Shown: positions 1 through 39,029 of the stretch, one piece after another
Layout: the number at the start of each line of letters is the position of its first letter
How positions within the stretch are numbered: the first letter of the stretch is position 1
NCBI GenBank assembly: GCA_016870455.1
Contig: VGBN01000009.1
Coordinates: 1 to 39,029, forward strand
Direction: 5' to 3'
DNA: 39,029 bases
Origin: Actinomycetota bacterium
GTDB lineage: Bacteria; Actinomycetota; Actinomycetes; Nanopelagicales; Nanopelagicaceae
The notes under the pieces: model-generated
The model's input: the letters and a program-made list of their open reading frames with translations, nothing else
Databases searched by the model: none
What the model was told of the DNA's origin: nothing
Position numbers and translations under genes: made by a program

Positions 1-255
1 AGCTTTTGTTGCACCACTGGATTCAGCGATTATTGCTAACTCTGCTCCAACTGCAACTGTTGAATCTACTTGCACAACAATTTTTTGTAATACCCCTGCA
101 ACTGGGGATGGAATTTCAGTATCTACTTTGTCGGTTGAAACCTCTAACAATGGTTCATCAACTGCAATTTGATCACCCTCTTTTTTTAGCCAACGGGTTA
201 CGGTGCCTTCAGTTACAGATTCACCAAGTGCTGGCATGGTTACTGAAAAAGTCAT
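1..255 (-). CDS. sucB: Dihydrolipoamide acyltransferase (E2), N-terminal lipoyl domain, cut by window edge
   Basis: E2 core component of a 2-oxoacid dehydrogenase complex (2-oxoglutarate or pyruvate type). It carries the acyl group on a lipoyl lysine and passes it to CoA. Only the first 85 residues are in the window. They form a lipoyl domain: an MPALGES start near residue 7, then [12 protein letters not shown] with the lipoylated lysine at K43. The start ATG is at 253-255, with a GAGAGG ribosome binding site just upstream. The gene follows lpd by 34 bp on the same strand, the usual E3-E2 pairing. Actinobacterial E2 proteins often have two or more lipoyl domains; the rest lies off the left edge. 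The lipoyl domain is certain. The choice between sucB and a pyruvate dehydrogenase E2 rests on gene order. Confidence 0.88.
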
Positions 256-289
256 TTAGATTTCAACCTCTCTCTTAACCATTTTAACT

Positions 290-1657
290 CTAACCGTGCG
301 CATGAAGTGGTTTACCAGCCAAGGCTAAGTGTGCCTCACCCATCGCCTCAGACAAGGTTGGGTGAGCATGGATGTGTTGGGCCACATCAGCTGCATCAGC
401 CTCCCAGTTATAGATTAGTTGAGCTTCAGCCAGTAACTCACCTACACGAGAGCCAACCATATGGATGCCCAAAACTGGGCCATTCTTTTTGGCAACCAAT
501 TTAACTGAGCCAGCAGTCTTTAAAATATTGGCTTTACCATTTCCAGCTAAATCATAATTTAACTCAACTACATCATGGCCTGCTGCTTTAGCAGCTGCAG
601 TGGTTAATCCAACGGAGGCAACCTCAGGTTCTGAGTAAGTAACACGTGGAACACCATCATAATTAATAGCTCTTGGATTTAAACCTGCAATCTCCTCAGC
701 CACCATAATTCCCTCTGCAAATCCAACATGTGCTAATTGCAAAGTTGGAATTAAATCACCAACCGCCCAGACTCCGGGCACATTGGTTCGGCACTTATTA
801 TCAACTACAACATGGCCGCGATCCATCTTGATTCCTACCTCTTCATAACCTAAACCAGTTGAGACCGGACCACGACCAACCGCCACCAACAAGATTTCAG
901 CGGTAAATTGCTTGCCATCCTCCAACGTTACCTTCACATCCTTCTTGCCACGCTCGGCAGATTTAAACTTTACGCCGAGTTCAAAATTTATTCCGCGCTT
1001 GCGAAAAGCACGTTCTAATTGCTTACTTGATGACTCATCCTCCAATGCAACTAGGTGAGCCAAACCTTCAATAATTGTTACCTCTGCACCAAAGGATTTC
1101 CAAACTGAGGCAAACTCACAACCAATCACACCGCCACCTAAGACAATTACAGATTTTGGAACGTAATCCAATTTGATTGCTTGCTCACTGGTAATTATCT
1201 GCTTGCCATCAATCTCAAGACCAGGCAAAGTTTTAGGATATGAACCTGTTGCTAAAATTACATTTTTACCACTGTACTTGGTGCCGTTTACCTCAACTGT
1301 ATTGTTAGAAAGTAATTTTCCACTTCCTTGCACATAGGTAACATTTCTAGATTTAACTAATCCCTCTAGACCTTTGTGTAATTTGGCGATTACGCCATCT
1401 TTATAGGTATTAACGGCAGACATGTCCATGGCATGAAAATCAGCTTTAACACCAAAATCACCTGCATGACGGATGTTATCGGCGATCTCACCAGCATGTA
1501 ATAGGGCTTTGGTGGGAATACAACCTTTGTGAAGACAGGTTCCGCCTAATTTATCCTTCTCGATTAAGAGTACTTTTTGACCTAATTGTGAGGCACGAAG
1601 TGCTGCCGCATAACCACCACTGCCGCCACCAAGAATTACTAAATCAAACTCGGCCAT
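290..1657 (-). CDS. lpdA: Dihydrolipoyl dehydrogenase (E3)
   Basis: FAD disulfide oxidoreductase that reoxidises the dihydrolipoyl arm of 2-oxoacid dehydrogenases (and the glycine cleavage H protein) with NAD+. At 455 residues it is the normal family length. Visible features: an N-terminal FAD site GGGSGGYAAA near residue 10; the redox disulfide GGTCLHKGCIPTK with C41 and C46; the NAD-binding GGGVIGCEFAS near residue 175; a second FAD motif VWAVGDL near residue 297; and the C-terminal His-Glu pair in HPTLSEAMGE. ATG is preceded by AGGA at a normal distance. It sits between pepA and E2 on the minus strand, probably one transcript. gcvT lies nearby, but no gcvP or gcvH is seen. Confidence 0.97.
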   Translation of the reverse strand: MAEFDLVILGGGSGGYAAALRASQLGQKVLLIEKDKLGGTCLHKGCIPTKALLHAGEIADNIRHAGDFGVKADFHAMDMSAVNTYKDGVIAKLHKGLEGLVKSRNVTYVQGSGKLLSNNTVEVNGTKYSGKNVILATGSYPKTLPGLEIDGKQIITSEQAIKLDYVPKSVIVLGGGVIGCEFASVWKSFGAEVTIIEGLAHLVALEDESSSKQLERAFRKRGINFELGVKFKSAERGKKDVKVTLEDGKQFTAEILLVAVGRGPVSTGLGYEEVGIKMDRGHVVVDNKCRTNVPGVWAVGDLIPTLQLAHVGFAEGIMVAEEIAGLNPRAINYDGVPRVTYSEPEVASVGLTTAAAKAAGHDVVELNYDLAGNGKANILKTAGSVKLVAKKNGPVLGIHMVGSRVGELLAEAQLIYNWEADAADVAQHIHAHPTLSEAMGEAHLALAGKPLHAHG

Positions 1658-1711
1658 GAGGTAATCCTGCCACGAAATCTTCTACCCGATAAACCGCTAG
1701 CAAAACCACCT

Positions 1712-3196
1712 CTAGCCCTGTGATGAACTCAACTCAACTAACTGCACCAATGAGCGCAGCCCGATTCCGGTGCCACCAACTGTGGTGTAGCCATGCGGTT
1801 GTTTTTCATTAAATGCTGGGCCTGCAATATCTAAATGCAGCCATGGAGTTTGTGGATCAATAAACTCTTTTAAAAATAATCCTGCAACCAACATGCCACC
1901 CATTCGATCACCAATATTTGCAATATCTGCAACAGGTGAATCAAGTGAGGCTCTTAACTCAACTGGTAGTGGCATTGGCCAAAAAGCCTCTCCCGCCAAC
2001 TGCGCAGCTTTTAGAAATTGATTACTAAACTCCTCATTGTTTGTCATAACTGCAGAGGTTCTAGTACCAAGTGCTACCACTTGAGCACCAGTAAGAGTTG
2101 CTACATCAATAATCCCATCTAACCCGCCAGCTTTTTTACCTACCTCAGCCGCTTTAATTAATGCATCAGCTAAAACTAATCGACCCTCAGCATCTGGATT
2201 TAGTACCTCAACAGTCTTACCACCGTAGATTGTGATTACATCACTTGGTCGGGTGGCAGTATCACTAACCATGTTCTCGGCAAGTGGTGCCCAACCATCA
2301 ATGGCAACTGGCAATTTTAATTGTGCAATGGCAAAGACTGCTGCAATCACCGCAGCAGCTCCTGACATATCTGATTTCATCGCCTCCATGCCAGCGGCGG
2401 GCTTTAATGCTAAACCTCCAGTATCAAAGGTAATACCTTTACCAACAAATGCGTATCGCTTTTTCGCTTTGGCTGGTGAGTAAGAAACATGAAGCAGTCG
2501 CGGTGGATTAGCAGAGCCCTGTCCAACCCCAATGATTCCGCCATAACCAGATTTCTTCAAAGTTGAATCGTTAAATATCTCAGACTTAACCCCGTATTTG
2601 GTGGCAAGTTTTTTCATCTTCTGCGAAAAAGAGTCGGGAGTTAAGTGACTTGGTGGGGTATTGATTAAATCGCGAACTAAGAAAGTCTGTTCTGCAATAA
2701 TCTCTGCTCGCTTAACGGCGGCCTTAGCCTGAGCGGTATCTGAAAACTTAGAGATTAGCGAGATCATCTCTAGTGGTGCTTTTTTCTCTTGCTTGCTACT
2801 TCCTAAAAACTCAACAAATGTATAGCAACCAAGTGCTGAACCTTCAGCAATTGCTGCAAGCTCAACTACAGATTTATGTGGAAGTGAAAAAGTTGCACTC
2901 TTGTTGCCACTCAAATTGCGGGCAGCTGCACCAGCGGCCCGTCTTAAAACCTCTGGTTCATAAGATGATTTAACCTCACCAAGTCCGGTGAAGATGACCA
3001 ACTTACTGGTCTTACCAGGTAACTTAATAACTTCATCTGGTTTAGCGGTTGCACCAATTGCGTTTAAGGTAGAAAGAAATGCGGTTGAGTCTAGTGAGGC
3101 TGATCCAGACTCAATTTGCAATTTTTTATTAGAAACCGCCAGGCCAACTACAAGTACTTCACTATCTACTTTGGTGGTTAACTTAATTTTGGCCAT
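1712..3196 (-). CDS. pepA: Leucyl aminopeptidase (M17 family)
   Basis: Cytosolic two-metal aminopeptidase that removes N-terminal residues, mainly hydrophobic ones, during peptide turnover. Length 494 residues, standard for M17. The N-terminal half is the variable macro-like domain. The catalytic half shows the metal ligands in order: GKGITFDTGG (Lys and Asp), MKSDMSGAA (Asp), then NPDAEGRLVLADAL (Asp and Glu plus the catalytic Arg). The family signature is normally N-T-D-A-E-G-R-L; here Thr is Pro, a mild deviation that keeps all ligands. The start is supported by AGGAG 4 bases before ATG. Stop is 54 bp from the lpd start. pepA, lpd and E2 in this order is a common actinobacterial arrangement. 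Confidence 0.96.
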   Translation of the reverse strand: MAKIKLTTKVDSEVLVVGLAVSNKKLQIESGSASLDSTAFLSTLNAIGATAKPDEVIKLPGKTSKLVIFTGLGEVKSSYEPEVLRRAAGAAARNLSGNKSATFSLPHKSVVELAAIAEGSALGCYTFVEFLGSSKQEKKAPLEMISLISKFSDTAQAKAAVKRAEIIAEQTFLVRDLINTPPSHLTPDSFSQKMKKLATKYGVKSEIFNDSTLKKSGYGGIIGVGQGSANPPRLLHVSYSPAKAKKRYAFVGKGITFDTGGLALKPAAGMEAMKSDMSGAAAVIAAVFAIAQLKLPVAIDGWAPLAENMVSDTATRPSDVITIYGGKTVEVLNPDAEGRLVLADALIKAAEVGKKAGGLDGIIDVATLTGAQVVALGTRTSAVMTNNEEFSNQFLKAAQLAGEAFWPMPLPVELRASLDSPVADIANIGDRMGGMLVAGLFLKEFIDPQTPWLHLDIAGPAFNEKQPHGYTTVGGTGIGLRSLVQLVELSSSQG

Positions 3197-3313
3197 CAGT
3201 CTCCTATATTAAAATATTTCTACATACTCTAAATCACTGGGGCAAGCCTAAAGGATTAGGATAAAAGATGATAATCCCCAATCAGTGGTGGGAAAATACC
3301 CTTTTAGGGCGTG

Positions 3314-3319
3314 TAAGTT
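3314..3319 (+). promoter_or_regulatory. -10 hexamer of gcvT, leaderless type
   Basis: TAAGTT fits the TANNNT pattern and ends 6 bases before the gcvT ATG at 3326, so transcription would begin at or next to the A of the start codon. No Shine-Dalgarno sequence lies between. No convincing -35 hexamer was found. Confidence 0.55.
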
Positions 3320-3325
3320 TGGCTT

Positions 3326-4414
3326 ATGAATCAATCACCTTTGGCAAATAGACATCTAGCTGCAAATGCCAAGATGGCCGATTTTGGTGGCTGGCTAATG
3401 CCGATTGAATACCCGGATACAGGTGCAATCGCCGAATACACCGCAGTCAGAGAACGAGTTGGATTATTTGATGTTTCCCATTTAGGCAAAATTTCTGTAA
3501 CTGGTGTTGGCGCAGTTGAGTATCTAAACAAAGTGATTACAAATGATTTAGCAAAGATTGACGCCGGACAAGCTCAATACACATTACTTTGCAATGAAGA
3601 TGGTGGTGTAGTTGATGATTTAATTGTTTATCTAAACAGTGATGAAGATTTGTTTTTGATCCCAAATGCTGCAAATACAACTGCTGTCTGTGAAATTCTC
3701 ACCCAAAATGCACCGAGTGGGGTGAGGGTAAAAAATCTTCATAAAGATTATGCCGTCCTTGCACTACAAGGAGCAGATTCAGCCAAAGTTTTAAGCAGAT
3801 TAGGTGTGGATGCCTCACTGGAATACATGTCTTTTATAAATACCACGATCGGCAACTTGCCCGTGATTCTCTGCCGTACTGGATACACCGGTGAGTTTGG
3901 ATTTGAGATTATTCCTAGTTGGCCTGATGCCGAGCAGGTTTGGGATCAGATTGTCTTAGTAGTTAAAGAGTTTGGTGGCGCAATTTGTGGCCTAGGTGCA
4001 AGAGATCTACTTCGCACCGAGATGGGTTACCCACTTCATGGCCATGAGCTATCACTTTCCATCACACCAGTTGAGGCTGGAGCTGGCTGGGCGGTTGGTT
4101 GGAGTAAGGAGCAATTCCGAGGAAAAAAAGTATTAACCCAACAAATAGAACTGGGTAGTAAGTTGAGATTAAAAGCAATACTGGCAACGGAGCGAGGAAT
4201 TCCCAGAAAAGATATGCAGGTTAAAAATCTGCAAGGTGAGTTAATTGGCAAGGTAACTAGTGGCACCTACTCACCAGCTTTGAAAAAGGGAATTGGCTTG
4301 GCTTTAGTTAACTCAGATGTTAAAAAAGATGATCAAGTATTGATTGATATCCGGGGAACTGATTCAACTTTTAAGGTTGTTTCACTTCCCTTTGTGCCAT
4401 CTAAAGTTCGATAA
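3326..4414 (+). CDS. gcvT: Glycine cleavage system T protein (aminomethyltransferase)
   Basis: Transfers the methylene group from the aminomethyl arm of the H protein to tetrahydrofolate, releasing ammonia. Length 362 residues, typical. The start has the family pattern of an N-terminal GGWLMPIEY segment, followed by VGLFDVSHLGK near residue 47. Tetrahydrofolate-pocket residues lie in LCRTGYTGEFGFEI near residue 185, and the C-terminal barrel shows the usual GTYSPALKKGIGLALV. It stands alone: the two neighbours are on the other strand, and gcvP and gcvH are not in the window. The enzyme call is firm. A YgfZ-like protein is unlikely because the full T-protein length and folate motifs are present. 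The convergent 53-residue gene ends 30 bp downstream. Confidence 0.95.
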   Translation: MNQSPLANRHLAANAKMADFGGWLMPIEYPDTGAIAEYTAVRERVGLFDVSHLGKISVTGVGAVEYLNKVITNDLAKIDAGQAQYTLLCNEDGGVVDDLIVYLNSDEDLFLIPNAANTTAVCEILTQNAPSGVRVKNLHKDYAVLALQGADSAKVLSRLGVDASLEYMSFINTTIGNLPVILCRTGYTGEFGFEIIPSWPDAEQVWDQIVLVVKEFGGAICGLGARDLLRTEMGYPLHGHELSLSITPVEAGAGWAVGWSKEQFRGKKVLTQQIELGSKLRLKAILATERGIPRKDMQVKNLQGELIGKVTSGTYSPALKKGIGLALVNSDVKKDDQVLIDIRGTDSTFKVVSLPFVPSKVR

Positions 4415-4443
4415 GGCCAAGCCAGTTTTCTTAAGCTAGATTT

Positions 4444-4605
4444 TTAGTGACCACCCCAAAAACGCCATGCAAACTCAGCGATATTGGTGCCTACATAAAG
4501 AATTCCCACGTGAACTGTGAGTCCTAAAATCTTTGCAAACAGTGATTTGCCAGCAGTTGATTTCTTAACAGTGACAATGGCTGGTGCTTGATAACTAGAT
4601 AACAT
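4444..4605 (-). CDS. 53-residue single-helix membrane protein in the B12-riboswitch operon, function unknown
   Basis: A short gene of 53 codons on the minus strand, second in the riboswitch-controlled unit. ATG at 4603-4605 has AGGAG five bases upstream. The protein has a basic 20-residue head, one hydrophobic helix at about residues 22-45 (LFAKILGLTVHVGILYVGTN), and an aromatic tail ending FWRFWGGH-like (AEFAWRFWGGH). One His lies in the helix and one at the C-terminus. I do not recognise the family. Size, one helix and B12-riboswitch control recall CbtB-type cobalt transporter subunits, but the His-rich CbtB tail is not there. It begins 8 bp after the DUF4430 gene stop, so the two are surely cotranscribed. 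A small partner subunit for a cobalamin or cobalt uptake protein is the best guess. Confidence 0.72.
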   Translation of the reverse strand: MLSSYQAPAIVTVKKSTAGKSLFAKILGLTVHVGILYVGTNIAEFAWRFWGGH

Positions 4606-4613
4606 TTGGACTC

Positions 4614-5141
4614 CTACTTAGGAAACTTAACATTACCATTATCGGCAAAGACAAAGGCTAATGAATCACCTGGATTTAGCGCCAGATCAGCCACACCCAC
4701 CTGAGCCCATGCCCATTTAGTGTTTAAGTCAGCTGGATTGGGAAGGGCTTGTTTGCGTTTTTCTAACAGCGCCCAATATGCAAACTCAGCCGGCATATCC
4801 TTACAACTTTCGATGTAATCCTCATGACCCTTGACCCCAATTGGTTCATTTGGCTTTGGCAGATTATTTAATCGACAAACAACAGCGGTGCCATATTTAT
4901 CTGTGCCCTGGATATTAAAGTTTGCATTTGTCATTAGCTCTAATGCAGTGGTTTGGCCATCTACGGGCAAACACTTTTCATACGGCTTTGCCGAAGCATC
5001 CAAAATGCCATAATCAATAACCACATTGACACAGTTTTTTGTGGTTTGTGAGGAGTAAAAACTAACCCCACCGATTATTACCGCTGCAGCGATGATGCCT
5101 GGAATGAATTTCTTAACCTTTATAAACAACTTACTGAACAT
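4614..5141 (-). CDS. Membrane-anchored transcobalamin-like (DUF4430) protein under B12 riboswitch control
   Basis: 175 residues. Residues 1-12 are basic, 13-30 are one hydrophobic segment (FIPGIIAAAVIIGGVSFY), and the rest would lie outside the membrane. The exported part fits the DUF4430/transcobalamin C-terminal fold: an opening VNVVIDYG strand, VDGQTTALELM near residue 60, KYGTAVVCRLNNLP near residue 82, then WALLEKRK, the WAWAQVG segment and a closing LNPGDSLAFVF. Four Cys (in NCVNV, KCLPV, VVCRL and ESCKD) could form two disulfides. In known proteins this fold binds or presents cobalamin. With the riboswitch upstream, a surface cobalamin-binding or uptake role is likely. ATG follows GAGAGGAAG by three bases. 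No ABC or ECF transporter genes are adjacent. The fold assignment is by motif reading only. Confidence 0.8.
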   Translation of the reverse strand: MFSKLFIKVKKFIPGIIAAAVIIGGVSFYSSQTTKNCVNVVIDYGILDASAKPYEKCLPVDGQTTALELMTNANFNIQGTDKYGTAVVCRLNNLPKPNEPIGVKGHEDYIESCKDMPAEFAYWALLEKRKQALPNPADLNTKWAWAQVGVADLALNPGDSLAFVFADNGNVKFPK

Positions 5142-5144
5142 GTA

Positions 5145-5163
5145 CTTCCTCTCAAATAGAGAG
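5145..5163 (-). promoter_or_regulatory. Hairpin over the Shine-Dalgarno of the DUF4430 gene
   Basis: On the minus strand CTCTC, a five-base loop and GAGAG (plus-strand 5149-5163) form a small stem. Its 3' arm is the beginning of the GAGAGGAAG ribosome binding site (5145-5153). Folding would hide the site, so the leader may act on translation as well as on termination. Confidence 0.45.
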
Positions 5164-5176
5164 TTTCACGTAAGCG

Positions 5177-5196
5177 AAAAAACTCATCTAGATGAG
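5177..5196 (-). terminator. Intrinsic terminator of the cobalamin riboswitch
   Basis: Directly after the aptamer, on the minus strand, a perfect 14-base palindrome CTCATCTAGATGAG (5183-5196) is followed by six T residues (5177-5182). This is a compact rho-independent terminator and the likely expression platform, ending transcription before the DUF4430 gene when cobalamin is bound. Confidence 0.8.
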
Positions 5197-5200
5197 ATTT

Positions 5201-5354
5201 CCCGCCCCGCAATCCTCGACGGGTGGTAAAAAATAAAATGTGTTGGGTAATCCGACTTGAAATAAATTTTTCTCACGGTTGCGGGACAGCGTCGGATTTT
5301 CACCGACTTCCCCCAGTCACATTCATTTGCTTTCAATATTAAGTTGTAGGCGGA
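5201..5354 (-). promoter_or_regulatory. Cobalamin (B12) riboswitch aptamer
   Basis: Read on the minus strand, the conserved core appears in order: GGGGGAAGTCGGTGAAAATC, CCGACGCTGTCCCGCAACCG with GTGAG (the B12 box), then AAGTCGGATTACCC about 20 bases later. The ends can pair as P1: TCCGCC at the 5' side (5349-5354) with GGCGGG at the 3' side (5201-5206). It lies upstream of the DUF4430 and 53-residue genes and ends at a terminator hairpin, the layout of an OFF switch. The P1 limits are my inference; the core match is direct. Confidence 0.94.
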
Positions 5355-5418
5355 GTATGCTGCCATCGCCTAGATAGCGCAACTCACCACGCCAATTGCC
5401 TAGATTTCAAGGTGGGGT

Positions 5419-5424
5419 TATGGT
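5419..5424 (+). promoter_or_regulatory. -10 hexamer of the aldo/keto reductase gene, leaderless type
   Basis: TATGGT ends six bases before the ATG at 5431, with no ribosome binding site between. It lies back to back with the riboswitch leader, so 5355-5418 must hold both upstream promoter regions. Confidence 0.5.
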
Positions 5425-5430
5425 TGGCAG

Positions 5431-6432
5431 ATGCAATACCGTCGCCTCGGCAGCACTGGCATGTATGTCTCTGAATTAACCTATGGAAATTGGATTACCC
5501 ATGGCTCACAGGTTGAGGCGGAGGCGGCAACAAAATGTGTGCGGGCAGCCCTTGAGTATGGAATTACTACCTTAGATACCGCTGATGTTTATGCCGGAAC
5601 TAGAGCTGAAACCGTACTAGGCAAAGCCTTAAAAGGGGTTCGGCGTGAATCATATGAGTTATTCACCAAGGTTTACTGGCCAACTGGCACTGGCAAAAAT
5701 GATCGTGGTCTATCCCGCAAACACATCATGGAGTCATGCAATGCTTCGTTGAAGCGGTTAAAGACTGATTATGTAGATCTCTATCAAGCCCATCGATTTG
5801 ATTATGAAACACCATTAGAGGAGACCTTAGGTGCATTTGATGATCTGATTCGAAGTGGCAAGGTTTTATATATTGGTTTTTCAGAGTGGAATGCTGAGCA
5901 AATAGCTGCAGCACTTAAGATCCAAGATCAAAAAGGTTATTACCGTTTCATTTCTAGCCAGCCCCAATACTCGATGTTGTGGCGCGTGATTGAATCCCAG
6001 GTTGTCCCGCTCTCTGAAAAAGAGGGGATTGGTCAGATTGTTTGGTCACCAATTGCTCAAGGTGTTTTAACTGGTAAGTATCTACCTGGACAAAAAGCAC
6101 CTGCTGGCTCTCGTGCCACCGATAAAAAAGGTGGGGCAAATATGATCGCTGGATTAATGAAGGAGCCTATATTGGAAGCGGTACAAAAGTTAGTACCGAT
6201 TGCTGCCAAGGTGGATTTAACCCTTGCGCAATTGGCAATTGCTTGGGTATTACAAAATCCAAATGTTTCCAGTGCCATTATTGGCGCAACTAAACCTGCC
6301 CAAATCAAAGAGAATGTAAAGGCAGCTGGGGTAAAACTTGATCAGTCGATTATGAATGAGATTGATCAGGCGCTTACTGGCGTGATCACCACTGATCCAG
6401 CTAAAACAATTAGCCCTAAACCAAGAGCGTAA
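5431..6432 (+). CDS. Aldo/keto reductase, Kv-beta/YghZ-like
   Basis: Cytosolic NADPH-dependent oxidoreductase of the aldo/keto reductase superfamily, 333 residues. The opening MQYRRLGSTGMYVSELTYGN is the AKR beta-hairpin and first strand. The catalytic set is visible: D49 and Y54 in LDTADVYAG, K80 in ELFTKVYW, H121 in LYQAHRFDY. The cofactor side shows SQPQYSML and WSPIAQGVLTGKY, as in Kv-beta and YghZ-type proteins, and near the C-terminus IIGATKPAQIKENVKA. Substrates in this subgroup are small aldehydes and ketones such as methylglyoxal; the true substrate here cannot be told. Convergent with the DUF3043 gene, stops three bases apart. Confidence 0.9.
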   Translation: MQYRRLGSTGMYVSELTYGNWITHGSQVEAEAATKCVRAALEYGITTLDTADVYAGTRAETVLGKALKGVRRESYELFTKVYWPTGTGKNDRGLSRKHIMESCNASLKRLKTDYVDLYQAHRFDYETPLEETLGAFDDLIRSGKVLYIGFSEWNAEQIAAALKIQDQKGYYRFISSQPQYSMLWRVIESQVVPLSEKEGIGQIVWSPIAQGVLTGKYLPGQKAPAGSRATDKKGGANMIAGLMKEPILEAVQKLVPIAAKVDLTLAQLAIAWVLQNPNVSSAIIGATKPAQIKENVKAAGVKLDQSIMNEIDQALTGVITTDPAKTISPKPRA

Positions 6433-6435
6433 GGG

Positions 6436-6960
6436 TTACTTTTTCTTACCCTTAATTGGGGATATCTGCGGGGCGGGAGCGCGTAATCGCCTAAGTTGTG
6501 TGGCGCGCATCCAACCATATAGCCCAATACCTTTAGTTGGCTGATCGGGAAATTTCTCTCGAACAATTCTCTTAATCCTGCGAGAGAGCAAGATGCCATC
6601 TAAGGTAATAAAAATCATGGATGAGTACATCACCGCCACCGCTGCAAGTTGAACTGCTGGAATTGGAATGATGGTCATAAATAAAACCACCATGATGATA
6701 ATCAAAAAGTATTCAGCGACCGATTTTCGTTCATCAATATAATTTCTAACAAATCTTCTAGCTGGACCGCGATCTCTAAGTGGGAGCGCAGCCTCCTCAC
6801 CACGCATGTAGGCAGCTCTTGCCTCCATCCGACGTTTTCTGGCCTGTTCTTTTAACGCCCGCTTTGCCTCTTTACTTGCACCTGGCGATAAAGGTGAGAC
6901 CTTTAATTTAGCCTGCGCCTCTTTGCGCTTTGGAGTTGGCTTTCCTTTTTTTCCGCTCAT
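6436..6960 (-). CDS. DUF3043 family membrane protein
   Basis: 174 residues, an actinobacterial family of unknown function. The N-terminal 50 residues are strongly basic and charged (lysine- and arginine-rich, low complexity). A conserved block DRGPARRFVRNYIDERKS follows at about 62-80. Two hydrophobic helices are at about 84-105 and 107-127 (YFLIIIMVVLFMTIIPIPAV and AAVAVMYSSMIFITLDGILL), then a basic tail ending IKGKKK. The RDRGPARRFVRNYID block and paired helices are the basis for the family call. It is directly downstream of nadA (4 bp gap) and probably cotranscribed. In Actinobacteria it commonly sits in this erpA/nadA/cta neighbourhood. No role can be given. Confidence 0.85.
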   Translation of the reverse strand: MSGKKGKPTPKRKEAQAKLKVSPLSPGASKEAKRALKEQARKRRMEARAAYMRGEEAALPLRDRGPARRFVRNYIDERKSVAEYFLIIIMVVLFMTIIPIPAVQLAAVAVMYSSMIFITLDGILLSRRIKRIVREKFPDQPTKGIGLYGWMRATQLRRLRAPAPQISPIKGKKK

Positions 6961-6964
6961 GTGA

Positions 6965-8107
6965 TTAAGGTAGAGCCAACATTTGCTCTAATGCAACTTT
7001 TGCATACCTTGCAACCTCATCTTTAACCTTAATTTGATTAACTACTCGACCGCCTACCAATGCCTCCATCGCCCAAACTAAGTGTGGTAGGTCGATTCGG
7101 TTCATCGTTGAGCAGTAGCAGACAGTTTTATCTAAGAAAACTACCTGCTTATCGGGATTCTCATTGGCCAACCGTTGCACCAGATTTAATTCAGTACCGA
7201 TTGCCCATTTAGAGCCAGCTGGTGATTGAGTAACAGTTTTAATTATCATCTCAGTACTTCCAACCACATCAGCATTTGCCACGACCTCATGCTGACACTC
7301 TGGGTGGACTAAAACCTTTACGCCAGGAAGCTTTTGTCTTACCTCATTTATGTTTTGCAAGGTGAATCTGCCATGCACTGAGCAGTGTCCGCGCCATAAA
7401 ATTACCTTGGCCGCCTTTATCTGCTCATCAGTTAAACCACCATTTGGCTTCCATGGGTTATAAACCACGCAATCGCCTAAGGAGAGCCCAAGGGATAGCA
7501 CTGCGGTATTCCTACCTAAGTGTTGATCTGGTAAAAATAAAATTTTCTCACCCTTGGCAAAGGCCCATTTCATCGCCCGAGCCGCATTTGAGGAGGTGCA
7601 AACTGCGCCGTGATTCTTACCGGTAAATGCTTTGATAGCAGCAGATGAATTCATATAAGTAATTGGGGTAGTAACTTTTGCAACACCAATTTTTTCTAGC
7701 ACCTGCCAGCAATCTGCCACCTGGGATGCAGTTGCCATATCTGCCATTGAACAGCCCGCAGCTAGATCGGGCAAAATCACCTTTTGATTTGCAGAGGTTA
7801 ATATGTCAGCACTCTCTGCCATAAAGTGAACACCGCAGAAAAATATAAACTCAGCACCACTGTTATCAGCTGCAGCTTGAGCTAACTTAAAGGAGTCACC
7901 ACGAATATCGGCAAAGGCAATCACCTCATCTCGCTGGTAGTGATGACCTAACACCATTGCTTTATCACCTAGTTGTTGGCGGGCGGTGGCAGCACGGGTC
8001 AGCAGCTGCGGATCACTTGCCGCTGGCAGTGCTCCCTCACAGGAGACGCCGCGCTCGCTACCGAGATCAACGCCACTGCCGAGCAGAAGCAGATCACTTA
8101 TTCCCAT
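6965..8107 (-). CDS. nadA: Quinolinate synthase
   Basis: Condenses iminoaspartate with dihydroxyacetone phosphate to quinolinate, the second step of de novo NAD synthesis, using a 4Fe-4S cluster. 380 residues, matching the long NadA class. Triplicated-domain motifs are visible: LGHHYQRDEVIAFADIRGDS near residue 52, FFCGVHFMAESADI (first cluster Cys), VHPECQHEVV (second) and a C-terminal VCYCSTMNRI (third). ATG at 8105-8107 has no ribosome binding site but has TACACT seven bases upstream, so it is probably leaderless. A palindrome covers this promoter. nadB and nadC are not in the window. The neighbour erpA, an Fe-S carrier, is divergent, which fits an Fe-S enzyme needing cluster delivery. Confidence 0.95.
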   Translation of the reverse strand: MGISDLLLLGSGVDLGSERGVSCEGALPAASDPQLLTRAATARQQLGDKAMVLGHHYQRDEVIAFADIRGDSFKLAQAAADNSGAEFIFFCGVHFMAESADILTSANQKVILPDLAAGCSMADMATASQVADCWQVLEKIGVAKVTTPITYMNSSAAIKAFTGKNHGAVCTSSNAARAMKWAFAKGEKILFLPDQHLGRNTAVLSLGLSLGDCVVYNPWKPNGGLTDEQIKAAKVILWRGHCSVHGRFTLQNINEVRQKLPGVKVLVHPECQHEVVANADVVGSTEMIIKTVTQSPAGSKWAIGTELNLVQRLANENPDKQVVFLDKTVCYCSTMNRIDLPHLVWAMEALVGGRVVNQIKVKDEVARYAKVALEQMLALP

Positions 8108-8130
8108 GTGAGCAAGTGTAAACGCTCACA
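8107..8130 (-). promoter_or_regulatory. nadA promoter with candidate operator palindrome
   Basis: The minus-strand -10 hexamer TACACT (plus 8115-8120) lies seven bases before the nadA ATG. It is enclosed by a perfect 7-bp inverted repeat, TGTGAGC at 8107-8113 and GCTCACA at 8124-8130, with ten bases between. A dimeric repressor bound here would block the -10 and the transcription start. The factor is not identifiable from the site. Confidence 0.55.
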
Positions 8131-8197
8131 GGTTTGAGTGAGGAAATATCTGATCAGAACTAGTAACCTATGAGCCTAAGATCAAATTGGAGATTAA

Positions 8198-8554
8198 GTG
8201 AGTATGAGCACAGAGACAACTACTACTGGGATTGCATTAACTGATGTGGCAGCCCAAAAGGTTTCCGCCTTGCTAAAGCAAGAAGGTAGAGATGATTTAA
8301 GTCTGCGGGTAGCGGTTCAACCTGGTGGTTGCTCAGGTCTTCGTTATCAACTTTACTTTGATGATCGGGCACTCGATGGCGACAGTGTTACTGAGTTTGG
8401 TGCCGATAAGGTGAAGGTGGTAACCGACAAAATGAGCACACCATATTTGATGGGTGCCACTATTGATTTTGTTGACACAATTGAGAAGCAAGGCTTCACA
8501 ATTGATAATCCAAATGCTCAAGGCTCATGTGCCTGCGGCGATTCATTTAACTAG
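8198..8554 (+). CDS. erpA: A-type iron-sulfur carrier (HesB/ErpA family)
   Basis: Carries and inserts 4Fe-4S clusters into target enzymes in the cytosol. 118 residues. The three cluster Cys are in place: one in VQPGGCSGLRYQL near residue 44 and two in the C-terminal GSCACGDSF. The core FVDTIEKQGFTIDNPNA is typical of the family. A GTG start at 8198 lies five bases after GGAG; an ATG at 8204 would also work. TAACCT at 8164-8169 could be its -10 hexamer, giving a short leader. It is divergent from nadA and followed at 19 bp by the PfkB gene. The family is certain; erpA rather than another A-type carrier rests on actinobacterial gene order. Confidence 0.92.
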   Translation: MSMSTETTTTGIALTDVAAQKVSALLKQEGRDDLSLRVAVQPGGCSGLRYQLYFDDRALDGDSVTEFGADKVKVVTDKMSTPYLMGATIDFVDTIEKQGFTIDNPNAQGSCACGDSFN

Positions 8555-8573
8555 TTAAAGTTATTTAAAAATT

Positions 8574-9563
8574 ATGAAGGTGGCGGTCGCCGGCTCTGTC
8601 GGTGGCGACCACATCATGAGCTTTGGTGGCAAATTTACCGACTCATTAGTTGCTGGCTCCTTGGCCAAACTCTCACTCTCCTTTTTAGTAGACACCCTAG
8701 AGATTAGGCGGGGTGGGTGTGGTGCAAATATTGCATTTGGAATGGGTGCACTAGGTTTAAATCCAATCTTGATTGCAGCTGTTGGCCGAGATTGGGTGGA
8801 TTACGAAGCCTGGCTTAAACGCCATGGTGTGGATACTTCTCATGTTTTAGTTTCAGAAAAACTTCACACCGCTACATTTATGGTGACAACTGATACTGAG
8901 TTAAATCAAATTGCATCCTTCTTTCCAGGGGCTATGAGCGAAGCACGCAATATTGAGCTAGAGCCAATAATGGCAAAGACTGGAAAATTCGATCTGCTAG
9001 TTATCTCCCCTGATGATCCAGAGGCCATGATGCGCTACTCCGAAATGGCTCGAACATTAAATATTCCAGTGGCAGCAGATCCATCTCAGCAAATGGCTCG
9101 TATGGATGGTAAAGAGATTGCCCAATTAATTGAAGGAGCGAAGTACCTCTTTTTAAATGAGTATGAGTTAGCACTTGCAATTCAAAAAACAGGTTGGACA
9201 GATCGACAGTTATTTGATCGGGTCCAGGTGCGGGTAGTAACACTTGGCTCAAAAGGTGCTCAGATTGAAGAGCATGGCAAAGAGAGTATTTATGTTGGTG
9301 TACCAAAGGAGAAGCAGAAGTTAGATCCAACCGGGGTTGGCGATAACTTCAGATCAGGCTTTATTGCCGGCCTATCTTGGGGATTAGGTCATGAGCGGTG
9401 TGGGCAGTTGGGATCACTGCTTGCAACATATTGCATTGAAACTACCGGAACGCAGGAGTATCGATTTACTAAGGAAGAGTTTGTTGCAAGATTTGAAGCA
9501 GCTTATGGCAAGGCGGCCGCTGATGAGATCAAGCCACATCTAAATGTTCGCCTGGTGGGCTAG
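8574..9563 (+). CDS. PfkB-family kinase, adenosine-kinase-like (AdoK/CbhK)
   Basis: Ribokinase-fold sugar or nucleoside kinase, 329 residues. The glycine-rich substrate motif RRGGCGANIAFGMGALG is near residue 46, followed by IAAVGRDWVDYEAWLKRHGVDT. The ATP/anion-hole signature DPTGVGDNFRSGFIAGLSWG is near residue 245, with the catalytic Asp in GVGD. Residues around FLNEYELALAIQKTGW fit the middle PfkB segment. In Mycobacterium the gene at this place, between ctaC and the HesB-like gene, is the PfkB-type adenosine kinase, so adenosine is the favoured substrate; the sequence alone does not prove it. Its 3' end overlaps the convergent cysteine-desulfurase-like gene by four bases. Confidence 0.88.
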   Translation: MKVAVAGSVGGDHIMSFGGKFTDSLVAGSLAKLSLSFLVDTLEIRRGGCGANIAFGMGALGLNPILIAAVGRDWVDYEAWLKRHGVDTSHVLVSEKLHTATFMVTTDTELNQIASFFPGAMSEARNIELEPIMAKTGKFDLLVISPDDPEAMMRYSEMARTLNIPVAADPSQQMARMDGKEIAQLIEGAKYLFLNEYELALAIQKTGWTDRQLFDRVQVRVVTLGSKGAQIEEHGKESIYVGVPKEKQKLDPTGVGDNFRSGFIAGLSWGLGHERCGQLGSLLATYCIETTGTQEYRFTKEEFVARFEAAYGKAAADEIKPHLNVRLVG

Positions 9564-10618
9564 TTTTTTCTAAGTTTTAAAACGGCAGATTTCAAAGCCT
9601 GACAAAAATCTTTCACCATCTGCTCAGTAATATCTTTATGGATTGTTAATCTAATATTTCCAGTAATTGGTCGATTCATCGCTGCTAAGACATGGCTAGG
9701 TTGCATATCAGCTGATTTGCAGGCTGAACCTGAGTCAACTGCAAAGCCAACTGACTCCAACTCCAGTAGTAATCGATCTGCCTCCAGATTGCTTATAGAA
9801 AATGAGACAAACTTTGATAATCCATCTGCCTCAGATGCGATATCAACCTGAGATATTTGGGAGGAGATAAACTCGATAATGTACTTTTTAAGCTGAGCCC
9901 TTACATCTTCCTGTGCAAGGTATGCGCTTAATGCTTGTGCGCTGGCAAGTACCAGCGGAGTTGAAAAGCCTCCTGGTGCTCGGGTGAAATCATTGTGGGG
10001 CAGGGGATTGCGCCACCGCTCTGCCTCTTTGATGACCAATATGCCAACTCCTTGTGGACCCTGCCATGCAGTGCTATCAAATAGGGCGGTTTGGTATTCA
10101 AAATTTGGCAACAAATCAACACCGCTAGCGGTGCAATCTGCAAAAATTAAACCAGAGGTTGGATTTACTGGCTGTGTATTTCCAGTTTCACCATTTGCCA
10201 CCTGCCAGACCACCACATCATCATCCTGAGCGGTATAGGAGTTTGTAGCACCTGTATTACTTACCGATAAGCAACTTACTTTGCGTCCTTTATTCTCTTC
10301 ATCAGCTGCGATAGCGAAGACTCTTTGTCGATCTATGCTGGAGTAATACAAATTGCTAGTTGATTTTAGTAGGCCGCAGATTCCTAATTGAAATCCCAGA
10401 TCACTCTCACCTAGAAATTCAATTTCATCTGGCCGAACTTTTAAAGTATTCGCAAATTTCTCTCTTGCCTGTTGGAGTAAAATCGCAACCTCTCTTGAGT
10501 TGGCATTTAACTTATTTGGATCAGCCCAACCCTTTGAAAATGATTGATTTAATTGGGCCATTGCCGCAGGGTGTAGCACTCTTTCTTGCTGAAAGTCGGC
10601 TGTGATACGAACCACCAT
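9560..10618 (-). CDS. Cysteine-desulfurase-like protein lacking the PLP lysine
   Basis: 352 residues with the fold-type-I aminotransferase class V layout of NifS/IscS. Recognisable parts: WQVANGETGNTQPVN near residue 138 (usual WANNETG), FADCTASG with the PLP-contacting Asp at 161, GPQGVGILVI near residue 187, GFSTPLVLASAQAL, and the active-site loop SGSACKSADMQPSHVL with Cys at 300, closing with NIRLTIHKDIT. The striking point is the motif that should read S-x-H-K-x-x-G-P: here it is D-S-T-A-W-Q-G-P, so the PLP-binding Lys is Ala184 and the preceding His is Thr183. The reading frame is intact. It may be a catalytically dead scaffold or sulfur acceptor that keeps its Cys. It is divergent from ctaC by 56 bp; related genes occur beside ctaC in other Actinobacteria. 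Confidence 0.82.
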   Translation of the reverse strand: MVVRITADFQQERVLHPAAMAQLNQSFSKGWADPNKLNANSREVAILLQQAREKFANTLKVRPDEIEFLGESDLGFQLGICGLLKSTSNLYYSSIDRQRVFAIAADEENKGRKVSCLSVSNTGATNSYTAQDDDVVVWQVANGETGNTQPVNPTSGLIFADCTASGVDLLPNFEYQTALFDSTAWQGPQGVGILVIKEAERWRNPLPHNDFTRAPGGFSTPLVLASAQALSAYLAQEDVRAQLKKYIIEFISSQISQVDIASEADGLSKFVSFSISNLEADRLLLELESVGFAVDSGSACKSADMQPSHVLAAMNRPITGNIRLTIHKDITEQMVKDFCQALKSAVLKLRKN

Positions 10619-10661
10619 CTACCCCCAACCAGCTGCGTATGAGATTGCTAGGGCAGAAGGT

Positions 10662-10667
10662 TATCCT
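10662..10667 (+). promoter_or_regulatory. -10 hexamer of ctaC, leaderless type
   Basis: TATCCT ends seven bases before the ATG at 10675, which is the start that gives a proper lipoprotein signal peptide. The longer upstream start at 10639 would lie before this promoter. Confidence 0.55.
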
Positions 10668-10674
10668 TAACCCC

Positions 10675-11442
10675 ATGCGGATGGCTCACCCAAAATCCTT
10701 GATAACACTGCTGGCGATCACGCCACTTTTAACTGGATGTGCTCAATCTGAAGTGCCGGGCCTGGGATTTGAAGAGGGCTTATCCAGCGTAAATGATCAA
10801 GCACTTTCCCTCTGGCAAGGCGCTTGGATTGCAGCTGGTGTGGTCGGGCTAATTACATTGATCTTGATTTTATGGCCAGTCTTTTTTCATCGAAAAAAGA
10901 ATGAGAACTTTCCAAAGCAAACTCAGTACAACATTCCAGTTGAGGTTGCCTACACTGTAATTCCGCTCATTATTGTGGCAGTGCTTTTCTATTTCACAGT
11001 GCAGCGAGAATCCAAGATTGTAAAAATTTCACCTGATGCGCAAATCTCACATTTTATTGATGTGGTCGGCTTCCAATGGTCATGGCAGTTTAAACATAGA
11101 AGCGCTGGGGAGTATAAGAGCGCAATAATTACTGGCACTCCTGCACAACCACCAACATTGGTATTGCCGCAGGGTGAGCGAGTCCGCTTTACCTTAAATG
11201 CTAATGATGTGGTTCATGGATTTTGGATTCCAGCTTTTATGATTCAGGTGCAAAATTTGCCAGGGGTAACAAATCAGTTGGAGTTCACCGCCAATAAGCT
11301 AGGTACCTACCCGGGGCGTTGCAATATTTTATGCGGGCGAAATCACGCTCAAATGTTGTTTAATGTAAAGGTAGTAACTCCAAGTGAGTATCAGAAGTAT
11401 TTGGATGATCTAGTAGCCGAAGAGAAAGCAGCAACCTTATGA
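10675..11442 (+). CDS. ctaC: Cytochrome c oxidase subunit II
   Basis: CuA-bearing subunit of aa3 oxidase; accepts electrons from the cytochrome bcc complex outside the membrane. 255 residues from the chosen ATG. A lipoprotein signal ends in the lipobox LLTGC (Cys22). Two membrane helices are at about 44-70 and 85-105. The CuA ligands are H181 (VVHGFW), C216, C220, H224 and M227 ([14 protein letters not shown]). The residue between the cysteines that is usually Glu (backbone CuA ligand and Mg ligand) is Ile218. An ATG at 10639 would add 12 residues but lies upstream of the likely promoter. The stop overlaps the ctaD start by four bases (ATGA). Confidence 0.95.
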
Positions 11443-13097
11443 CCACTTATGCCCAGCGTCCGGTAATCACCTCACCTGGTGCTCCCGCGCCAACTACTAA
11501 GGGCAAGTTATTGGTTAAGTGGCTCACCTCGACTGATCACAAGACCATTGGATATTTGTATCTGATTACCTCTTTTGCTTGGTTCTTAATTGCAGGGTTG
11601 TTAGCACTTTTACTTCGAGGTGAATTGGCACGTCCTGGAATGCAGTTTTTAAGTAATGAGCAGTACAACCAGATCTTCACTATGCACGGAACTATCATGT
11701 TGCTGATGTTTGCAACCCCACTTTTTGTTGGATTTGCAAATGTAATTATGCCATTGCAAATTGGCGCAGCAGATGTTGCTTTCCCAAGATTAAATATGCT
11801 CTCTTATTGGTTGTATTTGTTTGGTGGCACCATGGCATTTATTGGCTTTATTACTCCTGGGGGAGCAGCATCATTTGGTTGGACTGCATACGCCCCGCTA
11901 TCAAATGCCCAATATTCACCTGGAATTGGTGCTGATCTTTGGTTAATGGGTTTAGCGATTGGTGGTTTAGGAACGATTTTAGGTGGAGTTAACTTTGTAA
12001 CCACAATTCTTACCATGCGAGCACCTGGTATGACGATGTTTAGAATGTCAATCTTTTCTTGGAACGTGCTCTTAACATCAATACTAGTTTTGATTGCTTT
12101 CCCACCATTAGCAGCTGCCTTCTTGGCCTTGGAATCAGATCGTCTATTTGGCTCACATATATTTGATCCAGCAAATGGTGGCGCGATGTTGTGGCAACAT
12201 CTTTTTTGGTTTTTTGGCCATCCAGAGGTTTACATCTTGGCGCTGCCATTTTTCGGTATCGCAACTGAGATTTTGCCAGTATTTAGTCGTAAACCAATCT
12301 TTGGTTACAAAGGGTTGATTGCAGCAACTATTGCAATTTCAGCTCTTTCAGTTGCGGTGTGGGCTCACCATATGTATGCCAGTGGACAGGTATTACTTCC
12401 ATTTTTCTCTTTCATGACATTCTTAATTGCAGTACCCACTGGGGTTAAGTTCTTCAACTGGATAGGCACTATGTGGCGCGGATCTGTTACCTTTGAAACT
12501 CCGATGTTGTTTGTACTTGGTTTCTTAATTACATTCTTGTTTGGTGGACTAACCGGGGTAATTTTAGCTAGCCCACCACTTGATTTCGCAGTCTCAGCCT
12601 CCTACTTTGTGGTTGCTCACTTCCATTACGTTTTGTTTGGAACCGTAGTCTTTGCAATGTTTGCTGGTTTCTACTTCTGGTGGCCAAAATTCACCGGCCG
12701 CATGCTTGATGAGACTTTAGGCAAAATTCACTTTTGGACTTTGTTCTTTGGTTTCCACTTAACATTCTTAATTCAACATTGGCTAGGGATTAAAGGTTTT
12801 CCTCGTCGTTATGCAGATTATTTAGCATCTGATGGTTTCACCTTTATGAATATGGTTTCCACAGTTGGCTCTGGTTTGTTAGCACTTTCCATGATTCCGT
12901 TTTTCCTCAATATTTGGCAATCACGAACCTCGCCAATGGTAAATACCAATGATCCATGGGGATACGGCTCTTCATTAGAGTGGGCGACCTCTTGCCCACC
13001 GCCACGACACAACTTCACCTCAATGCCAAGGATTCGAAGTGAACGACCAGCATTTGATCTGCACTATCCACACATGGCACAAAAGGAAAACCATTAA
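11439..13097 (+). CDS. ctaD: Cytochrome c oxidase subunit I
   Basis: Catalytic subunit of aa3-type oxidase with heme a, heme a3 and CuB; reduces oxygen to water and pumps protons. 552 residues, twelve hydrophobic helices. Motifs visible: [12 protein letters not shown] (heme a His), [18 protein letters not shown] (CuB His cross-linked to Tyr, with the conserved Glu region), [10 protein letters not shown] (two CuB His), [15 protein letters not shown] (K-channel Lys) and [11 protein letters not shown] (heme a3 and heme a His). The last 40 residues, after [20 protein letters not shown], are the usual actinobacterial tail. It is translationally coupled to ctaC by an ATGA overlap and shares one base with ctaF. 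Confidence 0.98.
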
Positions 13098-13498
13098 TGA
13101 AAACCAGCTGGGTTTTATTTGTTGGGTTAGCGGTTTTTTACTTCATTATGACTGTGATTTATTGGCAGCTAGGTGGTGAGCCGGTAGGAATTACGGCAAT
13201 ACTTCTAAGTGGTGGATTATCTTTAATTGTTGGCTTTTATCTTTGGTTTACCGCCCGCAGATTGGGAAACCTTCTACCAGAGGATAACTTGCAAGGTGAG
13301 ATTGCAGATTCAGCAGGTGAACTTGGATTTTTCTCACCACACTCTTGGTGGCCGCTGCCAGTAGCTTTATCTGCTTGCGCAGTTGGATTAGGATTACTAA
13401 TTGGTTGGTGGCTGGTTTTGATAGGAGTTGGTTCGTTGATAATTTCAATACTTGGCTTAGTCCTCCAGTATGAGCGGCCCTCAGGCTCAAATCACTAA
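13097..13498 (+). CDS. ctaF: Cytochrome c oxidase subunit IV, actinobacterial type
   Basis: Small accessory subunit of the actinobacterial aa3 oxidase and part of its bcc-aa3 supercomplex. 133 residues with four hydrophobic helices, at about 5-24, 32-51, 81-101 and 103-121. The loop SAGELGFFSPHSWWPLPVALS matches the conserved family block. Start and ctaD stop overlap as TAATG, so it is cotranscribed and coupled. The next gene starts two bases after its stop. Confidence 0.93.
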   Translation: MKTSWVLFVGLAVFYFIMTVIYWQLGGEPVGITAILLSGGLSLIVGFYLWFTARRLGNLLPEDNLQGEIADSAGELGFFSPHSWWPLPVALSACAVGLGLLIGWWLVLIGVGSLIISILGLVLQYERPSGSNH

Positions 13499-13500
13499 TC

Positions 13501-13965
13501 ATGAAAGAGCGAGCTGAGATTGTAGAGACAGGCGTACCACTTTTTTACAAAGCACAAATAGTTATCGATCAACCAGCTCAAAAAATTTTTGATTTTATTG
13601 CAAATCCTGCAAACCACTCATTAATGGATGGCTCTGGCATGGTGAAGAGCCGAATTGCCGGGCCTGAAAAACTTTACCTTGGGGCTAAGTTTGGAATGCG
13701 CATGAGATATGGAATCCCCTATGTGATTAGAAATCAAGTAATGGAGTTTCAAGATCAAAAGGTTATTGCCTGGCGCCATCTACTACGAAATGTTTGGAGG
13801 TATGAATTAACAGCACTGAGTCCTAACTCCACCTTGGTAGTTGAGAGTTGGGATGGCAGAAAGGTCTTGTTGAAAAATTGGCCAACAGTAAAAAGCTCGC
13901 CTAAATGGGTGCCATATGTAATGGCTAAAACTTTAGTTAAACTTAAAGGGTTAATGCAGGGATGA
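13501..13965 (+). CDS. SRPBCC (START/Bet v1-like) family protein
   Basis: 154 residues. The segment IVIDQPAQKIFDFIANPANHSLMDGSG is the standard entry strand and helix of the polyketide cyclase/START-like fold, followed by antiparallel strands (KLYLGAKFGMRMRYGIP, VIAWRHLL, WRYELTAL, STLVVESWDG) and a C-terminal helix. Such proteins bind small hydrophobic ligands or act on them; no active-site residues allow a firmer statement. It begins two bases after ctaF and overlaps the putA start by four bases, so it links the oxidase operon to putA. That position suggests cotranscription rather than a known functional tie. Confidence 0.8.
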   Translation: MKERAEIVETGVPLFYKAQIVIDQPAQKIFDFIANPANHSLMDGSGMVKSRIAGPEKLYLGAKFGMRMRYGIPYVIRNQVMEFQDQKVIAWRHLLRNVWRYELTALSPNSTLVVESWDGRKVLLKNWPTVKSSPKWVPYVMAKTLVKLKGLMQG

Positions 13966-16900
13966 AATCGGTGATTGCAACCGATCCTGCAATAGACCAT
14001 TTAGCCACTTTAGCTGTTGAAACAGCACGGCAGTTAATTTCCGAATCTACCCCTAATTTAAAAAGGTATGATCGAGCAAGTCGCAAACGTTTTACAAGAT
14101 TATTTAAAGACCCCAAAGCAATCTCGGTAACCGTCGCTCTTACTGATGAGGTAATGCGAATTACCTCAGCAAAGGATGCTGCAAGAATTTTACGAAAGGC
14201 AGCAACTGATGCCACGATGGCAGGTTTTGGATTCATTAATGTAATTGGATTAAAGCTAATTTCAACCTTTTCAAAAGTATTGGCTAAACCGGTTTTATTT
14301 GCCGTGCATACGCAGGTCAAGCGATTGTCAAAAGGGATAATCCTGCCGGCTGAACGCAAGATGCTTGCTAAACAGATTAAACGAAGATCTAAAAAAGGAA
14401 TCAAATTAAATATAAATGTACTTGGCGAAGCTGTACTTGGCGAGAAGGAGGCTACGGAAAGATTTGAACGTGTACTAGAGATGATGGAACGTGATGAGGT
14501 TAATTATGTATCTGTGAAGTTATCCTCTGTTGCAAGCCAAATTATTGTGCTGGATCGGCTTGGCACATTAGATCGAGTTTGTGAAAAGTTACGTGTAATT
14601 TATCGAAAATCGATTACAACAAATACCTTTGTGAATTTGGACATGGAGGAGTTTCGCGATCTTCGATTGACGGTCGAAGCTTTTAAATTAGTACTTGAAG
14701 AGGGTGAGTTTAAAAATCTCTACGCAGGATTGGTTCTACAGGCTTATTTACCAGAGTCACATGAGGTATTTGCAGAGTTGGTTGAGTGGGCAGTTGCCAG
14801 AAATTCACAATCAGGTGGTGTGATCAAAATTCGACTGGTTAAGGGTGCAAACCTTGCAATGGAAAAAGCTGAAGCACAGTTGCACGGTTGGCAGGCAGCT
14901 CCATATCAATCAAAGGCAGCAGTTGATGCAAGTTACTCAAGATTGCTAGATACAGCACTTCGCCCAGAAAATGCTAAGGCGGTGAGAATTGGTGTTGCCA
15001 GTCATAACCTCTTTCATATCGCATTCGCACTTGAGATAGCTAAAACTCGTGGCGTGATGGAGCAGTTGGATTTAGAGATGCTTGAAGGGATGGCAAATCC
15101 TGAAGCGCTAGCGATTGCTAAGAGAACTTTGCGAATTCTGCTATATGCACCGGTCACTAGAGCAAATGATTTTGCATCGGCGGTTGCCTATCTTGTTAGA
15201 AGATTAGATGAGAATACTGCCGAAGAGAATTACCTACGCTCCTCATTTGAAATGAGTTCTGATAATCTCAAGTTTGACCACCAGTCAGATAGATTTCTGC
15301 AGAGCATTGCTGATCGTCATGAAATCTCAACTAAAAGTATTCGCCATCAAACTGTTAAGTTTGCGATTACTGACCAATTCCAAAACGCTCCTAATGCAGA
15401 CATAACTAAGGATTCATTTGTCTTAAAACTTAACAAAGCGATAAATAAGGTTATTGATCAACCTTTAAATCAGATACCGATTGTTATTAATTCTAGGGAG
15501 ATAGTCGATAGAGAGCTCATTGATGGAAATGATCCATCAGATAATGCTCGGGTTTGGTATCGATATGCTGTTGCAAATATTGGTGATATAGATCTTGCAA
15601 TCAGCACAGCTAAGAATTCTCTAGCTAGCTGGGATCAGTTAGGTGCCGATGGGCGTGCTGAGATTTTAAAAGAGTTTGGTCAAATTGCTCATGCAGAGAT
15701 AGAAGAGAGCATTGCAATTATGTGTAAGGATGCTGGAAAAACAGTGGCTGAAGCAGATCCAGAGGTTTCAGAGGCAATTGATTTTGCCAATTACTACGCA
15801 CTCTCTGCCATTTCCCTAAACATCGAAAAAGAGTCTTCACCAGTAGGAGTGGTAGTAGTTGTTCCCCCATGGAATTTTCCATATGCCATTCCGGCAGGTG
15901 GAATTTGCGCTGCGTTAGCGGCAGGAAATACTGTAATTTTTAAGTCAGCTCCGGAAACCGTTGCTACCTCTTGGCACTTAGTAAACCAACTCTGGCGAGC
16001 CGGTGTACCTAAGCAAGTGTTGCAATTTGTTTCAACCGAGGACAATGAGATTGGCCAGGCTTTGATTAGCCATGATGATGTTAATGCCGTAATTTTGACT
16101 GGCAGTTATAACACCGCACTAATGTTTTCTTCCTGGAAAAATGAGTTAAATCTTTTAGCTGAAACCAGCGGGAAAAATGCCATGGTACTAAGTGCATGTT
16201 GTGATATTGATGTAGCGGTAAAGGATTTAGTGCAATCTGCATTTGGGCATGCAGGACAAAAGTGCTCGGCAGCATCTTTAGCTATCGTTGATCAGAGTAT
16301 TTATGAGAATCCAAACTTTAAAAAGCAGTTACTTGATGCAGTCCAATCAATAAAAGTTGGAGCAGGATATGAGTTTGCAACATTTATGGGACCAATTATT
16401 AAAACTCCAGAAAGTAGTTTATTAAGAACATTAACCACCTTAGATGAGGGGGAGGAGTGGTTGTTAAAGCCATCTCAACTCGATGAAGCTGGGTTGATTT
16501 GGTCTCCGGGAATCAAAAGTGGCGTAAAGCCAGGATCATGGTCGCACCTAAATGAATGGTTTGGTCCAGTTCTTGCCATCATGGTTGCACCAGATCTAAA
16601 AACAGCAATCTCTTGGCAGAACGCAACTGATTATGGCTTAACCGCTGGAATTCAATCATTAGATTCAGGGGAGTGTGAGTTTTGGATTGAAAATGTTGAG
16701 GCTGGAAATTTGTATGTAAATCGTGGCGTGACTGGTGCGATAGTAAATCGCCAACCATTTGGTGGATGGCGTAAGAGCTCAGTTGGGGCCACAGCTAAAG
16801 CAGGCGGTGAGAATTATGTAGCAGCCTTACGCAATTGGAATCAGATGAAGCACTTCCTGCCCATGAAAGAGGCAGCAAACAAATGGATAAAATCTACGGC

Positions 16901-17351
16901 AGGTTTGGCAATTGATATATCTGCTCTTGATGTGGAGCAAAATATTCAGCGCTATCGCAGATATAAAAAAGGTTTTTTGGTGAGAATAGAGAGCGGAACT
17001 AGCAAAGATGAGTTGGATTTTCTTGCCTGGTTAAAAAAAGATTTAGGAGTGATCACTAGGTTAAGTAGCGACTCTTTAATTCCTGGTTTAGCCAACCTCG
17101 TTGTTGAAAGTACCCAAGAGTTTGCCCAACATGCAATTGCCTTTGATCGGGTTAGATGGCTCTCAGCTGAAATTCCGCCAGTTTATGAATTGATGAAAAA
17201 CGGGGTTTCTTGTGATCGCAGGCCAATCACTTCCAGAGGTGATATTGAAATCGCTCGTTGGTTTTTAGAGCAAAGTGTTTCCATCACCCAACATCGTTAT
17301 GGAAATACCAATGCTGGACCTAAACCAGCCTGTGCTGGGTTAAGTTTTTAA
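13962..17351 (+). CDS. putA: Bifunctional proline dehydrogenase / L-glutamate-gamma-semialdehyde dehydrogenase
   Basis: Oxidises proline to glutamate in two steps: an FAD proline dehydrogenase barrel passing electrons to quinone, then an NAD-dependent aldehyde dehydrogenase. 1129 residues. The proline dehydrogenase part spans about 80-430, with VNLDMEEFRDL, the substrate segment IRLVKGANLAMEKAEAQLHG, and YLVRRLDENTAEENYLRSSF. The dehydrogenase part spans about 520-1000, with VVVVPPWNFPYAIPAGG, catalytic E734 (LLAETSGKNAM), catalytic C768 (GHAGQKCSAAS) and QPFGGWRKSSVG. A C-terminal tail follows. There is no N-terminal DNA-binding domain, so it is not an autorepressor. The start overlaps the SRPBCC stop as ATGA. 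Its place between the oxidase and bcc genes is unusual; electrons from it can feed this same chain. Confidence 0.96.
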   Translation: MKSVIATDPAIDHLATLAVETARQLISESTPNLKRYDRASRKRFTRLFKDPKAISVTVALTDEVMRITSAKDAARILRKAATDATMAGFGFINVIGLKLISTFSKVLAKPVLFAVHTQVKRLSKGIILPAERKMLAKQIKRRSKKGIKLNINVLGEAVLGEKEATERFERVLEMMERDEVNYVSVKLSSVASQIIVLDRLGTLDRVCEKLRVIYRKSITTNTFVNLDMEEFRDLRLTVEAFKLVLEEGEFKNLYAGLVLQAYLPESHEVFAELVEWAVARNSQSGGVIKIRLVKGANLAMEKAEAQLHGWQAAPYQSKAAVDASYSRLLDTALRPENAKAVRIGVASHNLFHIAFALEIAKTRGVMEQLDLEMLEGMANPEALAIAKRTLRILLYAPVTRANDFASAVAYLVRRLDENTAEENYLRSSFEMSSDNLKFDHQSDRFLQSIADRHEISTKSIRHQTVKFAITDQFQNAPNADITKDSFVLKLNKAINKVIDQPLNQIPIVINSREIVDRELIDGNDPSDNARVWYRYAVANIGDIDLAISTAKNSLASWDQLGADGRAEILKEFGQIAHAEIEESIAIMCKDAGKTVAEADPEVSEAIDFANYYALSAISLNIEKESSPVGVVVVVPPWNFPYAIPAGGICAALAAGNTVIFKSAPETVATSWHLVNQLWRAGVPKQVLQFVSTEDNEIGQALISHDDVNAVILTGSYNTALMFSSWKNELNLLAETSGKNAMVLSACCDIDVAVKDLVQSAFGHAGQKCSAASLAIVDQSIYENPNFKKQLLDAVQSIKVGAGYEFATFMGPIIKTPESSLLRTLTTLDEGEEWLLKPSQLDEAGLIWSPGIKSGVKPGSWSHLNEWFGPVLAIMVAPDLKTAISWQNATDYGLTAGIQSLDSGECEFWIENVEAGNLYVNRGVTGAIVNRQPFGGWRKSSVGATAKAGGENYVAALRNWNQMKHFLPMKEAANKWIKSTAGLAIDISALDVEQNIQRYRRYKKGFLVRIESGTSKDELDFLAWLKKDLGVITRLSSDSLIPGLANLVVESTQEFAQHAIAFDRVRWLSAEIPPVYELMKNGVSCDRRPITSRGDIEIARWFLEQSVSITQHRYGNTNAGPKPACAGLSF

Positions 17352-17355
17352 GCGG

Positions 17356-18678
17356 CTATCGATTAATCAAAGGATCGATAAGTGAGGCAATTAAACTTGG
17401 GCGACCGGTTACTCTCTCTTCAAAATCTGCCGCAACAGTTGCTTTAAAGCCAGCATTTACCGCAAGATATCTAATTGGCTCTGGTTCCCAGCGGCCGATC
17501 CTTTGATTTATAAAAGGCAAATTAGCAACCTCTTCACCATTTATCATTTGCGCAAGCGTCTTGGCTACCAGATATGAGAGTGTTACACCATCTCCAACAT
17601 ATCCACCGATAGCGGCTTGTCCAGTAATTGGATTGTAATTTAAGTAGCTTTGCCACCTTCTTGTAAGTGCTACTGGACCGCCCCAACGGTATTCAAACTT
17701 AACTGATTGTAACTGTGGAAACCACTTAACTGCCCGTCTTTCTAAGGCAGAGTGCATTCGATTATCTAACTCACTTCGATTAGATAGGTGCGAGAACAAT
17801 TTATACCTAACCCCACGACCACCAATGGCTAATCGATTATCCCCGGTAATTTGAGCGTAAGTAATTAAGTTACATGCCTCTTGAAAGGTTGCGCGCTGAG
17901 TATTTCCAATTTGATTTAATATCTCAATCGGAAGCCTCTCAGTTGCAACCATAAGTGAGTAAATTGGTATTTGTTGATTTGCTAGCCATTTTCTATCTGT
18001 GAAGGCTTCAGTAGCTCGAATAGAAAGCTGGCAAGAAATCTTGTGGCCATTTACTAAAACTTGCCGATCAAAAATCTCTTCAACCTTAGAGTTCTCATAT
18101 ATCTCAACCCCAACTGCCTCTAGATAACTAGCTAGTGATTGCGTTAATTTAAAAGGGTTTAAGGCTGCGCAATGTGGGGTGAAAACACCCCCAGTTATGT
18201 TTGCCACGTTAAGCAACTTTCGTGCTTGATCTTGATTTAACAGCCTATGCTCATCATCTATCTCTCTAGAGATTCGAGTAAGTTGTGCTTTATTGGTAGC
18301 AAAAACTAAGGCACCACCCTTTGCATACTCAATTTGCCAATTATTTTCAGTAGAGATTTGGCCTATCTCATCAATGGATTCAATTAAAGCTTTACGCAGA
18401 TCTCTAAAACTTGTACTGCCATGCTCTTTAATAACTCTAGGGTTTGAGGTGGGATACTCTGCCGATGCCCACCCACCATTGCGGCCACTTGCTCCAAAGC
18501 CGACATAATTTTGTTCAAAGATTGCAATTCTTAGAGATGGCTGTAGCTGCTTCAGATGATAAGCACTCCACAAGCCACTAAATCCTGCACCAATTATTGC
18601 AATATCAAATGAGTTTGAGGAGGTAATCGATCTGCGTGCAGGTAGGGGAGTACTACCTCGCCATAAAGATCTATTCAC
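17356..18678 (-). CDS. DAO-family FAD-dependent oxidoreductase (DadA/PuuB-like)
   Basis: Flavoprotein of the D-amino-acid oxidase superfamily, about 440 residues. FAD dinucleotide motif FDIAIIGAGFSGLWSAYHL near residue 26, then FEQNYVGFGASGRNGGWAS, the fingerprint of gamma-glutamylputrescine oxidase/DadA-like amine oxidases. Later motifs: GGVFTPHCAALNPFKLTQSL, YRWGGPVALTRRWQ and GYVGDGVTLSYLVAKTLA. It probably oxidises a secondary or primary amine; the substrate is unknown. I chose the GTG at 18676-18678 because TACAAT lies six bases upstream; an ATG at 18699 would add seven residues but sits before that promoter. It converges with putA (four bases between stops), an amine or amino-acid oxidation gene as well. 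Confidence 0.83.
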   Translation of the reverse strand: MNRSLWRGSTPLPARRSITSSNSFDIAIIGAGFSGLWSAYHLKQLQPSLRIAIFEQNYVGFGASGRNGGWASAEYPTSNPRVIKEHGSTSFRDLRKALIESIDEIGQISTENNWQIEYAKGGALVFATNKAQLTRISREIDDEHRLLNQDQARKLLNVANITGGVFTPHCAALNPFKLTQSLASYLEAVGVEIYENSKVEEIFDRQVLVNGHKISCQLSIRATEAFTDRKWLANQQIPIYSLMVATERLPIEILNQIGNTQRATFQEACNLITYAQITGDNRLAIGGRGVRYKLFSHLSNRSELDNRMHSALERRAVKWFPQLQSVKFEYRWGGPVALTRRWQSYLNYNPITGQAAIGGYVGDGVTLSYLVAKTLAQMINGEEVANLPFINQRIGRWEPEPIRYLAVNAGFKATVAADFEERVTGRPSLIASLIDPLINR

Positions 18679-18684
18679 ACCCAC

Positions 18685-18690
18685 ATTGTA
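18685..18690 (-). promoter_or_regulatory. -10 hexamer of the DAO-family oxidoreductase, leaderless type
   Basis: Minus-strand TACAAT, close to the consensus TATAAT, ends six bases before GTG at 18678. It lies inside the longer reading frame that begins at 18699, which argues for the shorter protein. Confidence 0.5.
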
Positions 18691-18736
18691 AGTTAACATG
18701 TTTTAGCAAGCATCAATTGGGGTATCTAAGGAGAGC

Positions 18737-18775
18737 AAAAAAGATAGCCCCAGACAAATTAATGTGCAGGGCTAT
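18737..18775 (-). terminator. Rho-independent terminator after qcrB
   Basis: On the minus strand ATAGCCC (plus 18769-18775) and GGGCTAT (plus 18744-18750) pair across an 18-base loop. One base later comes a run of six T residues (plus 18737-18742). It lies 12-50 bases past the qcrB stop and closes the ctaE-qcrC-qcrA-qcrB transcript. Confidence 0.8.
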
Positions 18776-18786
18776 TTCTTAATCCT

Positions 18787-20382
18787 TTATGAGTGGTGAC
18801 CACTCTCTAACTCTTTAACCTCAGCTGCAGTTGGTTTAGCGATATTTTCAGCACTAGCTGCGCTAAATCTTGCCTGCAACCTAGCTCTTAAACCCTTTGG
18901 ATTTAAAACACCCTGGTTATCCTCAGTTACCAGTGCAATTGCTTTAGGTTGCTCATGTTGAGTTAGGGCAAATTTCTTCTCGGCGGAGAGCTCTTCATGA
19001 ATCTCAATAAACTCACCATGTGGCAGCATCACTAACCGTCCAGTCTCTCTGCCATGAAGTACTGCCTCACGATCTGCTCGTTGTAATGACAGACAGATTC
19101 GCTTTGTAATCACAAATGCTAATGGTGGCAGCACGATGATACCGATACGAGAGAACCACATGATCTGATTGATGGACAGATCAAAATGAGTTGCAATTAA
19201 ATCATTACCACCATTTATTAACGCCACGACCATGAAAGTCAATGACATAACTCCCAGTGCAGTTCGATTAGGCACATTTCGTGGTCGATCCAATAGATGA
19301 TGCTCACGCTTATCTCCAGTCATCCAACTTTCAATAAATGGATAGAGCGCTATACCTGTGAAAATAACTCCGGGAATTATTAATCCGGGTAACAAGATAT
19401 TCCAGGAGATGGTGTAACCGAAGAGATAGGTTTCAAACGGTGGGGCCATTCGAACCAAACCATCTAGCCAACCCATGTACCAATCAGGTTGCGAGCCAGC
19501 TGAGATCTGTGCTGGAGTATAAGGGCCATATAGCCAAATTGGATTTATCGAAGCTACAGCACCTAAGAAAGCGGTAATTCCAAATACGATGAAGAAGAAG
19601 CCACCAGCCTTAGCCATGTAAACAGGCATCAATGGGTAACCAACGACATTTTTCTCAGTCCTACCTGGTCCTGGATATTGAGTGTGCTTCTGATACCAAA
19701 CCAACATTAAGTGAGCAGTTATCAAAGCGAGGAAAATTCCTGGAATCAATAAGACGTGGACAATGTAAATACGCGGTATAAATACCTCACCCGGGAATGC
19801 ACCACCAAAAGCGAAGAATGACAAGTAGGTACCAAATACTGGAATTGATTGAATAATTGCATGTGCAATTCGAACCCCTGTTCCAGATAACAAATCATCT
19901 GGTAGTGAGTAACCAAGAAAGCCTTCAACGATTCCCAGCGTTAACAGGGCAACACCTAAAATCCAGTTGAACTCACGTGGCTTACGAAATGCACCGGTGA
20001 AGAAAACTCTCATCATGTGAACCGCTATGGCAGCCATAAAGATCAACGCAGCCCAGTGATGAATCTGCCTCATTAATAATCCGCCACGGACATCAAAGGA
20101 GATATGAAGAGCGGAGGCGTAAGCCGCACTCATCTCGACATCCTTTAATGGTTGGTAACTGCCCTCATAGGTGACATGGCGCATTGATGGATCAAACCAA
20201 AAACTTAAAAAGGTTCCAGAGAGTAGAAGAATGACGAATGAATAAAGTGCAATCTCACCCAACATAAATGACCAGTGATCTGGAAAAACTTTTTGCAGAT
20301 TTTTTTTCATCCACTTGGCAGCGCCAGTTCGCTCATCTACATAATTAGCAACTGTTCCTGCCACGCGTTCCCGTGCGGTCAT
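18787..20382 (-). CDS. qcrB: Cytochrome bc1/bcc complex cytochrome b subunit
   Basis: Membrane subunit with two b hemes; oxidises menaquinol in the actinobacterial bcc complex. 531 residues from ATG at 20382, whose ATG overlaps the qcrA stop as ATGA; a TTG start at 20397 is possible but not needed. The heme His pairs are in LLMRQIHHWAALIFMAAIAVHMMRVF and in the RIYIVHVLLIPG and LALITAHLMLVW helices. The quinol-site motif is PDWYMGWLDGLVRMAPPFE, the PDWY version of the usual PEWY. About eight or nine helices, then a long cytosolic tail of about 120 residues, a feature of actinobacterial QcrB. Last gene of the operon, followed by a clear terminator. Confidence 0.97.
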   Translation of the reverse strand: MTARERVAGTVANYVDERTGAAKWMKKNLQKVFPDHWSFMLGEIALYSFVILLLSGTFLSFWFDPSMRHVTYEGSYQPLKDVEMSAAYASALHISFDVRGGLLMRQIHHWAALIFMAAIAVHMMRVFFTGAFRKPREFNWILGVALLTLGIVEGFLGYSLPDDLLSGTGVRIAHAIIQSIPVFGTYLSFFAFGGAFPGEVFIPRIYIVHVLLIPGIFLALITAHLMLVWYQKHTQYPGPGRTEKNVVGYPLMPVYMAKAGGFFFIVFGITAFLGAVASINPIWLYGPYTPAQISAGSQPDWYMGWLDGLVRMAPPFETYLFGYTISWNILLPGLIIPGVIFTGIALYPFIESWMTGDKREHHLLDRPRNVPNRTALGVMSLTFMVVALINGGNDLIATHFDLSINQIMWFSRIGIIVLPPLAFVITKRICLSLQRADREAVLHGRETGRLVMLPHGEFIEIHEELSAEKKFALTQHEQPKAIALVTEDNQGVLNPKGLRARLQARFSAASAENIAKPTAAEVKELESGHHS

Positions 20383-21371
20383 GACTTCCTTTCCCAAAAG
20401 CTAGGGCCTACTGCCTCACTAAATGGTTGTTTAGCAATTAAGTAACCCTCGCTATTTACTGTAATGGCTAATTGTGGCAGTGGTCTGGCGGAAGGACCAA
20501 ATATAACTTTTGCGGCGCGGGTCACATCAAAGGTTGATTGGTGGCATGGGCAAAGCAGGTGTTTTGTTGTTTGTTCATACAATGCCACTGCACAGCCCAT
20601 ATGAGAGCAAATTTTTGAAAAGGCGATTATTCCCTCATGAGTCCAAGACAATCGCTCTGGATCTAATTGAAACTCAGATGGCCGAATTCTTATCAATAGC
20701 ACCGCATCTTTAGCAATATCCTCTAATTTGCGCTTTTTTCCGGGCGCTAGCTCTGGCATAACCTGAGCAACAGCTCCAACCTCAAGATCACTTGGCTTAA
20801 TTGGTCGATCACCCGGATCAGTTACCAACCTTGTGCCTCGTGCCCAACTAGTTTCATTTAAAGAGTTTCCTGGAAGTGGTCCTAAATCACGTAACAAGAT
20901 AACCGCTGGCAGACCTGCCAAACCAGCAGCTGCAACAAGTGTTCGCTTGATGAGAGGTCGTCGGCCCAATCCAGCAGCAGCTGCACCCTCTTTAGCGGTT
21001 GCAACTAAATCTTGACGATCCTTCTCCTCAGATCTCATCTCGTGGCGATATGCGATTACCTCTTGATCGGGCATCAAAGTTTTAGCCCAATGAACTGCGC
21101 CAAAGCCAATAAACAACAAACTCATCGCAACACCCACGCCAACACCTAATTGATGAGCATTTGTTGTTCCCATGATTGGCAAGAAAATAAATACATCATC
21201 CTTGATAAAAAAGAATGAGTAAATAAATAGCAAGGTTCCCACTCCAGAGAGTGAGAATAAGATTGCAACCTGACGCTCAGCTCGCTTTGCTGCTATTGGA
21301 TCAGTATCCGCTTTTCGGTTAACATGCACAGGTAATCCTGGATCTGCTAACGGTTCTAACTCTTTAGACAT
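20379..21371 (-). CDS. qcrA: Rieske iron-sulfur subunit of the bcc complex
   Basis: Carries the 2Fe-2S cluster that moves electrons from menaquinol to the cytochrome c subunit. 330 residues, with the actinobacterial layout of three membrane helices (about 35-57, 72-95 and 143-160) before the Rieske head. Cluster ligands C255 and H257 are in CSHMGC, and C274 and H277 in CPCH; C260 and C276 form the usual disulfide. The twin-arginine-like GLGRRPLIKRTLVAAAG precedes the third helix, as expected for Tat export of the head. It starts six bases after the qcrC stop and overlaps qcrB by four bases. Confidence 0.97.
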   Translation of the reverse strand: MSKELEPLADPGLPVHVNRKADTDPIAAKRAERQVAILFSLSGVGTLLFIYSFFFIKDDVFIFLPIMGTTNAHQLGVGVGVAMSLLFIGFGAVHWAKTLMPDQEVIAYRHEMRSEEKDRQDLVATAKEGAAAAGLGRRPLIKRTLVAAAGLAGLPAVILLRDLGPLPGNSLNETSWARGTRLVTDPGDRPIKPSDLEVGAVAQVMPELAPGKKRKLEDIAKDAVLLIRIRPSEFQLDPERLSWTHEGIIAFSKICSHMGCAVALYEQTTKHLLCPCHQSTFDVTRAAKVIFGPSARPLPQLAITVNSEGYLIAKQPFSEAVGPSFWERKS

Positions 21372-21377
21372 AACCTG

Positions 21378-22172
21378 CTACCTCGCCTTTGCAGTTAGCC
21401 AGACTGCCACTCCAATTAACAAACCAAGACCCAATGTCCAAACCAGTAAGCCCTCAGTCACTGGTCCAACCCGACCAAGTGGAGCTCCACCAAGGTTTGG
21501 CTCACTCTCTGCAGATTTGATCCACTTGATAATAGATAACTTTTCCTGCGGAGTAATGATTTTGTCAGAGAAAACTGGCATCGCTTGTGGTCCCGTGATT
21601 AACGCTTCATAAATATGTCTAGCCTCAACTCCCATAACAGTTGGTGCATACTTTCCTTGAGTCAATGCACCTCCTTGACCGGCGAAGTTATGACACATAG
21701 CGCAGTTATTTCTAAATAATTCACCACCTTCAGCGGTATTGCCATCGCGCTCCCACTTTATCTCCTCATTTGTGTAAGCCCTAGGCCCCGGTGCTAAGGA
21801 GGCAACATAGGCAGCAAGTGCTGCCACCTCCTCCTCGTTATAAACCGGCGGTTTCCGCATCGCTTGCTGACTCATATCCTGCATCGGCATGCGGCCAGTT
21901 GCTACCACAAAATCAACTGAGGCAGCACCGACTCCGATTAAAGATGGAGCAACTCCAGCCCCTTCAGCATTTAAGCCATGACATGAAGAGCATCCCTTTA
22001 GAAATATTTGTTGACCCTCTGCAATCAATGTTGAACGAGCAGCGGCATCAACAGTTTTTGGAGCTTCGGTGGCACTTGCCACTGAGAAGGTTAAGCCAAT
22101 ACCAAATAATGCAAATAGAAGTAAAAGCGGGGAAGCAAACCTATGTTTTCGGTATTTTGAAATGAATCTCAT
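21378..22172 (-). CDS. qcrC: Diheme cytochrome c subunit of the bcc complex
   Basis: Membrane-anchored diheme cytochrome c that hands electrons straight to CtaC, replacing a soluble cytochrome c. 264 residues. A signal or anchor helix spans about 15-33. Heme sites are CSSCH (61-65) and CAMCH (157-161). Axial Met candidates are in GRMPMQDM and AMPVFSDK. A C-terminal helix at about 242-260 is followed by a short basic tail. The gene begins two bases after the ctaE stop and is clearly cotranscribed with ctaE, qcrA and qcrB. Confidence 0.97.
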   Translation of the reverse strand: MRFISKYRKHRFASPLLLLFALFGIGLTFSVASATEAPKTVDAAARSTLIAEGQQIFLKGCSSCHGLNAEGAGVAPSLIGVGAASVDFVVATGRMPMQDMSQQAMRKPPVYNEEEVAALAAYVASLAPGPRAYTNEEIKWERDGNTAEGGELFRNNCAMCHNFAGQGGALTQGKYAPTVMGVEARHIYEALITGPQAMPVFSDKIITPQEKLSIIKWIKSAESEPNLGGAPLGRVGPVTEGLLVWTLGLGLLIGVAVWLTAKAR

Positions 22173-22174
22173 AA

Positions 22175-22801
22175 TTACTTAATCAAATAGATAGCGGCAA
22201 ATAAGGCGATCCAAACGATATCGACAAAGTGCCAGTAGTAGGAGACCACAATCGCTGTGGTGGCTTGGGAGTGACCAAATTTTTGTGCCCGAAAGACTCT
22301 AATTAAAACTATTAAAAAGGCGATTAAACCACCAGTTACATGCAATCCATGAAACCCAGTGGTCATATAGAAGACAGAGCCATAAGCACGAGATGCCAAA
22401 GTTAAATTCTCACTAACCAAGATTGCATACTCATATATTTGACCGGCGATAAAAAATGCGCCCATTAAAAATGTTAGGCAAAACCACTCGCGCATTCCCC
22501 ACTTACTTATCTGCCACAAACTGCCACTTCGACGAGCTTGAAAACGCTCTGCGGCAAAGACACCGTATTGGCAGGTAACTGAGGAGAGCACCAACACAGT
22601 TGTATTTGTTGCCGCAAATGGAATATTTAACAAGTTCGTAGATTCGGCCCAAACCTTTGGTCCTTGCACCGCACGGGTGGTGAAGTACATGGCAAAGAGT
22701 GCGGCAAAAAACATTAACTCAGATGAGAGCCAGACAATGGTGCCTACCGCAACCAGGTTAGGACGGTTGGTCTTAACTAATGGGGTGGCGTAGGTCGTCA
22801 T
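22175..22801 (-). CDS. ctaE: Cytochrome c oxidase subunit III
   Basis: Integral membrane subunit of aa3 oxidase that supports the proton-pumping core. 208 residues with five helices from ATG at 22801 ([15 protein letters not shown]). An upstream in-frame start would add 31 residues that look like untranslated DNA. Family motifs: [41 protein letters not shown] and [21 protein letters not shown], including the conserved Glu and His of subunit III. TAATCT lies five bases before the ATG, a possible leaderless promoter. It is first in the ctaE-qcrCAB operon and divergent from the receiver-protein gene across 140 bp. Confidence 0.96.
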
Positions 22802-22928
22802 GGGGGAGATTATTCCAAAAATAGGTAGGAATAACCTCATTTGAAGATGGGGTAGTAGCCCTACTAACTGGTGAAACTGATCACCTGACCCCAATAAATC
22901 AGGTGGAGTACTCAGTTAAGGGGCTGGG

Positions 22929-22934
22929 TAGGAT
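22929..22934 (+). promoter_or_regulatory. -10 hexamer of the receiver-protein gene, leaderless type
   Basis: TAGGAT ends seven bases before ATG at 22942. It supports this start over the GTG at 22903, which lies upstream of the hexamer. Confidence 0.5.
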
Positions 22935-22941
22935 TATCAAC

Positions 22942-23343
22942 ATGCAAAAGTTGGTTCTCGCCCTTTACTCAGATGATTCAACAGTTCGAAGCTCAGTTGT
23001 TGCAGCCCTTGGTAAACAGTTGGATAAGGATTTGCCAAACCATGAGATTAAAGAGTTTGCCACCGCAGATGCACTACGCCTATATGTTGATAGCAAAAAG
23101 CAGGTAGATCTTTTTATCTTAGATGCGGAGGCGGTTCCAGAGGGTGGAATGGGAGTGTGCCGACAATTAAAAGATGAGGTGTTTAATTGTCCGCCAGTTT
23201 TATTGATTACGGCACGATCCTCCGATAATTGGTTGGCCACCTGGTCAAGGGCTGAGGCAACTGTTATGCATCCAATTGATCCATTCACAATTGCAGCCAA
23301 ATGTGCTGGCTTATTGAAATCTGATTCTGCGCTCGCAAAGTAA
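22942..23343 (+). CDS. Stand-alone response-regulator receiver-like protein
   Basis: 133 residues that fit one receiver domain and nothing else: no DNA-binding or enzymatic output. Acidic pair D11 and D12 (LALYSDDS), candidate phosphoacceptor D61 (VDLFILDAEAVPEGG), and T90 (PPVLLITARSS) are present. The invariant Lys of the KP motif is replaced: the sequence is VMHPIDPF with His110 where Lys is expected. That makes classic phospho-signalling uncertain; it may be a degenerate receiver that signals by binding. It sits between ctaE, which is divergent, and trpD, nine to fifteen bases downstream on the same strand. No histidine kinase is nearby. Confidence 0.75.
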   Translation: MQKLVLALYSDDSTVRSSVVAALGKQLDKDLPNHEIKEFATADALRLYVDSKKQVDLFILDAEAVPEGGMGVCRQLKDEVFNCPPVLLITARSSDNWLATWSRAEATVMHPIDPFTIAAKCAGLLKSDSALAK

Positions 23344-23357
23344 ATAAAGCGGTGCAA

Positions 23358-24398
23358 ATGAAGTGGGATCAAATCTTCGCCGCACTTGCTGATAAAAAAG
23401 ATTTATCTAATGATCAAATCACTTGGGCAATGGCCCAAATATTAGAAGGTCAAGCAAGTAATGAAGATATCAAAGCCTTCCTAACAGGCCTAAAGGCAAA
23501 GGGAGAGAGTGCTCAAGAGGTCCAAGCGCTGGTTACTCAAATGTATAAATACAGCGCACCAATTAATATTTCTGAGCGGGCAGTTGATTCGGTGGGCACT
23601 GGTGGAGATGGTGCTAACACAATTAACATTTCAACCGCTGCGGCAATTGTCACCAACGCAGCTGGTGCTCGAGTAGTCAAACATGGAAATCGTGCAGCAA
23701 GCTCTAAATCAGGCTCAGCTGATCTGCTGGAAGCCTTAGGGGTAAAGATTGATTTAACCGGCAAAGAGGTTGAGCAAACTGTTCATAAGATTGGTATTGG
23801 ATTTTGCTTTGCGCCGATATTTCACTCATCTATGAAACATGCAGTTGCAGCTCGAAAAGAGCTGGGTGTGCCCACGGTTTTCAATATTTTAGGACCGTTA
23901 GCGAATCCGGCAAGGCCGGTTGCCGCAGCAGTAGGTGTTGCACGAGCTGAACTTCTACCACTGATGGCTCAAGTATTGCTTGATCAAGGTAAGGAGGGAT
24001 TTGTATTTCGTGGCGATGATGGAATTGATGAGGTATCAATCTCAACTACGACCACTGTGATTCAGATAAGTAAGGGAAAGTTGAAGCAAGAGGTATTTAA
24101 CCCAGCTGATTTAGGAATAACTTTTGCACCGATTACTGCATTAAGTGGCGGAGATGCAAAATTTAATGCACAAATTACAAATCAAATCTTTGCAGGTAAG
24201 ACTGGCCCGATGCGAGATGCAATTACCTTAAATGCTGCATTTGCTATTGCTGCATTTAAAGCAGATTTTCAACTGCCACTTCAAACTCAAATTGCTAATG
24301 GCTTTGTCTTGGCCAATCAGGCAATTGATTCTGGGGCTGCTGCGGCGGTATTAAAGCGATGGATTGAGTTAAGCAATGAGATCGTCTCAGCTAGATAG
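23358..24398 (+). CDS. trpD: Anthranilate phosphoribosyltransferase
   Basis: Joins anthranilate to phosphoribosyl pyrophosphate in tryptophan synthesis. 346 residues from ATG at 23358; a GTG at 23352 would add two. The PRPP loop VGTGGDGANTINISTAAA is near residue 79, then VKHGNRAASSKSGSADLLEALG and, mid-protein, FAPIFHSSMKHAVAARKELGVPTVFNILGPLANP, all family hallmarks. In Actinobacteria trpD is often split from the other trp genes and placed next to ctaE, as here. No Shine-Dalgarno is clear, so it is probably read through from the receiver gene. The 3' end overlaps the convergent exonuclease gene by eight bases. Confidence 0.96.
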   Translation: MKWDQIFAALADKKDLSNDQITWAMAQILEGQASNEDIKAFLTGLKAKGESAQEVQALVTQMYKYSAPINISERAVDSVGTGGDGANTINISTAAAIVTNAAGARVVKHGNRAASSKSGSADLLEALGVKIDLTGKEVEQTVHKIGIGFCFAPIFHSSMKHAVAARKELGVPTVFNILGPLANPARPVAAAVGVARAELLPLMAQVLLDQGKEGFVFRGDDGIDEVSISTTTTVIQISKGKLKQEVFNPADLGITFAPITALSGGDAKFNAQITNQIFAGKTGPMRDAITLNAAFAIAAFKADFQLPLQTQIANGFVLANQAIDSGAAAAVLKRWIELSNEIVSAR

Positions 24399-25026
24399 AG
24401 GTTAAACCCCAGTAGTTCTTTCTTTGAATATGTGCTGCTGTCTTAGCAAACTCAAGGAGTGCTTCGATTGTATAAATTTGAAGAGAACCTAATTTTTCAA
24501 ACAAGCCATGTAGTATCTCGGTGGTCGCCCTGGCATCATCGAGTGCTCGATGGGTTGGTTCAGTTTTAGTTCCAAAGTAGGCCGCCAAGGTGGAAAGTTT
24601 GCAATTTGGTACATCCTCTTTGGTAAGCAACTGCCTGGCAACTGTCACTGTGTCTAGGGTTTGATACTTAGGCCAGGTGTAATCCAAATCTTTTGCGGCA
24701 CTTTTTAAGAAGCTTAAATCAAATGGGGCATTATGGGCGACTAATATCGTTTCAGTATGACTACCAGCAAACTCTAAAAAAGTTGGAAATACTTCATCGA
24801 TCACCGGCGCTCTTGCCAACATTAAATCTGTTATGCCAGTCATCTCGGTTATGTAATTTGGAAGTGGCGCTAGTGGATTTACAAATGTTGAGAATTCACC
24901 AATTTGTTCACCGCCTCTGACCTTTACCGCTCCGATTTCTGTTATCGCCGCACCTTTTTTTGGGGAGGCCCCAGTGGTTTCTAGATCTACAATTACAAAG
25001 GTTGTTTGCTGAAGCGATTTTTGCAT
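24391..25026 (-). CDS. DEDDh 3'-5' exonuclease (DnaQ-like)
   Basis: 211 residues, one exonuclease domain. Exo I is FVIVDLETTGASPKKGAAITEIGAV with D14 and E16. Exo II is LVAHNAPFDLSFL with its Asp. Exo III is PTHRALDDARATTEIL with His and Asp. All four acidic metal ligands and the general-base His are present, so it should be active on 3' ends of DNA or RNA. Family members include the polymerase III epsilon proofreader and the exonuclease part of DinG/UvrC-like fusions; here no extra domain is attached. TATCTT lies five bases before the ATG, a possible leaderless promoter. The specific cellular role is open. Confidence 0.9.
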   Translation of the reverse strand: MQKSLQQTTFVIVDLETTGASPKKGAAITEIGAVKVRGGEQIGEFSTFVNPLAPLPNYITEMTGITDLMLARAPVIDEVFPTFLEFAGSHTETILVAHNAPFDLSFLKSAAKDLDYTWPKYQTLDTVTVARQLLTKEDVPNCKLSTLAAYFGTKTEPTHRALDDARATTEILHGLFEKLGSLQIYTIEALLEFAKTAAHIQRKNYWGLTSI

Positions 25027-25070
25027 AGTTAAAGATACTACCCAGCAAGGACAGTGCTTTATTGACCTAC

Positions 25071-25691
25071 CTAGATATTAAAAAAAGCTTTTATTGCGCT
25101 GACAATCATCTCAACTGCAATTGCAGATAGAAGTAATCCAGCAATTCTTGCCAACAGATCCACCCCAGAATCTTTGATAACAGAGAGGATTTTTGTGGAG
25201 AACATAAAGGTTAGACCAATTAAAAAATGAACTGCAATGATGGCAAGTGCCAAGGCAGATAGTTGATCATTACCCTCTGCTTTTTGCACATAAAGCATTG
25301 TGGTAACAATTGCACCTGGCCCGGCAAGAAGAGGCGTGCCAAGTGGTACTAATGCAATGTTTTGACTGGTGGCCGAATTACTATCCGTCAGAGTTCCAGT
25401 CAATAAACCCAACCCTGTGATCAGCAGCAAGATTCCACCTGCTCCTTGCAGGGCCGCTAGTGAAATGTTTAAGTAATCCAAAATCGCATTGCCAAAGAGT
25501 GCAAAAGAGACAATTACAAAAAGTGAGACTGCAGCAGCCTGCCAAGCAAGTCGTCGCTGTTGTTTTAGGGATTTACCAGCTGTTAAGCCTAAAAATATTG
25601 GGGCAGCCCCCGGCGGATCCAATATCACAAAAAGTGTTACGAAGGCTTGCGCACCAAAGGTAAGGGCAGAAAGTGCCTGCAAATCATTCAT
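25071..25691 (-). CDS. MarC family integral membrane protein
   Basis: 206 residues with six hydrophobic helices. The MarC family pattern is clear: ALTFGAQAFVTLFVILDPPGAAPIFLGLT at the start, the mirrored PLGTPLLAGPGAIVTTMLYVQKAEG in the middle (the two NP/GP-type half-repeats), and LLARIAGLLLSAIAVEMIVSAIKAFF at the end. No transport substrate or enzymatic activity is established for the family; early links to multiple antibiotic resistance were withdrawn. It has its own leaderless-type promoter and stands apart from the exonuclease gene by 44 bp. Confidence 0.9.
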   Translation of the reverse strand: MNDLQALSALTFGAQAFVTLFVILDPPGAAPIFLGLTAGKSLKQQRRLAWQAAAVSLFVIVSFALFGNAILDYLNISLAALQGAGGILLLITGLGLLTGTLTDSNSATSQNIALVPLGTPLLAGPGAIVTTMLYVQKAEGNDQLSALALAIIAVHFLIGLTFMFSTKILSVIKDSGVDLLARIAGLLLSAIAVEMIVSAIKAFFNI

Positions 25692-25697
25692 ATTGCC

Positions 25698-25703
25698 ATC
25701 CTA
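25698..25703 (-). promoter_or_regulatory. -10 hexamer of marC-like gene, leaderless type
   Basis: Minus-strand TAGGAT ends six bases before the ATG at 25691. No ribosome binding site lies between. Confidence 0.5.
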
Positions 25704-25834
25704 ACTTAGGTTGGTCTCTTGGTGGCGTTGGATGAGTAGATTGGCGATTTGATCACTTTTTTGTATTTAAAACAGTATTGCTAATGGGCAAGTAGGAGCC
25801 CTAATCTTGACCAATATTCTCACTAGGAGGAAAG

Positions 25835-27214
25835 ATGGCATTAGCTAAGGATTTGAAGAGTTTTACCAAGATAACTTTGGATGAAAGTGAAATGCCAACT
25901 CAGTGGTACAACATAATTCCTGATTTGCCATCACCACCTCCACCGCCATTACATCCAGGTACTCATCAACCAGTTGGGCCAGCAGATCTAGCACCGCTAT
26001 TCCCAATGGATTTAATTTTGCAAGAGGTCTCAACTGATTCCTATATTGATATTCCAGGAGAGGTTTTAGATGTTTACCGAACCTGGCGGCCATCACCTTT
26101 GTTTAGAGCTAGAAGATTAGAGAAGTTACTTGGTACTCCTGCTCGAATTTATTACAAGTATGAGGGAGTATCACCTGCAGGTTCTCATAAAACCAACACC
26201 TCCGTACCGCAGGCTTACTACAACAAAAAAGCAGGTATAAAGAAAATTACAACAGAGACTGGTGCTGGCCAGTGGGGAACCGCCTTGGCATTTGCATGTT
26301 CCTTGTTTGATTTAGAGTGCGAGGTCTGGCAGGTAGGTGGCTCCTACGATGCTAAGCCATACCGCAGGTTGATGATGGAGGTCTTTGGCGCAGCTGTTCA
26401 CCGCTCACCATCACAATTAACTGAGGCTGGTCGCAAGTTATCACTTGATCCAAAAAATAACTCTGGGTCTTTAGGTATTGCAATTTCAGAGGCGGTAGAG
26501 GCTGCAGCTGCTGATCCAACTGTTGCTTACGCACTTGGTTCAGTGTTAAACCATGTTTTAATGCATCAAACAATTATTGGCGAAGAGGCATTAAAACAGT
26601 TAGCTAAAGTTGGAGAGACACCTGATTTGTTAGTTGGTTGCACCGGTGGTGGATCTAACTTTGCTGGACTTTCCTTCCCATTTATCCGGGAGAAGATCAA
26701 AGGCAAAATGAATCCTGAGATTAGAGCGGTAGAACCGGCATCTTGCCCATCTTTAACCCGAGGAAAGTATGCATATGACTTTGGTGATACAGCAGGTATG
26801 ACACCACTAATGAAGATGCACACCCTTGGACATGATTTCATTCCTGATCCAATTCATGCTGGTGGACTTCGTTATCATGGAATGGCACCACTTATCTCTC
26901 ACATTTATGAATTGGGAATGATGACAGCTGAAAGTGTTGGTCAAAAGGAGTGTTTTGCAGCAGCGGTTCAATTTGCAAGAACTGAAGGAATAGTTCCTGC
27001 TCCAGAGCCTACTCATGCTATTGCAGTAGCAATTGCTGAAGCATTGAAAGCAAAAGAAAGTGGTGAGGAAAAAGTAATTTTGACCGCACTTTGTGGTCAT
27101 GGACACTTTGATCTTGCCGCCTATGATGCATTTTTAAATGGCAACATGGTTGATTCAGTACTAAGTGACAAGGATTTTGAAGCAGCCCTTGCTGCACTTC
27201 CTGTTATGAAGTAA
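25835..27214 (+). CDS. Tryptophan synthase beta-like enzyme, TrpB2 type
   Basis: PLP enzyme that makes tryptophan from indole and serine, 459 residues, longer than canonical TrpB (about 400). The extra N-terminal segment with [15 protein letters not shown] and the body match the TrpB2 class. PLP Lys lies in [17 protein letters not shown] near residue 115; the catalytic Glu in [15 protein letters not shown]; the PLP-phosphate loop in [13 protein letters not shown] strong AGGAGG precedes ATG by six bases, unlike most genes here. trpD is 1.4 kb away, but the classic trpA/trpC genes are absent. TrpB2 enzymes work without TrpA or salvage free indole. The next gene, an aminotransferase, has its own promoter. 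Confidence 0.92.
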
Positions 27215-27241
27215 ATCCAATCAGACGGATTTAGTAAGTAG

Positions 27242-27247
27242 TAGGTT
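27242..27247 (+). promoter_or_regulatory. -10 hexamer of the class III aminotransferase gene, leaderless type
   Basis: TAGGTT ends six bases before ATG at 27254, within the 39-bp gap after trpB2. Confidence 0.5.
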
Positions 27248-27253
27248 AATGCC

Positions 27254-28606
27254 ATGATCAACCGAGAGCGACTTGCCAAACTGCGTGCAGTTGAGGGTGA
27301 ACGCTTTTTAAAAAATCATCCAAAAAGTGGCGAGTTGTTTGCAACAGCCCAAAAAAGTATGCCAAATGGTGTACCAATGTCATGGATGTCTAAATGGCCC
27401 GGTGCTTATCCGATATTTGTGGCGGAGGCCAAGGGAGCAAGGTTTGTTGATGTTGATGGCAATACCTATGTTGATCTGTGTCTAGGTGATACCGGTTCTA
27501 TGACTGGACACTCACCAGAGGCCACTGTTACCGCAATTAGAGAGCAGGTTGGTAAGGGCTTATCAGTGATGCTTCCTAGTCAAGATGCTGCAATTGTTTC
27601 AGCAGAGTTAGCTAGTAGATTTAATTTACCGCTTTGGCAATTTACAGTATCAGCGACGGATGCCAATCGTCATGCCATTCGTTATGCCCGGCTAATCACT
27701 GGAAAATCGAAATTAATTGTGATTGATCGTTGCTACCACGGAAGCGTGGATGAAACTTTTGCCACCTTAGATGAATCAGGAAAAACAGTTGCCCGGGAGG
27801 GAAATATTGGTGCACCAGTGGGGTTGGATAAAACCACCCGAGTAGTGGCCTTTAATGACTTGGATGCAATGAAGGCGGCCTTGCAGCGTGGTGATGTGGC
27901 AGCAATTTTGATGGAGCCAGCTATGACAAATGTGGGAATAGTCTTACCGCAGGATGGTTATCTTAAAGAGGTAGAAAAGTTAGCCAGACAATTTGGCGCA
28001 CTTTTGATTATCGATGAAACCCACACGATCTCAGTTGGTATTGGCGGAATGACTGCTCAACTTGCACTTTCACCTGATTTTCTAACTATCGGAAAGGCAA
28101 TTGGTGGCGGCTTTCCAACTGGTGCATTTGGTATGACAGAACAGGTTGCGCAGCAGATTAAGAAAAAGGTTGAGCTTGAGGTGATTGATACAGGTGGAAT
28201 TGGTGGCACACTAGCTGCAAATGCGTTATCGCTTGCTGCGATGCGGGCTACATTGAGTAAGGTCCTAACGCAGGAGAATTTTGATCGGATGATCAAACTT
28301 GGTAATCGTTGGGCAGATGGAGTTGAAAAGGTAATCAAACAATACAAACTGGATTGGACAGTAAATCGGCTTGGGGCAAGAGCTGAGTACATGTTTGCGC
28401 CAACTGCGCCAATAAATGGCAGGCAGGCAGCTGATGCTGGTGATTTTGAATTAGAACAATACATTCACCTGCGAATGCTCAATGATGGATTCTTGATAAC
28501 TCCATTTCACAACATGGCCTTAATTTCACCCGATACAACAGATTCAGATATTGATGGGCATACCGAGGCATTTGAAAAAATGTGTGGCGAGCTGATCGCA
28601 TCCTGA
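27254..28606 (+). CDS. Class III PLP aminotransferase, GSAM/beta-amino-acid type
   Basis: 450 residues of the fold-type-I class III family. The PLP Lys is in LTIGKAIGGGFPTGAFG, the PLP-ring Asp in LLIIDETHTISVG, and the cofactor segment in IDRCYHGSVDETFA. The N-terminal MPNGVPMSWMSKWPGAYPIFVAEAKG resembles glutamate-1-semialdehyde aminomutase and beta-phenylalanine aminotransferase. It is probably not HemL: the usual S-G-T-E-A motif of the PLP-phosphate loop reads S-A-T-D-A-N here. It could supply an amino-group transfer for the amino-acid catabolism genes downstream, but its substrate cannot be read from sequence. The GNAT gene follows after nine bases, probably in the same transcript. Confidence 0.86.
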   Translation: MINRERLAKLRAVEGERFLKNHPKSGELFATAQKSMPNGVPMSWMSKWPGAYPIFVAEAKGARFVDVDGNTYVDLCLGDTGSMTGHSPEATVTAIREQVGKGLSVMLPSQDAAIVSAELASRFNLPLWQFTVSATDANRHAIRYARLITGKSKLIVIDRCYHGSVDETFATLDESGKTVAREGNIGAPVGLDKTTRVVAFNDLDAMKAALQRGDVAAILMEPAMTNVGIVLPQDGYLKEVEKLARQFGALLIIDETHTISVGIGGMTAQLALSPDFLTIGKAIGGGFPTGAFGMTEQVAQQIKKKVELEVIDTGGIGGTLAANALSLAAMRATLSKVLTQENFDRMIKLGNRWADGVEKVIKQYKLDWTVNRLGARAEYMFAPTAPINGRQAADAGDFELEQYIHLRMLNDGFLITPFHNMALISPDTTDSDIDGHTEAFEKMCGELIAS

Positions 28607-28615
28607 TTTGATTAA

Positions 28616-29149
28616 ATGAATAATCAAATTAACTCTTCACAAATTTCGCTGCTCCCAGTCTCATCTGCAAAAGAGTTTGCAGACCAACCTTTACAGTGGA
28701 GTCTTGATTTATGGGGGGAGGGAAAAGAGGAGTTTTCAGCTGATGATTGGCGGCTTTTTTATGGGAATGCCATGAACTCTGATTACTCCAGCTGGGATCA
28801 ATATGGAGTTGATCAAGAGCTCCTTTTTATGGCTATTAGGGATATAAAAAATAATCCAGAGGTAGTTGCCTCAATTGCTATTTGTGACTTTGATGATTTT
28901 GAAGAGTGGCGACAATACAAACCGTGGATTGCTGCTTTTATTGTTAGAGAGGATCTAAGAGGAACTGGGATTGGAAGTCAGGTATTAAAGCTGGCAGAGG
29001 GAAAAGCAATTGAGTATGGAATTACAAAAATCTACCTCTGGACTGAAGGGGAGCGAGAGTTTTATGCAAAACGGGGGTATTCGTTGGTGCAACAGATGAT
29101 CAAGTCCTCTCGCACAATTGATCTTATGTCTAAAAAGCTATCTGATTAA
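28616..29149 (+). CDS. GNAT family N-acetyltransferase
   Basis: 177 residues. The acetyl-CoA binding motif is visible as AAFIVREDLRGTGIGSQVLKLAEGKAIEYG (V-R-x-x-x-R-G-x-G-x-G) near residue 105, followed by strand KIYLWTEGEREFYAKRGY, the usual GNAT ending. The acceptor is unknown. The first 60 residues are acidic and carry no other domain. The start is nine bases past the aminotransferase stop, with no distinct promoter seen. Confidence 0.85.
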   Translation: MNNQINSSQISLLPVSSAKEFADQPLQWSLDLWGEGKEEFSADDWRLFYGNAMNSDYSSWDQYGVDQELLFMAIRDIKNNPEVVASIAICDFDDFEEWRQYKPWIAAFIVREDLRGTGIGSQVLKLAEGKAIEYGITKIYLWTEGEREFYAKRGYSLVQQMIKSSRTIDLMSKKLSD

Positions 29150-29218
29150 ATCAATAGAAAAGTTAGTCAGATCACGAAAATTTTTACCTAGTTTGGGGGT
29201 AAATTCTCAGGCTCTGCC

Positions 29219-29224
29219 TATACT
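29219..29224 (+). promoter_or_regulatory. Probable -10 hexamer of the DUF305 gene
   Basis: TATACT, with transcription expected to start near 29231. That leaves a short leader holding AAGGGG at 29232-29237, five bases before the ATG at 29243. This promoter is of the leadered kind, unlike many neighbours. No good -35 was found at 17 bp. Confidence 0.45.
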
Positions 29225-29242
29225 TTCAGGCAAGGGGTTGTG

Positions 29243-29851
29243 ATGCAAATAAATATTGATAAGAAAACTGGAATCTTGCTTTCGGTAATTGGAGTTCTTG
29301 CACTCTCGCTTGCAATCCTTGGAATAAGCATGCTCTCTGGAAAGAAAGATCATGATCACTCAAACATGATGGGTGGCATGCACCACTCATCTGCAGGAAA
29401 AGTCTTATCCGCCTCTGATGCAATGTTTCTACAAATGATGATTCCACATCATGAACAAGCCATTGTTATGTCTGACTTAGCATTAAAGATTTCAAAAAAT
29501 AAAGAGTTAATAAGTCTTGCTGCGCAGATCAAAGCAGCTCAAGACCCGGAGATTACACAGATGAAAAAGTGGTTAGCAGATGATGGGTTGTCGGAGGATC
29601 CTGGCCACTCAATGGATGGTATGGGCGGCATGCTTTCCGATGATGAGTTGGTAGCCTTGGGAAATAGCACTGGATCAGAGTTTGACCGGAAATTTCTAGC
29701 GGGAATGATTGAGCATCATGTGGGGGCGGTTGAAATGGTGAAAATGCTTAATCGCACACAGGTTACAGAGCTAAAAATCTTTGGGGAGCAGATTGTAAAA
29801 ACTCAAACAAGTGAGATCGAGTTGATGCGCTCTTTGCTATCTAAAATTTAA
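29243..29851 (+). CDS. DUF305 family protein, membrane anchored, His/Met-rich
   Basis: 202 residues. A single N-terminal helix at about 9-32 anchors the protein, which would face outward. A His/Met-rich stretch follows (KDHDHSNMMGGMHHSS), then the two DUF305 half-repeats: MFLQMMIPHHEQAIVMSDLAL and FLAGMIEHHVGAVEMVKML, each with the paired-His motif. A second Met/His loop (GHSMDGMGGM) lies between them. DUF305 is a four-helix ferritin-like fold often found with copper genes. The side-chain content fits copper or another soft metal, but binding is inferred. The start ATG at 29243 follows AAGGGG; a GTG at 29240 is adjacent. Confidence 0.87.
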   Translation: MQINIDKKTGILLSVIGVLALSLAILGISMLSGKKDHDHSNMMGGMHHSSAGKVLSASDAMFLQMMIPHHEQAIVMSDLALKISKNKELISLAAQIKAAQDPEITQMKKWLADDGLSEDPGHSMDGMGGMLSDDELVALGNSTGSEFDRKFLAGMIEHHVGAVEMVKMLNRTQVTELKIFGEQIVKTQTSEIELMRSLLSKI

Positions 29852-29856
29852 TTAGA

Positions 29857-31041
29857 TTATCTAAACGCTGCTATTCCTGTTAAAGCTTGACCAAGCACCA
29901 ACATATGTATTTCATGGGTGCCTTCATATGTTAGAACAGTTTCTAGATTACTCATATGTCTAAAGATTGAGTATTCAGAGGTGATTCCAGCTCCGCCCAG
30001 AATAGAACGTGCACTTCTTGCAATCTCTAAAGCCGCATTGACATTATGAAACTTGCCCATACTGATCTGCTCAGGTTGAATCTTCTCCGAATCCTTAAGG
30101 TCGGCTAGATGATAGGCAAGCAACATCGAAGTAGTTATCTTTGTTGCCATATCAGCAAACTTTGCCTGCGTGAGCTGATGTTTTGAAATAGGTCCATCAA
30201 ACTGTTCCCGAGTTGTGGCATAAGCCAGGGAAACTTCAAAGCAATCTCGCGCAGCGCCAACTGATCCAAAAATAATTCCGTATCTTGCCTCGGCAAGACA
30301 CAAGAGTGGCGCTCTTAAACTTGTAGCCTCTGGAAGTCGGTAGGAATCTGGAATTTTCATCTCATTGAAAACTAACTCAGATGTGATTGATGCTCGCAGT
30401 GAAAGCTTATGTTTAATTGGATTGATTATTAAGCCAGCTGTTTTGGTTGGGACACAAAAACCTCTAATTCCTTCATCGGTTTGTGCCCAAATAATTGCAA
30501 CATCAGCAACACTGCCATTGGTAATCCACATTTTTGAACCATTAATTACCCAGTCAGAACCAACTTTTTTGGCAAAAGTTTTCATGCCAGAAGGATTTGA
30601 ACCATAATCTGCTTCAGTTAGTCCAAAACATCCGACTGCCTCACCCTTTGCCATCTTTGGAAGCCACTCTTGTTTTTGAGCTTCACTTCCAAATTTATTA
30701 ATTGCGAACATGGCAAGTGAACCTTGCACAGAAACTAGGGATCTAAGTCCAGAGTCAATCGCCTCTAACTCCAGGCAGGCAAGACCATATGACATCGCAT
30801 CGGTTCCAGCACATCCATAATTTTTCAAGTGCATTCCAAGCACGCCGATGCCGCCTAGTGCCTTTGCTAACTCACGAGCTGGCAGATTTCCCTCTTCATA
30901 CCAGGTTGCAATATTTGGCTTTAACTCTTTGGCAGCAAAATCTCTTACCACCGTTTGAATTGATTTTTGTTCAGCGGTTAATCTCGACTCAACCTGCATT
31001 AAAACTAAAGGGTGGATTGGTGAAGCGGCTGGTTTATTCAT
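29857..31041 (-). CDS. gcdH: Glutaryl-CoA dehydrogenase
   Basis: FAD acyl-CoA dehydrogenase that oxidises and decarboxylates glutaryl-CoA to crotonyl-CoA, the final special step of lysine, hydroxylysine and tryptophan breakdown. 394 residues. Diagnostic points: ELEAIDSGLRSLVSVQ contains Arg100, the counterpart of the human Arg94 that holds the substrate carboxylate; GCFGLTEADYGSNPS; LRASITSELVF; EARYGIIFGSVGAARDC; and the catalytic base E373 in TYEGTHEIHMLVLGQALTG. These match the glutaryl-CoA branch better than general acyl-CoA dehydrogenases. ATG at 31041 is chosen because TAGACT lies six bases upstream; a TTG two codons earlier is less likely. It lies downstream of the two other minus-strand catabolic genes with its own promoter. 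Confidence 0.92.
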   Translation of the reverse strand: MNKPAASPIHPLVLMQVESRLTAEQKSIQTVVRDFAAKELKPNIATWYEEGNLPARELAKALGGIGVLGMHLKNYGCAGTDAMSYGLACLELEAIDSGLRSLVSVQGSLAMFAINKFGSEAQKQEWLPKMAKGEAVGCFGLTEADYGSNPSGMKTFAKKVGSDWVINGSKMWITNGSVADVAIIWAQTDEGIRGFCVPTKTAGLIINPIKHKLSLRASITSELVFNEMKIPDSYRLPEATSLRAPLLCLAEARYGIIFGSVGAARDCFEVSLAYATTREQFDGPISKHQLTQAKFADMATKITTSMLLAYHLADLKDSEKIQPEQISMGKFHNVNAALEIARSARSILGGAGITSEYSIFRHMSNLETVLTYEGTHEIHMLVLGQALTGIAAFR

Positions 31042-31047
31042 ACGCAA

Positions 31048-31053
31048 AGTCTA
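31048..31053 (-). promoter_or_regulatory. -10 hexamer of gcdH, leaderless type
   Basis: Minus-strand TAGACT ends six bases before the ATG at 31041. The gap to the upstream oxidoreductase gene is 79 bp, so gcdH may be read both from this site and from read-through. Confidence 0.5.
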
Positions 31054-31120
31054 TCTAGAGGGTTTATTAGGTTGGAAGATTTTGAACTTATTAGTACCTA
31101 TTTGGTGATAAATCTCATTA

Positions 31121-32284
31121 CTAAACAATGTTGTACTCAGGTCGTAATTGCCCTGAGGTGTTAAATCTATCCGCACTTAACTTATCAATCTTTACAAAGG
31201 GTTGTTTGTTTAGGTAGAGATCTCGCAAAATTTCACCAATCGCAGGTCCTTGTAAAAAGCCATGGCCACTAAAACCTGTAGCATAGAAAAATCGAGATAC
31301 TTTGTTGAATTCACCAAGTATCGCATTATGGTCGGGTGTTACTTCATATAAGCCTGCCCAACCTTTTCCAATTCCGACCTCCATAAGCCGTGGCGCTCTT
31401 ACCATAGCGATAGCACCTAACTTCTCAAGAAACTTTGGATCACGTTTTAGATCAAAGCCAGGCTCAACAGATTTGTCAGAAAATCCCATTAACAAACCTT
31501 TACCTTCTCGATGCCAATACAAAGAGGTTGAGTAATCAATCGTCATTGGCATCTTTGGAGGTAAATCGGAAAAAGTCTCATCCAAAGCTTGGGTAATAAC
31601 TAACTCACGTTTGTATGGCTTCACAGGTAAATCCAGTCCCACCATTGCAGCTATATGTGGTGACCACACACCAGCACAATTTATTACAGCACTGGTTCTC
31701 ACCTGTCCAGCGGTGGTAGTTACTGATGTGATTTCACCAGAGTCGAGATTAATTGCACTTACCTCGGTATTTGTTAAAACTGTTGCACCAAGTTTTTTAG
31801 CTGCGCCTGCGTAACCAAGTACCACCGCCTCAGGCGTGCAGTGTCCATCATTTGGAGTAAATGATGCCGCAATTAAATCTTTTGTGTTAAGTAAGGGTGA
31901 AATCTTTCCTGCTTCATTTGGCGTCAACATTCTTGATTCGACATTAAATTGGTGATGAATCTTGGTTGATTTTTCAAACAGATCAACATCCTGCTGGTTT
32001 GTTAAAGCAAACAAATATCCAGATCGGTGTAAATCAATTTCATAACCTGGTCTACGGCTGAAATTTGTAAATAGCTCTAACGACCTAGCCCCAAGTGCTA
32101 CGTTAAATTCATCAGAAAAGTTTGCTCGAACGCCTCCGGCAGCCTTTGAGGTGGAGCCACTGGCTAACTCATTTTTCTCACAGAGTAGAACTGAAATACC
32201 AGCCTCAGCTAGATGAAATGCAGTTGCGGTACCCATCACTCCACCGCCAACAATTACAACATCTACGTGGCTAGGTAGAGACAT
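31121..32284 (-). CDS. DAO-family FAD-dependent oxidoreductase, sarcosine-oxidase-beta-like
   Basis: 387 residues. FAD motif VDVVIVGGGVMGTATAFHLAE at residues 7-27, then ELASGSTSKAAGGVRANFSDEFN, a fingerprint of SoxB/DadA-like amine oxidases. The C-terminal FYATGFSGHGFLQGPAIGEILRDLY is the second FAD-contacting block. It starts two bases after the ALDH stop, so the two are translated from one message. In the pathway proposed here it could oxidise an amino acid such as 2-aminoadipate or pipecolate to the keto or imino product; that is inference from context. It differs clearly in sequence from the second DAO-type protein at 17356-18678. Confidence 0.86.
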   Translation of the reverse strand: MSLPSHVDVVIVGGGVMGTATAFHLAEAGISVLLCEKNELASGSTSKAAGGVRANFSDEFNVALGARSLELFTNFSRRPGYEIDLHRSGYLFALTNQQDVDLFEKSTKIHHQFNVESRMLTPNEAGKISPLLNTKDLIAASFTPNDGHCTPEAVVLGYAGAAKKLGATVLTNTEVSAINLDSGEITSVTTTAGQVRTSAVINCAGVWSPHIAAMVGLDLPVKPYKRELVITQALDETFSDLPPKMPMTIDYSTSLYWHREGKGLLMGFSDKSVEPGFDLKRDPKFLEKLGAIAMVRAPRLMEVGIGKGWAGLYEVTPDHNAILGEFNKVSRFFYATGFSGHGFLQGPAIGEILRDLYLNKQPFVKIDKLSADRFNTSGQLRPEYNIV

Positions 32285-32286
32285 AG

Positions 32287-33783
32287 TTATATTTTTAAAA
32301 CAAAGTTTGGATCATGTTTAATTTCAATTGTATCCATCTGTGCTTTTTGCAACTTATTTGACCAATCCCAATTCATTGACTGCCATCTAGTAAATTGATC
32401 AAGTACCCAGATACCACTTTGCCTTGAGCCATTTCCGCTTAAGCCATTGCCGCCAAATGGTAAATGTGCTTCAGCTCCTGAAGTTGAATTGTTTATCGAG
32501 ACCATTCCAGCAGATATTCCTTCTCGGAATCGCCAAACATTTTGGGGATCCTTGGTATAAATAGCTGAAGAAAGTCCATATCCATGGCCGTTTGCAAGAT
32601 CAATTGCTTCATCTAATGTTGAAAACTTTCCAACTGTAACAAGTGGACCAAAAGTCTCAGTTGAGTAAAGCTGATCACTCTTTGCAATTCCAGCAACAAT
32701 TACTGGATGGGCAAAGTAACCCTTATCTGGATCACCTATAAAACCCTTGCGTGGATTTGAGGAGGTAATTCTGCCAGTTGATGTAGATCCCATAACTTTG
32801 TGGTGAGATTGAATCATTTTTAGGTGCTCTAAGTGATTCTCTAAATATTTTTGAGAGATCATTGGCCCAAAAAGCACATTCTGAAAGGGATCTCCTACAG
32901 CTGCATTTTCAACCAAAGATGTAAATTTTTCTAAGACTTTGTCATAAATTGAATCTTGAATCCAAAGGGTGCCAAGTGAGGTACAACGTTGCCCGGCAGT
33001 GCCAAAACCGGCAAACAATGCTCCCTCAAGTGCTAAATCTATATTTGCATCATCCATTACCACCATCGGGTTTTTGCCACCAAGCTCTAAACAAGCACTT
33101 TGAATGTACTCTCCAGCTTTTGCACCAATTTTCTTTCCGACTGCAGTTGAACCAGTAAAACCAACTTTATTGATTACACCCTCTTTAAGACCCGACTCAA
33201 GTGCGGTAAATGTTTGAATGCCATCAGCAACTACAGTTATCAAAACATCCTTTGGCACTCCACCAGCATGAAAGATTGAACTCAAGGCGTTTGCTACTGC
33301 AGGAGTGAACTCTGATGGCTTCCAAACCACAGTGTTACCAGCCAAGAGTGCAGGGACTATGTACCAAGAAGGCACTGCTGTTGGGAAATTACCTGCGGTA
33401 ATTACAAAAACATTTCCAACTGGCATGCGAAAGGTGAATAAGTTTTTATTTTGCATCTCACTTGGAACAGTTTGACCATATAAACGTCTGCCCTCACCCA
33501 GAAAGAAATCACAGGTGTCTACTACCTCTTGAACCTCACCTAGCGCCTCGGAGTAAACCTTACCCATCTCTTTGGTAATTAATCTTGCGAGTGTTTCTTT
33601 ATTACTCTCCACTAATCTGCCAACATTTGCAATTATTCGCCCTCGAGTTGGTGCTGGCAACTTTGCCCAAACTTTTTGCGCACTCTTGGCAGTTTTCAAA
33701 ACAGTAAGGATTTCATTTGCTGAGGCCTCGGGCACCGTTGCAATAACTTCATTGAGATTTGATGGGTTAGTGGATGTAAACAT
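32287..33783 (-). CDS. Aldehyde dehydrogenase, ALDH7/antiquitin-like (probable 2-aminoadipate semialdehyde dehydrogenase)
   Basis: NAD(P)-dependent aldehyde dehydrogenase, 498 residues. Catalytic C267 in GTAGQRCTSLG and E233 in CLELGGKNP. Two residues that read the aminoadipate head group in human ALDH7A1 appear conserved: Glu in GEVQEVVDTCD (E86) and Arg266 just before the catalytic Cys. NNSTSGAEAHLPFGGNGLSGNG also matches the ALDH7 TSGAE block. The tail FTRWQSMNWDWSNKLQKAQ is distinct. It would turn 2-aminoadipate 6-semialdehyde into 2-aminoadipate. First gene of a minus-strand operon with the flavoenzyme, and divergent from the ThDP enzyme across a 48-54 bp gap. AGGAG lies 11 bases before ATG, rather far. 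Confidence 0.85.
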   Translation of the reverse strand: MFTSTNPSNLNEVIATVPEASANEILTVLKTAKSAQKVWAKLPAPTRGRIIANVGRLVESNKETLARLITKEMGKVYSEALGEVQEVVDTCDFFLGEGRRLYGQTVPSEMQNKNLFTFRMPVGNVFVITAGNFPTAVPSWYIVPALLAGNTVVWKPSEFTPAVANALSSIFHAGGVPKDVLITVVADGIQTFTALESGLKEGVINKVGFTGSTAVGKKIGAKAGEYIQSACLELGGKNPMVVMDDANIDLALEGALFAGFGTAGQRCTSLGTLWIQDSIYDKVLEKFTSLVENAAVGDPFQNVLFGPMISQKYLENHLEHLKMIQSHHKVMGSTSTGRITSSNPRKGFIGDPDKGYFAHPVIVAGIAKSDQLYSTETFGPLVTVGKFSTLDEAIDLANGHGYGLSSAIYTKDPQNVWRFREGISAGMVSINNSTSGAEAHLPFGGNGLSGNGSRQSGIWVLDQFTRWQSMNWDWSNKLQKAQMDTIEIKHDPNFVLKI

Positions 33784-33825
33784 AAGAGCATTCTCTCCTA
33801 GATAAGCAAATTTAGAAAATGCCGA

Positions 33826-33831
33826 TATGGT
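33826..33831 (+). promoter_or_regulatory. -10 hexamer of the ThDP enzyme gene, leaderless type
   Basis: TATGGT ends six bases before ATG at 33838. It lies in the short divergent gap with the ALDH gene, whose own -10 is probably minus-strand TTATCT near 33798-33803, so the two promoters are within one polymerase footprint. Confidence 0.5.
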
Positions 33832-33837
33832 TTGAAC

Positions 33838-35499
33838 ATGGAAGGCTCAACTAGGACTGTTGCTGCGGTGATTTTAGAGTTGCTCGCAAAGGCCGGTGTT
33901 AAAAAGGCATTTGGAATTCCTGGCGTCCACAACCTAGCTTTTTGGAATGCGTTATCAAAAGATCTTCCAGAAATTGTCAGTGTTCGACATGAGCAAAGCT
34001 GTGTCTATGCAGCAGATGGGCTGTCTCGAGCAACTGGTCAGCTAGCGGTTGCGATTACAACCACTGGTCCAGGTGCTGCTAACACCATCGGTGCATTTGG
34101 TGAGGCATCTATATCTGGCTCTCAAGTTTTAGTAATTTCATCAGAGGCACCAATGAAAAATAGATTAAGTGAGGGTGCTCGTGGAATTTTGCATGAGATG
34201 AATGATCAAAGTGCGCTTTTTACCCCACTTGCAAAACGATTATTGATTGGTAATCAAGAGTTAGTTCTTTCAAAGAGTTGTAAATCTGCAAATGAGGCGA
34301 TCTCAACAGTTGTAGATTTCATAAAGTGCTTATCAATTGCACCAACTGGAGCTGGGTATATAGGTATACCCGCAGATCTGTTAAGCCAAGAGTATAAAGA
34401 TCCAATACCCAAGCCAAGTGAACAAGTTATTGCATTTGCTAATCGATTAGATAACACAGATTTTGATATCAAATCTGTAGAGGAACTACTCTCAGAAGTT
34501 AAAAAAATTGGAATTTGGGCTGGGGGAGGCGCCACCGAAGTCACTGAAGAGATAGCAACTCTTTCTAATCACCTAAGTGCTCCCATCTTTACCTCATTTG
34601 CTGGTCGAGGCGTGGGCAGTTCAAGTAACAATTATTTAAGTATTCCGATTCATGAGATTGAGGCCGAGAATCTTTTAGCTCAATGCGAGGCTTTATTGGT
34701 GTTTGGATCCCAGTTAGATGGCATGAACACTAAGAACTGGAGCATAAAGTTTCCACAAAAGATTGTTTTAATTGATGCCGATCCCACAAATGCACTTCGT
34801 AACATCGCAGCTGATGTGATAATTCAAAGCTCAAATCTTGCTGGGGTAATTTCTAAGTTATTAAAACTAGATGGCAGGGCAAAGTGGGTTGATTCAGCAC
34901 AGATCTCGCTTTTTGCTCGCGAAAGAATTGCCTCAAGTCAGAGCGGTGAAGCTGGCATGGCGCTGGTTGCTGCAGTTGAAAAAAGTTGGCCAAGTGAAAA
35001 TCAAATTGTTTGCGATATGGCCATCTCTGGTTACTGGATTGGAGTTTATTTAAAAGCCAATCGGCCAAGACAAATCGGGTATCCAGTTGGCTGGGGAACT
35101 TTAGGCTTTGGATTGCCAGCTAGCTTAGGAGCTAGTGCAGCTGGTCTTGCAACCTTACTTGTTTGCGGCGATGGTGGCATCGCCTTTGGCTTAGGGGAGT
35201 TAGCAACTGTGGCACAAGAGAAATTACCAGTAACAATTTTGCTCCATGATAATGGCGGATACGGAATGTTGCGATTTGATCAAAAGGTTATGCACCATCC
35301 AGAGCGAGGGGTAAATTTGTTTAACCCAAATTGGAAGATGTTAGCTGCCTCCTTTGGAATTGAGTTTATTGAAACAGATTTGAAGAATCTTGCCAAGGTT
35401 CTTAACCAGCGATCTGAAATTACCACCCCAGGTATTGTTTTGATTACCGAATCTATCTATCCGCCAAAAAGTACGAGCCCAAGGTGGAATGAACGGTAA
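33838..35499 (+). CDS. ThDP-dependent 2-oxo acid decarboxylase, AruI/acetolactate-synthase-like
   Basis: 553 residues, three-domain thiamine diphosphate enzyme. The catalytic Glu is E52 in SVRHEQSCVYAADG. The thiamine/Mg site is CGDGGIAFGLGELA with D445, closing with HDNGGYGMLRFDQ. The middle domain (about 195-340) is present. The overall pattern, with TTTGPGAANTIGAFGEAS and the C-terminal GVNLFNPNWKMLAASFG, looks nearer to AruI (2-ketoarginine decarboxylase) than to a true acetolactate synthase; no regulatory subunit gene is adjacent. In context it may decarboxylate 2-oxoadipate or another basic or acidic 2-oxo acid. ATG at 33838 is chosen on the leaderless promoter; TTG two codons earlier lies inside the spacer. 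Confidence 0.85.
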   Translation: MEGSTRTVAAVILELLAKAGVKKAFGIPGVHNLAFWNALSKDLPEIVSVRHEQSCVYAADGLSRATGQLAVAITTTGPGAANTIGAFGEASISGSQVLVISSEAPMKNRLSEGARGILHEMNDQSALFTPLAKRLLIGNQELVLSKSCKSANEAISTVVDFIKCLSIAPTGAGYIGIPADLLSQEYKDPIPKPSEQVIAFANRLDNTDFDIKSVEELLSEVKKIGIWAGGGATEVTEEIATLSNHLSAPIFTSFAGRGVGSSSNNYLSIPIHEIEAENLLAQCEALLVFGSQLDGMNTKNWSIKFPQKIVLIDADPTNALRNIAADVIIQSSNLAGVISKLLKLDGRAKWVDSAQISLFARERIASSQSGEAGMALVAAVEKSWPSENQIVCDMAISGYWIGVYLKANRPRQIGYPVGWGTLGFGLPASLGASAAGLATLLVCGDGGIAFGLGELATVAQEKLPVTILLHDNGGYGMLRFDQKVMHHPERGVNLFNPNWKMLAASFGIEFIETDLKNLAKVLNQRSEITTPGIVLITESIYPPKSTSPRWNER

Positions 35500-35503
35500 A
35501 GAG

Positions 35504-35719
35504 CTACCTAGTCAATCCAGCGGCTATAACAAAGTAGTAAATTGTGAAGATAACAGAGGCCCACAAAAATCCAGTCCACCAACTCATACTTAGCTTTAAT
35601 TTATAGGTCTGCCAATTTACTTTAGTTAGGTTTTTATCAGCCCTAACCTTGTTTCGATAGGAAACAACCATGTAAGCAGAAACCAATATTGCCCAAAAGA
35701 ACATAAAGCCAGATCGCAT
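35504..35719 (-). CDS. 71-residue two-helix membrane protein, function unknown
   Basis: A short gene between the ThDP enzyme (convergent, four bases apart) and a GNAT gene. Two hydrophobic helices at about 4-20 (GFMFFWAILVSAYMVVS) and 48-67 (GFLWASVIFTIYYFVIAAG), with a basic loop between, so both ends face the same side. I do not recognise the family. Support for a real gene: it fills the space exactly, has membrane-protein composition, and shows TAAACT six bases before its ATG. It could be a small accessory membrane protein of the catabolic island, but nothing in it points to a role. Confidence 0.65.
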   Translation of the reverse strand: MRSGFMFFWAILVSAYMVVSYRNKVRADKNLTKVNWQTYKLKLSMSWWTGFLWASVIFTIYYFVIAAGLTR

Positions 35720-35725
35720 GAGATG

Positions 35726-35731
35726 AGTTTA
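35726..35731 (-). promoter_or_regulatory. -10 hexamer of the 71-residue membrane protein gene, leaderless type
   Basis: Minus-strand TAAACT ends six bases before ATG at 35719. It lies only 8 bp past the stop of the upstream GNAT gene. Confidence 0.45.
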
Positions 35732-35738
35732 ACTCCTT

Positions 35739-36281
35739 TTAACTTAGTAACTTATAGAAAAACCAGGTTGATACAAGTTCTCCGTCGGGATTTTTAGCAA
35801 ATTGGGGAATTTCACCACTCTTACTCCACCCCCATTTTTCATAAACACCATTCACAAGAAAGTTAGTAGCTGAGTCTAGATATAAAAGCGTTAAACCAAT
35901 CTGGCGAGCATAACTGGTAGCTTCCTCTTCAAGCTTCGTTCCTATGCCGATACCCTGTGCTTTGGAATGAACCAGTAGTTTGCGCAACTCACCTCGATGC
36001 CTGCCATTGGCACGCTCCTCTCGAGTAACAATTACACAACCTTGTACCTGATTTTCTGATACCGCCAAAAACAATTTATTTTCTGATTCGCATAATGCAA
36101 TTTCATCACTCCAAAATTTATCAAAATCAGCTTCTGTAGAATCCTTCATAAATCCAACTGAAAAGTTATTATCTACTGCATCCTTTAGCAGTTGAACTAA
36201 TGAGTCTTTCATCGCGGAAGTAATATCTGCCCTAGATGCAACCCGCATGATTGAATAAGAGGAGGGTGTGATCTTTTCCAT
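35739..36281 (-). CDS. GNAT family N-acetyltransferase
   Basis: 180 residues from the ATG at 36281. Acetyl-CoA site: GELRKLLVHSKAQGIGIGTKLEEEATSYARQIG near residue 110, a Q-x-x-G-x-G/A type loop, after the strand QVQGCVIVTREE. It ends with LLYLDSATNFLVNGVYEKWGW, the usual beta6-beta7 part. Substrate unknown. An in-frame ATG at 36332 would add 17 residues but overlaps the divergent reductase gene; TACAAT six bases before 36281 favours the shorter form. Its promoter is back to back with that of the reductase. Confidence 0.85.
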   Translation of the reverse strand: MEKITPSSYSIMRVASRADITSAMKDSLVQLLKDAVDNNFSVGFMKDSTEADFDKFWSDEIALCESENKLFLAVSENQVQGCVIVTREERANGRHRGELRKLLVHSKAQGIGIGTKLEEEATSYARQIGLTLLYLDSATNFLVNGVYEKWGWSKSGEIPQFAKNPDGELVSTWFFYKLLS

Positions 36282-36287
36282 CTCGTT

Positions 36288-36293
36288 ATTGTA
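36288..36293 (-). promoter_or_regulatory. -10 hexamer of the GNAT gene, leaderless type
   Basis: Minus-strand TACAAT, one mismatch from the consensus, ends six bases before the ATG at 36281. Confidence 0.55.
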
Positions 36294-36305
36294 CGCATTC
36301 TTAAC

Positions 36306-36311
36306 TACACT
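36306..36311 (+). promoter_or_regulatory. -10 hexamer of the OCD/mu-crystallin gene, leaderless type
   Basis: TACACT ends six bases before the second ATG at 36318. The first ATG, at 36312, touches the hexamer directly and is therefore less likely to be used. Only 12 bp separate it from the opposite-facing TACAAT. Confidence 0.5.
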
Positions 36312-36317
36312 ATGGCT

Positions 36318-37235
36318 ATGGCTATTGCACAAACCCCCTTTGTTTCAGCCGATCAAATAAATAATTTGTGTTCATATGAACTAATCATGGAAAACCAAAA
36401 GCAGGTATTTAAGAATTATTTCTTGGATGAGGCTGTCATGGGTCCTCGTGCGATTTTGTCGCAAAATGAAAATGCTCAGTTCTCTTATATCGCCCGCGCC
36501 TCAAAGGATGGTCCGACTATTGTTAAATTTGGAACCGTAGTGCCAAGTAATACCTCACGAGATATTCCAGTAGTGCAGACCACGGTTTCAGTTATCGATG
36601 CGCAAACTGGAAGCGTCAAATTGTTTTTAGATGGTGAGGCAGTCACTAAGTGGCGGACTGTCTGCGCCAGTATGGCAGCAGCAAAGGAGTTAGCAAATAC
36701 AGTTGAAAAAATTGCCGTGATTGGAGTGGGTCATCAGGGTGTGGCGCATTTACAGGCGGCTCAACAAATCTTTAAACCAAAAAAAATTATTGGTATTGAT
36801 CAAGTATTAAAGAAAAATGATTTGGGAATTGAGACTACTCAAGATATACAAGCTGCATATGATTGTGACTTGATCTTCATCTGTACTAACTCTCAAGAGC
36901 CGGTTATTAAGAGTGCGTTAAATTCTGGTTCCACATGTATTTCTATTGGTTCATTTGCGCCTAATCGGCTTGAGGTATCAGTCTCGGCCTTATCTGTGGC
37001 TGATAAGGTTTTTGGCGATGATGCAAAAACTATTTCAGAACAATCAGGATCAGTGGTTAAAACCCTGGAAAATTATGAACGATCCTGGCAATACGCTCAA
37101 TCCATTGGTGGTGTATATGCTGGCAAGATCAAAGGTAGAGAGAGTAAAGAACAGGTTATTTTCTATTTCTCAGTTGGACTTGGCATTCAAGATGCGGCAC
37201 TGGCCGAATTCATACTCACCAATGGGAAGTTCTAA
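36318..37235 (+). CDS. Ornithine cyclodeaminase / mu-crystallin family reductase
   Basis: 305 residues of the OCD/mu-crystallin fold. The N-terminal half has substrate-side residues in FLDEAVMGPRAILSQ and RASKDGPTIVKFGT. FLDGEAVTKWRTVCASMAAAKEL is the family hallmark before the NAD(P) site IAVIGVGHQGVAHLQAAQ near residue 136. Members either deaminate ornithine to proline or reduce cyclic ketimines such as piperideine-2-carboxylate to pipecolate. Placed beside lysine-type catabolic genes, the ketimine reductase role is the more interesting option, but the sequence does not decide. The fusion gene follows after 19 bp. Confidence 0.87.
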   Translation: MAIAQTPFVSADQINNLCSYELIMENQKQVFKNYFLDEAVMGPRAILSQNENAQFSYIARASKDGPTIVKFGTVVPSNTSRDIPVVQTTVSVIDAQTGSVKLFLDGEAVTKWRTVCASMAAAKELANTVEKIAVIGVGHQGVAHLQAAQQIFKPKKIIGIDQVLKKNDLGIETTQDIQAAYDCDLIFICTNSQEPVIKSALNSGSTCISIGSFAPNRLEVSVSALSVADKVFGDDAKTISEQSGSVVKTLENYERSWQYAQSIGGVYAGKIKGRESKEQVIFYFSVGLGIQDAALAEFILTNGKF

Positions 37236-37254
37236 AATGATTAGGGGTAGTTAA

Positions 37255-39029
37255 GTGCAGGAGGTAGAGGCAAAAAACCTACTTAAGAAACACTGGGGAG
37301 TAAAAGCAGAATTACTCTCACTACCTAGTGAACGGGATATCAATTTTAAAGTTTGTGCTGATAAGAATTATGTTTTGAAGGTTTATCCAAAAGTGGATGC
37401 AGCTTTGAAAACCAAACTCAACCTTCAAAATAAAGTTCTTAAATTCCTTGAAGGCGAAGGCTTAACTTCCTGTCCGATGGTTGTTTCTACCAAGACTAAG
37501 AAGTTATTGGTCAATCCCAGCAAAAATTCAGCAGCCAGACTACTGAGTTTCTATGAGGGCTTGGCATGGGGTGATAGGGCAGAGCACAGTTCCGAGGAGA
37601 TCGAACGGCTGGGGCAATTGATTGCTGCAGTCGATAAAAGCTTACTTAACTTAAAGGTAAGTTCAGTAGAGAAGAAATCCTTAAATGCTCCTTTCATATG
37701 GAACATGTTGCAGGCAGGCCAGATCCTCAAATGGAGCGAAAAGATAACTGATTCAAAGTTACGGGAGTTGGTAGAAAAAACTATAAAGAGTTTCCATCTA
37801 AACTCCCTGCCTAAACTTAAAAAGATGCCGATGCAAGTAATTCATAATGATGGAAATGATTACAACATAATTGAAAAAGATGAGAGAGTATTCTTAATTG
37901 ATTTTGGAGACATGATTTACGCGCCAAAAATAGTGGGTGCTGCAGTCGCTGCCGCATATGTTGGACTTAAATCTGATGACCCGGTTAAGCAGATTTCACA
38001 GTTTGTTCGCGGTTACCACAGTGTTAATCCAATCAACCTGGAAGAGTTAGAAATTTTTATTGAGTTAGTCAAGGTGAGATTGGCATCTAGTGTGGCAAAT
38101 GCCGCTCTACAAAAGGCTCAAAATCCAGAGAATAATTACTTAACAATCTCACAAAGTGATGTGCCAAAGTGCCTTGCTCTGCTGGATCAATTTGATGACA
38201 ATTTTGCTCACTATAGATTGCGGAATGCAATTGGACTTGAGGCAAATCCAAATGCCAAATTGATTCGAGATTACCTATTAAGCAGTACTCCGGCTAACTT
38301 GTTAGATAAGCCGTTTTCTCAATTAAAGAAAGTTTATATTAATTGGTCCTTTGATAATCCTGAGATTGCCAGAAGTACTAAAGCGATTGAAGAGCTGATG
38401 GCAAAGAGTGGAGCAGAGGTATCTATTGGTTACTACTGCGAGGATAGAAATGTCTATCAAGGTGAGGCATTTAATCCAGCATCAGAAAGTGCCCGAACCT
38501 TTCACTTAGGAGTAGATATTGGAATGCCCGCAGGCACTCCTATCTACGCCCCATTAGATGGTGTGATTGAGTTGTTTAACAACAACTCAACTTATCTCGA
38601 TTATGGACCGGTTGTTGTTTTGCGCCACAAGACAGATCAAGGAATTCCATTTTGGACTCTTTATGGCCATCTTTCTATTGATTCGATCCCAGATTGGAAA
38701 ATAGGAAAAGAAATTAAGGCTGGTGACTTAATTGGTCGCATGGGTAAAGAGGAGGAGAATGTCGGTTGGCCACCACATACACATTTCCAATTACTCACTG
38801 ATTTATGTGGAATGGGAATTGATATTTATGGTGTTGCGCCAAGAGATGAGATCGCACTTTGGCGAGGGATTTCTTTAAACCCAAATTTAATTCTGGGTAT
38901 TGAAAGCGGCACAGATGCTCATGCAAAAATTGCACCCGCCAGCATTAAAAGTGATCGCCGGGTAGTAATTTCCCAAAATCTCTCACTTAACTTCAAAAAT
39001 CCAATAAATATTCTCTCTGGATCAGGGGC
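37255..39029 (+). CDS. Tripartite fusion: hydroxylysine-kinase-like APH domain, M23 peptidase domain, start of class III aminotransferase/phospho-lyase (runs off window)
   Basis: GTG start at 37255, seven bases after AGGGG; 591 codons without a stop up to the window edge. Residues 1-300 are an aminoglycoside/choline-kinase-like phosphotransferase: catalytic loop VIHNDGNDYNII (H197, D199) and Mg site LIDFGDM (D216). Residues about 410-530 are an M23/LytM domain with all zinc ligands: H417 and its paired Asp in FHLGVDIG, LYGHLS, and H508/H510 in PPHTHFQL. From about 565 the text SQNLSLNFKNPINILSGSG is the N-terminal entry of a class III aminotransferase. Human hydroxylysine kinase and 5-phosphohydroxylysine phospho-lyase are two separate proteins of these same first and last types, and fused bacterial versions are known to me from that literature. 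Probably cotranscribed with the reductase. Confidence 0.88.
   Translation, partial: MQEVEAKNLLKKHWGVKAELLSLPSERDINFKVCADKNYVLKVYPKVDAALKTKLNLQNKVLKFLEGEGLTSCPMVVSTKTKKLLVNPSKNSAARLLSFYEGLAWGDRAEHSSEEIERLGQLIAAVDKSLLNLKVSSVEKKSLNAPFIWNMLQAGQILKWSEKITDSKLRELVEKTIKSFHLNSLPKLKKMPMQVIHNDGNDYNIIEKDERVFLIDFGDMIYAPKIVGAAVAAAYVGLKSDDPVKQISQFVRGYHSVNPINLEELEIFIELVKVRLASSVANAALQKAQNPENNYLTISQSDVPKCLALLDQFDDNFAHYRLRNAIGLEANPNAKLIRDYLLSSTPANLLDKPFSQLKKVYINWSFDNPEIARSTKAIEELMAKSGAEVSIGYYCEDRNVYQGEAFNPASESARTFHLGVDIGMPAGTPIYAPLDGVIELFNNNSTYLDYGPVVVLRHKTDQGIPFWTLYGHLSIDSIPDWKIGKEIKAGDLIGRMGKEEENVGWPPHTHFQLLTDLCGMGIDIYGVAPRDEIALWRGISLNPNLILGIESGTDAHAKIAPASIKSDRRVVISQNLSLNFKNPINILSGSG

Follow-up and report, generated by a model that had tools for sequence, protein, structure and literature searches.

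In one genus of acI Actinobacteria, a cobalamin riboswitch is followed by just two small genes, p175 and p53, in the chromosomal interval where relatives carry complete B12 transporters. The pair and the ECF S component were mutually exclusive, and no known B12 importer was detectable in the pair-bearing genomes as searched. We consider it probable that p175 captures corrinoids extracellularly and works with p53, a partner in the membrane, as part of a B12 uptake system that replaces the ECF transporter. The riboswitch and the capture-type protein are of known kinds; what is new here is the loss of the transporter together with p53, and our literature search found no description of the pair. 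Those close relatives that carry names belong to the acI Actinobacteria (Ca. Nanopelagicaceae, Ca. Nanopelagicus, Ca. Planktophila, and SCGC single cells), which are the most abundant bacteria in most freshwater lakes (PMC5301498), and the pair-bearing genus appears to be acI-B, Ca. Nanopelagicus.

The gene pair and its leader

The window, meaning the whole 39,029-nucleotide stretch that was analyzed, comes from an 83% complete genome that totals 1.01 Mb over 58 contigs. On its minus strand, an AdoCbl riboswitch aptamer (5195..5336) is followed by p175 (4614..5141; 175 codons) and p53 (4444..4605; 53 codons), and then by convergent gcvT on the plus strand (3326..4414). By context, the interval is closed by gcvT on one side and, on the other, by the gene for an aldo/keto reductase (AKR; 5431..6432, plus strand), which diverges from the riboswitch. 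As the original prediction had it, the riboswitch controls only two genes, with no transporter gene next.

The claim of a complete cobalamin aptamer was also borne out, as cmscan matched RF01482 over the full model (1-149) on the minus strand from 5336 to 5195, scoring 62.1 bits where the gathering score is 50, at an E value of 3.1e-9. The aptamer core was nearly invariant across the 13 aligned leaders; covariation in this alignment of closely related sequences was weak and limited to few cases. The terminator that had been proposed was not recovered, with a terminator scan of the leader yielding no intrinsic terminator and the poly-T stretch of the window leader missing from 4 genomes in the 13-leader alignment. 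The conserved element is instead a hairpin (CTCTC-N5-GAGAG; 5149..5163, minus strand) whose 3′ arm covers the p175 Shine-Dalgarno sequence (GAGAGG). This hairpin was paired in 13/13 leaders despite differing loop lengths, and an alternative fold connects it with a hairpin at 5183-5196. Given the lack of a detected terminator, the non-conserved poly-T stretch, and the constant pairing of the Shine-Dalgarno hairpin, control is more likely translational than transcriptional, by sequestering of the Shine-Dalgarno sequence. The layout at the gene junction (TAGGAGT/TAGGGG; 4606..4617, minus strand) was identical in 14/14 pair genomes, with the p175 stop codon overlapping the p53 Shine-Dalgarno sequence, which suggests that translation of the two genes is coupled.

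Across 296 genomes of the order, sampled at one per species, p53 occurred in 14 genomes of one genus and was absent from all others. p175 lay directly upstream in all 14 (the G003 copy being cut by the contig end), and every genome with a convincing match to either gene had the pair, so that the conserved pairing in relatives on which the original prediction depended was seen throughout. In the loci read, the pair was directly upstream of convergent gcvT. The riboswitch was present in 13 of the 14; in the remaining genome, G003, the contig stops inside p175. Nine of the pair genomes are less than 85% complete, while G001, G005, and G014 are single-contig genomes, defined here as one contig with 99-100% completeness. 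A weak 45-residue match in G008 fell within a CbiN-like open reading frame and was not counted as a pair. Nei-Gojobori dN/dS estimates were 0.1-0.4, mostly 0.1-0.25, for p53 and about 0.06-0.19 for p175; the p53 values indicate purifying selection rather than a chance open reading frame. Two public metagenome-assembled genomes named Bifidobacterium breve (L186, CAMCVO010000006.1; L194, CALPKA020000106.1) also contain this acI locus, and their labels look wrong.

The predicted structure of p53 consists only of a single helix over residues 20-50. Conserved residues are H32, G39-T40, and W47-R48-x-W50, and the protein ends in His, Cys, or His-Tyr, in the variants WRxWGG-His, WGA-Cys, and WGGHY, while the N-terminal side is basic. 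Pfam searches of 13 members returned isolated weak matches only, the best of them a single member's match to a holin model (E 0.014), and NCBIfam gave no match; the description of p53 as a single-helix protein of no known family stands. No copies were found on viral contigs. We rejected p53 as a leftover of an ECF S or T component, for which there was no profile match, and as a member of CbtB or of any other small membrane family already known, for which there was no convincing Pfam match. An association of p53 with ECF or BtuCD genes in relatives, which had been suggested as worth seeking, did not emerge; p53 was absent from 32 relatives' loci, comprising B12 operons and empty-slot counterparts, and sat beside no ECF or BtuCD gene.

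The gcvT-AKR slot in relatives and the search for an importer

Judged from its gene content across relatives, the gcvT-AKR interval is a B12-uptake slot. In the pair genomes it contains the riboswitch, p175, and p53 only. Four other species of the same genus (G011, G016, G018, and G022) carry in this position an AdoCbl riboswitch, an SCO2322-family protein, ECF T, a duplicated ATPase, and S, though in G018 and G011 the contig stops within the ECF operon and S turned up on a different contig. The same riboswitch and SCO2322/ECF content was seen in Ca. Planktophila-like g16 genomes and in g3 genomes, and a riboswitch-preceded ECF module has been reported for acI-A and acI-C (PMC5301498). In G030 (g7; L231, about 3523-6400), the riboswitch is followed by BtuF, BtuC, and BtuD; compared with the ECF-slot species, the slot swaps unrelated B12 transporters. 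The slot is empty in G008, G013, and G020, where gcvT and AKR are separated by less than 100 bases and no MetH scored above the cut-off, an absence that is provisional in these incomplete genomes (74-87%). G004, G012, G015, and G017 were left unclassified, either on account of a contig end or for want of a sighting of the gene. In an AKR tree of moderate support, ECF species fall outside a group containing the pair species, and the empty-slot species are nested among the latter, a topology that fits one ECF-to-pair replacement followed by loss. The gcvT of ECF-type G022 (L224, 734-1882) groups with g7 gcvT (L231, 6403-7527), while its AKR gene does not; recombination may have exchanged the slot and gcvT as one unit.

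The exclusivity of pair and transporter was evident in the S-component profile of the slot, which matched 0/14 pair genomes but 4/4 ECF-slot sister species as well as G039. The single weak match in a pair genome, that of G024 (E 0.0015), spanned 52 residues of a 1040-aa frame. We read one pair genome, G014, in full (single contig, 1,238,108 bases). It encodes MetH and the class II, B12-dependent ribonucleotide reductase NrdJ, with neither a match to a metE query nor a class Ib nrdE, and it therefore depends on B12. The one cobalamin riboswitch found in this genome is located before the pair only. G001, also in a single contig, has NrdJ and no MetH over the cut-off. A second cobalamin riboswitch in G001 precedes class Ib nrdHIE (L040, G001:C1:253663-253811, and G001 405467-408253), with NrdJ also kept; a cobalamin riboswitch ahead of class Ib nrd genes is the textbook arrangement for a B12-repressed backup enzyme. 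Elsewhere, in L228 (G026, 3685-6063), a metE-like gene is preceded by a match to the cobalamin riboswitch.

Profile and six-frame searches of G014 with HMMER filters off yielded neither ECF T nor S of the Cbr type. For G001, the S-component search covered the entire genome, and the local search, in which ECF T had no match, covered 800 of 1,162 kb. FecCD-type permeases (BtuC) had no match in the 14 pair genomes, with control genomes positive, and ABC_membrane_2 (BacA/Rv1819c-type) matched 0/19 genomes. CbiQ was not matched in single-contig G005 and G014, though some incomplete pair genomes, including that of the window, did have matches. The CbiQ of the window's genome belongs to a CbiMNQO-like cobalt ECF system (L115, C12, 5822-8358), which we dropped as a candidate energizer given that G005 and G014 had no CbiQ match. 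G014 does have several ABC importers of other types, and a partial scan of ten of its membrane proteins against Pfam found no S-component family. The original prediction had placed the partner transporter elsewhere in the genome; in the ECF or BtuCD sense neither was found in the pair genomes, and the pair sits in their slot. These absences refer to profiles for the known importer types named above, and a BtuM-like or other very divergent importer in pair genomes is possible. In one study, acI-B is predicted to be auxotrophic for AdoCbl/B12 and an identified transporter is mentioned (PMC5574706); that annotation may rest on ECF-slot relatives or on a gene unrecognized here.

Relationship of p175 to the SCO2322 family

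p175 comprises an N-terminal membrane anchor and a cysteine-rich extracytoplasmic domain. Its proposed membership of DUF4430 was not upheld. p175 had no Pfam or NCBIfam match even at E 10, Pfam (DUF4430 included) matched none of the 13 acI sequences and 18 sequences from the wider family, and DUF4430 (PF14478) itself gave no match at E 10 for p175 nor at E 1 for its distant relatives, though a resemblance may be real. No sequence relative was found in the PDB, and the predicted structure, computed from too few and too similar sequences, had a mean pLDDT of 50.5, too low for use in fold comparison.

A profile search retrieved distant p175 relatives in other families, where they adjoin ECF T-U-S genes in 13/14 loci; another such case is G062. 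Several of these relatives have a lipobox where acI p175 has a membrane helix. The idea of a surface-anchored protein is in keeping with both the N-terminal anchor and the encoding of distant relatives beside B12-type ECF transporters. Plasmid relatives in Arthrobacter, Embleya, and Streptomyces carry no useful annotation.

When the wide p175 alignment was compared with SCO2322 using hhalign, the score rose from 41.1 in native order to 60.8 (E 1.6e-9) after the halves were exchanged, against scores of 11-12 for a shuffled-column control. The p175 HMM also matched 9/9 slot SCO2322-type open reading frames as two pieces in swapped order. It is the alignment of the wide family that supports permutation; the acI p175 sequences alone, which are too uniform, had no significant SCO2322 match, and the SCO2322 profile NF040672, in native domain order, gave no NCBIfam match to p175. 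On these profile comparisons, circular permutation relates the SCO2322 family to the relatives of p175, which means that the first genes of the ECF operon and the pair operon would carry related domains in two orders. The permutation links two poorly characterized families from B12-type ECF operons of Actinobacteria. Two loci have two p175-type domains each beside ECF genes (L108 of G210, 5720-10419; L113 of G172, 2209-2559 and 6644-7381); these domains may be duplicates and could help to explain how the permutation arose.

Proposed function and comparison with known systems

Low AdoCbl relieving repression is the standard logic of cobalamin riboswitches. In the mechanism that we favor, low intracellular AdoCbl would lead the riboswitch to free the ribosome-binding site of p175, allowing translation of the two-gene message. 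Anchored by its N-terminal helix, p175 would display its extracytoplasmic domain outside the cell and capture cobalamin there, a role suggested by the genomic company of its relatives. The helix of p53 would be embedded in the membrane, and the positive-inside rule predicts that the C-terminal Trp-Arg-x-Trp-Gly-Gly-His/Cys end faces outward; there p53 would either pair p175 with a translocation step or form part of translocation. It is a speculation that this His/Cys end ligates cobalt, as in BtuM. The energized translocator would more likely be an unrecognized permease elsewhere in the genome, and less likely involve p53 itself. In the B12-uptake slot, p175 and p53 together have displaced the ECF transporter, keeping the same switch. 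Cobalamin binding, the p175-p53 partnership, and the transport route are what we infer here. We advance only tentatively the stronger proposal that the pair constitutes a new ECF-independent B12 uptake system, in whose evolution an ancestral transporter lost its ECF motor and substrate channel, while a permuted capture domain was retained or gained along with a novel one-helix protein that has a part in translocation.

How much of the transport the pair performs is where the readings diverge. At one extreme, p175 and p53 would be the whole importer, with p53 oligomerizing or lining a pore that p175 feeds, and with no ATPase or polytopic permease. The pair alone does fill a slot that elsewhere holds complete transporters, no known importer was detected in G014, and the conserved p53 has one His within the membrane and a His/Cys at the C-terminus. 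We nevertheless regard this as quite unlikely, as it is not evident where the energy would come from, acI genomes encode several ABC permeases open to sharing, and we are aware of no other case in which one 53-aa helix moves a corrinoid. A point in its favor is BtuM, which ligates cobalt via Cys and is proposed to act without an ECF module (PMC6072759). At the other extreme, a divergent or generic permease encoded elsewhere, such as a solitary S-component resembling BtuM or an ABC importer with promiscuous nucleoside/sugar uptake, would do all of the transport, leaving the pair as an affinity helper. Solitary BioY without an ECF module has been reported in acI genomes (PMC5301498), the other-type ABC importers of G014 would offer candidates, and p175 relatives elsewhere look like accessory lipoproteins. 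Yet the only B12 riboswitch found in G014 controls the pair alone, when relatives put a whole transporter under that switch, and the partial scan of G014 membrane proteins revealed no S-component family; we hold this reading to be possible but rather doubtful.

The pair might also have nothing to do with uptake, being either a decaying remnant or a B12-linked surface system for storage, sensing, or corrinoid processing. The absence of the transporter core and the membership of p175 in an accessory family would both suit such a role. We judge it very unlikely in view of the purifying selection on p175 and p53 across diverged species and the retention of the riboswitch wherever the contig extends far enough to include it. 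G014, moreover, relies on B12-requiring enzymes, and auxotrophy is predicted for acI-B (PMC5574706).

The riboswitch of relatives drives a complete importer and that of the pair genomes only p175 and p53, with no known importer found, and for this reason the pair is the best lead to B12 uptake in these B12-dependent cells. With the sole B12-switched operon found in G014 placing two small proteins in the transporter slot, acI B12 uptake becomes a two-gene question. If true, our proposal would reveal a vitamin importer of a new class or else an adaptor, likewise new, lending B12 specificity to a general permease. The original prediction is partly supported: riboswitch control, gene pairing, the anchored protein, and the lack of a known family for p53 carry over; DUF4430, the terminator, and an ECF or BtuCD transporter elsewhere do not.

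Several known systems invite comparison. BtuM is a solitary S-fold importer with six transmembrane helices, as opposed to one in p53, and no sequence relation between the two is known. It is proposed to import B12 without an ECF module, with cobalt ligation by Cys (PMC6072759). BtuFCD occupies the identical riboswitch slot in G030, whereas the pair genomes showed no FecCD-type permease. The DUF4430/transcobalamin C-terminal domain, considered here together with the “additional lipoprotein component” of cobalamin ECF transporters in Lactobacillales, is, like p175, an extracytoplasmic domain tied to B12 transport genes (PMC9963975; cbrS beside cbrT in PMC5997447), though p175 has no Pfam match. 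The SCO2322 family (NF040672), encoded by the first gene of the ECF operon, shares the slot, the riboswitch, and two half-domains with p175, but the halves of p175 are in the opposite order and its acI anchor is N-terminal, while the SCO2322 anchor of sister species is C-terminal. A further comparison is with the actinobacterial B12-type ECF operon itself (CbrTUV type: T, duplicated ATPase, and S) and its extracytoplasmic lipoprotein. Its Nanopelagicaceae versions share the AdoCbl riboswitch, and the lipoprotein beside T-U-S is homologous to p175 in the 13/14 other loci and G062. By comparison, the pair slot lacks T, U, and S, with T and S also missing from the pair genomes searched; p175 has a membrane helix in place of the lipobox, and p53 has been added.

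Follow-up and report, generated by a model that had tools for sequence, protein, structure and literature searches.

Organisation of the locus

The window, that is, the whole stretch of DNA analysed, is an entire contig of 39029 bases from a tiny-genome freshwater actinobacterium, and its right end falls inside a gene. An earlier note on this DNA had described six genes within 9 kb, for an acyl-CoA dehydrogenase of the glutaryl-CoA dehydrogenase (GCDH) kind, a DAO-type flavoenzyme, an aldehyde dehydrogenase (ALDH), a ThDP enzyme, an OCD/mu-crystallin reductase and a fusion protein, all of which were located at the positions that it gave; the set continues beyond the right end of the window.

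29857-31047, minus strand: predicted GCDH (acyl-CoA dehydrogenase; PDB matches, kept Arg and Glu)
31121-32284, minus strand: DAO-fold flavoenzyme (Pfam DAO, 247 bits)
32287-33783, minus strand: ALDH (NCBIfam and PDB matches, kept residues, tree)
33784-33831: spacer of 48 bases between the divergent units, a putative promoter region by position only
33832-35499, plus strand: ThDP enzyme (three Pfam TPP domains)
35739-36332, minus strand: GNAT-family acetyltransferase (Pfam Acetyltransf_1, 43 bits)
36312-37235, plus strand: OCD/mu-crystallin reductase (Pfam OCD_Mu_crystall, 95 bits)
37255 to beyond 39029, plus strand: 5' part of a three-domain fusion (NCBIfam PRK06148, 476 bits)
about 37255-38334, plus strand: kinase domain of the fusion (amino-alcohol kinase)
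about 38500-38796, plus strand: M23-fold domain of the fusion
from about 39004, plus strand: start only of the class-III aminotransferase/phospho-lyase domain of the fusion

Two divergent units, ALDH-flavoenzyme-GCDH and ThDP enzyme-reductase-fusion-CoA-transferase, are seen repeatedly, and the set stays together in related genomes. The low dN/dS values against locus L010, which range from 0.028 to 0.098 across six island genes, argue that these genes are not a product of chance. A scan of positions 28000-39029 for RNA families returned none. The GNAT gene, which lies inside the island and was absent from the earlier list, overlaps the start of the reductase gene by 21 bases; a relative was found at the same place in L018, L019, L021, L029 and L031, and none in L010, L011, L012, L014, L015 or L016.

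With regard to the counts given below, two loci entered the data twice (L018 as L106 and L019 as L108), so that conserved residues are reported as rows and as distinct sequences; the rows hold orthologues above the score limits, which excludes, for example, the partial ALDH of L032. The NCBIfam matches of the ALDH, the CoA-transferase, the ThDP enzyme, the GCDH and the reductase all fall below the curated cut-offs.

The fusion protein and its neighbours in related genomes

Since the contig end cuts the fusion gene, all that the window shows of it is the kinase part, then a domain of M23 peptidase fold, then the opening residues of the aminotransferase domain. A second contig of the same genome (C40, the same as L073) carries the last 85 residues of the fusion and the CoA-transferase gene, so this genome has two gene ends and the whole phospho-lyase domain is seen only in relatives, whose full-length proteins measure 973-989 aa. 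The full fusion of L010 reaches 1086.7 bits, just below its own NCBIfam cut-off of 1128. The M23 peptidase fold is a third domain, missed by the earlier note, and its metal ligands are intact.

Judged from its structure model, the kinase domain is of the homoserine kinase/APH fold: a fold search matched it to the homoserine kinase 2ppq (TM 0.70/0.80), and HxD...N and DFG-type residues are present, with no match to Pfam APH at E<=0.001. The kinase residues D199, N204 and D216, the metal ligands and the PLP lysine K825, which lies in a KPxGNGHP motif, are kept in 16/16 full-length family rows (14 distinct) and in 4/4 alphaproteobacterial rows. By its sequence matches, the aminotransferase domain of the relatives is of the phospho-lyase type, as the earlier note had supposed. 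The best PDB match is the ethanolamine-phosphate phospho-lyase 6tor (409 bits), followed by the phospholyase 5g4i (299 bits) and then by a match of 190 bits, and among the 60 matches listed there is no chain named for phosphohydroxylysine.

Because the nearest solved relative is a phosphoethanolamine enzyme and no phosphohydroxylysine chain is listed, ethanolamine is a possible substrate. The fusion would then be an ethanolamine (or aminopropanol) kinase/phospho-lyase yielding acetaldehyde (or propanal), with a substrate unrelated to the adjoining glutarate genes. The aminopropanol/ethanolamine kinases 6ef6 and 2qg7 are among the kinase fold matches, and elsewhere genes for amino-acid transporters occur close to the fusion, or a gene resembling a decarboxylase, such as the PLP decarboxylase (judged by eye) that adjoins it in the actinobacterium G408. 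However, among 201 family genomes the fusion was found in 23, and all 23 also encode the ALDH, with its Glu of the type that suits 2-aminoadipate 6-semialdehyde (AASA), the ThDP enzyme and the GCDH (totals of 25, 25 and 43 genomes, respectively). Such a co-occurrence is unexpected for ethanolamine use, which we consider very unlikely; the co-occurrence p-values over the 201 genomes ignore kinship among them.

The preferred reading, in which the fusion acts on hydroxylysine, draws on the same gene set, the arrangement of which varies. The four g5 genomes have the fusion on one contig and the ALDH-ThDP pair on another, both being kept, and no CoA-transferase is found in them at E<=1e-80; in G005 other genes flank the ALDH-ThDP pair. 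No GCDH gene lies behind the flavoenzyme in L016, L017 and L022, the last of which also has other genes behind the ThDP enzyme; in the genomes G142 (L016) and G130 (L017), paired by coordinates, GCDH is on other contigs. Around the fusion in five alphaproteobacterial stretches (37-41% identity), where annotation is partly missing, there was no GCDH, ThDP enzyme or CoA-transferase of this kind; an annotated ALDH lies about 6.8 kb from the fusion in L113 and an FAD-binding oxidoreductase about 1.6 kb from it in L115. The neighbours of the plasmid relatives of the fusion were uninformative.

Proposed steps from glutarate to crotonyl-CoA

In relatives, and likewise on C40, the next gene after the fusion encodes a class-III CoA-transferase. 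The earlier note had pointed to the right of the window as the place for a CoA transferase or ligase, and the presence of this gene rules out that the island lacks one. The best NCBIfam model is succinate--glutarate CoA-transferase (NF052585, 350 bits, cut-off 750), the PDB matches are 4ed9 (307 bits), 10uh (291) and 9br7 (272), and Asp141, the predicted catalytic residue, is kept in 18/18 rows (16 distinct). In g3 genomes devoid of the fusion (e.g. G043, G054, G064, G124 and G148), the genes for GCDH and the CoA-transferase are convergent neighbours, with match ends 14 bases apart, a pairing which suggests a glutarate-to-crotonyl-CoA module.

The acyl-CoA dehydrogenase is a predicted GCDH that would convert glutaryl-CoA to crotonyl-CoA and CO2. 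Its PDB matches are led by the GCDH 3sf6 (544 bits), followed by 1sir (345 bits), which we take to be human GCDH, and by the short-chain acyl-CoA dehydrogenase 8sgs (213 bits); the GCDH names of 3sf6, 3swo and 2eba are depositors' annotations. All NCBIfam matches are under cut-off, the best being Staph_DH_FadE (243 bits), with GlutCoADH_Des at 204 (cut-off 470). The Arg for the distal carboxylate and the catalytic Glu, which the earlier note had named as Arg100 and Glu373, are present in 22/22 rows (20 distinct), numbered R102/E375 if counting begins at the TTG start and R100/E373 if it begins at an ATG two codons later.

The aldehyde dehydrogenase and the ThDP enzyme

The ALDH is a candidate AASA (and glutarate semialdehyde) dehydrogenase. 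Its best NCBIfam match is P6C dehydrogenase (353 bits, cut-off 730), followed by KGSA dehydrogenase (332 bits). In the PDB, 6fjx, presumably a Thermus thermophilus protein and titled 'Aldehyde dehydrogenase', scores 466 bits, and the antiquitin/ALDH7A1/AASA dehydrogenase chains score 256-265 bits. E86 and R266, both named earlier, are kept together with C267 in 24/24 rows (22 distinct); we assume that the first two correspond to human E121 and R301, which read the aminoadipate end. In a 19-row tree alignment, E86 is common to three ALDHs of Ama-like plasmid islands and a Glu is absent from its place in GabD, BetB, AstD, two KGSADH-like rows and one SSADH-like row; an Arg at the place of R266 is also found in AstD and KGSADH-like rows.

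The tree of these 19 rows, which holds no animal ALDH7 and has E. coli GabD and BetB on long branches, places the ALDH in its own 10-row clade (98/99), apart from the three AmaB-like rows; the deeper forks are open, so the clade may yet be sister to AmaB. Assignment as a betaine or succinate semialdehyde dehydrogenase, the grouping that would have told against the earlier reading, was rejected on this tree. The term 'ALDH7-like' was too specific, given the separate clade and 6fjx as the best solved relative. An orthologue (59%) in L028 lies directly behind an L-lysine 6-transaminase (LAT; 621.5 bits, cut-off 520.8), which supports AASA as the substrate. In Solirubrobacterales loci with an orthologue, a ThDP relative is nearby in 4/4, and the Nonomuraea neighbourhood was uninformative.

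By its sequence, the ThDP enzyme is 2-oxoacid decarboxylase-like and a candidate 2-oxoadipate decarboxylase. Glu54 is kept in 23/24 rows (the remaining row has a gap) and Asp447 in 24/24. It could instead be an acetolactate-synthase-like or other carboligase, with the 2-oxoglutarate dehydrogenase complex, which can act on 2-oxoadipate, handling that compound and the CoA-transferase only salvaging free glutarate. Acetolactate synthases do head its PDB sequence matches and the folds nearest to its model (pLDDT 86.8), the 50 fold matches listed being acetolactate synthases and carboxyethylarginine synthase only. Conversely, PRK07064 (267 bits) and the 5-guanidino-2-oxopentanoate decarboxylase PRK07524 (239 bits), both below cut-off, outscore the acetolactate synthase models, and the gene accompanies the ALDH in 23/23 fusion genomes and is divergent from it in 15/16 close loci, the other locus being cut. 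The carboligase is judged an unlikely reading, and a decarboxylase is preferred below.

The reductase, the flavoenzyme and a possible entry of lysine

The reductase is probably of the ketimine-reductase type, to judge by its conserved positions. K72 and R115 are kept, and F215 stands where the alanine dehydrogenase 1omo has Asp (19/19 rows, 17 distinct). Ornithine/lysine cyclodeaminase, the catalytic Asp of which we take to be Asp228, was rejected on this replacement; the alignments included 1omo, 6t3e and 6rqa, among others, and not a cyclodeaminase itself. The pyrroline-2-carboxylate reductase 6t3e has Val at this place, and since the iminosuccinate reductase 6rqa keeps the Asp, its loss is no clean sign. 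The flavoenzyme is a candidate oxidase or dehydrogenase of L-pipecolate (or of 2-aminoadipate). In the PDB it is closest to 1y56_B, deposited as 'sarcosine oxidase' (230 bits, the next 137) and presumably the Pyrococcus L-proline dehydrogenase beta subunit.

The two enzymes may form a pipecolate branch, and lysine might even enter mainly via L-pipecolate: the reductase would form it from lysine-derived piperideine-2-carboxylate, the flavoenzyme would oxidise it to piperideine-6-carboxylate and the ALDH would yield 2-aminoadipate, leaving the fusion as a second, minor entrance. The Phe of the reductase and the oxidation of a secondary amine by the proline enzyme, analogous to that of pipecolate, would fit such a main route, and bacterial L-pipecolate routes are known, as in Phaeobacter (PMC5653290). 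However, the flavoenzyme scores 62 bits against the AmaA-type pipecolate oxidase model (cut-off 600), its identity to two AmaA-like proteins is only 28% (over 215 aa) and 22% (over 374 aa), and the island has no recognised gene for the formation of piperideine-2-carboxylate from lysine. The expected joint loss of the pair is contradicted by three g10 genomes with no flavoenzyme at E<=1e-80, two of which have the reductase gene next to the fusion (in the third genome the contig is cut there), and by the four g5 genomes, which keep the flavoenzyme and have as sole reductase relative a 31-32% identical protein elsewhere. The reductase tracks the fusion, in 22/23 fusion genomes (these four included). 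A pipecolate main route is judged unlikely, and entry through the fusion is favoured. Entry of plain lysine, which the earlier note had included, gained no support, with no lysine 6-transaminase above cut-off in this 82.6% complete genome.

Proposed route and comparison with known pathways

The island probably encodes a 5-hydroxylysine degradation route ending in crotonyl-CoA, drawn from gene content, order, co-occurrence and conserved catalytic residues, from which we infer every substrate. The lysine/hydroxylysine island of the earlier note is upheld by the phospho-lyase, the CoA-transferase and the co-kept genes, while its plain-lysine entry is left as a mere possibility and its 'ALDH7-like' label is dropped. 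The kinase domain of the fusion would phosphorylate 5-hydroxylysine to 5-phosphohydroxylysine (step 1), and its class-III aminotransferase-fold domain would remove phosphate and ammonia to give AASA (step 2), a compound in equilibrium with piperideine-6-carboxylate. The ALDH would oxidise AASA to 2-aminoadipate (step 3), which a transaminase encoded elsewhere, no dedicated one having been found in the island, or the flavoenzyme would convert to 2-oxoadipate (step 4). Decarboxylation by the ThDP enzyme would yield glutarate semialdehyde (step 5), the same or another ALDH would produce glutarate (step 6), the CoA-transferase of C40 would form glutaryl-CoA with succinyl-CoA as donor (step 7), and GCDH would complete the route to crotonyl-CoA (step 8). 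The OCD-family reductase together with the flavoenzyme would most likely provide a side entrance, from lysine-derived piperideine-2-carboxylate through L-pipecolate to AASA. This entrance and steps 4 and 5 are the weakest parts, and the middle section looks unusual, differing from textbook lysine routes.

In animals, hydroxylysine is degraded by hydroxylysine kinase (HYKK) and phosphohydroxylysine phospho-lyase (PHYKPL), then ALDH7A1, 2-oxoadipate dehydrogenase and GCDH. A work on this subject, Veiga-da-Cunha 2012, is cited in PMC8154272. The island resembles this route in its kinase, its class-III enzyme eliminating ammonia and phosphate, its candidate AASA dehydrogenase, its GCDH and its SUGCT-like CoA-transferase, whereas its kinase and lyase are joined in one protein around an M23-fold domain, its ALDH belongs to another clade, and a stand-alone ThDP enzyme, an ALDH and the CoA-transferase apparently replace the dehydrogenase complex. 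With the D-lysine/pipecolate route of Pseudomonas putida (AmaA, AmaB, AmaC, HglS) it would share a flavoenzyme, a P6C/AASA dehydrogenase and 2-oxoadipate. HglS (DUF1338) is one known fate of that compound, but it was found in 0/201 family genomes (the E. coli control was positive), the island route would end in GCDH, the flavoenzyme differs as noted, and the ALDH lies outside the clade of the three Ama-like ALDHs; the plasmid islands concerned, Ama-like by gene content only, hold ALDH, aminotransferase and VOC genes (L121, L123) and a flavoenzyme (L122, L123). The LAT route, in which an AASA dehydrogenase follows the transaminase, is echoed by the orthologue in L028, although AASA would here come from hydroxylysine. 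Similarly, several family genomes place a SUGCT/CaiB-type CoA-transferase III next to GCDH, which is reminiscent of succinyl-CoA:glutarate CoA-transferase with GCDH, yet the candidate here scores under the NCBIfam cut-off.

A Herbaspirillum operon is described as carrying an annotated hydroxylysine kinase and a gene annotated as 4-aminobutyrate aminotransferase (PMC13275390); unlike the fusion, these are two separate genes, known by annotation only, and no glutarate genes are named there. The open-access literature, judged by titles and the openings of abstracts, yielded no paper on a kinase/phospho-lyase fusion or on hydroxylysine use by these actinobacteria, a weak negative, as most subscription papers lie outside it. 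Diatom walls hold a trimethyl-hydroxylysine (PMC4557024), which might be a source in lakes.

Implications

Tentatively, and with somewhat less confidence than for the route itself, the island may combine a CoA-free decarboxylation of 2-oxoadipate by a stand-alone ThDP enzyme and a passage through glutarate semialdehyde, glutarate and CoA transfer to glutaryl-CoA, fed by a three-domain hydroxylysine-to-AASA protein, which would give streamlined freshwater actinobacteria a hydroxylysine niche, possibly on proteins rich in hydroxylysine, like those of diatom walls. If true, genes would be named for a bacterial hydroxylysine pathway, a job would be proposed for a ThDP enzyme whose scores stay below the cut-off of every characterised family, and a testable path from 2-oxoadipate to glutaryl-CoA would run through neither a dehydrogenase complex nor HglS. 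In sum, a freshwater actinobacterium with a tiny genome keeps a compact, conserved gene set that is apparently fit for the conversion of hydroxylysine, and perhaps lysine, to crotonyl-CoA.

Gene content and order of the island

The island is real, conserved and catabolic; what is new is the combination of enzyme kinds, the kinds themselves being known. All the genes that the earlier note had listed at 29857-39029 are present there, with a GNAT acetyltransferase gene found in addition. The minus strand carries GCDH (glutaryl-CoA dehydrogenase), a DAO-fold flavoenzyme and an ALDH, and the plus strand a ThDP enzyme, an OCD/mu-crystallin-type reductase and the fusion of kinase, M23-fold and class-III aminotransferase/phospho-lyase domains. 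Compared with L010, a locus of a relative, dN/dS is 0.028 for GCDH, 0.071 for the flavoenzyme, 0.029 for the ALDH, 0.098 for the ThDP enzyme, 0.044 for the reductase and 0.090 for the fusion. The genome is 1.01 Mb in size, in 58 contigs, and 82.6% complete. By record titles, some of which resemble those of misnamed bins (one 92% match is titled Bifidobacterium breve, for example), the nearest named relatives of the ALDH include the freshwater actinobacteria SCGC AAA027-J17, Candidatus Nanopelagicaceae and Nanopelagicus.

Features of the window and of locus L010
Window: complete contig C9, 39029 bases
13962-17351: 1129-aa protein, by eye resembling a fusion of proline dehydrogenase and P5C dehydrogenase (ORF list)
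17356-18699: second flavoenzyme-like ORF, convergent with the 1129-aa protein (ORF list)
27254-28606: class-III transaminase near the island, PRK07046 subfamily (615 bits, cut-off 425)
29240-29851: DUF305/CopM-type protein, adjoining GCDH here and in locus L011, outside the conserved set
33832-35499, plus: ThDP enzyme
35739-36332: GNAT acetyltransferase
37255-39029, plus: fusion, running off the contig
L010:4108-7047: fusion in L010

Among the 63 loci found with the ALDH, a close group of 16 (L010-L022, L029, L031, L032) was compared, with order counts read from the locus table. The flavoenzyme lies behind the ALDH in all 16, and in 15 the ALDH and ThDP genes are divergently oriented, L032 starting inside the ALDH. 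GCDH is next in order in 12/16; L012 is cut, while L016, L017 and L022 go on without it. The ThDP gene is followed by reductase and fusion in 11 loci. As for the other five, L017, L020 and L032 are cut before this point, L013 shows a rearrangement, and different genes occupy the position in L022. In L031 the ALDH is split over two frames.

Co-occurrence in the family

A census of 201 family genomes in 17 genera, with E-value limits chosen separately per protein, returned the fusion in 23, the ALDH, the ThDP enzyme and the reductase in 25 each, GCDH in 43, the flavoenzyme in 22 and a CoA-transferase in 35. ALDH, ThDP enzyme and GCDH are each present in 23/23 fusion genomes, and the reductase in 22, being absent from G037, where the contig begins inside the fusion; the reductase matches of the four genomes of genus g5 share only 31-32% identity and are located elsewhere. 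The flavoenzyme occurs in 20/23 (absent from G010, G025 and G037, all of genus g10) and the CoA-transferase in 19/23 (absent from the four g5 genomes). Fisher p-values for co-occurrence, which ignore kinship among the genomes, range from 1.3e-13 to 3.1e-28. The locus-order counts and this census are not independent, because several close-group loci lie in census genomes.

The fusion is found in 7 of the 99 family genomes that are at least 90% complete. All seven proteins are present in G001 and G018 and absent from G030, three one-contig genomes of the same genus. Of 376 genomes drawn from the phylum, only the window's own and G408 carry the fusion at E<=1e-150, and owing to this rarity it was probably gained sideways.

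The fusion protein

The reading frame of the fusion continues past the end of C9. The L010 copy is 980 aa long, and behind it lie the genes of a class-III CoA-transferase, an EamA transporter and a redoxin. C40, another contig of the window's genome, opens with the C-terminal 85 aa of a fusion of this kind; a CoA-transferase of 365 aa and genes resembling those for EamA and redoxin come next, in the order of L010. C9 and C40 are taken as adjoining because of this gene order in relatives, and some 300 aminotransferase-domain residues would be missing between them.

The kinase domain has a homoserine-kinase/APH fold (structure model pLDDT 87.3, best match 2ppq), and the nearest solved structures of the lyase domain are 6tor and 5g4i. 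Between them, both in the window and in L010, stands an M23 (lysostaphin-type metallopeptidase) fold, whose five marked metal-site residues are all kept in 16/16 family rows (14 distinct) and in 4/4 alphaproteobacterial copies. The fusion with this peptidase-like metal site is apparently a cytosolic metabolic enzyme. In L124 (G408:C42), from a distant actinobacterium, a fusion 50% identical over the second half adjoins a gene that by eye encodes a PLP decarboxylase, which hints at a different substrate there.

The proposed route and its enzymes

Every core gene but the reductase receives a step in the proposed route from 5-hydroxylysine to crotonyl-CoA, and a single conversion, that of 2-aminoadipate to 2-oxoadipate, is left without a certain enzyme. 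The PRK07046-type transaminase is a candidate for this missing activity. In this genus it is near the island in L010, L011, L013, L014, L103 and L104 too, and it is not beside the island in L015-L021.

Known fates of 2-oxoadipate include oxidative decarboxylation to glutaryl-CoA, as described in PMC9367764, and conversion by HglS, as described in PMC7286885; HglS was found in 0 of the 201 family genomes. The island may provide a third, in which ThDP-dependent decarboxylation would be followed by aldehyde oxidation and CoA transfer. The ThDP enzyme stands between models of the decarboxylase type and the fold of acetolactate synthases, every model scoring under its cut-off. Its residue 474, close to the ThDP-binding motif, is Asn in the window (HDNGG) and Asp in all 23 other rows (HDDGG-type).

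The OCD members named in PMC4113996 include alanine dehydrogenase, cyclodeaminases, ketimine reductases and arginine dehydrogenase. The reductase has Phe in place of an Asp, and this speaks for ketimine reduction, with the caveat that 6rqa, an iminosuccinate reductase, retains the Asp. The best structure match of the flavoenzyme is 1y56_B. The GNAT gene recurs between ThDP enzyme and reductase in L018, L019, L021, L029 and L031 and is not at this position in L010-L012 and L014-L016; in the g10 loci L099 and L100, two genes that are GNAT-like by eye stand in front of the reductase. The acetyltransferase might act on an amino acid of the lysine type.

Farther away, the ALDH of L028 (Nitriliruptorales) stands behind a gene passing the L-lysine 6-transaminase cut-off, and in L023, L025, L026 and L027 (Solirubrobacterales) a ThDP relative (34-42% identity) is near the ALDH; the ALDH locus L024 (Nitriliruptorales) has neither a lysine 6-transaminase nor a ThDP relative. 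In L030 (Deltaproteobacteria) a different class-III aminotransferase precedes the ALDH, with a GCDH relative about 9 kb off. Context gives good support to the direction and end point of the island; the substrate and the middle step we infer.

Modules outside the full island

In g10 the set is reduced to reductase-fusion, ThDP enzyme, ALDH-GCDH and CoA-transferase (L099, L100; L109 is cut). The g5 genome G005 has ThDP enzyme, ALDH and flavoenzyme on one contig (L102), and GCDH and fusion on another (L101). In g3 genomes without the fusion, GCDH and CoA-transferase are convergent neighbours, as in L110. Both occur in 14 fusion-less genomes of the census, although not always side by side, G003 having other genes between them (L107). 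GCDH and CoA-transferase are read as a glutarate-to-crotonyl-CoA module, onto which the part acting on hydroxylysine and 2-aminoadipate 6-semialdehyde was added.
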